From the NCBI RefSeq assembly GCF_032854445.1, contig NC_088305.1, positions 23,779,400 to 23,843,399 of the forward strand: a stretch of 64,000 nt of DNA, written 5' to 3'. Under the pieces are notes generated by a model. That model was not told the origin of the DNA, did no database searches, and saw only the letters and a list, made by a program, of their open reading frames with translations. Below are positions 1-64,000 of this stretch, in pieces; position 1 is the stretch's first letter, and every line of letters begins with the position of its first letter. The position numbers and the translations under genes are program-made. This stretch comes from Liolophura sinensis (Eukaryota > Mollusca > Polyplacophora > Chitonida > Chitonidae).

Positions 1-920
1 TACAACTTTGTTTTATTACACAAATTTATTTGTTTAAACATACTGGAGCATACACATTACAGAAAATACAAAATAACTTTTTAGTTTATAATTGTATTAA
101 AAATTTCAAATCTCACGAAAATTAAACAATACTGCATGGAGCATTTCCCATATACAATTACTTGGCATTGCATGGCAGATATACATCATAAAAAAACATG
201 AAACAATTTTTAAAAAAAGTAGGAAGTGGAACACTTTGTGCCAGATTTCTAATACTCATCTTAAATGCGAACTGTATTTACATATCAACATGCAATTGTG
301 GGTTAATTGATTACCGGCCGTCTCCCTGTGGCTGTACTCATCATCAATTGAGTAAACATATAGCCGTAGAAGCCTGATAGAGACTCTACTTCACCATTTT
401 GAAGAGAATATGTCAAAAATCGATCAGCGTGCAAACGCAATGGTTTCGCTATTATTTTAGAGTAGCCCATAATGATTACCTATCACAAGATATCAACCTT
501 TATTTGCTGTTCTATGTCGACAATAAAGTACCTAAAATTTATAAAGTGACTTTTTCAAAATTTAGACTCATTTTAGCACTATAAATGGTACAGGAACGAG
601 TCTAACGTTTTAACGTGATTTTTTAACGTACCTCTGTACCAATTTCAGCTTTAGCTTAACCCTCACACTCTGTCCATTTAAGTTTTCGCCAGAGTAATGA
701 GTTACAGTACTCCATGGCGGCAGTTCACGTATGAGTAGTTTATTTAACTGAGACTAAACATCGTCGATGGTTCAAAAGTGTATGAAAAGCCGGGCTTAAA
801 TCTTAACACCAGTCTTGTTCTAATACGAAGTCAATGGGGATTTGCTCTGGACTAAACTTAATTTCTGGCTTAACCGCTACTATATTTTTGAAAAACTGGG
901 CCCAGAAGTTTAATTTGATT
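1..920. other. Non-coding AT-rich flank, no gene seen
   Basis: No open frame with coding character or recognisable domain is seen. TTTATT at about 12-17 would be an AATAAA signal on the minus strand, so the far edge of a 3' UTR of a minus-strand gene lying to the left is possible, but nothing else supports it. Confidence 0.4.
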
Positions 921-924
921 GTTG

Positions 925-1215
925 CTCTTATTTGTGGAGGAATTGGGAGTACTTGGGGTTAACCACCAGCCTTTGGCATGTCACAAACAAGCTTTCCCGC
1001 GTACAGACATGCTCCCCAAATTGCTGGGTGACAAGCGGTCTTAAACGAATGTTAGACTGCTCAAGCAGCGACACGAGCGTCGTCAACAGATTATTGTCAC
1101 CAAGGCCTCTTTAACGGTGAGAGCGTGGGAATAAACACATTCCCTGTCCGAGGCGGGGTTTGAACCCGCACCTTGTGTGTCCCAGATGTTGATCTAGATC
1201 TGAGCCAACGGGTAA
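925..1215 (-). repeat. Degraded tRNA-derived SINE relic
   Basis: Read on the minus strand, the segment starts near 1215 with a tRNA-like head that includes a B-box-like GGGTTCAAACCCC (plus strand GGGGTTTGAACCC at 1155-1167). It runs into a body resembling the mollusc SINE text 'gagtacttggggttaaccacc' and its neighbours. It is diverged and I see no target-site duplication. The assignment rests on the head and partial body similarity only. Confidence 0.45.
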
Positions 1216-3214
1216 GGTTTATTTTTGTACTACAAATACTAATTAACTTTTAGACATAAGTTATGGTTAAAACCACTACAATACAAGGTTAAACCTGTAA
1301 TTAAAAAAGTTAAAAGAAATAAAACAGATAAAAAAATTTCCATAATTTAGAAGCTGTTATATGTGTGATTGGGTGATACTCTTGTCTAAGAGTGATAGTA
1401 TGGTGCTGTATTCAGTGGTGCGTATCTTACAATCTATACGTATCGTGCAGCGTGAATCTTTCCCTGCTATGTGCATCTGGATGAGAAGTTCGTGCAAACG
1501 GTTTATCTCGGAACTACTCGTGCGTCTCCGGCAACTGCATGTCAACTTTTAACATTAGATCTATAAGAATAATCGCTCCGATCACAAACTTTTACTCAAA
1601 GAGAGAAAAGAGGGTATTTCAGCTCGTGTTTATAATTTTCTAAAATAAGATATAGCATAACTTATGACTGAATACAGAATAAAGTTAAACTGTCAATAAC
1701 GTGTCATGATAATCCTTAAAACACATAAATACAGTTCAGCCCGATTTACTTGGTATGCAAGGAAATATGAATAGAATGTATTACGAAGTTATCATTTACA
1801 CTTGTCAGCTTTCAATCATTTGTCAGATTCCATGCATATGACTGAACAAATTACGATTAAAACTTGTCCGCAAGTATAGTTTCCTTCAATAGATATCTCA
1901 GTGTTATTGATATACCCTTCATCTCGAATATTTCAGTATTAATAGATGTCGTTTATTTATATAGGATATACACCACCGGTTTTCATTAGCATATTACATG
2001 TTTTTAAGTACTTTCAGAAAGGAATCTCATAAACACAACAGAAAGTTTATGATGCTTCAATGAATTCTGCTAATGCAATAGTTTAGATTGATAAATATGA
2101 CAGTCTTATTCTATTAATACCGCAAGGGTTTATTAGACTATAGCAGTATACAGTGTTGAATATGACTCAGTATTATGTTATAAAACAGTTCACATTCTAA
2201 CATCAGACAAAAGACTGTGTTCAAATTAACGTAATGTTTTTCTTGAGCATAGGAAATAAATCTTTGCTAGCTAGTCTGGTAGAACTGGACATATTTGTAG
2301 TGTGTAAGACCCTACCAGACTACTAGTATTTGCTAGTGAAATAGTGGAGACTAATGAAAAGTTTTCTTTAGAACTTAATCTTTGTCAGCTCCCAAACAGG
2401 GGTGAATAAGGTAAATTAAATTTTTCACATTAGAATCCTGTAAGCTGTTTAAACGCCGATAGTGTACACGATACTGACGGTATATACATGTACGTACGTC
2501 AGGGTTTAAATACCGTTTATACCACGCCACTGGCAAGATTTCCGGGATCAAATGAGTTTGTTATACATGACAATGAATTATAGTAAGAATATAAACATGG
2601 AGTATGGAAGAAACAACTCCTGGGGCCTACATGTATTAATATGAACCATAAACGATAACCTTACTCCAAACAACTAACTGTAGTCATTTCGGACAAAACA
2701 GGAAATAAATGTTACATGTAAACTAAAAATGTAAGCCAGTGAATTACAGATAGCAAATAGCTCACTTTTTTGATTAATTATTTATTTTCTTGGTCAGTTA
2801 AAAATAACGGCCATCATATAAGTGTAGAAATCCTGAATGCCTTGGTTATACATTTGTCAAATTACTGACGAACTTTGCGACGTTTGACGTAGGCGTACAT
2901 ATATGTACACTATATTGTTGCAAACAAAAAGTGATCCTTTGCAGGCTGCTAGCGCCACTAATGACGGTAAAGTCTCCACGGACAGTGACAGAGGATTAAT
3001 CTAAAAATACCTTGCTCAGGGCTGGGTTTGAACCAGAATGTAATGTGTTATTTATAGTCTGTGAAAAGTATGCGAGCACTGTAGCTGATGTCACAGATAT
3101 TCAAATGGCTAGCGACTTCATGTTTTTAAATGCTTTGCGGTGTGTTTTTGTTTGTTTTACTAACAGGATTGGACTGAGATATACAAATCCATGCCATTTC
3201 AGAATATTCAAGTG
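1216..3214. other. Intergenic DNA without a gene
   Basis: No coding exon is recognisable. A perfect 11-bp inverted repeat (TAGTCTGGTAG at 2272-2282, CTACCAGACTA at 2312-2322) encloses a loop of about 29 bp. Another weak tRNA-like B box (GGGTTTGAACC) lies near 3022. Short frames here lack conserved motifs. Confidence 0.4.
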
Positions 3215-3216
3215 CC

Positions 3217-4025
3217 TCAGACACAGAGCACATCACTATATCGAGCACATTACAAGAGCTGCAGTCACAGAGCCCATCACTGTAGGATAAGGTGTTGCAG
3301 ACACAGAGCCCGTCACTGTGCCGAACACCTTACATGTGCTGCAGTCACAGAGCCCATCACTGTGGTATAAGGTGTTGCAGACACAGAGCCCGTCACTGTA
3401 CCGAACACCTTACATGTACTGCAGTCACATAGCCCATCACTATACTGAGCGCATTACAAGTGCTGCAGCGACAGAGCCCATCACTGTGGTATAAGGTGTT
3501 GCAAACACAGAGCCCGTCACTACACCGAACACCTTACAAGTGCTGCAAACACAGAGCCCGTCACTATACTGAGCACATTACAACTGCTGCAGACACAGAG
3601 TCCCTCACCGATTTTTAGGTGCCGCAGCCACAGAGCCCGTCACTGTGCTGAACAACTTACAACTAGTGCAGTCACAGAGCCCGTCACTATACTGAATAAT
3701 TTGCAAACACTGCAATCACAGAAGCCGTCACTATACTGAACACCTAGTAAGTGCTGCAGCCACAGAGCCGGTCACTATACTGAATAACTCACAAGTGCTA
3801 CAGACAAAGAGCCCGTCACTATACTGAACAACTTACAAGTACTGCAAACAAGGAAGACGTCACTATGCTAAACACCTAACAACTACTACAGCCACAGAGC
3901 CCGTCACTGTGATGAACAACTTACAAGTTCTGTAGCCACAGAGCCTGTCACAGTAGTATACACCTAATAAGTGCTGCAGCCACAGAGCCCGTCACTATAC
4001 TGAACATCTTACAAGTGCTGTAATA
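3217..4025. repeat. Tandem array, about 43-bp unit, about 19 copies
   Basis: The unit is built around 'cagagcccgtcactatact' followed by a 'gaacaccttacaagtgctgcag' type segment. Copies are imperfect, with substitutions in nearly every unit, which suggests an old array. It lies about 2.6 kb upstream of the receptor gene and contains no convincing coding frame. Confidence 0.85.
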
Positions 4026-5611
4026 ACTGAGCCACAAAGTATTCACCTCAAAAGTCCAATTATTTCTGCATTATTAAGCACATGACAAAAATGAACCAGA
4101 CGTCGTTGGTGAAAGTTCAACATTCTGCATGAGGCTTGTTCAATCCTATGCAATGGTAGCAGTCTTTTCAGAGACTACCACAGCGTTGCTCATTGATGCT
4201 ATTTTCTATTCCCTCATTACTTCGTTTGACACATTTGTATATTTTACAGGACCTGGGTATAGAAATCCATGCCGGTCTTAGATATAAAACCAAAATCAAT
4301 TCTAAGCACAAGGAACGATATTGATCTTTCCGACACACGCAGATTAGCAATGCATTCTGGCCAAACCTCTATAAGCTCTAACTGTACAAACACAGGTAAA
4401 CGTGAACAGTATGACTATTACTCGCGATCGTTTTAGCGTTTCCTTACAAGTTAAGATAAAAGCTGGCACGTAGCTTGTTATTATCCGGATTATTAGTTAA
4501 TTGGCTATATCGTCTTGTTTGATGATAGTGGTTTTCAGATGAATTATATTGCAAATTGCGGGGATATGCTTTTGGGCGGATATTCTTTTTTCCTTATGCA
4601 AACGGCAGATTGCATTGGAATGAAGAGATTCTCATGATCCACACATGCGCACTGCTGGTTCTAGCCGTCTCTAAATACATGTTAAGCGCCAATAGATTCT
4701 TACAGGAAATATTTGCCTAGTTTCAATGCACTTGATGTGTACTTGGAAATTCACAAGAAAGTTTTTTGAACCATTCCAAATTACTTTTATAAATAAGAAA
4801 GAGAATTTCTCATGTCACCCTTTTAATAAACGTAATGTTGAAAATGACTAGTTTCTGTGCGCAGCCTTGCGTTTCATTACTAAAGGTGTTGGGCCTCCAT
4901 CGGACACTGTCCTGTTTCCTGTGCAAAATAACTTTCACAGGCCCAGAGATTGTCTCAAACACTTTATTAAGCATGGAATAATACTGAAACGTATTGAAAT
5001 CCATTGAACAATTAACCCCGGTTTAAAATATATCAGATGTTTACGAAGTACCTCGTCAAGGATATAAAATTTATTAATTATTCTAAAATTTAATTGATTT
5101 ATTTTGCAATGACAGACATGACCGATCGGCAGCTGCACCATAACTCACAGAAACACCACTATTTCTCCGCGATACTTTATCACACCTGAACAGGTAAGTT
5201 GTCAACGGAAAAACCCGTTATCACTCGAGTAGTTGGGCGCGCCATTACTCCATTTCGCGCTCAATGAACTGGTGAGAAAAATCCCGAATGGAGTGCTATA
5301 GAGTCTGATTAGGGCTTTCACATCAGGTGATAAAAGATGCCACCTGTTTCCACTTCACATCTGAGAATTGTTTATTTTTTGCTAATGTTTCATGAACTGC
5401 TCAAGATAACTGTACACTGTTCCACGATAACAGTCAGGATTATGGTGCAGACATGTTGATAAAAAAAGACGTTTCTGATGTTTTCTCAACACGCCTCTGC
5501 CATTTCATGCAGGTACAAAATTTTAGGACAGGATACAAAAGTAAAATTGCCCCCTTTACACCTTGAAATTATACCTGTATAGCGTTCACTTTCAAATGTA
5601 TTAATTTGGTT
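4026..5611. other. Intergenic DNA, nothing recognised
   Basis: No exon, RNA gene or clear repeat is seen. The short open frames on both strands have low complexity and no flanking splice signals or motifs. Confidence 0.4.
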
Positions 5612-5748
5612 TATTTATTTAGTTGATTATTGTTTTACGCCACACTCAAAAATATTTCACTTACACGATGGCGGTCAACATTATATGGTAGGAGGAAACC
5701 GCGCAGAGCCCAGGGGAAACCCACGACCATCCGCAGCTTTGAATTAAA
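5612..5748 (-). repeat. SINE-A 3' fragment (minus strand)
   Basis: This is the 3' half of the commonest SINE in the window. On the plus strand it reads 'gttttacgccacactcaaa', then an 'acgatggcgg..aacattat' block, then 'gcagagcccaggggaaaccc'. The tRNA-like head is absent, so the copy is 5'-truncated. Confidence 0.85.
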
Positions 5749-6540
5749 AAAGTAATTAATTTTACTAAATAATTATGTGATTGATTTGTCCTTGATGATA
5801 TGAGGAAAAAATCCACTATAATGTCGAATATAAGTAGCCAACCAACAAACTAGCAAATTTACATTACTTTTTTTTTTTAAATTTGCTTAGACATTTCCAG
5901 ATCGATGTCAACCACTAATACATGTACATTAATATTTAAGATGACACGATTTGGTTTGATATTATGTATACATGATATGTATATACATGGGCTTTCGTAT
6001 GATAAGTACCTAAACGATAAGAGTTTTAGCTGTTTCCACAAGCACATTTTAAATTAAGCACGGTTGATACTTAAGAAATGAAAGAAACTACAGTTATTCC
6101 CTCCTTGAACACGATTGAGCCGATGCTTTGTATACGTCCGGTTGGCTATCAAAAATAAGTTTTCTCGTCTCCATGAAACAAAGAAAAGATGTTCTGGTCG
6201 TCGACTACCGCTTAACAAATTCCATTTGACATTTGCAAGGACTGATCCAGCTCTGTTTCACCACGAAATGTAAACAGACTTCATAAAAAAATCGATGCTA
6301 TAAGACGCCCGCCCGGACGCACACCCAAAGGGATTATCATGCTAATGGTAATTGGATACCTGAACATGATGACGTCACATTGCACAGTTGGGTTTTTCTG
6401 TACCGGTACCAAAATTGGGTTAGTCTTCGCTTTCCGCGCGTGTCCGTGGTCTATAACACAAGACACGCACAGGGCTGGTGAAATGGGATACAGTATTGGC
6501 CAATATTTGCATCTTAGACATACTTAGACATAATCCTTTG
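5749..6540. other. Upstream flank of the receptor gene
   Basis: No coding exon is recognised. A 60-residue open frame at 6339-6527 has no motif or splice support. The region just upstream of 6543 is the presumed proximal promoter of the receptor gene. Confidence 0.4.
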
Positions 6541-6542
6541 CG

Positions 6543-6550
6543 TATATATA
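6543..6550 (+). promoter_or_regulatory. TATA box of the receptor gene
   Basis: TATATATA lies 92 bp upstream of the start codon at 6642. Transcription would begin near 6570-6580, giving a 5' UTR of about 65 nt. The position fits a TATA-driven promoter for the signal-peptide exon; the exact start site is inferred. Confidence 0.55.
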
Positions 6551-6615
6551 ACTACAATCAGCATAGTCGGAGCGGCACAAGGGGAAGCGAACGGCTTTCA
6601 AGCACAGACCTGGGG

Positions 6616-6645
6616 ATGATCAACGAAAAAAGAAATATACCATGA
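6616..6645 (+). promoter_or_regulatory. Upstream ORF overlapping the receptor start (ATGA)
   Basis: A nine-codon frame starts at ATG 6616 (G at -3) and ends with TGA at 6643-6645. The stop shares bases with the receptor ATG at 6642-6644, making an ATGA overlap. If transcription starts near 6575 this ORF is in the mRNA leader. It could lower initiation at the main start or feed it by termination-reinitiation; that role is inference. Confidence 0.5.
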
Positions 6646-6705
6646 AGATGAAAGGTTATCTTGTTCTTATCACAGCCCATTGGCTTTACTTTGGTTCCCT
6701 GACAG
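6642..6705 (+). CDS. Receptor exon 1 (signal peptide)
   Basis: 64 nt from ATG to the donor CAG|GTAAGC. It encodes 21 residues plus one base and ends in phase 1. The start context is ACCATGA, with A at -3. A second in-frame ATG lies two codons later. The hydrophobic peptide fits an ER signal sequence, which the large exon alone would lack. Confidence 0.85.
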
Positions 6706-9700
6706 GTAAGCATAGAAGAATTGAAAAACAAAATGAAAACAAAAAGGTGACTTGTTTTGTATGGTTGATATTCAATGGCGTTGTCCAGAATATTTCGCTG
6801 ATACGATGACAGTGAGGAGTAAACGACCGCCCTTCATCAAGTACCGTATAAAAGGTCTGAGTAAAAGCCTTAAGCAAACCAACGAAAGCTTGATTCGAGT
6901 CAGTGATAGCTGCATTCGGACAGGTGACCTCATTCAACTGGTACAACACTTTATTTGAATGAACGAGCAGTTCTCCTTCATTTAGTTGTAAATATATTTC
7001 TTTCATCCGGTGGTTTTCTATATATGCGAAAAATGGTACGAAAATCTAAAAAAAAATAGTACCTAAATACCACGTTTTGTAACAGTATACTAGCATGTGC
7101 CTGAAATGTTCATATTTATGCTAATATTTACTTTAATAAAGTACAAAATTCCTTCACCAATACCTAATTTATCGGATACGTCCGCTGAAAGGAAGCTTTT
7201 TCACCAGGATTGTATTAATACAAACATTCTCGGGAGATTTCTGTTTCAGTCTAATTTTATAATTTCAGCGAAGGTACAAGGAGCTTGTTTAAAATTATTC
7301 GGGATTATTTCCGGGTTTGTGTTAGATAAACCCGGTCGGGTTTGTTAGGGAGTTTACGTCCGGTATTGTTGAAAAACCAAAAAGGTTACGCAGTGTTCCT
7401 GCACAAGAAGGTGACATATATGGACAAACTTCAGTCAAATGAAGACATTTCTCATCATCCATTAAGTATTCTGCACGCACCATTTGTATCTGTAGGAATT
7501 TTACCTTAAAGTTCTGAATAAATATTGATAACCGTTTACTATAATCTCTTTAGTGACATGTAAGCTTTTGGCGAGCTAATGCCAAGAAAAGTGAAAGTTA
7601 GGACAGAGACATGGGTCTCTACAAGAGACCCCTTTAAATGCATGTGGTTATCATTTAAAGAGAAAAGTTGCGGTTTTCTTTTCTGTGACTACAAGTCTTT
7701 TCGATAAAAAAAATTATTTGATTTTTCTTTTAAAGAGGAACTTAGTTTTGAAACCCAGCTCTCTTAAGTTAACCCGTGGGACATCCTGGACAAAAATATT
7801 TTCTCTTAATGCAAAGATTATTAGCAGTTGTGACAGCATGCGAAATAAAATTTTGGTCCACAGTGGTCTGTACAAAACAAACGTAGAGCTAATTAAGAAC
7901 AACATTTCAAATGGATGTCCGTTTGTCGGTTTTTTAGTTTTACACCAGTGTGACAATAATTTCTTACACGAGCCGTTTACACATTTTTACTTGCTATTTT
8001 ACCAACGTGGGCGTATAATCACTAGAAATCTGTTTCCGCTTTTGCACCGTCTTTATCGCCTTATCGTCCATCCTCCTTCGGTGGGATCAGATGTTTGTTT
8101 TCGTCATACTATAACGTACAACGGCTCATTCTTTCTTGAAAAATCCCGATTCCCCTCCCCTTCCTTACACAGATAGAACACTCAACTATAGATGAGAGAC
8201 TATTGGGCGCTTAACATTTGTCTTGTTTTAATATTACAGTATCAGGACTTCGATATGACACCTTCTTGAACCAAACCATTGCTGTTTGCCCCGGTGCGAG
8301 TTGTGAAGGCCAATGTTACGTTCTGCGCGAGGCCGAGGACACGTGCCATTGTGACGCCATCTGTGAAATGTATGGAGACTGCTGCTATGACTACTGGTCC
8401 ACGTGCAAAAATGAGACTCTCGAAATCTCGCGCGAGAAGTCGATGCCGCAAGACAGACTTGTGTGCCGAACCATTGGAGGTCCTCACTGCCATGTGTCCA
8501 TCAAAATGATCGCCGCTTGTCCGTCGTTCTTCGACCTGACTTTGGTAAGCAAACGTTGTGAAACATTCAGCTTGGGTTACATGGCTCCCGTGTACGGAAA
8601 ACGAGGCTATATTTACGCTAACAAATACTGCGCTCAGTGTCATGGAGAAACGTCACATGACCTCGTGAAACTACCAGCTTCCTTGGAATGTCCAGACGAT
8701 CCACTAATATCCCGCATTTTGCAGAACCTAACGGTTGACGACGAAGACAGTTGGCTAACGTTGCAAATTAAGTGCTATTACAACGTCAGTCTGCCGACGT
8801 CACTTGAGCATTACATCCGATACTGCAGCCAGATGAGAATCTACGACAACCCGTGTCACTATCGTCCGGGAGTCTTCCAGTCCCAAGAGCAGTACGAAAT
8901 GCTTTATAGAGCGTGTAACACTTATCAAGGCTTCCTTTCGATCCAGTACAAAGACATCAACCATCACACTTCCTATTACTGGCGAGATCACAAGAACAGC
9001 CACTGTGCTATGTGTACAAAAGTACTTAGCACAAAACTTAACACGAGTTGTCCGACCACGAGAAGCCGAGTTAAGCGGCAACAGTGCTTGACAGGGCCTG
9101 GCTCCGTTCACGCTCCCAGTTTCACAATTTTGTTGGACTTCGACAACGACTTCAGCACGGAGCTAGTTGAAAGCATTAGATCGTGCCCGACAGGGCATAC
9201 CTACGACCCTATCTTAGCTATCTGCAGACCCATAAAATGTTCCCAAGGCTATCGTTTTCTGGATGCCAAGTGCGTTCGTGACAAAGGACTAAGGGATTCT
9301 ATGATCACAATACTATCGGCTGATTTCAAATCAACTTCAAGCAAGGACTATCCCTTGCCCAAAAAGCTTATCGCTGATCTGTTTGACAATATTGGGTCAC
9401 CGGACAACTTCACTTACGACCAGAATATTTCTGGAAATATAAGCAAAGTAACGGGACATTACAGAGCAATGAGAGATGAATCCATTTTTAGAAGTACCAA
9501 TAAAGGGCTGCTGTTTTGTGAAATGATTGCGAACCAATCAAAGGCCCTCGGAATCCACGAGCCCGAATCAGTCTCCATCCAGTGTAACATTTACTTACAT
9601 TACGAAGATGATCCAGAGAATTGCTTCAAAGAAACTGCTAAACACGCTATATTCAATGATACTTCAGTCAAGGGGCTCTACTATTCTTCCGTAATGGACA

Positions 9701-10860
9701 GTTTGGAAGATGAAGACTCCCTTATCCATGTGTCCGTCAGTCTAACAGAAACATTTGTCGGGGGGTCTTTTAAGCTGTCTGGAAAGCTATCAACCACCCA
9801 ATGTAGCTTACCGTTACTGACCTGCCCTTTGATTGAGGTCGCTAAAACCCTTGTCGCGTCCCACAATTCGACACACCTACTGCTTCACACGGGCGAATTC
9901 TACAAAGGTGCCAATTTCAAGATCATGGAGAACAAGACGTATCTCTGTACAGAAATCGTGGACAATTTTACGGAAATCACACAGCCAATGTTTACTCTTC
10001 AGATCGGAGAGAACATCGTGCATTATTACATGACGGTCGTGGGGCTGGGTCTCTCTATAGCGGGATTGGCGTTGACGCTGATTGTTTATGTGACTCTCGA
10101 AAAGCTTAGAACGGTTCCTGGAAAAATCCTGATGAACCTCACTCTGTCGTTACTGTTAGCTCAGTTTTTCTTTGCGTTCGGGACCGGCAAAATGGCATGG
10201 CCGAACTTTTGTACCGCTAACGCTGTCCTGGAGCATTACCTCTGGCTGGTGTCATTTTTTTGGATGAACGTCATATCTTTGGACTTGGCCAAAACGTTCA
10301 TGTCGTCCAGTTTGCTGTCTCACGACGACAGAGGGCGTTCGTTACTGGCAGTTTACTCAGTCTACAGCTGGGGACTTCCGTTTTTGAAAGTCACAGCTTG
10401 TTTTCTCCTGGACATTCTGGACGTTGTTCCCGATAATCAGCTCAAGTACGCTTCAATTAGAGCGTGTTTCTTATCAGGATACAATGGCATGCTGTACGCT
10501 TTTGTCCTCCCGCTTACCGTAATCATGGTTGTGAATATCATCTGTTTCATTGGCGTTCTCCTTATGTTGACCAAAGCATCGTCTTTGGAGAAGAAAATCC
10601 AGAAAAACAGAATCAAGCGAAACCAACACTTCCTCTTGGCAAAACTTCTGCCAATCACCGGCTTAACTTGGACGTTTGGTGTTGTGGCCACCTTCAGCAA
10701 AATTACGTTTCTTTGGAATCCATTCATAATTCTCAACTCTCTTCAAGGCGTGTTCGTGTTTTGTGCCTTTGTCTTAAATAGCCGTGTGAAACGAATGTTG
10801 AAGGCAAAACTGAGCCAGATTTCTCAAGAAGCTACTGGAACATCTAACACACGCTTCTGA
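6642..10860 (+). CDS. Somatomedin-B, methuselah-like family-B 7TM receptor (two exons)
   Basis: Exons 6642-6705 and 8240-10860 join in phase 1 into an 894-residue protein. Residues 1-21 look like a signal peptide (hydrophobic core LVLIT..WLYF). Residues 43-77 form a somatomedin-B domain with all eight cysteines in the C-x3-C-x9-C-x-C-x3-C-x5-CC-x6-C pattern, including CDAIC and GDCC. A long cysteine-rich, N-glycosylated ectodomain follows, with two 'N-K-Y/H-C-A-x-C' type blocks. From about residue 614 to 870 there are seven membrane segments of the secretin/methuselah type; typical landmarks are FFWMNVISLDLAKTF (TM3), TGLTWTFG (TM6) and NSLQGVFVF (TM7). No GPS autoproteolysis site is seen before TM1, which fits methuselah-like receptors rather than classical adhesion GPCRs. 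It should act at the cell surface through G proteins; the ligand is unknown. Mollusc genomes often hold many such genes, so no orthologue name is given. Confidence 0.92.
6706..8239 (+). other. Receptor intron 1
   Basis: 1534-bp intron with donor GTAAGC and acceptor TTTTAATATTACAG. It holds an unidentified 163-codon open frame at 7685-8176 with no flanking splice sites of its own and no recognisable motif. No transposon was recognised in it. Confidence 0.8.
8240..10860 (+). CDS. Receptor exon 2 (ectodomain and whole 7TM)
   Basis: 2621 nt, ending in TGA. The somatomedin-B domain, the entire ectodomain, all seven membrane segments and the short cytoplasmic tail are encoded without an intron. 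The frame can be read back to an ATG at 8218, but that ATG lies before the AG acceptor at 8238-8239, so it is intronic; the protein start belongs to exon 1. Confidence 0.93.
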
Positions 10861-11610
10861 TGAACAGTTCTCAAAACAACAACAGTAGCCTACATCGCAA
10901 GCTCAGGGCTTGCTTCGGGAGAACTAGGCTCACACATCTTCTCTTTTCAAATCAGAGGTATCGGTAATGACATTGACAATTGTGTTTTGCTATTGGGACC
11001 AAATGTGACGCTCTCACAATTCTTGGTGTATTCTTGGTGTGCAGGAATTGTTTGATAGAAGCTCAGCACTTTGACACCATTACTCTTGACAGCGTTCTGT
11101 AACTCCAAATGTGTCCTATCAAACATAGGTAATAGAACCCTGCGTGCATATTAAATCAAGTAAAATTTTGGTAAAATTATGCATAAAATTGGTTGTACGG
11201 TAATTATTTATATTGGTGTGGTGAGTTAATATTGTAAGTGTAAAATTGTAACGAAGTTACACCCAGTCATCGTTTTTCATGATGTATCAACATTATATAA
11301 ATTGTCACCTGTTGTTCATCTATTTTTGATTTTTACATCTTCTTTAAGTTGAGAATATTATTAATGGTGATCAAGGTGTTATTTCATGATATTGTAGCGC
11401 GAAGTTTGATGGTTATTACCTCTACGTTAGTTGGCATTTGTTTAATATGTAATGTCATTCACTATCGGTTAACCTGTGTTAGTTTGTCGTCGTTGTATTT
11501 TATGAAATCTGATGAATATTTTCAAATTCGTTAATTTTAGGCGATATTGTCGACTGTTACATTTAAGAAGTTAAAGATTATCAAATAAACCACTTGTTAA
11601 ACATTAGGAT
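10861..11610 (+). other. Receptor 3' UTR (inferred)
   Basis: AT-rich non-coding sequence from the stop codon to just past the polyadenylation signal at 11584. The UTR length of about 740 nt is inferred from that signal. Confidence 0.55.
11584..11589 (+). terminator. Polyadenylation signal AATAAA, receptor gene
   Basis: The first canonical AATAAA after the receptor stop codon. It is 724 nt downstream, in AT-rich sequence, with T/G-containing sequence after it. Confidence 0.5.
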
Positions 11611-12419
11611 CCTTGGACATGCTTAAACTAAGTATATTCTGACTTAAAACATCGAGAAATAGTAAAACGATATCTGGACACGTTCAGGCGTTTGAACCAT
11701 CAGCGGAGATCGTGGATGTAAACAAATCACGTTTGCATGTGGATCTTCACTCTGGCATCAAGAACAGTCAACGGACATAATATTTTAACTGCTGACCTAT
11801 CGAATTCCTACAGTTTACTATACCTTTTGTGCAAAATATATGCACCATGGAACAGTTTTCCTGAGGGACTGAGCTAATATTTTCATCTTGTCACTCTCAC
11901 GTCGTAAACACCCATGCTGACGAAACTGACAACTGTCGTAAAATTCAAGCCTCTTTACTGCATATAGTTGGAGAGAAATTAACCATCTGTCGCCTTAAAA
12001 TAAACTTTGTAAAATGAACATCGGGGAGCAGTTATCTGGGAAATATTTAGAAGGATGGTTGAATATAGGACGTTTATTTTCTTAGCAGAAAATAATACAT
12101 GCATCACTGGGATTTAGCCCTTATTGTCAGAGAAGAGTTACTGTCTTAGCAGACGACAACATACGAGCGATTATCTTCATGGATAGACGAATCAGATGTG
12201 AGTTATTTTAGTGTCACCCATTCAAATCTCTCTCTGTTCGATTCAGAAGGTATCAAAGGAGCTGACGACATTCGTTATGGTAGATGGTGGCGGTAAAGCG
12301 CAAACCGGTCCAAAACTCCGACACCCTACAAGAGGTAAAAATCCAATATGTCTCTGCCTAGAGACCTATTGAGGCCTAGCAGTCTTTGGACTGAGAATTC
12401 CTCGCTCACTGGAAACGGA
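11611..12419. other. Intergenic DNA, nothing recognised
   Basis: No coding exon, RNA gene or clear repeat is seen on either strand. Confidence 0.4.
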
Positions 12420-12850
12420 TGACCATTTAATATGGCGTTTAGCTAAAGTTTAGTTTTTAGGAAACATTTTGGGAGCATCCATATTTACTTTGGAGATTTA
12501 TTCCACTGTGAATTCAGAACTTGTGGCTAGTCTGAGAACAAATCATTCAGATAGTGATGACCATACTCAGTTTGGTGTTTCGCTAAACTAGTCCTGGGGA
12601 TCATGCAGTTTCTGAAGAACATTGTGGGGACCATCCAGTGTATGGACAATGCTTCCACTGTGAATTCAAAACGAGATCGTTGCTAGCCTGAGGACTTTCA
12701 AATCATTTGTGTTTAGTGATCATTCAGTTTGGAGTTTGGTAAGCTTGTTTTAGGGACCATTCAGTGTTTGGGGACCGAGCAGTTTCTGCACAGTAACTTC
12801 GTTGTAAATTCAATGCCGATCTGTGAGGCTAGACTCTGTGTACAAGAGAC
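12420..12850. repeat. Degenerate triplicated repeat, about 150-bp period
   Basis: Three diverged copies share 'ccactgtgaattca' or a variant at about 12502, 12654 and 12805. They also share 'gaccat.cagt.t', 'gcagtttctg' and a 'gctag.ctgag' block. The copies differ at many positions, so this is an old tandem duplication. Confidence 0.6.
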
Positions 12851-13464
12851 AATCCTCAGTTTGGCATTGGATTCTGATCACTGGCCACGACAACTTCATA
12901 AGGGACTTGAGACTACGAACTAAACACAGTAGGATTTACAGAACTGAAGTTTTGCTCATAACGCATAAACTAAAATTATTGAGAGCTTTTAATGTATCAT
13001 CTAAACTAGGGATCCATAGTAATGCATGTATGTTGAACATTGGGCTTTTGTTTCATATGAAAATAAATTCTCCATTCAAGATTTCAGTTGAAATATTCTG
13101 TATGTACCTTGCTTTTTTATAGTTTAATACCCAGAGGATATAATACACATATAGCGGCGTCTCCAGCTACCGGAGGATCTTGAACAATCCATGAGTGTAA
13201 TCATACCACTAACAAATGGACAAGATCATAACAGGATTAAAAGATTGCCTTTAGTATTTCTGAAATGTAGTTTCTAGTAGATTGTTCGCGTATAGAGATC
13301 CATTAGAGTTTCTCTAAGCACGACTGCTATACAGTAGCGGTTGAAGACTCCTGGTTTCCCATATATATGAATTATAGAAAAATCCGCTACAAAATGTTAC
13401 ACATCATGCCTACAGTTTTTTATAATAAGGAATTTTTCCAGCAGCTAAGCAATTCCATTGCTTC
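12851..13464. other. Intergenic DNA, nothing recognised
   Basis: A 99-codon open frame at 12823-13122 overlaps the preceding degenerate repeat and lacks motifs. No gene is supported. Confidence 0.4.
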
Positions 13465-14580
13465 CCATGTGACGTCCAAATACTCGGTAAGCACCATCAT
13501 CATTATCTTCCGTGTAACGCCGTAATATTCGGTAAACATCATCTTCACTATTCCCTGTGGGACCCCTCAATATTCGGTAAGCATCATCACCATTATCTCC
13601 CGTGTGACGCCGCAATAATCGGTAAGCATCATCATCATTTTTCTCCCGTGTGACGCCGCAATACTCGGTAAGCATCATCATCATTTTTCTCTCGTGTGAC
13701 GCCGCAATACTCGGTAAGCATCATCACCATTATCTCCCGTGTGACGCCGCAATATTCGGTAAGCATCATCATCATTTTTCTCTAGTGTGACGCCGCAATA
13801 CTCGGTAATCATCATCATCATTTTTCTTTCGTGTGACGCCGCAATACTCGGTAAGCATCATCACCATTATCTCCCGTGTGACGCCGCAATACTTGGTAAG
13901 CATCATCATCATTTTTCTCTCGTGTGACGCCGCAATACTCGGTAAGCATCATCATCATTTTTCTCTCGTGTGACGCCGCAATATTCTGTAAGCATCATCA
14001 TCATTTTTCTCTCGTGTGACGCCGCAATACTCGGTAAGCGTCATCATCATTTTTCTCCCGTGTGACGCCGCAATACTCGGTAAGCATCATCATCATTTTT
14101 CTCTCGTGTGACGCCGCAATACTCGGTAAGCATCACCATCATTTTTCTCCCGTGTGACGCCGCAATATTCTGTAACCATCATCCCCATTATCTCCCGTGT
14201 GACGCCGCAATATTCGGTAAGCATCATTATCATTTTTCTCTTGTGTGACGCCGCAATACTCGGTAAGCATCATCATCATATTTCTCCCGTGTGGCCCCGA
14301 ATATTCAATATTTGGTAAGCAACATCAGATGTATACCCTGGGAATTTATAGCATGGGACGTAGCAATATTCAGTAATCGTAATGAGCAGTATCCCCTGAA
14401 TGACGTCGCAATATTCGGTAAACATCGTCAGCATTATCCCCTGTGTGACACCGCAATACTGGATAAGCACCGCTATTATCTCCCGTGTGATCTTCATCGT
14501 CATCCTCCTGCGTGACACAGGCAACTAGGTAAACATCTAGTAAACGTCTAACGCCGCATTACTCGGTCAGCACCATCAGC
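13465..14580. repeat. Tandem array, 45-46-bp unit, about 24 copies
   Basis: The unit contains 'gtgtgacgccgcaatactcg', then 'gtaagcatcatcatc' and 'atttttctc'. Start points at 13648, 13694, 13739 and 13785 give periods of 46, 45 and 46. Central copies are nearly identical and the edge copies, above all after 14280, are diverged, as expected when homogenisation is strongest inside an array. The CATCATCAT core adds length variation within units. Weak frames seen on both strands are repeat translations. Confidence 0.9.
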
Positions 14581-14800
14581 ATTGTCTTCCTCACCTCCGC
14601 TGTGTAGTCTGTTACTGGAGAACCTAAGTACTAGGTGGCTACGTGTAATGTGATGATCGAATTGCGGCAATGGGGCGTATCTGGTACGTATCCAGTTTGA
14701 CAAGAAAAGTTCTTACAAATATCACCATAAATTTATTGGACTGCTCACAATATGACTAAAACAATGTTATTAGGAGCACTATTTAAGTAGCCTTACCAAA

Positions 14801-15022
14801 TGAGTGAGTGCTTGGAGTTTAACGTCGTATTAAAGAATTCTTCTGTCATATGTCGACGAAGGAGTCCTTAGAATGCATATAATGTGCCTCCTTGTTGCAG
14901 GACGGATTTCCACCTCTCTTTTATCTAGTGCTGCTTCACTGAGACGACTTACCGCAGGCAAGTAAGTCGCCCCACCAAAGCCATCATACTGATATGCGTC
15001 AACCAGTCGTTGCACTTCCTAC
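14801..15022 (-). repeat. SINE-B, 3' part (minus strand)
   Basis: On the minus strand this matches the SINE-B copies at 22815 and 23293: 'ctggttgac.cgtatcagta', the 'gaagcagcactagataaaag' block, 'cctgcaacaaggaggcacat' and the 'acgttaaa..caagcactcac' end. The tRNA-like head is missing. Confidence 0.88.
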
Positions 15023-17025
15023 CAAATGAATTTACCGGCATCTTCCATTATGACGTAGACAGGGTGTTCTGTCTCAGACAGTGAAAGGTTGCTTCATTTC
15101 AGGAGATAGCAGGTCTACAAAAGATCTGACACATGGAACCAAGTGTTCGTCAGGATGTGACGTCAGACTACTGTCTGTACAGTTGACTATTTTTCATGAA
15201 TCCACACTTAGGAATTACTGGTCTGAGTGGTGTGAGATGACGGCTTGTTCCACGTGAGTGCGTTTTTGTTCCACGTGAGTGCGTCTTTGTTTGGTGTATG
15301 GTAAAGCGAAGCCATGAACACAACTCTCTACAACATTCCAATATCCCACTGAGCAATCCGGGAAGGCCATAAAACCTGTTAATTTTACACGACTTTAAAC
15401 GTTTGTTGTAACTTTATCGACTGCGGGCATTCACGACAGTACTATGTGTATCTTGCTGGCAATAAAATCAGCCGACAATGAGATAGGCTCCACCGACAGA
15501 TTTGGCTCGGGAAATTCGCGTTGCCCTATACCAATGATTTCATCTCGGCACGAACATGACAGGCCTAGCGGAATAACAGTTAGGTGAAGTGTTCCAAGAT
15601 GGCAGACCTCCTGATTATACAAGTGAATTTTTGCTCATATTTAAATTTCTTGATGATAATTTTAAATATTTTTTATTAATATTTAATGTATAAGGCCTCT
15701 GATCCATGTGGAAGAAAAAGGAAACAGGGTCAGTCATTCTTCAAAGGAATCATTCATGCTATATAGTACCCCGGTAGTTTCTGCTGCATGCATGCAATGA
15801 TTGTCGGGCTACATGCCTGTCATCTCATCATTCCACAGCACTTGTCTTCGTCTCTCGCCAAACACAGATGTGCAAGATGTGAATGAACATGCATGTAGGC
15901 CTAGATCCCTATGTATCTGTAAACTCAGCACTCTGTCGCGGACTTATCTAAGGGTGCTGGCTTATCTAACGTCACACATGCAACAGAGGCGCATTCTAAA
16001 AACGAGTATAATGTAGACCACAAATCTATAAATAAAAAGTGTATTATTGAGGTAAATACTCAATCAAATGACGCATTTTTGTTGATGCTGGGAGTAAAAA
16101 AAAAAGAAAAAAAAAAGAAAGAAAAGAAAAAAAAATAGTAATAATCTGTTAATTATAAGAGAATGTCTGTTGTCTGAGTGATGCTAGAATGTATTCTGTT
16201 ATTATAACATAATATTCTCTCATATTATACATCGTGTTAGTGTAACAGAATGTTTATGTTGAATTAATAGAATATGTATAGAATACCGCACAACAACAAC
16301 AGCATAATTTCCCCTGGTGATTGTCCAATATACATCATAAATCTGGAGCTGAAGGAAAGCCAAATGACAGAGACATCGATCTCATGCACGCTGTAAACCA
16401 CTTTCCCGGCTTGGTTGGAACGACGCTAATTCAAGCCGAGGTTTTGAAACAGTCAAATCTCTGACTTATCTCGGGCAAAACGTTGAAAATTCGACATATT
16501 AAACCCGAAATGGGAAAGGTAGAAATTTTAACCTTCAGTATACATAATGATGTCCTCCAAAATTTTGTTTTCTTTAATGTGATGCCTATATAATTAGGTA
16601 TTTTTGGGAACATGTATGGCGCGGATTTTAAGTTTTTAAAAAACAAAAGAACAGATTATGGTCGTATTTTTATTAGCGAGCTTGTTTTTGAGAAATTTGA
16701 CTTTGGATGTTGATTTAACGGTTAATTGATACACTGAATTGTGAGCGAAGTGGCCATGCTAAGCCATCTTTGTTTTATAAAAAAATTAAAAGTCGAAGCT
16801 AGTGCACAGGTATTGGCCATATTTGACGAGAACATTACACGTGTATATTTAGGCTTGAATAGCATGCTTGAGGTCGAAATGCGACGAACACTGCATAAAT
16901 GCACGCGAACTAGAGCGGCAGTGAACACACGTACTACTGCATGGCCGTGCCACTAAAGGGAGATAAGCACGTGCAAAGTTGTAGCTCTCTAAAATTGGAG
17001 GTGAAATAGTACTATTGCGGTGAAA
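15023..17025. other. Intergenic DNA upstream of the SARNP gene
   Basis: No exon is recognised. An A-rich simple repeat lies at 16088-16137. Immediately before the SARNP start, a CACGTG E-box (16969-16974) is the only obvious promoter-like motif; no TATA box is seen, as is common for housekeeping genes. Confidence 0.4.
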
Positions 17026-17070
17026 ATGGCTGAATCTACGTTGAGTGTTGCTGACTTGTCTTCGTTGAAG
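17026..17070 (+). CDS. SARNP: SARNP exon 1
   Basis: 45 nt, starting at ATGGCT (A at -3) and ending AAG|GTTTGT in phase 0. It encodes the N-terminus up to LSSLK, the beginning of SAP helix 1. Confidence 0.8.
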
Positions 17071-20000
17071 GTTTGTTCTGGGTTTAAACTTTGATTGTAG
17101 GCATGAATACTATCTTTATGGATCACCACGTTTGAAAATTCCAGCTGCTGTCGTGTTTAGATGCGTGTACAAAGCAGTGATTGAGTTGTTAAAGGCTTTC
17201 GATTTCGTATACTGCAACAACAACGCCAGTGCAAGGCCACGAGTACTCCATTTGTGCATGATCCTTGGTCATTGTTTCAGGTCTCTACGTACATAAGTAA
17301 CTCTGCTCCAATCCACCTTGTACCATAACTATCCCGCACCTTTTTATATATTTTTACACATCTAAATAGCGAACATGTGTAGAGCCCTGGCCTAATGAAT
17401 TAGACCCGTGGGTCCGTTCCTAGCTCAGGATGACATCGCTCATAGGGCCTCGTTTAGTCATGGCTGGGTCCCCTTTGACCCGGTATTATGAATTGTAAAA
17501 TTTCGGAAAACTGTCGATTACTAACGAACCTCGCCCATCCAGTCACTCCTTTACAATGCTTAGGGTCCTAGGGCACTAGACTAGGTCAGGTCTATCTTCA
17601 ACAATCTCTGGTATTTACTTGCTTCAAAGTCTTCCATTTTGCAAGACACTCTGACTATGTGGAACGAAGTGGGCCTTGAAATCCAATACAAAATAGCCCA
17701 AGATTGCTCTGATGTTAGGTTTGGAAAAATTTTGTTCAGCCAAGGATTGCCCCAAACCAACGTCAGAGTGGGCTCCATTTAAAAACCTTCTGTTGTAGGT
17801 TGCTGACCTGAAGAAAGAATTAAAAGAACGTGGTCTACCATGTTCTGGAAACAAAACAGAATTGATAGAGCGATTACAGGCTCATCTTGAAGCTGATACA
17901 GAAGACCTGTCCATAGGAGACACAACCATTGGACTGAACGACACTGATCCAGGTATGAATATGGTGCATCCCATTTTATACTTGGGTTGTAATCTGCATA
18001 ACATTTGCCTCCGTTTCATTGGGAATATTGTAAATAAGTCGTAAAGTTGAATATTTGCGTTTAATGATATCTTGCCAAGATTACTATTCGTTTCAAAGTT
18101 ACATTTTCATTCTAGACTTAAATGATAAATGGAAAAATTCTGTTTTTCTTTCACAGCAGTTTCTGACACAAAGTTGGATATGAGTGAGTGACAGTTATCA
18201 TTTGGTGGAGGAAGGTGCTTTTGTAGCAAGTCTCTTAACCATTCACTTCTCTGTGCACTAGCAAATTTAAGACCACAGTACCTCATGATTGTCAATATTG
18301 GTGTCTTAACTGCATCTTCATGATATTTGTGTTACTTTCAGCAGCAAGCTCTTCTGTCTCTGGCAACCAGTAACCTGTCAATGAAAGTTCATACCTGTCA
18401 TATTGATATACTCTGTCTGTGTAACAATCATAGCCTGGCCAAGTGGATTAGCATGCTAGTTTAGCGCGATGACCCAGTAGCCTCCCACCAATTTGGCCGT
18501 TGTGAGTTCAAGTCCAGCTCGTGTTGGCTTCCTCTCTGGCTATGTGAGGGAAGGTCTAGCTGCAACCTGCAGATGGTTGTAGGTTTCCACTTTTCTCTGC
18601 CCTGGTTCCTCCCGCTATAATGCTGGCCACAGTTGTATAAGTGAAATGTTCTGGAGTACAATGTAAAAGAAATATCAAGTAAATAATTACATTATAAATT
18701 AATCATAGAAAAACTCATTATACCTAAGCTCTCTAATCCAGTATCAGTGCTGCACTGAAATAGGATCCTGACATTAAATGTGAGTACAGTATGTGTAAGT
18801 CTACATCTGTCCAGGCACCTGCCTATACAGATGTACAGGTAACTCTTGACAAGCAAGAAACCAGTGAACATTTGCATTGAACAACATAAGCACTAATTTT
18901 CTTTGGCCATTTATGGCATGCTGATAATGTCAGCATGAAGTGATTAAGATTTTAACTAACATGATTAAGAATCTTGAAAAGACATTAGTGACCCCAAAAG
19001 CCTACAGTGCTGCTCCATAATAATAATATATCTGGCATGGATATGGGTCTGGATATCCATGTAGGAAGGGTGTGATATTGGAGGAAGATGTTCATATAAT
19101 ATGCCGATCACACGGCCAAGATGGGTATATCGCATCCACTTATGATTGACGTAGGATCTGAAATCATCCACATAGGTTTTACAACATACATGTACACTTT
19201 CAATCACGCATCAACTCATTTAATTTAGAACAAAAGCTACGATGTTGGACACCAACTTCTCGAAATGAAAAAATATTCACAAAGCGAAAGGTATAGTGCC
19301 TGGTTTGGTTATTCATTCAAATATATTATTATGATAATTAGCTGGTTGCATTTTGACTGTTTCCGCAATTATTCGGCAAATGCAAAAGCAAAACCTACAA
19401 TTTGTGTATTTTATATATGTAAAATATGTACTTTAAGGTATAAATGATGTACTTCATTATAGCAGAGAACTCTGAGGAGAACTACTTCTAAATGTATCAC
19501 AGTGTTATCCTTTTTTATTGCATGTTTTGTCCTGTAAGACAAGGCAAACCTGGCAAAACGTCTTGAAAGAACAAACTTTGAAGTTTAAAAAAAGTAGTTT
19601 CAAGTTTCTTGAAGACTTGTTTGTGGATTAGTCATGTTTGTAAGGTTTGAAAACTTACACATAGATTACACTCGTGTACACATAGATTACACTCGTGTAC
19701 ACATAGATTACACTCATGCACATATAAATGACACTCATGCACACACAGATTACACTCATGCACACATATATTACACTCATGTACACATAGATTACACTCA
19801 TGCACACATAAATGTAAATCACAGTGGTCATGTTATAGTGTTATCCTCTCTTTGCACGGACGGCTATAGAAGGATGCCCTAATTTTCAACGGCCTATGTC
19901 TCCAATATGTTGAAACATTCTGTGAGAACTGTGGGGTGTAATTGTAAAAAATAATTTGCACCGTTTTACGAAGCTTGCATGTTTAATGTTTTTTAAACAG

Positions 20001-23000
20001 AAAGAAATCATTTTTAGTCTCATTTTCATTATAATTATATGCATTCCACTGAAAACATACATGTAGCTTTAGTAGTTGAAAAGGTTGAAGACTTGCAGTA
20101 AGTCATGTATGGGTTATCATGATGTCAAAATAATGTCTGGTGTCGGGTGTCTTTAGCATGACTTTTCTGTGAGGCAGCACAATACAAAGGCTTTAAGGCA
20201 TGACATATACATTAGTACAAGACCACACTGTCTTGTATTATTGTTATTATTTCAAAGAAAGAAACCTAAAGTACAAAGGTGCGTGTTCCTTTATAACAAG
20301 ATGTGGCCTAGGGTGCATTTATTCATATTACCCACAGGAAAGGTGGCATACAGCTGATTTGAATTGTGAAGCCCGCTTTCAAAAACTTAACTACCATCTG
20401 ATAAGTGAAATTTTTCTTAGCCTTGCATTGAACGCCTGTTGAATTAATAATTAAAATAAATCATGCAGTGAAGCCTGTGGTTTGTTACACATGTATAGAT
20501 TTTTGTACTAGCTGCTAAGAAACCCCCCACAATTATAGCAGAGGAGCTGGGCAGTTAATTCTCAATTACGAGAAATGAATGATATCACTATATGTTGCTT
20601 TCAAAGTAAAGTTTTGGAGAAGCGTTCCATTGATCATGAAAAAAACTGACGACACCATAGACTTTAATAGCTTCTTTATTGTCCTGTTATTTTTTTTTTC
20701 AGTCAGTATTAAAATATTAAAGGCCATTTATCTTTTACTTTCAGGTATAGATGATTCCCTACTTCATGAAGAGACCACAGATGTAAGCTTGACTTCCGTA
20801 CACCTGTAGTAGCACCCACATTGTTACAAATATAGAGATACATGAAGACCTTTATGTACTGTGACTGGAAATGTTAGATCTTCACGACATAGAAAACAAA
20901 GTGTCACAGTAAATGCCAGATTTGTACCAGTCCAAAATCCAATAGTTCCAGGTTCAGTGCCTAGCTGTCTATTTCTCAGTGTGAAAAAAATTAACTGAGG
21001 GACAAAACCAGTCGTCTGTCATCCATGGAGAGGTTCTAAAATGCAAATCTCTAGTTTGCTCTGTTCCCATTGCTGTAAAATGACCTGGAAATTGTGTCTC
21101 AAACATGCCAGTTTAGTCAGGTAGTAAATTAAAGGGAAATCCCAGGAGATTTCTGTCGATGGATTTTAATCGATGGTAAGGCCAAAAAATTGATCCGACT
21201 AACAGACATCTGGACTTTGCCTGTTGCAGATTTTGTTTTCAAAGGCCGGCTAAATGCCATCATTATAATAGATTGTTTTGGAGTAGATGTAATTTATTAT
21301 TCCATCATTATTTGTTTTCAGGTACAAAATAAAGCCGCCATCCCTGCCAGTAACACACAAACCACAAGTGTAGTCACAGAGAAACCTGTCCGGGCGAAAA
21401 TCACTATGTCTGATGAACCGTAAGTGATGCCAGGCCAATGGAGCAAGCCTTGGCCTTGTGGCTAAGATGTTTGTCTTTCAGTTGGCCTGCACTTTGATGG
21501 GGAATTTGTATTGCTCTGTCTTAACTGTTGCAGTGCCTTAAGGTATGATGAACCGTAAGTGATGCCAGGCCATTGAAGCAAACCTTGGCCTTGTGGCTAA
21601 GATGCTTGTCTTTCAGTTGGCCTGCACTTTGATGGGGAATATGTATTGCTCTGTCTTAACTGTTGCAGTGCCTTAAGGTCTGATGAACCGTAAGTGATGT
21701 CAGGCCAATGAAGCAAGCCTTGGCCTTGTGGCTAAGATGTTTGTCTTTCAGTTGGCCTGCACTTTGATGGGGAATTTGTATTGCTCTGTCTTAACTGTTG
21801 CAGTGCCTTAAGGTATGATGAACCGTAAGTGATGCCAGGCCATTGAAGCAAACTGTAGCCTTGTGGCTAAGATGCTTGTCTTTCATTTGGCCTGCACTTT
21901 GATGGGGAATTTGTATTGCTCTGTCTTAACTGTTGCAGTGCCTTAAGGTCTGATGAACCGTAAGTGATGCCAGGCCATTTAACCAAGCTGTGGCCTTGTG
22001 GCTAAGATGCTTGTCTTTCAGTTGGCCTGCACTTTGATGGGGAATTTATATTGCTCTGTCTTAACTGTTGCAGTGCCTTAAGGTCTGATGAACCGTAAGT
22101 GATGCCAGGCCATTGAAACAAGCTTTAGCTTTGTGGCTAAGATGCTTGTCTTTCATTTGGCCTGCACTTTGATGGGGAATTTGTATTGCTCTGTCTTAAC
22201 TGTTGCAGTGCCTTAAGGTCTGATGAACCGTAAGTGATGTCAGGCCATTGAACCAAGCTGTGGCCTTGTGGCTAAGATGCTTGTCTTTCAGTTGGCCTGC
22301 ACTTTGATGGGGAATTTATATTGCTCTGTCTTAACTGTTGCAGTGCCTTAAGGTCTGATGAACCGTAAGTGATGTCAGGCCATTGAAACAAGCTTTAGCT
22401 TTGTGGCTAAGATGCTTGTCTTTCAGTTGGCCTGCACTTTGATGGGGAATATGTATTGCTCCATCCTAACTGTTGCAGTGCCTTAAGGATGCCAGGCCAA
22501 TGGAGCAAACTGTGGCCTTGTGGCGAAGATGTTTGTTTTTCAGTTGGGCTTCACTTTGATGGGGAATTTGTATTGCTCCGTTCTAACGGTTGCATTGCCT
22601 TAATTCATATTCCTTTATATTTATATCATATATTCGTGAGTCTGTGGCCTAGACCCCCATTTCCTTCACCCAGAACCAACACATAGGAATAGTTGACAGG
22701 TGAAATTTTCTTGAACAAAATGTAGGCGTTACTAGATCTTCAATCAGATACCTTCATTGATAATAAAGTTATATTATGGTGTAGTTGATTTAAATTATAA
22801 GCCAACTTCAAATGACAGGGCACGATGGCTCAGTTGGTAGAGCGTCCGCTTTGGGGGTAGATCCTGGGTCGGGTCACACCAAAGACCTTAAAAGAGGAAG
22901 TAGTAGCTTACTCGCTTGGCGTTCAGCGTTAAGGGGATAGTGCAACAACTGGTTGACTCGTATCAGTATAATGGCTCGAGTGGGGCGGTTTACTTGCGTT

Positions 23001-26000
23001 CGGTAAGTGTTTTTAGTAAGTCTTTTCAGCGAAGCAGCACTAGGTAAAAGTGAGGTGGAAAAGCATCCTGCAGCAAGGAGGCACATTACATGTATATGCA
23101 CTGTTAAGGACTCCTTCATCATCATATGACTGAAAAATTGTTAAGTACAACATTAAACCCTATGCTCTCACTCACTCACTCAAATGCCTTGACTGTTGTC
23201 ATGTTATACGTGGTGGGTGTGATCTAATTGAAGTTAGGTACATACGTCCGTCAGGCACCATATGATTTGTCTAACTTGGCCATATTCCATTGTTGACCGG
23301 CCCGGATAGCACAGTTGGTAGAGCGTCCGCTTCCGGACAGGTAGATCCAGTATCAAGCCTTGATCGAGTCACACCTAAGACTTTAAAAGAGGAAGTTGTA
23401 ACTTCCTCGCTTGGCGTTCAGCATGAAGGGGATAGTGCAACGACTGGTTGACCCGTATCAGTATAATGGCATGGGCGGGGCGGCTTACTTGTCTTCGGTA
23501 AGTCGTCTCAGCGAAGCAGCACTAGATAAAAGAGCAGTGGAAATCCGTCCTGCTACAAGGAGACACATTACAGGTACATGTACCCTAAGGATTCCTTCAT
23601 CATCATATGACTGAAAAATTGTATAGTACGACGTTAAACCCCAAGCACTCACTCAATCACTCCATATTCCATTGAAATAACGTTTATTAAAATTTCTGAT
23701 AGTATATGCATGTGAATTTCTGAATTTAAAGCTAAATTTCAGTGCTTCAGCTGCCATGACAGTACATTGAAGGCACACATGTATATAGGTCTTTGTTATA
23801 TGCCTTGGTTATGGGCCTACGTGCACGGCATCCATCTTGAGCAAGATGTGACCTTGATGTGCAGGTTTATAAACAGTGCTCAACTGCATACATACACCAC
23901 ATGACGTGCGTAGTATTGTGAAAAGGCCTCTCATGTGAGGGATACACATATATTTTGGCATATATAGCTACAGCACAGCTTTGCCTCATCGCCAGACAGA
24001 GTATGCTGATATAGTATTATGTTGTTGTTGCAGTGCCTACATGCTTCACGTGCGCCACTTCTGTTTTATAAATTAGTTTCTTAATCGGTTATATTAATAC
24101 TGACTGAGGTATGCGAGGGAAGAGTATATGAAAAGGATCTAGACACAACTGAAACCAAGACAAAAATCGGTGGTTTTGTCTTTTAAATAAGTAAAAGATT
24201 ATATCCTTGCATGTCGTTGAAGTCACGGCTGATCTAGTGTATGTATTTTGTGTTTGGAAGTACTTCGAGGCCAGGGTTTCATATGTCGTCATTGTCGGCT
24301 TATTTCAGGAAGGGAACAGCAAATGGACATGAGACCACGGCAAAGAAGCAGCTGTCAGATGCAGAGGTTTGTAGTCTTCTGGTCATTATTGTCACTTCAT
24401 TTTAGTTCACCAGCACCTTGCAATGAGCTTGTATCAAGGAATTTAACAGTGAATATATAGATTTGGCTAATCTCACTTTTCTTGAGGCTTTGGTGACAGT
24501 ATGCAACAAATGCCTGTTTGTGCAGTCTAACACTCATTAAAAATACCACTGGTTTTCCCACCAATAAAAGATATAAAAAAGCCCACCCATCTAAAAATAA
24601 AAAAACAATCTAGAGTGTGGCATTAAACAAGAATCAGATAATTAAGAGGAAGAACAAGAGCCATAGCTAGTCGTACTAATGGGTTTGATCACCACCCTGC
24701 CACCTCCCCCCCCCACTCTCCACACTTCCAAAATAAAAATTTGATATAGGTAAATTTACATTTTCGCTCACTAAGATTACTGTAATCAGCGACTGATTGA
24801 TGAGATCGCAGTTTAGAATACTAATCTCGCTTGCTTGGTAGCAGCTTAAAGTTACGGGGATTAACAGGTATCTGGCGATGGGTGGTCATTTTTGACACTG
24901 TGGTAAGTGAATAAATGTGCAGTTGGTTGGAGTATCATCTGGAAATAAGATATTGAAGTGTATGCTATGCATAGGTTTTGTGCTGTTGGCACAATCTGTG
25001 CTTTCATAACTTCCAGTGTGAATCGGCTTTGCGACAACCGTTGTAGAGTCAACAGTCTTCATATTTTCTCTGCGTGTTACAGAAGCTGAAGCTACGGACG
25101 GATCGATTTGGTGTCCAGTCAGAGGCTGACAAGAAGAAATCCAGAGCAGAACGGTATGTGTACGTGGTATAAGAGTACATGGACATTCTGAGTAAATACC
25201 TGCTAGGTTGGGTGAGTCCAGTGTAAACCCCACGTCGTGGCCCTTGTGCTCTGCCTTACTCTTCGTGTCCCTTGGGCTTCGTGTCCCTTGTGCTCTGCCT
25301 TGCTCTGTGTCCCTTGTGCTCTGCCTTGCTCTTCGTGTCCCTTGTGCTCTGCCTTGCTCTTTGTGTCCCTTCTGCTCTGCCTTGCTCTTCGTGTCCCTTG
25401 TGCTCTGCCTTGCTCTTTGTGTCCCTTGTGCTCTGCCTTGTTGTTCGTGTCCCTTGTGCTCAGCCTTGCTCTTCGTGTCCCTTGTGCTCTGCCTTGCTCT
25501 TCGTGTCCCTTGTGCTTTGCCTTGCTCTGCGTGGACACATAAGCAGATCACTGAACTGTAGAATAATAATATTGTTCTTTTCTGATATATCCCCTTATAT
25601 ATTTCTTTTTATTCCATGCTTCCATGAGAGCAAGGGATGTTAAATTAATTTGAGTTCTTTCTGCCAGTCTTTTGTTTTGGTGAAAACTGCTACAAGTATT
25701 CTCTGATTCTGACAAAATGCTGCTGGTTCAGGTTATACAGGCTCAGATCAAGTTGGAAAACCAACTGGATCAAAGAAAAAGGCTCAGGGAGCTCTGTTTA
25801 TATTACAGAGGTGTTTTGAGATTTATTTGGAAGGCACAAATGCTTTGTAAGAGTATGAATTGACCTCCAAAAACGCACTCCTTGGCTGAAATATATGTAG
25901 GTCAATGGCACTACAGTATGTGCACTATATATGCTGTAATTCTTCAACCTTTTTGAATGTTTGCAAGCTGTTTATTCAAGCATATTCTGAAGGCATTTTT

Positions 26001-29000
26001 CTGAGTAGACTGATAAAATTATACTTTTTGTGAAGCCCTGAAATTGGCTAACCCAACCAAAGTAGTTTTGTCTCAGAAATCAAATTAAAAATGTGTATAA
26101 ATTGCTCTGAAAGTTGCTGTTTCTTATGCTAAAAGGTTGAGGAATAAGAGTACATATGTGTACCATAATTCTTTTAAAATATATCTACATCCTATTGCTT
26201 TCAGATTTGGCCTTTCAACCACAACAACAACAACAACAGCAGGCGCTACACAAAAACCAGGGAAGATTGTGAACACACCTGTCACAGTATGTACCTAATG
26301 AGAAAGTATTTATGATTCTGTTAAAGCAAATCTGAAAACCCTTATGCTGGGAGCAGTACATTGTCAATTTGCTTGAGCTGCTGTGGCTTTCACTGGCTAC
26401 ATTTAGGACACATGAGATGTGGGTTCAAAACTGAATATGAACAGGGAATTTGTAGATTTTCCAGCTTTCACTGTTCATGAAACCTTGGTGACAATAAGTG
26501 CTGGGCAACACTTCAGTGGAGGCGAAACTCATGGAAGACCACTTGTCTTCCATCAACACATTGTGCGTATCTGAAGGACAAACTTGGGAATGTTCCTCAG
26601 TAATTTGCCAAGGGTCTGTGGTTTACCTCGAGCTGTCCAGTTTTCTTCTACCATAAACTGACCATCATTGCACAAATGAACAATTTTTGAGTGTGGCATT
26701 GAATTTAGAATGGTACTTTGTTTTGATTTATTTATTTATTTCATTGGTGTTTTACACCGTACTCAAGAATATTTCACTTATACGACGGCGGCCAGCATTA
26801 TGGTGGGAGGAAACCGGGCAGAGCCTGGGGAAAACCCACAACCATCCGCAGGTTGCAAGGCCTTCCCACATATGGCCGGAGAGGATGTCAAGCATGAGCT
26901 GGACTTGAACTTACAGCAATGGCATTGGTGAGAGATTCTTGGGTCATTAGGGTGCACAAGCGCGCTAACCGACTGTGCCACGGAGGCCCCTAGAATGGTA
27001 CTTTGAGATGTGTTTGGTAGGTAGAATGATATCCTACTGGGAAAATGTAAATTTTTGCACTGAAGTAGTATCTATTGATATTTATTTGCCTCTAAAGATG
27101 CTCTTTTGTGGTCAGACTTTTGTGAAATTGTTACTGGAATTTACGATTATGAACAATACATATTTGCTCTGTCATTTTAGGCTGCTGATCTGGACAAGTT
27201 GAAAAAGAGAGCAGAAAGATTTGGTACCGTGGTGTCTACATCCTTATCCAAGGTAAGGGAACAGTTTGGAAACTTCCATGTAGCATCTGAGGGTTGAAAA
27301 GAACAGCCCTCTAGACAAGCTTGGCATAAAAAGCAACTAACATAAATTCCGTGATGGCCTGGTGAAGTTTGCTAATTGGATCTGTTCTCCAGGTAATCTT
27401 GGTGACATATAATAAGGTGTCATTTGCTAGTTGGATCTATGTCTGTTCTCCAGGCAATGTGAGTGATATTTAATAAGGTGTTATTTGCTAGTCGGATCTA
27501 TGTCTGTTCTCCAGATAATCTTGGTGACATGTAATAAGGTGTCATTTACTAGTCAGACCTGTGTCTGTTCTGCAGGTAATATGGGTGACATGTAATAAGG
27601 TGTCATTTGCTAGTCGGATCTATGTCTGTTCTCCAGGTAATCTTGGTGACATGTAATAAGGTGTCATTTGCTAGTCGGATCTATGTCTGTTCTCCAGGTA
27701 ATGTGGGTGACATTTAATAAGGTGTTATTTGCTAGTCGGATCTATGTCTGTTCTCCAGGTAATACGGGTGACATGTAATAAGGTGTTATTTGCTAGTCGG
27801 ATCTATGTTTATTCTCCAGGTCGCGGAGATTGAGAAGCTTCAGCAAAGGTCTGAGAGATTCGGAACATCAGTTGCCCCAACGTTGTCTAAGGTAAATAAA
27901 ACATTTAAGAGTAAAGACTGAACATTATTTAACTGTACGAATATGTAGTAATTGCCCTGATTGTTCAGCCTTTTCAACCTCCTCTGCAACCAATATTGTG
28001 AAACATTCTGAAAGGACTATGTTTTGCAGAGAAGGAATTTGCACAGTTTCATGAAGCTTGTTGTCTTTAATGATACAAACAAGTCACTTTTAGCATCATT
28101 TTCATAATGATTTTATTTGGTTGTAAACCGCCAAACTTTGGTCAGTTATTGATGGACCATGCATTTTGTGACATTTAGACAGGTATACCGTTTTTATGGA
28201 AGATACATGCATGTGGTCTTCAACAAACGTTATTCTGTGCAATCAGTTGACCACTTATTGACAGCTGGGAAGACCGTTATCAAAAGAGGGATATGTGGTA
28301 CTAGATAGTTTTGTCTTTCTCTAAGAAAAGATACATCTTAAGTTTTACATATTTTATCGTTCCTCACTTCTAACTTAAGTTCTTTATATATGCTTTGGGG
28401 CTGATTCCACAGAGCCATTTCTGAATTAAAAATTGAATTATGATCATCAAGCTTATTTTTCGGCTTCAGAAATTAAAATTTTGTTGCCCATGTTTAAGAT
28501 AAATCTGTCCAAATTTCTACTTCCAGAACCAAAAACTACGCATTGTAAAGATGTTTTAGATTTTCACTAAACTTAGAAATGGCTTTGTGGAATCTGGTCC
28601 CAGAGGTTGACCAAATAATACAGAACATGAAACACCATGTACCAATGTAAACTACCAATGGAATATTAAGATATTGTTCTTTAATCAGCCAAATGAACAC
28701 GCCGTATTTCAATTTACGATATGCTGGTTAGTTCACATTTTTATTTTGTTTTTGTTTTTTCGGTAATCTTTTATTTCCACCATTGACTCTTAAAAGAACA
28801 TGATACATGTACATAAATCCCATCAACCTACCCCCACCCACCCCCACCCCCCAAAAACACACACACTACTCTTACCCCTAGCCACAAGCCCACAGTCGAT
28901 CTGCTAATGAGACCCCTTGTACGATTCCTGTTCAGATAGAAGAGCAGGACAAGATAAACAAGAGGAAGGCAAGGTTTGGTGCTGTGGCGCCCTCGGGGGT

Positions 29001-31134
29001 AACAGGTACGCTGTCCTCAGATGATGTTGAGGTGAGTAGGGGTGTTAGCTTAGTTGTATTGTAGGTGCATGAAGACTGTGGGGACAGTAGATAGAAAGCA
29101 AGGCTTTGTGTGCAGCCTAGCAAAATGGTGGCCATGGAGTTGGTGATTTGTGACCATTTGCCAGCTATCACACTGTCATCACAGTGACCATTACTGTCAT
29201 CACTGCTGTGGTTTTAGTCTCTGTGCTGTTGTCTTATATATTACAAGCTTGCACGATGAGCTTGTGTCCATGAAGACGACATTGACTGTGTGCGAAATGT
29301 AGCAACTACTCCCAATTCTCACGTGTTCTCAGTGCCTGGGTTAGTGTTCACTCCAGCTGCTGTCTACTATTTTGTAAGTTTGCACACCAAGTCTCATTTT
29401 CGATTTAACAGGGTTTGACTGTGAAAAGATTACACAGCCAGGGCTTCTGCTGGTTCTCCCCATTGTCGGAAATTGCGAATGAAAATTTGGATTGGCGATA
29501 AAATCAGGGAAATGGCGAATGTTTCTGGCAATAAAATTATTTACCCAAGAATGTATACTGGCTATTGAAGAGGTGGAAATTACGACAGTGTGAAGATTTC
29601 AATGCACGTGGCCATGTGTTGTTCACTTTTCTAACGGAAATATTGGGTTGGTGAACGTCATAACAGTTTTGTATTAACCACGTGCGTTTGTTTTATTTTT
29701 TTAAGCAAACATCACATCCGTTTTTTTAAATAATTTAAAAAAAGAAAAGGTAGCAGAGTTCCGCTGGTGCTCGCCATCGTCGCAAATTTAGAACAATTTT
29801 TTGAAATGGCGGTAAAATTCAAAACTATGCGAATGTTTTTGGTGTTGGATTTATTTACAAAGAAAATGTACAAACGTTATACACAAAATACCTGGACAGT
29901 TTTCCTAGTAATTTTCAGGCATGATTTCTGTGGTTTTCTGTGGTTTTATGCGTATTTTCGCTGTTTTTCTGATAAAAACAATCCATTTACTTGTATTTCA
30001 AACGGCTTCATTTCAGCGAAACAACAACCACCTAGTCACGGCGATTTTAATTGACAGAAATCTAGAAAGAGAGTTCCGCATTCTTGGAAGTTGACTTTCA
30101 TTAGATAAGGCTTGAAAATCATTTTTGTTAACTAATGAACGAGAATCATGGCATTTTTGGGGATGCCTTTCATAGCCAAATCTAAAGAACAAAAAAATAA
30201 ATGAAACAAAGTTTGTTAAGGGAGATAAATATAGTCATTTCCTTCAAGGGAGGTAACTTCCCTTTTAACCCTTCCACCGTTGAACTAAATTTATAAATTT
30301 ATTTTGTAACAAATTCTTCTGATAGAAGAAATTGCATTTTACAAGGACCCTACACAGATTAATTGAAAAAGGGTTTGATTTTTTTCAAAAAACAAAAGCT
30401 GCCATCATTTTGAGGGCAATTGTTCTGAATGTGGCATGGGATAAACTCCAGATATAGCTGGAAGAGACCAGACTGATTCTAGTAGGTATACCAAAGCAGA
30501 TAAAACGAATTACAGATGGAGACCAGCAAGTGTCATAGATACATCTCCCATTCAGTCAGTTGAAGATCACAAAGATTAAGTCAAGGCCACTAAAAAAGTA
30601 TGGCTAAAGAAAAATTGTATTGGCTACAAAATCTGATGAGTGGTTAAAGTGACCGGCTAAAAAAAAAAATACTGACCCAGAGGAAGCCCTGTATAGCCAT
30701 GCTGGTAATGGGGTATAAGGCTGCTCATGATACAGCAAAATATACCTCACTTTGTTCTATTAAGGCAGTGGTTAGAAATCTGGCACAAAATGTTCTCACA
30801 TCTTCTTTGATTCGTCACCTAAGTAACCTCCTAATTTGATGGACATTTGATGTAAATTGGAGTGTAACATTTTGTGCTCTGGTGACATGCTGATACATGT
30901 AACTAGACAATAGCCGACAGGGACAAGTATGAAGCTTCTTCCTGGAAACAGACTTGAACTTTTGTCCTAATGAAAGATTGTGATCTCTCTGTGTGTTGTT
31001 TATGTTCATGTTTTGGGTGTTCAGGGTATGGGACAACATCTTGAAATTATCAAATGAATATTCATGACCTTGGGTATTTTTTGTACCTCCAGGCCAAGAA
31101 GAGGAAGAGGGCAGAACGATTTGGGATGCAATGA
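17026..31134 (+). CDS. SARNP: SAP-domain ribonucleoprotein, SARNP/CIP29/Tho1 family (11 exons)
   Basis: Exons 17026-17070, 17799-17952, 20745-20782, 21322-21419, 24309-24366, 25083-25153, 26205-26286, 27181-27252, 27820-27891, 28936-29031 and 31093-31134 join with consistent phases into 275 codons plus stop. Residues 6-45 are a SAP DNA/RNA-binding domain (LKVADLKKELKERGLPCSGN and following). A linker is followed by six basic modules ending in RFG: RTDRFG, SRAERFG, KRAERFG, QRSERFG, KRKARFG and KRAERFG. The protein ends in RAERFGMQ, very like the vertebrate SARNP end. In the family, SARNP works with the TREX complex in nuclear mRNA export, and its repeated RFG motifs bind the helicase DDX39B/UAP56. 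Human SARNP is about 210 residues, so this one is longer. Introns of 0.5-2.9 kb hold SINEs and three tandem arrays, two in register with splice sites. Confidence 0.9.
17799..17952 (+). CDS. SARNP: SARNP exon 2 (SAP domain)
   Basis: 154 nt, acceptor TTGTAG, donor CCAG|GTATGA. It encodes VADLKKELKERGLPCSGNK and the rest of the SAP domain (TELIERLQAHL), followed by an acidic segment. It ends in phase 1. Confidence 0.92.
18157..18183 (+). CDS. Candidate 27-nt cassette microexon in SARNP intron 2
   Basis: Strong acceptor (tttttctttcacag) and donor (GTGAGT) flank 27 nt, a multiple of three. The frame stays open between exon 2 (phase 1) and exon 3 and would insert VSDTKLDM plus one residue after the SAP domain. 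It is not counted in the 275-residue model. Splice signals and frame support it, but nothing independent does. Confidence 0.4.
   Translation, partial: QFLTQSWI
18433..18687 (+). repeat. SINE-A, full-length, diverged
   Basis: tRNA-like head ('ggccaagtggattagcatgc', then B box GAGTTCAAGTCC), SINE-A body ('ggcttcctctctggctatg', 'cataatgctggcc' type block) and 3' end 'aagtgaaatgttctggagta'. It is in SARNP intron 2, in the gene's orientation. Confidence 0.88.
19656..19812. repeat. Tandem array, 21-bp unit, about 7 copies
   Basis: The unit is 'cacatagattacactcgtgt' plus one base, with variants ending 'catgca'. Being 21 bp, it reads open as IDYTHAH-like repeats, but it lies in SARNP intron 2 and no splice sites frame it. 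Confidence 0.88.
20745..20782 (+). CDS. SARNP: SARNP exon 3
   Basis: 38 nt, acceptor ttttactttcag, donor GAT|GTAAGC. It encodes an acidic linker (IDDSLLHEETTD) and takes the frame from phase 1 to phase 0. Confidence 0.75.
21322..21419 (+). CDS. SARNP: SARNP exon 4
   Basis: 98 nt, acceptor tttgttttcag, donor CC|GTAAGT. It encodes a Thr/Ser-rich linker ending KPVRAKITMSDEP, matching the family's pre-module segment. It ends in phase 2. Its last 11 bases and donor are the start of the 135-bp tandem array that follows. Confidence 0.85.
21409..22600 (+). repeat. 135-bp tandem array starting on the exon 4 splice donor
   Basis: About nine units. The motif 'tctgatgaaccgtaagtg' (or 'tatgatgaacc') recurs with its donor G at 21420 (the real one), 21555, 21690, 21825, 21960, 22095, 22230 and 22365, exactly 135 bp apart. 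The ninth unit has lost this motif and the last part is diverged. Each unit also has two acceptor-like sites, 'tgtctttca(g/t)' and 'cttaactgttgcag', the second 21 bp before the next donor. Copies are about 95% alike, which suggests recent expansion. Confidence 0.93.
22815..23180 (+). repeat. SINE-B, full-length
   Basis: tRNA-like head 'gatggctcagttggtagagc', B-box region 'gggtcgggtcac', the 'gcttggcgttcagcgt' core, and a (CTCA)n end. A possible 7-bp target duplication TCAAATG lies at 22808-22814 and 23180-23186. It is in SARNP intron 4. Confidence 0.88.
23293..23661 (+). repeat. SINE-B, full-length, with target-site duplication
   Basis: Same structure as the copy 480 bp upstream, with head 'ggcccggatagcacagttgg' and a 'cactcactcaatcact' end. 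It is flanked by a perfect 13-bp duplication CCATATTCCATTG at 23280-23292 and 23662-23674, so it inserted by retrotransposition on its own rather than by duplication of its neighbour. Confidence 0.93.
24309..24366 (+). CDS. SARNP: SARNP exon 5
   Basis: 58 nt, acceptor cttatttcag, donor GCAGAG|GTTTGT. It completes the split proline codon from exon 4 and encodes KGTANGHETTAKKQLSDAE, a polar linker. It ends in phase 0. Confidence 0.82.
25083..25153 (+). CDS. SARNP: SARNP exon 6 (first RFG module)
   Basis: 71 nt, acceptor cgtgttacag, donor CG|GTATGT. It encodes KLKLRTDRFGVQSEADKKKS and RAE; the arginine codon of the second module is split over the junction with exon 7 (phase 2). Confidence 0.88.
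25248..25535. repeat. Tandem array, about 28-bp unit, about 10 copies
   Basis: The unit is around 'cttgtgctctgccttgctct' and 'tcgtgtccc'. It begins 95 bp after SARNP exon 6, within intron 6. The 28-bp period puts successive units in different frames, so three plus-strand frames and two minus-strand frames stay open for 100-220 codons. It is not a gene. Confidence 0.93.
26205..26286 (+). CDS. SARNP: SARNP exon 7 (second RFG module end, poly-Thr)
   Basis: 82 nt, acceptor cctattgctttcag, donor ACA|GTATGT. It completes RAER-FG, then encodes six consecutive threonines from an (ACA)n run and the linker AGATQKPGKIVNTPVT. The triplet run could vary in length between individuals. Confidence 0.87.
26721..26990 (-). 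repeat. SINE-A, full-length, with target-site duplication
   Basis: Complete minus-strand copy from the (TTTA)n end to the head (rc of 'ggggcctccgtggcac'). It is flanked by a perfect 15-bp duplication TAGAATGGTACTTTG at 26706-26720 and 26991-27005. It is in SARNP intron 7, antisense to the gene. Confidence 0.95.
27181..27252 (+). CDS. SARNP: SARNP exon 8 (third RFG module)
   Basis: 72 nt, phase 0 to 0, acceptor tgtcattttag, donor AAG|GTAAGG. It encodes AADLDKLKKRAERFG and TVVSTSLSK. Length and phase equal those of exon 9. Confidence 0.92.
27393..27819 (+). repeat. 61-bp tandem array ending on the exon 9 splice acceptor
   Basis: Units of exactly 61 bp; the AG of 'ctgttctccag' (or a variant) ends at 27392, 27453, 27514, 27575, 27636, 27697, 27758 and finally 27819, the true exon 9 acceptor. 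After the earlier copies comes GTAAT (five times), GCAAT or ATAAT, so five junctions read CAG|GTAAT, an acceptor fused to a donor. The array fills most of the 567-bp intron 8. Confidence 0.93.
27820..27891 (+). CDS. SARNP: SARNP exon 9 (fourth RFG module)
   Basis: 72 nt, phase 0 to 0, acceptor tattctccag, donor AAG|GTAAAT. It encodes VAEIEKLQQRSERFG and TSVAPTLSK. It aligns residue for residue with exon 8, consistent with exon duplication. Confidence 0.92.
28936..29031 (+). CDS. SARNP: SARNP exon 10 (fifth RFG module)
   Basis: 96 nt, acceptor attcctgttcag, donor GAG|GTGAGT. It encodes IEEQDKINKRKARFG, then AVAPSGVTGTLSSDDVE. An internal CAG|GTACG could serve as an alternative donor, but the full exon keeps the frame into exon 11. 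Confidence 0.9.
31093..31134 (+). CDS. SARNP: SARNP exon 11 (sixth RFG module, stop)
   Basis: 42 nt, acceptor ttgtacctccag, ending CAATGA. It encodes AKKRKRAERFGMQ and the stop. This C-terminus is the most characteristic family match. Confidence 0.93.
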   Translation, partial: AKKRKRAERFGMQ

Positions 31135-31531
31135 GAGTTGATAGAGGCTGGTGGACTTCATATTTGCTCATTGCAGATTACTTTGTGCTGTGATCTTTTA
31201 TGAAGTGTAAAGGATAATGAAATTGGATGTAAGCCAGTGCCATACCTCAGTTATCTCATTGGGCATATCGAGTTCAAATCCCAGTGGGGAAAAGCGAAGA
31301 GCTTAAAGCACCTACCTATGGGAAGCTAAAATCTCATGCAAAATAGGGTAGTGCATAAAGCAGCAAAGTTTTGACAGGTTGACATGGTAACACTCTCTCA
31401 TCCAGAAAACCGATGTAGCAACATCTCTGAACTTCTCTTCTGTATTAAGCAAAGTGTATTTTAATAACAGCGCGATATTATGTTTTGGCATTCACTGTAA
31501 TTTCTGTTCACAGTCAATACATATGTATTTG

Positions 31532-31685
31532 TGGGGCCGGCCGTAGGTGAGAAGGTTTGCAGCAACCTGCGGATGGTCGTGGGTTTCCCCGGGCTCTGCC
31601 CGGTTTCCACCCACCATAATGCTGGCCACCATTGTATAAGTGAAATATTCTTGAGTACGGCGTAAAACATCAATTAACTAAATAA
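31532..31685 (+). repeat. SINE-A, 5'-truncated, with 16-bp target duplication
   Basis: Starts mid-body ('tggggccggccgtaggtgag') and runs to the 'gagtacggcgtaaaac' end and an A/T-rich tail. It is flanked by perfect AATACATATGTATTTG at 31516-31531 and 31686-31701. The head is missing although both target copies are intact, so truncation occurred at insertion. Confidence 0.92.
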
Positions 31686-32349
31686 AATACATATGTATTT
31701 GACAACCATATTTTCACTTGAACTGAATTTAAACTAAGTTGTACAGTAGTGTCTTTTAACAATCCACATGAGCCATGTAGAGGTAAATGTCACAATTCTT
31801 GGATCAGGAGTACTGGCTGAGCCACACCAATGTCTCGTAGGGTGTGATTTTGGTTGGGGTGGGGGTAGGGGGGGGGTTGGGCGTGAAGTCGGTATCGAGT
31901 GGAGATCATGTGATACATGATGGTTCATATGTGACTTTATCAATTCTCGTACAATACTACCCTGGATGTAATCCACTGGGATCAATTCATTCCTGATGTT
32001 TCACTTGATCAGCCATTTGTTTTAGGGCTCAACACCCTGTTATTAGGTAACATCGGAGTGATTTGGGATAATTCTGTTTGATTACATGTACTGTATGTAT
32101 ATCTACTTGTGCATCTTTCATTGATTGGTTTCGTGAAAATTTATGAGATTGACTGTGCCAACAGCTGGCAAGCATTGTCATAATTATTCAGGAATGTCTT
32201 TTGATTTGATTAGCAAATGTATTAAATTTAATACCTGTATAAGGATAGCTCCCCCGAGTTTTTAAGTATAAAAGACATATCCAAGTTATTTAAATGCACA
32301 CTTTTACATTCAAATTTATTATGCCATGTGACGAATCGAATACAGAAAG

Positions 32350-32420
32350 AGGGACTCTGCCCAGTTTCCTCCCACCATACTCTCGAGCATGACGTAAAAC
32401 ACCAGTCAATACTCTATTTC
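32350..32420 (+). repeat. SINE-A fragment
   Basis: Short piece of the 3' half ('gactctgcccagtttcctcc' to 'gtaaaacaccagtcaa') with an internal deletion. Confidence 0.7.
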
Positions 32421-33009
32421 ACCTGACGTGTAGTCTGAGGACGATTACTGTGTTCTACTTAAAGTTTAGTACGATGATAATGACTATTTCATTTGTAATT
32501 TAATCTGAGGATGGTGAATATATTTCACTTAAAGTTTCACTTAAAGTTCTCAATTGACACATTTTGCTTGATCCCGATTTATTCATCCTATGATTTCTGT
32601 GAAATTTCTGTAAAAACTTTAGTGTTATCAAATGTATTATTTTGAAGAGTCACACTCTTCCTAAAGTGCATTTTATATTTTAAACAGTAGGTGAAAGACA
32701 ATAATGGACGCCTTTTTTCTTTTTTTCTTGGCCACCTATATGTATGTGGCACGCCATACCCCCCTCGAAAGCTTCCTCATTAAAATATGTACAATACACC
32801 GTGTACGTTCACCCCAATATCTGTGTGTATCCAGACAGCGGACACCTACATTTTGTCACATTACGGTTTACCACCTTGGTCAATCATTTTAATTGTACCA
32901 CCATTTATGTATACAGAAACGCAATTATGTATAGTTTTGTTTCGGTTAGGATTCATGTTTTCGCATCCAAGCACTTGTATCATATAAATGAGATTTTTCA
33001 CCGAGAATA

Positions 33010-33840
33010 AATCAAGTATTCTGCGAGTTTTCATTTAGGCCTACATGTACCTTTGCAAGTTTTCATTTAGGCCTATGTGTCCCTTTGCAAGTTTTCATTT
33101 AGGTCTACATGTCCCTTTGCGAGTTTTCATTTAGGCCTACATGTCCCTTTGCGAGTTTTCATTTAGGCCTACATGTCACTTTGCGAGTTTTCATTTAGGC
33201 CGGGGCCTCCGTGGCTCAGTCGGTTAGCGCGCTAGCGCAGCGTAATGACCCAGGAGCCTCTCACCAGTGCGGTCGCTGTGAGTTCAAGTCCAGCTTATGC
33301 TGGCTTCCTCTCCGGCCGTAAGTGGGAAGGTCTGTCAGCAACCTGCGGATGATCGTTGGTTTCCCCCGGGCTGTGCCCCGTTTCCACCCACAATAATGCT
33401 GGCCGCCGTCGTATAAGTGAAATGTTCTTGAGTACGGCGTAAAACACCAATCAAATAAATAAATAAATAAATAAATCATTTAGGCCTACATGTACCTTTG
33501 CCAATTTTTATGTAGGCCTACATTATAGTTTTGTTTCGGTTAGGATTCATGTTTCCGCATCCAAGCACTTGTATCGTATAAATGAGATTTTTCACAGAGA
33601 ATAAATCAAGTATTGTTCTGCGAGTTTTCATATAGGCCTACATGTACCTTTGCGAGTTTTCATTAAGGCCTACATGTACCTTTGCGAGTTTTCATTTAGG
33701 CCTACATGTCCCTTTGCGAGTTTTCATTTAGGCCTACATGTCCCTTTGCGAGTTTTCATTTAGGCCTACATGCACCTTTGCGAGTTTTCATATAGGCCTG
33801 CATGTACCTTTGCGAGCTTTCCTGTAGGCCAACATGTACC
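33010..33840 (+). repeat. 33-bp minisatellite with a larger duplication, split by a SINE
   Basis: The unit contains 'gcgagttttcatttaggcct' and 'acatgtacctttg'. A unique segment of about 95 bp preceding the array (32930-33024, 'tatagttttgtttcggttag' to 'aataaatcaagtatt') recurs at 33524-33625, so the block was duplicated as a whole. Only the first block carries the SINE at 33202. Confidence 0.9.
33202..33475 (+). repeat. SINE-A, full-length, inserted in the minisatellite
   Basis: The best-preserved copy: head 'ggggcctccgtggctcagtc', B box GAGTTCAAGTCC, body, 'aagtgaaatgttcttgagta' end and an (AAAT)n tail. The 11-bp target duplication TCATTTAGGCC (33191-33201, 33476-33486) is made of the host minisatellite unit. 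Insertion postdates the 33-bp array. Confidence 0.96.
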
Positions 33841-34467
33841 TCTGATACTAAGTTTTCTCTGTCCATTCTATATTTTCTTAATTGAGGCACCACAGGGAGA
33901 TTGCATATTTGTTATATTGTTCAAATCTGAATATGTTTGGGACGTAATTTCCAGGTAGTGTAGTTGATCTGTTAGTTTAATCGGTCCTTTAATGACCTGG
34001 AATAGATAGTGGTTCTATCATATCGGTGCTTGCCTACCTGTGAGTTGCCTTTATAGCATGCGCGCACGGTGCAGCAATGACGTGAAATGACCATTAGTGC
34101 ATTGTAGCTATGTTAAGCTTAGGAGGCTAAAAAGCTCTCTATTAGTTCCATTTTGAACTAAAAAATATTTCAAGGCACACTAACAGAATTTTTCAGTCTT
34201 TTACGATGACGCTGGATTTTTTTTTTTGGTAAGTAAATGAACAGGTGTAGCACGTGAGACCTATTGTTTCTGTGGGATTGTATTCGTATGCCCTATGTAC
34301 GTTTAGTAAAGCTATGTATGTAATTTTTTTTTTACTTTTTTTTGTTTGTAGGTATTTTTTAAAGAGCATTATATCACTATTCAACTGTAAATAAACCATC
34401 TTTTGAACCATATTGTAAAATCATCATTGAAATCGGTTTTAAGTTGTACTTTGCATTTGAATATGGA

Positions 34468-34473
34468 AATAAA
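34468..34473 (+). terminator. Candidate polyadenylation signal AATAAA
   Basis: Followed about 25 nt later by a GT-rich stretch ('ttggtttgtgtatttctt'), the usual arrangement of a cleavage site. It is the most plausible end for the SARNP transcript, but lies 3.3 kb after the stop. Confidence 0.4.
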
Positions 34474-34499
34474 GTCTTTGCTAAAAATTTAGATTGGTT

Positions 34500-35344
34500 T
34501 GTGTATTTCTTAAAGCTGTAAATTTGTAATGCCGCATCCTAAAATAAAATCCTTTATTTATTTGATTTGTTTGTTGCTTATTTAGTGCAAACTTAAGATG
34601 TTTAGACCTCAGCTCCTTCAGCAGGGGTAAGAAATACTGTCATGGCTCTGCTTTTCATAAAAGGTTCATAGCAGTTTAAAAAGTTATGAAAGCTTTTCAG
34701 ATTTCTTCTTTCGTTTTTTTGGACCTTAACAGTTAACAATCCGTTTTGTCAACCCTGTATCTAACAACCTGCTAGAAAGAATTTCATGGAGTTTCGCAGA
34801 GTTGATAGTTGGGACACATGATTGTATCTTCTCAAAATTACATTATACTTTGCATATGAACCGGTTTAATTTAAGTCACTGTTATCACTGATCCACATCT
34901 GGACTTACTGGAAAAAAAAGACAACCGGAAAAAAAAGTGTGCTGTCGTTAATTTTCACGGTTTAAAACGTGGATCACTTTGATCGATAGTTTTTGATGTC
35001 AACGATGGGTAAATGTAACTTTTTCCCACTGTTTTGACAGGAACTATTTTCGAAGGGAAAATAAAACTGAACATTCTATTGTCCACGCAAAGTCAATAGA
35101 CATACAATAGTCTGAACTATTCGATGGCGTTAAAAATTACAGCATATTTCTTGCCGTCGTTAATATGTCCCTTTAAACTGATATAAAGGATTACTGTTGT
35201 ACGGATCCTTGTGTAATGACACATATTCTATACGTCGAGATTTGAAGTGTATTCAATGTACATTCTAAAACAGGATCAACCCAACGCTGCCTTTGTTACG
35301 TGAAGCAGCTCAAAAAATATATCGCATTGGGACCATCAAGTCCT
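34500..35344. other. Intergenic DNA, nothing recognised
   Basis: AT-rich, with no exon, RNA gene or repeat family recognised. Confidence 0.4.
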
Positions 35345-35785
35345 GTTGTAACAAGGAAACACCGTCGTGCTATGTCGGTATTGAAGACGACCTACAAGGA
35401 AACACCGTCGTGCTATGTCGATATTGGAGACGACGTACAACAAGGAAACACCGCCGTGATATGTCGGCAGTGGAGACGACCTACAACAAGGAAACACCGT
35501 CGTGATATCTCGGTATTGGAGACGACCTTCAACGAGGAAACACCGCCGTGATTTGTGTTGGAGACGACGTACATCCAGAAGACACCGCCGTAATATGTCG
35601 GCAGTGGAGACGACCTACAACAAGGAAATACCGTCGTGCTATGTCGGTATTGGAGACGACCTACAACAAGGAAACACCGTCGTGCTATGTCGATATTGGA
35701 GACGACCTACAACAAGGAAACACCGCCGTGATATGTCGGCACTGGAGACGACCTACAACAAGGAAACACCGTCGTGATATCTCTT
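35345..35785. repeat. Tandem array, 46-bp unit, about 9.5 copies
   Basis: The unit contains 'gacgacctacaacaaggaaa', then 'caccgtcgtgctatgtcgg' and 'tattgga'. The repeat starts at 35655 and 35701 give 46 bp. Several frames stay open through it, giving overlapping 70-90 codon frames; these are repeat artefacts. Confidence 0.9.
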
Positions 35786-37180
35786 AAGGAAGTCATTGGA
35801 GCAGACATTTTGATACTAGAATAGGGTTGATAGCCCGGGGCTCTCTAATGCATGCTGCCCACCTTTTCCCGTGCAAAGGCGACATAGACCCATGCTGAAT
35901 GGACTATTGTCCTCTTTCCCATGCCATCAGTAACAGGTCATCAGTATTCCCACAAAACGCTATCGGATAGTCTAATACCCCCGAATTACTCAATTCGTCA
36001 AGGAGTCCTCATTTACATTCAACCAACAGAAAAAAGAAAAAAAGAAAAAAAAAAAACAACTAAAAAACAACAAAAACACCGGGCAGGTTCGAAAATGACA
36101 TTTTGTAGTTGGCCTAAAATGCAAAATGTGCTGAAAGTGGTCGCCATCAGGTGTTTTAGATAGATTCTGCGTTGAATGTTATTTTGGCTTTATATTCATG
36201 AAGAATATTTTTGTTGAGGGGAAAATTGTTTCGGATTTTAATTTGTCAGTTGGTAAAATTTTCAGGCCAAATCCAGTAGTGATGATAGCTCTGCAGCCGA
36301 ATGTGTACCGGTAATCTATTAGATCACGCTTTTCAGTGAGATTTTGCGGGATTAAATGATTACCATCTGGCAACAATGGCTTGAACTCTAATCACGGCTA
36401 TACGCTGAAGGGCACAAACATCTGCTGCCCCACCCCTCACCCCTGCTTTCACCCTGTGCAATAGACTAAAAGTATCTGGCACTTAATAATAGGCCTATAT
36501 TCTAAACAATAACCAGCTAAGCTGCTAAGAAAGCTAAATATAGGGGTGATGTTGAATTTCAGCACAGTTCTGCTAATGAGGAATTTCAAACCGCGCGTGC
36601 AGGTTTCATTATAAAAGGTGCTATCACCTGATATCTTAAAAACAAACATCGGGGAAGATTGCGTTTTTTTTGGTTGTTGTTGTTGTTTTTGTCAACAGCT
36701 ACGTTCCGACGGGCATGCTAAGCGGTATATGTAAACATTAATAAAAGTTCACACACGTACTTATGTGTAATTACTTTATATGTAGACACAGTGTTGTAAT
36801 ACACCCACTTCGTGTTTGAATACCTAGTCATAAAAGCATAAATATCAACATCCTTTTGAAATACATCTGTTTAGGGTTTCATCGACAAAATCATCAGAAC
36901 ATAAAAATTAAATACGAAGCTGTAGAAAATACATAATTGCGTACTTGCATAAACTTATCACTAAAATAAAACATGAATATAAGTTTCAATTTTAAATACA
37001 TCATTACGCAAAGATTAACTGTCATCAAAGCATGGGTGACTCGTTGAATGTTATCTGTGCTATTCTGATTGAAGAAGAGACGTGTTTTATCAAATGTAAA
37101 TCGCAACCAAATGATTATAGCCATCACATTAAAACACATGCATCGCTTGTGTTAGCGTAAGAATAATTCAACCAAACCAA
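35786..37180. other. Intergenic DNA, nothing recognised
   Basis: Only an A-rich run (36029-36075) and a short GTT repeat near 36673 stand out. No coding exon is seen. Confidence 0.4.
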
Positions 37181-37182
37181 AA

Positions 37183-37435
37183 CCCTGGCCGAGGTGTTTA
37201 GCGTGCCGGTGCGGCACAAAGATACAAGAGCCTCTCACCAATGCGGTCCAGCGCATGCTGGCTTCCTGTCCGGTTCTACGCGGGAAGGTCTGACAGCAAC
37301 CTGTGGATGGTCCTGACTTTCCTCCGGACTCTGCCCGGTTTCCTCTCACCCTAATGCTTTCCGCCGTCGAACAAGTGAAATATTCTTGAGTACGGCGTTA
37401 AACACCAATCGAATAAATAAATCAATAAATAAATC
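37183..37435 (+). repeat. SINE-A, nearly full-length
   Basis: Head is diverged ('ctggccgaggtgtttagcg'), the body and 'agtgaaatattcttgagtac' end are well kept, with a tail of AAAT repeats. Confidence 0.9.
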
Positions 37436-38059
37436 TAATTTGTGGACTCAACGGTGACTTGCCATTTTGTGAGTAAAAAATGCTTAGGAGAACAATTTGT
37501 TTCAATAGCGGAGTACACTGGAGCATCACTCTGACAACAGACTTTCTGTACCAGATTAACAGATTAATTTTTAAGGGTATAATTGCAAATCGCTTACTGT
37601 TTTCCTCATACATATTGCTGGTTTTCTAAAACCCTGTAATCGTTGAAAACACAATTACATGACTTCTTGCAAACTTCGCACTTTTTACAGATGTAGAAAA
37701 ATATAGTCAACTAGAAAATAACCAAGGTTCCAATTCGTAGTGTTAAAAGTTGGGTTCATTTCTGTTTGAGTAGCTGTGGTATGGCTGTACTGATCTTGGG
37801 GGCCGCGGACGGGATGGGGGTAGGGTGGAGTTGGGAGGGGTTGGGGTTATAATGAGCTGTCTAGCGTTTTAGCTGGCAGCTACAGGGGGTATTCTTACCA
37901 AAGATCAGTTAGAAACACGCTGTCAACACGTGTGTGTAAACCCGCTAATTGCAATCGAGGCTGAGCTGTCCACCAATCTTATTCCTTTGTCTCATACGTT
38001 AAGATATAATATACATTCATGGTCTTTGAGTTTTAAACATGTTAATGTAATCAGATCAG
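37436..38059. other. Intergenic DNA, nothing recognised
   Basis: A G-rich stretch at 37798-37850 is the only compositional feature. No gene is seen. Confidence 0.4.
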
Positions 38060-39430
38060 TCATTTATACACCACTGATCATTCAAAATTAGACAGACTAA
38101 AATGAACGCAAAACAGGACAATCAAGCCAACTAGCATCACTACTGGTCAATTAGAATTAGACGTTAAATACAATAAGTGTAAGATAGCACAACCAAAACA
38201 ACTAACAATACAACTTGTCAATCCGAATTAGGCATTCTGGTGTACGATCTCACGGCCAAAACCAACTGCCAATACCAATGGCCAATTCGAATTAGGGATT
38301 CTGGTGTACAATATCACGCCCAAAACCAACTGCCAATGCCAATGGCCAATTCGAATTAGGGATTCTGGTGTACAATATCACGACCAAAACCAACTGCCAA
38401 TAGCACGCGTCAATCCGAATTAGGCATTCTGGTGTAGGATATCACGACCAAAACCAACTGCCAATACCACTGGCCAAGCCGAATTAGGGATTCTGGTGTA
38501 CAATATCACGACCAAAACCAACTGCCAATACCACTGGCCAAGCCGAATTAGGGATTCTGGTGTACAATATCACGACCAAAACCAACTGCCAATAGCACGC
38601 GTCAATCCGAATTAGGCATTCTGGTGTAGGATATCACGACCAAAACCAACTGTCAATACCACTGGCCAAGCCGAATTAGGGATTCTGGTGTACAATATCA
38701 CGACCAAAACCAACTGCCAATACCACTGGCCAAGCCGAATTAGGGATTCTGGTGTACGATCTCATGGCCAAAACCAACTGCCAATACCACTGGCCAAGCC
38801 GAATTAGGGATTCTGGTGTACGATCTTACGGCCAAAACCAACTGCCAATACCAATGGCCAATTCGAATTAGGGATTCTGGTGTACGATCTCACGGCCAAA
38901 ACCAACTGTCAATACCAATGGCCAGTTCGAATTAGGGATTCTGGTGTACAATATCACGACCAAAACCAACTGTCAATACCACTGGCCAAGCCGAATTAGG
39001 GATTCTGGTGTACGATCTCACGGCCAAAACCAACTGCCAATACCAATGGCCAATTCGAATTAGGGATTCTGGTGTACAATATCACGACCAAAACCAACTG
39101 CCAATGCCAATGGCCAATTCGAATTAGGGATTCTGGTATACAATATCACGACCAAAACCAACTGCTAATACCACTGTCCAATCCGAATTAGTATCTGGTG
39201 TACAATATCACGACCAAAACCAACTGCCAATACCACTGGTCAATCCAAATTTGGTGTACTATAATCAGTGTACAATATCACGACCAAACCCAACTATCAA
39301 TACCACTGGCCAACCAGAATAAAACGCCAAATGTAATAAGTGTACAATGGCGTGACTAAAACAAACCCCAAACCATTGGTCAACTAGAATAGGCGCTCTG
39401 CAATAAGTTTAAAATGGCAAAACTCTCGCT
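38060..39430. repeat. 64-bp tandem array with a 192-bp higher-order unit
   Basis: The unit contains 'gaattagggattctggtgta', 'caatatcacgaccaaaacc' and 'aactgccaataccactggcc'. Spacing of 'gggattctgg' is 64 bp (38295, 38359). A variant with 'tagcacgcgtcaatccg' occurs at 38401 and 38593, 192 bp apart, so three-unit blocks have been copied as one. The outer units (before 38215 and after 39170) are diverged. Confidence 0.93.
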
Positions 39431-40554
39431 GACTCAGTAGTATAAAATGTAGCTCTTGTCCAAACCGATCGACCCCTAACCATGCAATGAGGTCACAGGT
39501 TCAAAACCTGCTTTGGCTAAGATTTATCGGCACTCTGGTGAAAGGCAACCAGGTTTAAACTACCCATAAACCGGACAGTGTTTCGTATACAGAACAAGGG
39601 TCTGGTTGTTAAAGACATCTGCAAATATACACACATTGAAAATAAACATTCTTTCTTTTTGGGCTTTTGTCTACTTTTATAAAGGTGTTAGTAGTTAAGA
39701 AATCAAATAACAAGTTCGCCATATTCTTTTAGATTTGTACTAGTTGGTGGCCTTATTTTCCCCTTTGTGCTCTGGTATTGTTGTTATCACACACGTTGTT
39801 CAAAGACATAAACAACAACACACATTCCGTGGATTATCCATAATACTTTATTACTACCTGTAAAGGAATAGATCAAGCTCATGTTTTGCCACCAACGTAT
39901 TCATTATTGTTTATACCCTATGTAATTATGTGGTAACTAAACATTAACTACTTAGACTCTCGTCGCTATTCACAACTGAAAGGCCACGTTACCTGACAAC
40001 TCCCCTGAACACGTTAGTTTTCGTTTCTTTGATGTCTTCGGCAGAGCGGAATAATTATGGGGTGTTGAAATGGCCACACAATGGTTTCCTATACAAAACT
40101 GCGGGACACGAGCAAACATTGTTATTAGTTGATGGGTGGTGATAATCGTAAACTATCGGCACGGTAAGTGTTTATGTTCAGTTAATTAAACAGATGTTCT
40201 TATTCTCTTTTCAGTAAGAAGGTTTGATTTCTAATCTGGTCAATTAGCTTATTACCCGGACAGGTGCACGACACCAGGGTAAGATAGGTACCCCCCTCCT
40301 TCCTCCCAACCCACACCCCGTGGCCTTTTCGTCATCCACCCACAAGCCACACAATAGCTGCTATAGCCGACACAACAGCAAGGCCGCAAAGGTCACCTTT
40401 GCAGGAAACACAACACACCCTGAGACGCTGTGCAGGTTCTTCTCTTTAAAAACCGAAGTGTGGCGAGTGTCGGCTAGCACAAGTTGTCTTATCGGTCGTG
40501 TGTTTGGACGTCCTCTCGTATCCACTGCATCCAAATGACGATTTGCACACGGTG
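39431..40554. other. Upstream flank of the BTB gene
   Basis: A tRNA-like stretch with a B box (GGTTCAAAACC) near 39498 probably marks an old SINE. The rest shows no gene. Frames at 40320-40538 and 40498-40743 overlap the presumed promoter and leader and lack motifs. Confidence 0.4.
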
Positions 40555-40560
40555 TATAAA
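40555..40560 (+). promoter_or_regulatory. TATA box candidate of the BTB gene
   Basis: TATAAA in 'cacggtgtataaacag', 215 bp upstream of the chosen start codon. Transcription would start near 40585. Confidence 0.4.
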
Positions 40561-40591
40561 CAGTACAGGCCTACAACTGCGAGCCAGTTCA

Positions 40592-40648
40592 ATGACTGCC
40601 GTTTTCCGAGAAGTGTATTGGCATATGGTGTGTATCTACGGGATATAA
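40592..40648 (+). promoter_or_regulatory. Upstream ORF in the presumed BTB gene leader
   Basis: An 18-codon frame from ATGACTGCC to TAA lies between the TATA candidate and the main start. It would be translated first if the leader starts near 40585. Its effect is unknown. Confidence 0.35.
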
Positions 40649-40769
40649 CAGAAAGCGGGTTCAGCAGCGGCCGCCATTATCCACCAAGAGACTTTGCGTG
40701 GACCAGGAGAAACACAGTACGACAGTCTTCTTGGGCTGAGTGAAATAAGGATAACCTAAGTGTCAGTGA

Positions 40770-40911
40770 ATGAGAATTGAACTTCAAGAAAAGCTATCTA
40801 ACTACATCACATCAAATTCTATGGCTATGGACATGGAAATGAGCCAATGTTCATCCCTGTTTCCATGGGTAATGGACGGCGACTACAATGTGTCACGTGA
40901 CATATCGAGAG
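40770..40911 (+). CDS. BTB gene exon 1
   Basis: 142 nt, donor GAG|GTAAGC, phase 1. Starts MRIELQEKLSNYITSNS, then a Met-rich stretch beginning at the alternative start 40821 (MAMDMEMSQ). Neither ATG has a strong context. An in-frame TGA sits at 40767-40769. Confidence 0.7.
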
Positions 40912-43900
40912 GTAAGCTATATCATTCTGGTTAGTTAGGTCCGGGCAATATAAATTTAATCTATTGTGATCTCCCCTGATTAAAGTTTTACTTTTAAACA
41001 TTTTGAATTAAACTTTTTTTTTTGAAAATAAAGAATTCAGATTGTATATATAACAGTCCCATGGTTATTTTATAAAAGGGTAGATATCATTAGATCACAA
41101 TCTCAGTCATTCGTAAGACTAAATTTTTATTTTTCAAAAGAATCGAAATAAATACTGGGGCACTGGAGAGCGAGTTCAGTGCATTGTGTTATGTTTTGAA
41201 CTCTGTCCAGTTCCTGTTTCTAAATAGCTAGTGCTGTCTAAGTATTGTTGTGAAGCTCTTCGGACTGCGTAGAAAAATAAACGATTTGAGGTGGACCAAG
41301 ATGGTTAAAATGTTTCAGCAGTATTCAGTTATACTCCTATACACAAAAGATAATATTAAACCGCAAACCTCTGCAGATAATAATAAATCTAATATAAATC
41401 TAATATATACATCCATGAAATTTAGTGATCAGTATTTTAGACGAAACAATGTGATATTAGACTCTTACCTTGCTGTTAGTTATACTATAAGGCAGCGGAA
41501 AAGCATGAGTCGGCGCCGTTTCTCTCGAACCGGATCATTTATACGCTTTATTATCCGAATCTGATGGAAAACAATTAAAACATTTCCAAATAAGCCAAAA
41601 ATAAGACAAATAAATGGTTTAATTAATTAAACATTTTATTTTACTATTGTCATCTCAGGTTCTACATTAGATCCGTCTGTGACGTTTTGCAAGGACTGCA
41701 AGTGCAATCCCGTAATCAACGGCACGCTGAACCGAACTGCAGACGGCCAGGAATCAAGCTTTCTCTGTGATGAATTCGAAATGCAAACCAGCCCAGCCCT
41801 GAGCGAAGACCTCTGTCGCATTACTGAAAGCCCGGAACTATGTGACGTACAATTTATGGTCGGCCCTGACCGAGTGCCCTTGTTTGGCGTGAAGGCTATC
41901 ATCGCTGTTCGAAACAGGTTAGTTTACAGTACATTTACTTGACTAATGGTTAGAGCTTCCGCCTCAAGACGGGTAATCCTGACTGGTATAAAATGCCCAG
42001 TAGGAGAGAATATTTCAAAAACAGTTTATTCAGCGTGCAGCACGTGACAGAGAGTTTGTTAATCAGTTCGGCAGCAGGTTATCAGTTCTGTAAAATGCAG
42101 ACACACAGTATATCAGAGCAGTGATACGAAATTAAATCAAATGTACATCGCACCTGTGCTATGTAATAAGTATATAAGTCAAATAATAGTAAATTAGACC
42201 CAGACAACTGTGTACGTAAATAAACAGCGAAATTTCTCCATCATATTACATTAAATAACATGCACGCACACACACACTACTTTAATTATCTCGCAAATCT
42301 TGTGAAGGTATGTATCATGAAGATCTTCCCCTAAAACAGCCATTCAACCTTTCTAGTATACAACGGAAAGTAACAAATTACGTGTAGATCAAATTCGATT
42401 AATCCAATAAAATATCAGTTCAGGGGGAACAACTCTTACATGATACAATCAAAGCACGTTACTCAACATTATGCTACAACTGCGCTATTTTATCATTTAA
42501 ATCACTCTACTACCCCAGTCATTTAAGGAATACGCTTAGCCAAGTTAAAGAATTGCACAATAATAAATGTATTACCACATTCTGTGAACTTCTCAGTCAA
42601 AAACTCAATGAAAATATCTCCTATTTATGATACAAAACGTATCTAGACAAACATTTAACTCTAGAAACCACAATGCGCTCATTATTCTGTCTAAAACAAC
42701 AACGAACGCTGCTGTGGAAATATAATAAATTAGCAGATTTACTGAATGAAAAATGTGCGTATAATTCATTGACTTTACACAAAATAAAATAAAAATCTAA
42801 ATTACCTGAAGAGTAAATCTCCTAGCATTTACTGTACAAAATTTACAAGTTTCTCACAGTGCAGCAGGGCGTGCAGTCTGCAATATTGATCAGTGCGCAG
42901 CGAGGGGTCGCGATCGCGCAAAGGAAAGTAACTGAAGCACTGGGATCAAACCCGGGTCGAGTCATACCACATAAAAATGGTATACCTGTTGCTGCATCGC
43001 TTGGCGCTCAGCACTGACAGGTTAGAGCCAGGAAACAGGACTGGTTGGCCCTGTGTCAGTATAATATGCCTGGGTGGGGTATCATGTCTGGTGTCTTCGG
43101 CATGACACTTCAGTGGCGGCAGCACTTTAGCAACATGGACTCGCCGTGTCACAAGAAGATACAATATATGTTAAACCTAAAGCATTGATTCATTCATTGA
43201 GTTTATTTATTCGTCAGGGACACGAGTGTTAACGATATGATTTGAGAGGTGGGCCATCCGGAAGCGTTTGTACCATGTTCATCTCCCAAATAGGCCTTAT
43301 AAGCCTATTTAGTAACTATGTTCAGATTATACAAATACATTTTTTGTCGTTCATTTTAGCGTTTAGTCAGTAGTTTCTAAATAACAAAAGTCTGAGCAAA
43401 ATCTATTTGGGACGCGGAAGGTTTATGGGAATGAGAAGAGGGCATCTCGCCAGACAGCACCAGAAATTAACTAAATCTTATAAAATAAATTAAATCTGCT
43501 AATTTTCTTTTTCCGAATTTATTTACTGAAGAATTTAAATTTTACTACGTCGTCTTTCTAGCATACAAAAGATGTTTTTCTGTTTTCTTTAATAAAGCCT
43601 TGAACTTAATAAAACGCCGTATTCAAACCCGCGGTCCTTTCTCTGACGTCCGGTTTTAACGAGATGTTGTATTGGGCATTCTCATCTGACACACAATTTC
43701 ATCTTAGATGGGAGCAGTGCTCCCGAGTGTGTTGGATGTGATGCTCAATACGGCATCAAACATATCTTGGTTGACTGTGTAGACTTGCTCATGTTCGGCA
43801 AAGGTTCTACACAGTCACCTCTATATATGATTTATTTGACAGAATCGCTGGCGATGATGTCATAAATTATTTGAAGGCCATTGGCCTATATCATAAAATA

Positions 43901-46900
43901 TAAATTTTAATTGTCATAAATATCTATAGATAAACAGTTATATACATATATTTATACATGTACTATAACCCTGGTTTTCGAGTTTTAAATCTAATTTTTC
44001 TTTTATACGATTTTAAACATGTCTGTACTTTTTGTTTTACTTTTGGTGTTCATATTATCATATCGAAAACCTTAACCGTCTCACTTTTCACCTTGTTCTC
44101 GCCACGATATGGCTGAAATATTGCCGATGTGGCGTTAAGCCATAATCATTCATTCATTCATTCTCTGACATCCGCGATATTAGGTCAGCACTACTATCAC
44201 CTTAGGAACCACAAAATTGAAGCATAAATTCCATCGACAGACAAATGGCTAGATCAGCCTCAGCGGTGCTTAGATTTATTTCCCCTTTTATCAGAACTGA
44301 GCGTGAATCTAGTTGTACAACAATCCTATTGTAATTTTGTAAACATTTAATAAGATCACCAGCACAAGTTCACTCCAGACGCGACGACCTGAACCAGAAA
44401 TACCCAGACCGTGCATCTGTAGGCTATTTGAACAGGGTAGCTAGAGTTCCTTGTAAATAATATAGTAGACCTACTGTGTAAACAGTTCAAGCAGTGGAAG
44501 AGATATTCTTGTAGTATGTCCAAATTCCGAGAAAGCTATTTACCACTTGTGCCTGCATTGACGAAGTTAACAACTTTTATCTGCCATTTTTATCTTATCA
44601 GTAAATTCTCTGTCAGAGGCTGGGGTTGAACCTGTACCCCTTGTGACCTTGTGATTGGCCCGTTCCCTTTATGATATTAAGATATTACGGGTTCCCTTTT
44701 TTAGTTTAAAGGGCTAGGCCATCGCTGTTTTGTAATGTTAAAGGACCTGGTACGGTAAGGCAGAGAATCGGCTCCCAGAGAGGTACGGTAAAAAAGTGCA
44801 AATTTCAAAATCCCAGGAGAATTGTGCAAATGTCGGAATCAAAAGAATAAAACTCGGGGTAAAAGAGATGGCTGCTTAGTAATAACCTGCCAAAATTGCA
44901 CTCTAGATCAAAAACACCAGTTTTTTCGTCCAAACGAGGCACTGTGTTTTTAATTTACCGGATGAAGATCAACGTTAACCAGAAAAAAATCTTTACTGAA
45001 AACTTCATATGTGTATTTCTATGTACTGTCAGAGTTTCGTTTTGGTTAACGTTTGTCTTTAGGTGTAAAACATAATCTTTATCTTGTGAAGAGCTTTGTC
45101 ATATTTTAACAAGTTTAAAGTCTGTATTTCTAGTATGGTCTATCAGGCGTCCACTAACGAAGTCGCTGCGGAGAATGAAGGTAAAAACAGTCTTGCATTA
45201 AATAATTGTGATCAAAAATTAGAATAGATAAGCTATGGTATTACGTAACATTGGAATTGGTTGAAAGCAAAAGTGGTTGTCTAGCTATCATTAACATTAA
45301 TATGTTATGCGTATAGGAAGTATAAAGTTACATTTCTTATATATTTATTTAACTTACAGAGTTAGAGCCACATTTGTAATGCAGTCAGTTTCATAACTCT
45401 ACAGTATCTATAATGCAAAAAAATCAAAAAAAAAAAAAAAAAAAAAGAAGAAAAACCAAGATATTTCAGTGTGACTCTCACCGACTAAAATTTTTCGAAT
45501 TTATGACCTATACATCACTTCTTTGCATGTTTGGAGCTTTATAAGCCGCATGCTTGTCATATAACAGGAAAAGACGAGTAAAACAGAACTAAAAAAAAAA
45601 GAAGTAGCCTTACGCAGTTGTGAGTAACTGTCACTCACAGCTATAGTCAGTTTCGCTCCTCGAGGTCCACAGGTTCTAACCCTGGCGCCGATTTCCCGCC
45701 TTACCATACCAGGTCCTTTCTCAGTATTGCTTAGTGCTAAGATGTCAAACTTGCTATTGCTTTCGTTTTTAGATTGTTACATCAGATGATTGAACAGCAG
45801 GTAACTACCCGCAGAAATAGTAGCAAAATGGAATGGTTTATCAGGAAGCTAGGAAGCATGAAGAGATCAACGCGAAAATCTCGAACCGGGAGAATTACCC
45901 CGACGTATCACGTAGTTGAGGTGACAGAATTTGAAACCGAAATTTTCCAACCTTTATTATCTTATATTCACTGCGGGACAGGCAAAATAACCCTCAGAAA
46001 TGTGATTGGTGAGTAGATTTATATGTAATAGCTTCCCTTTGTCAACACGAACCCAAAAGCTGTATCTATAACTGTATGTATGGCTAGATGTATGTGAAAT
46101 ATTCGATGAGGTGCTGTGAGCTTAAGGATTCCGACGCCAATAGAGGTTAGGAGTAAAACGATGCGTCGCAAAAATGACCTTTTGACAACATCCGTCAAAA
46201 GTTGTCATGATTTTAAGTCCAGGGGTCGAGTCCACAAAGATATTTCTGACATTAGTCAAAGTTGAAAACGTTGTCACAATACTAACACATTTGCCTTAAG
46301 ATAATTTTAATGAGGTAGTCCAAATTTTAATTTAGAGGGCTCAAAAATAAGCTCTAAAATCATAAAGCTTTGTGAAATCCGCACCTGATGTTCATTAAAT
46401 CAATAAGATTATACTTATTTATTTATTTGATTAGTGTTTTACGCCGCACTCAAGAATATTTCATTTTTATGACGGCGGGCAGCATTATGGTGGGAGTAAA
46501 CCTGCCAGAGCACTCGTGGCGGGGGGGGGGGGGGGGGGGGAAGGCCACGACCATCTACAGCTTGTTGGAAGACCTTCCCACGAAGGACCGAAAAAGAAGC
46601 CAGCATCAGTTGGACTTGAAAACTCACAGCGAAAGCATTGATGGGAGGCTCCAAAGTCATTGCACCCAAGAAGATTAATAAGCTAAATAAATCCGACGTG
46701 TCACAGTATAGAATACACAGCTTAACATCATAAATAATCATTAAATCACCCATATACATTTTGCTTCAGGTTTACTAAATGCAGCCGAGACATACAACGT
46801 CCCTGACCTGCGCACATTATGTATCCGATTTGTGGAGAGCTCTCTCCGACTTAGCACAGTGCTGAAAATCCTGAAATATTCAGAACCGTTTGGAAACAGG

Positions 46901-48295
46901 AGAGTGACGAAGATCATCATCAATAAGGTACCATTTTTGTGCAACTCAGTATCCACATCAGTTCTACATGTATACCTGGTTCACACAGCGGACAGAATGA
47001 AACGAAATGCACATCCGTTATTTTTATTTATTTAGTTAGTTAGTATTTATTCATTTCATTGGTCTTTAGCAGGCTAGCAGGCCTTCTGACTTACGGCCGG
47101 AGAGGAGGCCAGCATGAACTGGACTTGAACTCACGGCGACCGCATTGGTGAAAGGCCCCTGGGTCATTGCGCCATGCTAGCACGCTAACCACCTGGGTCA
47201 CGGAGGCACCACCTTCTAAAACCTATATAAAGTTGTATATATTTGTAGACTATTCCAACGAATTAGAATCTGAACTATTTATATGAGAGGGGTCTCCTCG
47301 GCTCAGCTGGTTAGCGCGCTAGAGCAGCGTAATGACTCAGGAGTTTGTCACCAATGCTGTCGCCGTGAGTTTAAGTCCAAATCATGGTGGCTTCCTCTCC
47401 GGCCGTAAGTGAGAAGGTCTGCTAGCAGCCTGCCTATGGTCGTGGGTTTCACCCGGGTAGAGAGCCCGCTTTCTTCCCAACATAATGCCGGCCGCCGTCG
47501 TATAAGTGAAATATTATTGAGTACGACGTAAATCGCCAAACAAATAAATATGTAAATACTGTTAAATAAATGAATTGAAATTGTGTTCAAATTCGACTCT
47601 CGCTGGTTCAGTTTGTCAGATACTCGACAAGTTGTGTGCTTTCATTTTTGCCGACATCTGCCACTCATAAATCGAATGGAAATGTTGCTATGTATCATCA
47701 ATCAACTAAATAAATAAACGCACAATAAATAAATAAATCAATATTTTTCTTGCTCTTTCAGACAGTTGACTTCATTGCTGACAGAGCAGCCGATATATTT
47801 CTCTTGGAGGAATTCGTCACATTGTCTAAGCTAAACATTGCTTTAATTTTCTCACGCTGTGACCTGAAAGCCTTGGAGTCCGAGAAATGGGACGCCGCAC
47901 TGCGCTGGAGCAAACGACATAGTCATAAGAAAGGAAATCGTTACCTTCGAAGAACAATGAAGATGTTCTGTCGACGTATTGAATTTGAAAACATTCCGCT
48001 GACGAAACTTCTTACCGAAGTTCAGCCATTGGCTGTTTTATCCGACGACGTCATTAAAATACTCGTCCAGCAGCATCGACTAAATCGGCATGTGATTGGT
48101 GGAGATAGTCCGGCACCAATGAAGCCGCCACGCACACGTTTTGCCGCGCAATCATCGCAAAATCTCGGTGTGTCTGTTTTAGGAAAACGTTTGCTGGAAA
48201 GCCGCTTAGATGTATGGCCACAACCTGCTTCTAGTACACCCAAGAAGATACTACTGTCAAATGAAAAATTGGACTCGTATGCATCCTTGAAGTAA
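40770..48295 (+). CDS. BTB-BACK protein, serine-enriched-protein (gprs)-like (five exons)
   Basis: Exons 40770-40911, 41659-41917, 45773-46008, 46770-46927 and 47762-48295 join with matching phases into 442 codons plus stop. The BTB/POZ fold begins near residue 107 (PELCDVQFMVGPDRVPLFG, VKAIIAVRNR). It is interrupted by a basic, Ser/Arg-rich insert (about 137-180) and resumes at HVVEVTEFETEIFQPLLSYI and GLLNAAETYNVPDL. A BACK-like helical region follows (to about 350), including WDAALRWSKRH, then a Pro/Ser-containing tail. BTB-BACK proteins usually dimerise and often serve as adaptors for cullin-3 ubiquitin ligases. The interrupted BTB and the order of motifs resemble the invertebrate serine-enriched protein gprs as I recall it; orthology is inferred. 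The first in-frame ATG (40770, directly after a TGA) was chosen; ATG 40821 is the alternative. Confidence 0.85.
41659..41917 (+). CDS. BTB gene exon 2 (BTB first half)
   Basis: 259 nt, acceptor gtcatctcag, donor ACAG|GTTAGT, phase 1 to 2. A Cys-containing N-terminal segment (FCKDCKCN) precedes the start of the BTB domain. Confidence 0.88.
42925..43200 (+). repeat. SINE-D (relative of SINE-B)
   Basis: Head part 'gggatcaaacccgggtcgag', core 'cgcttggcgctcagcact', then a body distinct from SINE-B ('gcctgggtggggtatcatg', 'tcttcggcatgacact') and a 'gttaaacctaaagcattgat' end with ATTC repeats. Related copies are at 52412 and 56925. Confidence 0.8.
44091..44163 (+). repeat. 3' end of a further SINE family
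   Basis: 'gccacgatatggctgaaata' and 'ttgccgatgtggcgttaagc' followed by (ATTC)n. This tail is familiar from SINEs of several molluscs. Only the 3' end is preserved. Confidence 0.7.
44739..45719. mobile_element. Candidate non-autonomous DNA element with inverted ends
   Basis: The left end 'aaaggacctggtacggtaag' (from 44740) and the reverse complement of the right end 'aaaggacctggtatggtaag' (ending 45719) match over about 35 bp, continuing with 'gc' and an AATCGG block. The 980 bp between has no transposase frame. No clear target duplication was found, so two independent copies of a repeat in opposite orientation are an alternative. Confidence 0.45.
45773..46008 (+). CDS. BTB gene exon 3 (insert and BTB second part)
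   Basis: 236 nt, acceptor cgtttttag, donor ATTG|GTGAGT, phase 2 to 1. It encodes the basic insert (RRNSSKMEWFIRKLGSMKRS and following), then HVVEVTEFETEIFQPLLSYI. Confidence 0.88.
46412..46670 (-). repeat. SINE-A (minus strand) with a 20-bp G run
   Basis: From the (TTTA)n tail to the head, diverged. The usual 'gcagagcc(c)gggg' site has expanded to an uninterrupted run of 20 G (46521-46540). A possible short target duplication AAGATTA is at 46405-46411 and 46671-46677. It is in BTB gene intron 3. Confidence 0.88.
46770..46927 (+). CDS. BTB gene exon 4
   Basis: 158 nt, acceptor attttgcttcag, donor AAG|GTACCA, phase 1 to 0. It encodes the end of the BTB fold (LLNAAETYNVPDLRTLC) and the start of the BACK-like region. 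Confidence 0.9.
47021..47215 (-). repeat. SINE-A with internal deletion (minus strand)
   Basis: Tail and head present ('ggccggagaggaggccagca', 'gctagcacgctaacc'), but the middle of about 90 bp is missing. In BTB gene intron 4. Confidence 0.85.
47289..47550 (+). repeat. SINE-A, full-length
   Basis: Head 'ggtctcctcggctcagctgg', body, and an 'agtgaaatattattgagtac' end with AAAT tail. It lies about 75 bp from the opposite-strand copy at 47021, so the two could form an inverted pair in the pre-mRNA. Confidence 0.9.
47762..48295 (+). CDS. BTB gene exon 5 (BACK-like region and C-terminus)
   Basis: 534 nt, acceptor ttgctctttcag, ending AAGTAA. It begins TVDFIADRAADIFLLEEF, contains WDAALRWSKRHSHKK and VLSDDVIKILVQQHR, and ends with a basic, Pro/Ser-containing tail. 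Confidence 0.92.
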   Translation, partial: TVDFIADRAADIFLLEEFVTLSKLNIALIFSRCDLKALESEKWDAALRWSKRHSHKKGNRYLRRTMKMFCRRIEFENIPLTKLLTEVQPLAVLSDDVIKILVQQHRLNRHVIGGDSPAPMKPPRTRFAAQSSQNLGVSVLGKRLLESRLDVWPQPASSTPKKILLSNEKLDSYASLK

Positions 48296-48820
48296 ATCTG
48301 TTACATGCCAGGTGCCATAAGATATCGACATAGTGCTAATCCATCCAATGAGTTTCACCATTGTGTAATAATCAATATTGGACAGAGCTGACGTGCATAT
48401 AAAGAATAAGGTTTCAGCAATGCCTCGAGAATTGAATGAAGATTTGTTTCAAATTGCCGTCCAAGCTGTGATAACTTACGCTTTTGTTTTGTAACTTCGT
48501 TTATTTCTTTCACAGAATGTCCAGTGACATTTTCAGTTCTCCAAGAATGAACTGTATGCTACCTTATCAATGCTCAGCTGATGTATTGTGTGTCTGTTTT
48601 TTTTGAGCGGATTTAATTGGTTGTTTTTTTTTTGCGTGATTCTCAAGACGATTTCATTTATACCATTTAATGACCTTGAAAACATGAAAAATATCATTTA
48701 TAACACAAGATGTATAGGCCTGTATGATATATGTAACTTCGTGTGCTTAATTTATTCCTTTCTCTCTATTGTGAAGCATATTATATCCGTTTATAATAAA
48801 GGGCGACCCCGTATCTGTTG
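48296..48820 (+). other. BTB gene 3' UTR (inferred)
   Basis: Non-coding, T-rich. The first canonical AATAAA after the stop is at 48795-48800; an AATAAG variant lies near 48404. Confidence 0.5.
48795..48800 (+). terminator. Polyadenylation signal AATAAA, BTB gene
   Basis: 500 nt after the stop codon, the only canonical hexamer in that stretch. Confidence 0.45.
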
Positions 48821-49339
48821 CCTACTGAGAGAAGACTTACCTGTTCCGAAGTTTCTGGGTGGATGTAAAGCTCTTGTTGTACCTAATTTTCGTCAACCCA
48901 TGAATGTGTCACTTTGTACAATGACAGCTGTTGAAGGTCATATGTCAATATCTCCTGGTCTTCTCACATTGCACGACTGTTGGACCAGTGGTGGTGGGGG
49001 AAGGGGGTTGGTTGTAGGGGTGGGGGTGGTTTTTTCGTCCTTAGTGTTTTTCTTCACAACATTCCCTTTATAAAATGTGCATGTGCACAATACGTTCTAG
49101 TTCGCCATCCTTTGGGGTCTTTCCTTAACGGCAAGGGAGGTATTTTCAATTCTACTATTAAAAGCACGAGATAAAGCAGCTTGTGTTGATATTTCTAGAA
49201 AAGCAATTGTGTAATAAGAAATCAATAAGGAATGCAGTTGAGCTGTCCACAACGTTGTCATATCAAAACAGCAATTACCGTTAAGGCGTTTTGTAACGCA
49301 TACATTTCAAGTCTGTTGAGATACAATTAGAAATTTGGC
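48821..49339. other. Intergenic DNA, nothing recognised
   Basis: G-rich tract at 48988-49030. Open frames here are simple-sequence artefacts. Confidence 0.4.
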
Positions 49340-49540
49340 GTATTCAAAACCATTTTTATTTATGCAACTGTGACCAACAATATGTTGGGAGCAAAACGGA
49401 GTTTGTGGAACCCACAACCATGTAAACAGTACATGTAGACCTACCCTCGTAGTATACGGCCGGAGACGAAACCATTCTGAGTTGGACTTGAACCCACAGC
49501 GACCGCATAGGTGAGAGACTCGTGAGTCATTGTGGTTCTT
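49340..49540 (-). repeat. SINE-A, diverged (minus strand)
   Basis: 'acggccggagacgaaacc', 'gttggacttgaacccacagc' and 'gcgaccgcataggtgagaga' identify the 5' half; the 3' half is badly decayed. Confidence 0.7.
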
Positions 49541-51277
49541 TACACAAAGGGCAGATAACTGCGTCTGTTTAACCTCAACTGCCCACATTGATCAAGCCAG
49601 GAGACTAATTAATTCGTCACATAAATCTTACAAAATTTACAAAATTCTTGTGTCAGATATCACAATTACCAGTACTCATTTAAAAAAGGATAAAGGGTTT
49701 TTTTATTTCGGAGGGGAGGGCGGTGGGGAGGGAGCATGTAAGTGCCCGGTTTACAGTTTTGACATGGCAAGTTTTCTCACCTGCTTGATATCTTGCCATG
49801 GACAACCAAAACGTGCCAGACAATCCTGAATGTGTTTGTGTACGTTATTGAATTTGTCTTGTGTCTCGCCTGTACCAGGATTAAGCAGATTTTTTGAGAG
49901 CTTTGCTGAGAAAGTCAATGTTAATCGATTAACAGTCACAAAAACTAGGCGTGGAGTGTACAACCTCTGACGCATTGTAGGTCACTCGATTCTACTGGTA
50001 GATCGTTTGTCCCTGAGGCTTGGTCCACTTGCACTGGTTTGATGAAAATGTTTATTAATTTTAAATGTGATGACAACACAGAATTATGAGTAATTCTAGA
50101 CGACGGACGTTTACAAAACTGCATTTAAAACTGCTGTTTTACTCTTTTGATCTAAATCCGCTGAATCCTTCGTGTAAGATGGCACGTAATTTGGCACCTT
50201 TTAAGCATTTCCATGACTAGCTGGAATAAAACCCGTAGTAAACTGACAAGAGGCCGGTTTCTACTGGTTACTTGTGACCATTTGCCAACTATCACACTGT
50301 CGTCGCTCTTCTCGTTTAGCTCCACGCTGTTCGTGTTTTGTATTGCGTACTGTTGAAGCCAGTATTTAAATAGTTCAGATGAAGAAAGCCCATGTCTCTC
50401 TCGCGCTATCTACCTCGTCATATGCCTAGTTGCGGAAGAATCTATGAGGTGAAGGCACTACAAATTTCTTCAAGCCAATGGTGTCTGGAGATATTGGGTT
50501 ATGGCATTGTATGTAGCCTCGTCTCCAATGCAAAATCCTGAGCGGGTTAGCGTGCAGAGAACAGACGATACTCTTCACAGTGCATGCGTCTATTTCTAAC
50601 TTTCGCTTTAGATCAAGGCACCAATCGCAAATCTTGTATAGAAATCTTGAACAACGCCAAGGTCACTGGGGTCACGATTATGAGACAGGAAGTGATGTCA
50701 GAAAACACAAACAATCCTCTTTCTCTAGAATGTGATAGGAAACATGATTCCAACCAAAACCTGAAACAATTTTATAAATGAATGTTGATTAAATAGTTCC
50801 GCGAGAGGAGACGAGTGATGGGGCTAAGTCTAAACAAGCCTTTGTGCATCTCACTGGCTCCAAAGGTCAACTTGTCTATTGGAGGCACTGATTTAAAGCA
50901 AAAAGTAGTGACTTGTGCGCTGTAAGAAGTGTGAGGACAGCTCTGTAACAGAAAGGAGAAAAAGTCCCTACTGCAACAACAACATACATACACATAGGCC
51001 TAACAGTGAACTCTGATTGGCTTTTCAGTATGTAAATAAGGTCACGAACTGAAAACAATAAGCCAATTAACCAATTAGAATTTACATGCATACTCATTTT
51101 GATCAGCCGAGTGAATGTGGGGTAAATTTTTATCATACCGTCTACTCATGGGCGCAGTGTAACGCGAGATAAACGCGGTTCTACGAGACAAAAGACAAGC
51201 AATGTTTTCCACCCAACGTTTATTTCACATGTAGGCCTGGAGTAATCTATTACATGACGCACAAACTATTTTCAGTC
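49541..51277. other. Intergenic DNA, nothing recognised
   Basis: No exon or repeat family recognised. Frames of 60-100 codons lack motifs and splice context. Confidence 0.4.
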
Positions 51278-51452
51278 CCATGCTGATTTCCCCTTTGGTC
51301 GTATGTGGGACGGTCTGCCACCAATCTTGGGATGGTCGTGGGTTTCCTTCGGGCTCTCCCAGGTTTCCTCCTACCGTAATGCTGGCTGCCGTCGTAGGAG
51401 TGAAATATTCTTGAGTACGGTGTGAAGCACGAATCACATCAGTAAATAAACA
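51278..51452 (+). repeat. SINE-A, 5'-truncated
   Basis: Starts at 'catgctgatttcccctttgg' and runs to the 'agtgaaatattcttgagtac' end and a short A-rich tail. Confidence 0.85.
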
Positions 51453-52411
51453 TTTCAATAAGGTAATGAATACGGCCTGGTGAGTGAGTGCTCATTCTAG
51501 AGAACCAACTTGGGTGACTTCTTCAAATGTCTCCTAGTGATAATGTAGTGTGAGATCTCTTTTCGTTGTTCGTCTTTAATGGGCGCTTAGAGCAAAGAGC
51601 ATGTCAACTAATAGCCAGTGGAGTGCGTGATTTTACAGTGTCTAGACATACATGCCTTTTATCAGGATCAATGCATCAATGGGAAAATTCTCCGCAAGAC
51701 TTTCTGCCAAAAAATTCACATGCAAGAGCTCATAACAAAAAAATTGAAATGTAGGGATACCATTTATAAATGTGACGAATGCCAAAATTGCTTTAACTGG
51801 ATTTAGAAACTACATATTGTTGGTAATATGTATATGCATATGTATTAATTTATGATAGAATAAAAGATGATAGAATGAAGTCTGAAAGATTGAAGCGATT
51901 TTTAAAATTCCTCATTTTGCCATGGAAATGATTTAGATTCTTTTCTGACCAAGGGGAGAGTGGATGTAAATATGTGGAGGATAAATCTTTTCACACTGAT
52001 GTGATATCTCTCCATTTTATTACATTCTGCGTACAAACAAACGAATGGATGTTGTCAGGCTTCCAGGTATATAAATTATATACAAGGGGGAGTAAACCCA
52101 GCTTCAGTTGGATTTTTGCGCCGCACCTGTCCTTACAAATCCCCTTGAGCCCCGTAAGAGATTGTTTACGATGGCCGTCTGCATGGCTGATGGGTGCAGT
52201 TTACGCAGAATGGACAAATGCACTCTGACTGAAAACACAACGACACTGGCATATATATGTATTATTGATGGAGCATTTTTTCATTACATTACATCAGTGT
52301 ACTAAATGATCATAGAATATTTTGAACAGTGGACTGTGGTGTACATATACGTATTGCTTTTGAAATATTTCTAATAGAGTGCAATGGCGAGCCATTCTGC
52401 ATTGAAAGAAT
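51453..52411. other. Intergenic DNA, nothing recognised
   Basis: AT-rich; no exon or repeat family recognised. Confidence 0.4.
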
Positions 52412-52640
52412 AAATGAACGCCTAGAGTTTAACGTCGTGCTTAACAATATGACGACGGAGATTCATTAGGTGTGTGTACATATACTTGTGTATTCTTGTG
52501 GCAGGTCGAGTCCATGCCGCCAAAGTTGCTGCCGCCACTGAAGTATCATGCGGAAGACGCCAGACATGTCACCCCACCCAGTCACATTATACTTACACCG
52601 GGCCAACCAGTTCTCCTTCTTTGCTCTAATCTCAGCAACA
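52412..52640 (-). repeat. SINE-D (minus strand)
   Basis: 'gagtttaacgtcgtgcttaa' (tail end), 'gctgccgccactgaagta' and 'gacatgtcaccccaccca' are the complement of the SINE-D body at 42925. Confidence 0.75.
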
Positions 52641-53949
52641 AGTACTGTTTTTAAAGTCTTTGTTATAACCAGATCCTGGTGTGATCTATTGAAGCATTAG
52701 GCCACTGAAGAGGTCCTACATTGAACAGAATTTTTCTCCGTGGTTAAATATTCCCAGTAATCCATTACAGCAAGTAACATACGCCGTTCTGATGATATCA
52801 CAAAGAGATTTTCCTTATTGTACATCGACTTCATTCTGAGTACGTTATGTGCAAATTTATTTTGTAATAAACATTCTGTAATGATTATGGGATAATGATT
52901 TTAACAACCATCATTTCTGTTTACATCGTTATTGTCCACAGATGCAGCAGTTGGGATCTCGTGCATGTGCAGCTGATCGTCAGCGGCTATTAACAGGCCG
53001 CTATGCTGTTTTACAACTGTTATGCTTTATACGTCAGCGGTCAACCTCAAGCCATGTTGTTATCCAAAAGCCGCTCATTACAAACCACACATCGACCCCT
53101 TTTTGCGTCGATATCCTGCTCGGTAAACATGTGGCGGCGAAAAAAAAAACAACAAAAAACATGATCAAAAAACAAGCGAGGACATGCAGTGTTGTGGTTT
53201 GTAAACTGATCTCAATTCACTCGGTTCAATACGGCAACTTTCAAGTTATGTGACACACCTGTCATTGTATTACTAACAAAAAGAGTTATTTGTTTATTTA
53301 GGTGCTGGTTTTATTTCATTATAGTGTTTAATGCTGTCTTCAAGAATGGGTCATTTATACCATGAAGCTCAGTTTGAAACTGGGCTGTCGCAAGTAAACC
53401 ACCGCTTCTCACCAGATACTTAATTTCCAAGCTTACGGACTTAAAGCCGCGACAATGTGTATATCTCCTTACATAGGTTACTGTATTTATTTATTATTTG
53501 ATTTGTGATTTATACCGTTTTCAAAATGTCTTAACTTGAACGACATGGCTCCACAAACTAATATGCTGATTTACTGCTGCGGTTGATTTAACCACCGGGT
53601 TAGTTGTGTATTGCAGCGGTGCATCAGCCATTGGATGTTTTGGTGTTTGGTTAATTCATGTAGCTACTATGTCACAAAACATTCTGTAGAATTTCTACCT
53701 TATTCTTACGCTGGGTGATACCTCATTCGAAGTTTTGAGACATTAAAATGTCAAATCAGCTTTAATTCACTTGTGTACAAGCTGGAGGTGCGTTAAAGGA
53801 AATATAATCGTTTGGTTTAATTGCTCTTTGGTTCTTGCGTTTGTATATGGGAACGCATTTGTAAGAATAGAGAAGAGCTACGGAACCAAATGCGTAAATG
53901 CGAGAAAAGCAAATGGACAAAGCGATTGTATTCGTTGTTACACATGTAA
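52641..53949. other. Intergenic DNA, nothing recognised
   Basis: A 103-codon frame at 52942-53253 follows an acceptor-like 'attgtccacag' but has no recognisable domain and no matching upstream exon. Confidence 0.4.
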
Positions 53950-54019
53950 CTGCCGCGCTTGGCGTTCAGCATGAAGGGTATAGTGCAACGACTGGTTGAC
54001 CCGTATCAGTATAATGGCT

Positions 54020-54022
<3 letters not shown>
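53950..54022 (+). repeat. SINE-B fragment
   Basis: 'gcgcttggcgttcagcatga' to 'gtataatggctcgg', then broken off by the (AT)n run. Confidence 0.88.

Positions 54023-54097
<75 letters not shown>
54023..54097. repeat. (AT)n microsatellite, 75 bp
   Basis: Uninterrupted AT dinucleotides starting exactly where the SINE-B fragment stops. A SINE-A fragment follows 17 bp later. The sequence can fold into a cruciform and is likely length-variable. Confidence 0.98.
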
Positions 54098-54101
<4 letters not shown>

Positions 54102-54113
54102 TAACTGGACAAA

Positions 54114-54290
54114 TCTCACCAATGCGGTCGCAATTTCTGCTTCCTTCCGGTCTTATATGTGGGAAGGTCTGATAGCAAACTGTGGATGGGCTTGGGTTTT
54201 CTCCATGCATGCAGAGCCCGATTTCCTCACACCATAGTGTGGGTCGCAGTCTAAAAGTAGTCTGGAGTATGGTGTGGCTATGTCCACCTA
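54114..54290 (+). repeat. SINE-A fragment
   Basis: 'ctcaccaatgcggtcgcaat' through 'atgtgggaaggtctgatag' to a decayed 'gtctggagtatggtgtgg' end. Confidence 0.78.
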
Positions 54291-56660
54291 CTTCCACTCA
54301 CACCCCACTAGTGTGGAGCCTCACTGAGTCGCAAGCCTCATGATGGCTTCTTCCGTTTTAATATCTTTCGTGAGATCACGCGTGTCAGGAAAAGTCTGCT
54401 CTTCAGTGAAATTCTGGGCTTGCCCACCGCTCTGTTGTTCAGCGAACTTCCTGCTAATTTCTATATGTGCATAGACGACTCTGGTTAATAATACAGATAC
54501 TATGTGTACCCAGCGCAGCGGACAAAATGCACTGTCACGTGCAAGTCAGATTCGCTGTAACCATAAGACAATTAGGTGTGAAGTTTATCACATGGGAATG
54601 GGTGTAGACATAACTAGCTATGTTGGTGTTGAGCTAACATAAAGACTAAAGTTTGAATTGAATATATGTTTACTGTGTGGTTATAGTATATACTTATTGT
54701 TGTATGGTTATAGTATATGTTTATTGTTGTATGGTTATGGTATATGTTTATCGTTGTATGGTTATAGTATATGTTTATTGTTGTGTGGTTATAGTATATG
54801 TTTATTGGTGAATGGCTATGGTGTATGATTATGGTATATCAGAAAGGCTATTAAATTGTACTGAAAGCTGTTTAGGGACCACAGTTTAAACATCCAACTG
54901 AAAATTTAAAAATGACTTCAGACATCCTATTTAAAATTGTGTTTAAAAGTGTGTTAACTGTCATGCGCGAGATTATCCAGTACATCGTACGACCTGAGTG
55001 AGTTATAACTGTAGGTATATGGAGGTACCCATGCATACTTAGCAATACATATACCAGCTAAGAGCTGTGTAGTTGTTGACTGCTGGTGCTTGCAGTCCAG
55101 ACATGAATAATTAAAGCTGAGAGCGCTTTTGTAGTCATGTATGCGCATATATCTGTACTATAACGGTCAAATGTCAAGTTTTAAATATTAACCGTCTGTT
55201 TAACCAAAATAGCTAGAGAGGAAGATGCATGCATTGTTATGTGTGTGAAATATTTTCATGTCAGCACCTGTATGTTTGAGATAGGACTATTTCAGGCCAT
55301 CTAGACCTTATCAGTGGTAGATATATACATGTATATGTACTTATAAATTTATAGGCCTATGTATTTGTCTCTATGTATGTGCGTACGTGTGTCCGTGATA
55401 CAGGCGAATCCTGCCGGGCGAGGTTATCACCAGCCTTTGTATAGGTACACTGGAACTTGCAGTGGATCTGTGGCATGCGCATGTATGCCTATAGATGTTG
55501 TGTAGAAGATATACCCCGCCGAGTGTGTGGTTTATTATGGTACAGACCCGGACACTTGTAAACACTGTGTGATGAATATGCGTAGGACTTCAACAATCGC
55601 GAGCAATATGTAAACTACATGTGTGTAGGACTACAGCATAACGAACAGGACGCGCGTGCGAAGTGTATGTAGGCCTATTACCGGTGAAAAAGCACATGTA
55701 ACTGTGCAATTAAGTCCGGGATGCGCAGGAAGGTTGATTTGATATACATACAAAGTAAAATCATTGGAGACGGCTTAACTATCTGCGGACTTCATACCAG
55801 CTCTGCCAGGTTTAAAAAGAGGATTATTAAATTGTTGACAACAACGGACGAACCTCAAACTCCATCGTGAACCTAACAATCGAGACGCAATACTTCCGCG
55901 TACTCGATGTTACATGTATATATATATTTTACATGCATACACACGCTGTTGAATTATCCCGTCCCTCCTAAGGGCAATGAATGTATATATAGCGTGCCTG
56001 TCTCCGTCAGAATTTGATTGGATTTCAAAGCACATGGCACAGGTGACTGCTATGTATTTTATAGGCACATCTACATGTTAGTCAGTTAGGGCGTAAAGGC
56101 ATACTGTAGGACAACGTGTGGTGTTTGCGGCGTCCAGTGAGAATACCTTATATGTAATAAGGACAGCGGGAATAAGGGACGGACTTTGAAACAGTCTTGT
56201 GTTGGGAACCGATTAACCGTGACTCTGTGGTTCCGGAACAACTCAGTCCACACAGCTGTGGTGACAAAAAGAGCGAGAGAATCAGTCAAAAAGAAAGACG
56301 GGTGAAATGTATTTATGAATGTATAGCATTGTCGTGAGTGTAGAAGTCTACGTACACTGTAGCCTATAGTTTGCATACAGGCGGAGTTTGTATAGCATTT
56401 GTAGCTTACAATGTTGTCAGTAAAGACGACCACCTAGACCAAAGTTCATGCGGGTCGCTGGGAAGGCACTCCTTCCTCTATCAAACTGTACTTATTCTCT
56501 ACCAAACTATACGTGTTCTGACGTAATCGCTTCAAGAAATGTCCATCATGTCTTACAAAAGCCAAAAAGTTCAGGCCTTACCCTTTATCTCTGACGGTTT
56601 ACCTTAAGGTCTTCTCAAGTAGTTTGCTGTCTTTCCTGTGCGGCCGGCGACTGGGTGACC
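54291..56660. other. Intergenic DNA with one short tandem repeat
   Basis: At 54660-54850 a 27-bp unit ('gtatggttatagtatatg' plus 'tttattgtt') occurs about six times. No coding exon is seen in the rest, although a TATA-like stretch is present near 55983. Confidence 0.5.
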
Positions 56661-56664
56661 CACC

Positions 56665-56673
56665 TATTTATAA
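56665..56673 (+). promoter_or_regulatory. TATA box of a possible fourth gene
   Basis: TATTTATAA, in a locally GC-richer segment. About 80 bp later comes a good splice donor (AACAG|GTGAGT at 56751/56752). The layout fits a promoter and a short first exon. Confidence 0.35.
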
Positions 56674-56694
56674 TCAGCCACACCTCCACGCAGG

Positions 56695-56751
56695 GACTGA
56701 CGCGCGGAGGATTTACAGGTAGTCGCTGAGAAGACTACAGAGTTGTAACAG
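56695..56751 (+). other. Possible untranslated first exon
   Basis: About 57 nt between the expected transcription start and the donor AACAG|GTGAGT; no ATG in it. No downstream coding exon was found in the window, so the gene, if real, continues to the right or has short exons I could not recognise. Confidence 0.25.
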
Positions 56752-56924
56752 GTGAGTGCTAACGATCTCTTCAGACTACGGAGGTATAAATCTTTGTGAA
56801 TTGTTACTGTGCGTGGTGAATTTGCTATTCGGATTCCCACACTGATTTTCATGTTAATTCATATCGGACTTTCACTTTCATGTTACTCTGGTGTAAGGCA
56901 AAAACGCTGCTGTGTGGAGGAGAC

Positions 56925-57160
56925 AGGACAGGGGTGGGCAGCCTGGCGTCACCGATTTCGGTATAATGTCCCTGGTTGGGGTGTCATGTCTGGCGTGTTC
57001 GGTATCATAATTCAGTACCGCCAGCGCTTTGGCAGCACGATACTGCCACAAGCAGACACAGTATGTACATATGTACACACACACCTAAGGACTCGTCGTC
57101 ATCATCTCGCTGAAAACTTGTTAAACATGACGTTAAACCCCAAGCATACATGCATACGTA
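56925..57160 (+). repeat. SINE-D
   Basis: 'ataatgtccctggttggggt', 'gtcatgtctggcgtgttcgg' and 'gacgttaaaccccaagcata' match the SINE-D body and end; the head is missing. Confidence 0.78.
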
Positions 57161-57299
57161 CATACTTGCCATAGTAATAATATTTTCTACATAACTTATA
57201 TGTAGTTGTAACACAATTTACATGACGTACCACTGTCACAGAAAGCAAGATGTGTCTAATGAAGTGTGGTTCGCAATCACAGAAGTTAAGCGGAACATG

Positions 57300-59960
57300 T
57301 GTGAGGTTTACTTATAGGGAACGACGTCTGAGAATACCGAAGGAATGAAGGGTGAAGTTTTCTGAGGGAATATGAACGGTTGATGAGGGAACGACGTATG
57401 AGAGTACTGAGGGAATGGGAAGTGGAATTTTCTGAGGGAATGAGGAGTGGAGTTTACCTAAGGAATGAGGAGTGGAGTTTACCGAAGGAATGAGGAGTGG
57501 AGCGAAAATGAGGAGTGGAGTTTACCGAGGGAATAAGGAGTGAAGTTTTCTGAGGGAATATGAACGGTTGATAAGGGAACGACGTATGAGTGTACTGAGG
57601 GAATGAGAAGTGGAATTTTCTGAGGGAATGAGGAGTGGAGTTTACCTAAGGAATTAGGAGTGGAGTTTACCGAAGGAATGAGGAGTGGAGTGAAAATGAG
57701 GAGTGGAGTTTACCGAGGGAATGAGGAGTGAAGTTTTCTGAGGGAATATGAACGGTTGATAAGGGTACGACGTATGAGTGTACTGAGGGAATGAGAAGTG
57801 GAATTTTCTGAGGGAATGAGGAATGGAGTTTACCGAGGGTATGAGGAGTGGAGTAAAAATGAGGAGTGGAGTTTACCGAGGGAATGAGGAGTGGAGTTTA
57901 CTGAGCGAAGGAGGAGTGGCGTTTTCTGCGGAAATATGGGTAGTTGGTGAGGGAATATGGATGGTGGGTGATTAAACAACGTCTGAGAATACCGAGGGAA
58001 TGAGGAGTGGAGTTTACTGAGCGAAGGAGGAGTGGCGTTTTCTGCGGAAATATGGGTAGTTGGTGAGGGAATATGGATGGTGGGTGATTAAACAACGTCT
58101 GAGAATACCGAGGGAATGAGGAGTGGAGTTTACTGAGGGAATATTGGTGATTGGTGAGGGAACGTCGTCTGAGACTACGGAGGGAATGAGGTGTGGAGCT
58201 TACTGGGGGAATATGGATGGTTGGTGAGAGAACGACGTATGAGAGTACTGAGGGAATGAGAAGTGGAATTTTCTGAGGGAATGAGGAACGACGTCTGAGG
58301 CTACGGAGGGAATGAGGGGTAAAGTTTACTGAGGGACTGAGGAGTAGAGTTTACTGAAGGAATGAGGAGAGAAGCTTACTGAGGGAATGAAGTGTGGAGC
58401 TTACTGAGGGAATATAGGTGATTGGTGAGAGAACGACGTATGAGAGCACTGAGGGAATGAGAAGTGGAATTTTCTGAGGGAATGAGGAGTGAAGTTTCCG
58501 AGGGAATGAGGAGTAGAGTTTACTAAGGGAATGAGGAGTGGAGTTTACTAAGGGAATGAAGAGTGGAGTTTACTGAGGGAATGAAGAGTAGAGTTTATTG
58601 TGGGAATGAAGAGTGGGGTTTACTGAGGGAATGAGGAGTGTAGTTTACGAGGGAATGAAGATTTGGGTTAACTGAGGGAATGAGGAGGTGAATTTATTGA
58701 GGGAATGAAGAGTGGGATTTACTGAGGGAATGAGGAGGCGAATTTACTAAGGGAATGAGGAGTAGAGTTTACTGAGGGAATGAAGAGTGGGGTTTACTGA
58801 GGGAATGAGGAGGTGAATTTACTGAGAGAATGAGGAGTAGAGTTTACTGAAGGAATGAGGAGTGGAGTGTATGAGGGAATGGGGAGTGGAGTTTCCTAAG
58901 GGAATGAGGAGTGGAGTTTTCTGAGAGAATGAGGAGTGGAGTTTACTGAGGGAATGATGAGTGGAGTTTACGAGGGAATATGGATGTTTGGTGAGAGAAA
59001 GCCGCCTGAAAGTACTGAAAGAATGAAGAGTGGATTTTACTTAGGGATTGAGGAGTGGAATTTACTGAGGGAATGAGGAGCGGAGTTTACTGTGGGAATG
59101 AGGAGTGGGGTTTACTGAGGGAATGAGGAGGTGAATTTACCGAGAGAATGAGGAGTACAGTTTACTGAAGGAATGAGGAGTGGGGTTTATGAGGGAACGG
59201 GGAGTGGAGTTTCCTAAGGCAATGAGGAGTAGAGTTTACTGAGAGAATGAGGAGTGGAGTTTACTAAGGGAATGATGAGTGGAGTTTACGAGGGAATATG
59301 GATGGTTGGTGAGAGAAAGCCGCCTGAAAGTATTGAAAGAATGAAGAGTGGATTTTACTTAGGGATTGAGGATTGGAATTTACTGAGGGAATGAGGAGCG
59401 AAGTTTACTGTGGGAATGAAGAGTGGGGTTTACTGAGGGAATGAGGAGGTGAATTTACCGAGAGAATGAGGAGTAGAGTTTACTGAGGGAATGAGGAGTG
59501 GGGTTTATGAGGGAACGGGGAGTGGAGTTTTCTAAGGGAATGAGGAGTGGAGTTTACTGAGGGAATGATGAGTGGACTTTACGAGGGAATATGGATGTTT
59601 GGTGAGAGAAAGCCGCTTGAGAGTACTGAAATAATGAGGAGTGGATTTTACTAAGGGATTGAGGAGTGGAGTTTACTGAGAGAATGAGGAGTGGAGTTTA
59701 CTGAGGGAATGAGGAGTGGAGTTTACGAGGAAATATGGATGGTTGGTGAGAGAAAGCCGCCTGAGAGCACTGAAAGAATGAAGAGTGGATTTTACTAAGG
59801 GATTGAGGAGTGAAGTTTACTGTGGGAATGAGGAGTGGAGTTTACTGGGGGAATGAGAAGTGGAGTTTAGTTGGGGATTGAGGAGCGGAGTTTACAGGGG
59901 GAATGGGGGGCAGAGTTTAGTGAGGAAATATGAGTGGTTACATAGGGAACGACGTCTGGT
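57300..59960. repeat. 2.7-kb minisatellite, about 25-bp unit, purine-rich strand
   Basis: The basic unit is 'gggaatgaggagtggagttt' plus 'actga'. Larger blocks are interspersed: a 'gaacgacgtatgag' block about every 190 bp near 57380-57770, a 116-bp direct duplication (57901 and 58017), and a 'gagagaaagccgcctgaaag' block at 59001, 59319, 59612 and 59756. Cytosine is rare on the plus strand throughout. Confidence 0.95.
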
Positions 59961-60528
59961 AGTACCGAGGGAATATTATGTTTTACGGAGAGAGGTAGGA
60001 ATAAGGAAAGGACTATTTCTCGCGGAGGTACAATACCTATGGAATAATTGTAAATATGTTCAGTAGTGAATATGTCCATTACTGACAGTTTATCATACTT
60101 GTGTATTCCCTCTCGAATGTGTTTACGTGGGTTAGCCGGCCCAGGGCACTTAACCGTGAACTGTCAATGTCACTCTGGGGTCAGGCGGATCGGGTTGCTA
60201 CCTGAAGGATGCAGGGTAGCCCGGCATTGTTAGTTTAGCACTAACGCATGTATTTCCCTGTAAGAAAAATAAAATACAGCGTGGAGAGTAAACCAGAACG
60301 GGGATGACGGTATGACAGTTGGCAAATAATCGCACGCATTCGGTGCAATTCGACCATTTGTCATCTTACCTCAATTTTATTCAAACTGTTCATATAAATA
60401 CTTAATTAATGTAAACTTATACAGCCCCACCCCCAGCTCCATGGCTTAAACAGAATTAAGTTCAAAATGTAATGCTGTTTGTTACATTTTTCTAGACGTC
60501 GATGTTCTAGAATTACTCTTGGTACTGT
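59961..60528. other. Spacer between array and SINE cluster
   Basis: No gene or repeat family recognised. Confidence 0.4.
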
Positions 60529-60833
60529 TGACCGGCCCCGATAGCACAGTTGGTGAAGCGTCCGCTTCAGGAGCGGTAGGTCCAGGGTCAATCCTGGGTC
60601 GAGTCACAGTTAAGACTTTCAAAAAGAGAAAGTTGTAACTTTCTCGTGAAGCGGATAGTGCAACGACTGGATGTCCCGTGTCCGTATAATGGCTCGGGCG
60701 GGGCCGCTTACTTGCACCAGATAAAATAGCGCTGGAAATCAGTCCTGCAGTTAGGAGGCACATTACATGCACTCTAAGGATTCCTGAAAAATTGTTATGT
60801 ACGACGTTAAACAACAAGCACTCATTCACTCTA
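60529..60833 (+). repeat. SINE-B, full-length, with target-site duplication
   Basis: Head 'ggccccgatagcacagttgg', 'gggtcgagtcac', core, and 'gacgttaaacaacaagcact' end. GGTACTGT flanks it at 60521-60528 and 60834-60841. An internal deletion relative to the 23293 copy is present. Confidence 0.9.
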
Positions 60834-60962
60834 GGTACTGTATTGTCATCTTCTTTCATACACAGTCTCACGAATGGATATGGTTACCGTCGGGCCTGCG
60901 AAGAAACAAGATGGAATTATGTATTCCGCATAGGTACCATCTCCTAACAATTAAGCACACTG

Positions 60963-61133
60963 CGGTCAGAGCCCGGGGGGTATTCCACGACCATCCGCAG
61001 GCTTATGCCAGATCTTCCCCGCGTACTGCCGGAGAGGAAGCCAGCATGAGCTGGACTTGAACTCACAGCGACCGCATTGGTGGAAGGCTGCTGGGTCATC
61101 ACGCTGCGCTAGCGCGCTAACCAACTGAGCCCC
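60963..61133 (-). repeat. SINE-A 5' half (minus strand)
   Basis: 'cgaccatccgcaggcttatg', 'gccggagaggaagccagcat', and head complement 'gctagcgcgctaaccaactg'. The 3' half is missing. Confidence 0.88.
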
Positions 61134-61304
61134 ATGAAAAATGAATGTTTTATTTCAAGATTTCAGAAAAAAACAATGGGAAAGATGTAGAGAATAACCG
61201 AAATGTGCAAATCTAAAGCAAAGGTTTCGGTGAAAAATAAATAATGAAATGACAAGTAGTGAAGAAAGAATATAAGGACGGATGATAGTAATCCAAATCA
61301 CAAA

Positions 61305-61640
61305 TCCCAGAGTGAGTGCGTAAGTGGGTTCTCGTCGTACCTAACCATCTTTCAGTCATATGACGACAAAAGAGCCCTTAAAGTGCATGTAATGTGCCTC
61401 CTTGTTGCAGGACGAATTTCCACCCCTCTTTTACTTAGAGCTGCTTCACTGAGAAGCCCGCCCGAGCCATTATACTGATACGGGTCAAGCAGTCGTTGCT
61501 CTACCCCTTCGTGCTGAACGCCAAGCGGGGAAGTTACAACGCCCTCTTTTAATGTCTTAGGTGTGACGTGACTGAGGTTTGACCCTGGATCCACCGCCTA
61601 CCGAAGCGGACGCTCTACCAACTGTGCTATCGGGGCCGAT
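61305..61640 (-). repeat. SINE-B, full-length (minus strand)
   Basis: Head complement 'gctctaccaactgtgctatc' near 61610-61630 and tail complement 'gagtgagtgcgtaagtgg' near 61312. It lies opposite in orientation to the 60529 copy. Confidence 0.92.
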
Positions 61641-61984
61641 TAATTAATGAATATGAGTTTCATTAATAGAATTAGTATCGAAGACCACGTCCAAACAGCG
61701 TTTTCTACCTGCAGATTAATTTATATTATTTTAAATCCCTAATTTTCAAATTAGGGCGGTGATGCGTGGAATCTGTATTTTTACCTATACGGCAACCGTG
61801 AATGTCCAGGACAGTGAAAATGTAAGGTTAAATACGCTTATGCACGTCTTGAATGCACTGCTTTTGCTAAGGATTTTCAGGCAAATTTTTGGGCAAAGAA
61901 ATGCTGAAATACCATACTGACTAAACAGGTATTATTCAGTCGAGTACATAGGCTGTGCGCTGTCACATGTCAACCTGTCAGTTT
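61641..61984. other. Spacer, nothing recognised
   Basis: AT-rich, no gene or repeat family recognised. Confidence 0.4.
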
Positions 61985-63180
61985 TCACTTCCGCTGTGTC
62001 GATCAGGCCGTCCATCCGTCCGTCAGTTAGTCAGTTGGTTCGTCCGTCAGTTCCTCAATCAGTCAGTCAGTTACCGCTTGAGTTCATTCACTGGCCGGCC
62101 AGTTCGTCTATTAATTTCTCAATCAGCCAGACAGTTACGACGTGAGCCCATTCACTGGGCGGTCAGTTCGTCAGGTAGTCAGTCACCTACTCTGTTTGTC
62201 ATATAGTCACTCAGTAATCAGGTCAAGTATCCAGTTATCCCCTCTGTCAGGTAGGCAGTCGCCTTCTCTGTTTGTCATATATAGTCACTCAGTAATCAGT
62301 CAGGTATCCAGTTATCCCCTCTGTCAGGTAGTCAGTCGCCTGCTCTGTTTGTCATATTATAGTCATTCAGTAATCAGTCAAGTATCCAATTATCCCCTTT
62401 GTCAGGTAGTCGGTCACCTACTCTGTTTGTCATATATAATCACTCGGTAATCAGTCAAGTATCCAGAATATCCCCTCTGTCAGTTAGTCAGGTAATCAGT
62501 CACCTACTCTGTTTGTCATATATAGTCACTCAGTAATCATTCAGGTATCGTGTTATTCCCTCTGTCAGTTAGTCAGGTAGTCAGTCACTTACTCTGTTTG
62601 TCATATATAGTCACTCAGTAATCAGTCAGGTATCCAGTTATCCCCTGTGTCAGGTAATCAGTCACCTGCTGTGTTTGTCATATATAGTCACTCAATAATC
62701 AGTCAAGTATCCAGCTATCCCCTCTGTCAGTTCGTCAGGTAGTCAGTCCCCCACTCTGTTTGTCATATATAGTCACTCAGTAATCATTCAGGTATCGTGT
62801 TATTCCCTCTGTCAGTTCGTCAGGTAGTCAGTCACTTACTATGTTTGTCATATATAGTCACTCAGTAATCAGTCAAGTATCCAGCTATCCCCTCTGTCAG
62901 TTCGTCAGGTAGTCAGTCCCCCACTCTGTTTGTCATATATAGTCACTCAGTAATCATTCAGGTATCGTGTTATTCCCTCTGTCAGTTCGTCAGGTAGTCA
63001 GTCCCCCACTCTGTTTGTCATATATAGTCACTCAGCAATCATTCAGGTATCGTGTTATTCCCTCTGTCAGTTCGTCAGGTAGTCAGTCCCCCATTCTGTT
63101 TGTCATATATAGTCACTCAGCAATCAGTCAGGTATCCTGTTAGCCTCGCTGTCGTTTAGTCAGTTATTCAGTCAGTAATA
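61985..63180. repeat. Tandem array, about 77-bp unit rich in GTCA motifs
   Basis: The unit contains 'tctgtttgtcatatatagtc', 'actcagtaatcagtcaagta' and 'tccagttatcccctctgtca'. A degenerate GTCAGT-type zone (61990-62180) leads in. From about 62470 on, two unit variants ('caagtatccagctatc' and 'caggtatcgtgttattcc') occur in longer blocks. Open frames through it are artefacts. Confidence 0.92.
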
Positions 63181-64000
63181 CAGGAAAACCTTAAATCAGT
63201 CTGTTTATCAAACAATCTGTTAACAGCACCTCTGATCAAGTGGAATACTTTAATATTTTATTCTCATTAAAGACTCTTATTACTAATTCCATGCATGCGC
63301 TGTTTGGTTTATTGTAATGAAGTTTAAATTTTGGACACATCATTTCCAGATGTATTGAAGGAGAGAAAAAATGATGTCAGCTCCATTTAAAAGGTTGCAA
63401 ACATCAGTAAATATGGTATTCAGCAGTATTATTCTTTAAGAAGAAAGAGATACGTATAATAAATACCACTTGGTATAATTGATGTGCGACGTATTAAAAG
63501 CATAAATATTCTCTAGTTAGTTTTTGATGCATGTCAAATGATCTTATTTCTGCTAGAATTTGGTGTTTTCTCCAAAAATGTGTTAAACCAGAGTTTTAAT
63601 CATTTTAAATTCTTAGTATATTCATAAAGACATATGTCACATTTCCGACTTAACGCGTGTTTATTAATGTAAACAACAGATTGACATTCAATTGAATTTA
63701 TTTGCAGCATAATTATGTATATGTGTGTTGGACTCCCAATATAGCCCGTGGGGGCCCCAAATACACACCAGCGTACAAACATTATTTTCAGAGTTCATTT
63801 TCTCCTTGACAAAAAGTCGAGTAAATCTTGAAATCCGTATTTACAAATAGTTTTTCTCAACTTTTGTATGTTTCACCTCAGTTAGAGTATCCAGGAACAT
63901 CACTGCAGTAAATGAATAGTATATGGGATAGGTAATCAATCAGGTGTAAATGCTGTGTTAGTCTCATGCCGCCTTCGCACTGAGAGGTCAGATCAAGGAA
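63181..64000. other. Non-coding right flank
   Basis: AT-rich sequence with no recognisable exon, RNA gene or repeat family. Confidence 0.4.

Follow-up and report, generated by a model that had tools for sequence, protein, structure and literature searches.

The closest described counterparts of the repeat considered here are the mirages of amphioxus, minisatellites that lie across an exon-intron boundary and are known from Adh3, the globins BflGb6 and BflGb9, and, as later additions (PMC3902484), troponin C and PGBD5 (PMC3087553, PMC3902484). In the available text of these two reports, mirage units measure 10 to about 160 bp, AG/GT recurs in the copies, central units are homogenised with the edges diverged, and regular splicing, followed by RT-PCR, is reported to be undisturbed (PMC3087553, PMC3902484). 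In humans, according to the available portion of De Grassi and Ciccarelli 2009, internal tandem repeats located at the boundary of an exon and an intron can give rise to new introns (PMC2812944). Here, an array at the end of exon 4 of a SARNP-like gene in the chiton Liolophura sinensis is compared with these systems and with two others. The first comprises duplicated splice-site constructs, which Reed and Maniatis reportedly used in 1986 for studying splice-site choice. The second comprises introners, repeated units that hold both a donor and an acceptor and are dispersed across many genes.

Likeness to the mirages extends to several features. The chiton repeats span the boundary, with unit 1 of the main array starting 12 nt inside exon 4 and a second, 61-bp array in the same gene ending at an acceptor. 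A donor is present in 8 of the 9 units of the main array and an AG acceptor in all 7 extra 61-bp copies. Only 2 of 135 positions distinguish unit 1 from unit 3, and as few unit 5 from unit 7; the end unit differs from the others at 13 to 19 of 117. The hosts, in contrast, are a mollusc and a cephalochordate, and the chiton arrays occur in several unrelated genes (16 of 383 inferred splice sites). Seven units of the SARNP array additionally contain one frame-keeping pseudo-exon each, and the array is known here from DNA alone, whereas the amphioxus cases were followed by RT-PCR. The human repeats share with it a minisatellite expansion that reaches the exon-intron boundary, but in the available portion of that report they belong to recently duplicated primate paralogues and are often coding, whereas the SARNP copies lie in an intron of the only locus found (PMC2812944). 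As in duplicated-site constructs, the competing sites are identical and differ mainly in position; the chiton arrays are natural, genomic, and offer up to 17 extra copies. The SARNP unit resembles an introner in holding both a donor and an acceptor, but differs in that its matches are confined to one array. A search of the species' own genome (609,464,459 bases in 632 contigs, very common words being skipped) returned no other place with the whole array or one unit, all nine unit matches lying inside the array; with no dispersed near-identical copies, an introner and any other dispersed element were rejected. No report of boundary arrays in a chiton was found in the literature searched, a weak absence given a partial survey of chiton and mollusc papers. 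The species of the published assembly was first given as Liolophura japonica, and a later correction changed the name to L. sinensis (PMC12441733).

The SARNP locus and its 135-bp array

The predicted protein carries a SAP domain (E 2.8e-13) and a Tho1_MOS11_C domain (E 3.6e-17), and its assignment as a putative SARNP rests on these two Pfam matches; a PDB search of the same protein added the SAP domain and nothing else. The located coding exons, numbered as in the original prediction, span 17799 to 31134 on the + strand, exon 1 being outside the located set. Exon 4 (21322-21419, 98 nt) is a phase-0 open frame between tttcag and gtaagt. Its expected splice partner, exon 5 (24309-24366), has a compatible phase and a tttcag acceptor, and the two join in frame without any array copy. 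When a hand-assembled 260-aa SARNP protein was compared with the species' own genome, ten matches at E<=1 resulted. Eight of them were exons of this locus, the sole SARNP locus among the matches. The other two were weak (E 0.25 and 0.77), so that no processed copy with spliced microexons was found and a retrocopy was ruled out as a record of splicing. Elsewhere in the window (the whole 64,000-nt stretch analysed), an 881-aa open frame at 8215-10857 with Somatomedin_B and 7tm_2 domains looks like a single-exon, secretin-type or adhesion-like receptor gene.

TRF reports a tandem repeat at 21408-22488 with a period of 135, 8.0 copies, and a 94% match, and a second row with a 117-bp period extends to 22603. 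The eight units (21408-22487, + strand) each consist of a 12-nt exon tail, a donor, and an intronic part, the tail of unit 1 being the last 12 nt of exon 4; 18 of the 135 columns vary among them. They are followed by a diverged 117-bp end unit (22488-22604), which is without exon tail or donor and has GCAG changed to GCAT. The donor string GAACC/GTAAGTGATG occurs eight times, its GT at 21420 + 135k (k=0..7) with every spacing exactly 135. The authentic exon-4 donor, GTAAGT at 21420-21425, thus recurs at 21555, 21690, 21825, 21960, 22095, 22230, and 22365. These extra donors are not chance sites but copies of the real one. The claims that the array begins inside exon 4 and repeats the donor seven more times at 135 bp proved exact, and the gene, exon, phase, and array geometry proposed with them agree with the Pfam domains, frames, and repeat spacing.

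Each unit also brings acceptor-like sites. The sequence CTTAACTGTTGCAG is present in seven copies, with a CCTAAC variant at 22465, and lies 114 nt beyond the preceding donor. The first 21-nt pseudo-exon that it would define occupies 21534-21554 (acceptor score 7.24, 19th percentile), and six more follow at 135-bp steps, the last at 22344-22364. As had been predicted, all seven are in phase and stop-free, five reading ALRSDEP and two (21534-21554 + 135n, n=0 and n=2) ALRYDEP. A branch-like CTTAAC had also been proposed for this acceptor; the acceptor itself is present seven times, but the A of the motif lies at -10, just 10 nt from the pseudo-exon. Real acceptors rarely have such a motif at that position. 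Enrichment of the motif upstream of 193 inferred acceptors was weak, which leaves the short 10-nt distance as the sole argument drawn from it here. The second acceptor, TTTCAG, would produce a 73-nt poison pseudo-exon at 21482-21554, with others starting at 21617, 21752, 22022, and 22292, each ending in ...WPAL-stop. Seven such exons had been proposed; the TGA-terminated exon exists in five of the seven units, and in the two that begin at 21813 and 22083 the site is TTTCAT.

The unit junctions create a further donor that the original prediction missed. It reads AAG/GTATGA in two units (21543-21548 and 21813, 48th percentile) and AAG/GTCTGA in five (21678, 21948, 22083, 22218, and 22353; 24th percentile), and both forms outscore ACC/GTAAGT. 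Paired with the TTGCAG acceptor, the junction donor would give a 9-nt frame-keeping exon, as worked through for one unit. If the intron were retained, or spliced from one of the seven downstream donors, the frame would meet CCG-TAA immediately and the product would end after ...MSDEP. Downstream of the array, at 22820-23660 of intron 4, a related pair of interspersed repeats, whose starts resemble tRNA (ggtagagcgtccgctt), appear SINE-like by eye.

Site strength, chance, and the case for a probable passenger array

Sites were scored with a weight matrix trained on inferred splice sites of two gene families of this genome, chaperonin and myosin (113 donors and 112 acceptors); percentiles are rough because these training sites were picked partly by score. 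On this scale the ACC/GTAAGT donors, the authentic one included (score 4.53), fall at the 8th percentile of inferred genomic donors, and the TTTCAG sites in the 135-bp array range from the 21st to the 34th of acceptors. The array sites lie within the real range but score low, and could therefore function without being strong. Acceptors scoring at least 7 occur at 1.74 per kb per strand in window positions 31200-57000, so that single decoys of such strength are common. When the intronic part of the unit was shuffled 2000 times by dinucleotides, an acceptor at least as good as that of the pseudo-exon arose in 32%, a frame-keeping one in 12%, and one both frame-keeping and open in 6.9%. The pseudo-exon architecture arose once and was then copied; its seven copies represent one draw.

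These scores and rates bear directly on the idea that the array is a splicing device, in which the 21-nt pseudo-exons are variably included as ALR(S/Y)DEP heptads, the 73-nt poison exons tune the SARNP level, or both. SARNP is a component of the machinery for mRNA export, and autoregulation via poison exons is common among RNA factors. Consistent with such a role are the seven 21-nt exons, each in phase, open, and flanked by an acceptor and a donor, together with the five poison exons, site scores inside the real range, and a donor-to-acceptor spacing that would make a plausible small intron. An exon as short as 21 nt is usually included with difficulty, however, and the chance rate of 6.9% per shuffled unit, an acceptor at the 19th percentile, a branch A at a position rare in real acceptors (a weak signal overall), and the loss of TTTCAG in two of seven units argue against it. 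Nor are splice-relevant positions more conserved than the rest: 4 of 45 positions vary in the pseudo-exon, donor, and acceptor tract versus 14 of 90 elsewhere (P=0.21, with low power from one array in one genome), and selection inside the array was rejected on this non-significant difference. We consider the device unlikely, although some use of the pseudo-exons is possible from their sequence, with acceptor and donors scoring in the real range and AAG/GTATGA above the authentic donor. The picture of one gene with seven microexons, seven poison exons, and seven competing donors holds for the sites of the microexons and donors and for five of the poison exons, but the meaning given to them exceeds what the shuffles and the conservation comparison support; the accompanying caution, that the sites were seen and their splicing inferred, stands. 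A structured RNA of a known family, such as an intronic snoRNA, was ruled out by the result of an Rfam search, which gave 0 matches at gathering scores in the 64,000-nt window.

We favor, with a probability of about 0.8, a boundary-spanning minisatellite of the mirage type that is largely neutral, the exon-proximal donor being normally used; neutrality, the amplification route, and proximal-donor use are what we infer from here on. A tandem duplication would have captured the last 12 nt of exon 4, the donor, and the first part of intron 4. Slippage or unequal exchange would then have multiplied the resulting 135-bp unit, in part probably two units at a time. The near-identical unit pairs and a most diverged end unit match the expectation of tandem-repeat turnover. 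An alternative two-step origin, in which a 117/118-bp intronic duplication at TAA microhomology was followed by the 135-bp duplication, fits the end unit; an 18-bp deletion in that unit fits its 117-bp length too. In the minisatellite reading, the splice sites in the copies would be passengers or decoys, and normal splicing would run from the donor at 21420 to exon 5 at 24309. The proximal donor is expected to be used because it closes a normal 98-nt exon after the exon-4 acceptor, whereas downstream donors lengthen the exon and hit TAA. Products that used decoys would mostly be stopped early, and if the 21-nt or 9-nt segments were included at a low level, the added linker residues would look harmless and could escape notice.

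Two other explanations were weighed. Tandem arrays are prone to mis-assembly, and at the 14x coverage given in the available text of the genome report (PMC11068029) the copy number, or even the existence, of the array might be wrong. The eight units are all mutually distinct, however (2 to 12 differences), comparable arrays sit at other exon ends, and the mean HiFi read of 8,347 bp stated in the same text (PMC11068029) spans the 1.2-kb array, which makes an artefact barely credible. The second is that intron or exon birth is in progress, the copied AG/GT boundaries serving as raw material. The AAG/GT junction in seven units agrees with this, as do, in their available text, the model proposed for the amphioxus globins (PMC3087553) and the novel introns formed from boundary repeats (PMC2812944). 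No fixed product is seen, though, exon 4 joining exon 5 in frame without the copies, and birth would describe a possible future of the array rather than its current role; as an account of the present state it is very improbable. Public RNA-seq of this species covers five tissues (SAMN35319765 to SAMN35319769), according to the available text of the genome report (PMC11068029).

Boundary arrays in SARNP and other chiton genes

SARNP itself contains a second boundary array. A 61-bp unit repeated 7.2 times at 27381-27821 (+ strand) ends, with its last unit, at the acceptor of the exon at 27820-27891 (VAEIEKLQQRSERFGTSVAPTLSK), which is in frame with the exon at 27181-27252. The array holds seven further ctccag or ctgcag acceptors at the 37th to 80th percentile, the authentic acceptor standing at the 84th, and any of the seven would lead to a stop codon. 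No second place with this array was found in the species' own genome. In five of the seven extra acceptors GTAA follows directly, giving CAG/GTAA, which we liken to the recursive splice sites of zero length that occur in long introns. A 28-bp array at 25236-25535 lies in the intron that follows another exon, whose end is at 25153; it starts about 85 nt into this intron and leaves the splice site untouched.

The frequency of such arrays was estimated at control exons from three gene families: 47 of 50 chaperonin (CCT), 68 of 81 myosin-head, and 80 of 118 kinesin matches, with 3 chaperonin matches (long and apparently intronless), 13 myosin, and 38 kinesin matches left out. From the 195 exon matches came 383 distinct sites, 190 donors and 193 acceptors, whose positions were inferred from score and frame, and tandem arrays with a period of 15 or more were counted. 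Array coverage is about 15% both in the window (9782 of 64000 bases) and in the first control loci (23014 of 156953). Sixteen of the 383 sites, 12 donors and 4 acceptors, lie inside arrays. Ten (6 donors, 4 acceptors) are multiplied by an automatic rule, under which at least half of the other copies have a comparable site; four more donors (L021, L063, L074, and L121) are multiplied by inspection, for a total of 14. The remaining two look unmultiplied or misplaced, one at L020 and one at position 614 of L004 (score 3.3). The kinesin set was retrieved once the other two families had been analysed; of its 157 sites, 5 are in arrays, 2 multiplied by the rule and 5 when inspection is included.

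The multiplied donors belong to arrays at myosin, kinesin, and chaperonin exons (L003, L004, L021, L026, L046, L060, L063, L070, L074, and L121), as do the multiplied acceptors (L004, L028, L036, and L116). Some of these arrays repeat more than 90 nt of exon: at L046 (562-1192), an array with a 124-bp unit, present 5.1 times, repeats the last 115 nt of a myosin exon and its donor. About 37 exonic nt are repeated at the kinesin exon of L063, and up to 17 extra donor copies are present at L021. The extra donors equal the original at L004, L026, and L046, mostly equal it at L003 and L060, exceed it at L070, and are all or mostly weaker at L063, L121, L021, and L074, a mixture that speaks against uniform decay. 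Among the control arrays, only that at L004 has a decent acceptor before each extra donor, and its 32-nt pseudo-exon is not frame-keeping.

Arrays are rarer near splice sites than deeper in introns, covering 12 of 190 donors at +3 versus 28 of 184 at +300, and 4 of 193 positions near acceptors versus 24 of 182 further away. Random founding predicts about 5.7 multiplied sites per 383 when arrays near exons are counted and 4.0 when they are left out. Relative to 5.7, the excess has P=0.066 for a count of 10 and P=0.0024 for 14. Boundary arrays are thus at least as common as random founding predicts, and at the higher count boundaries may be preferred founding places, beyond mere tolerance. Donors and acceptors did not differ significantly in the number multiplied (10 of 190 versus 4 of 193, P=0.11).

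If boundary arrays are as frequent as this sample suggests, an extrapolation to the whole genome from three gene families, chitons would offer many natural experiments with duplicated splice sites in which position is nearly the sole cue. Such arrays could show the fidelity of proximal-site choice, how decoy use depends on copy number, and the birth of exons or introns, and they would extend to molluscs a phenomenon described in amphioxus. A bolder version, in which the SARNP array sets a copy-number-dependent dose of 7-residue inserts and poison exons that varies among individuals, and chitons hold very many boundary arrays as natural competitions between identical sites, strikes us as a long shot. 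Elsewhere in the window, long tandem arrays occupy 57335-59937 and 62162-63174, the first coinciding with a strong GC skew (0.507 in 56001-60000).
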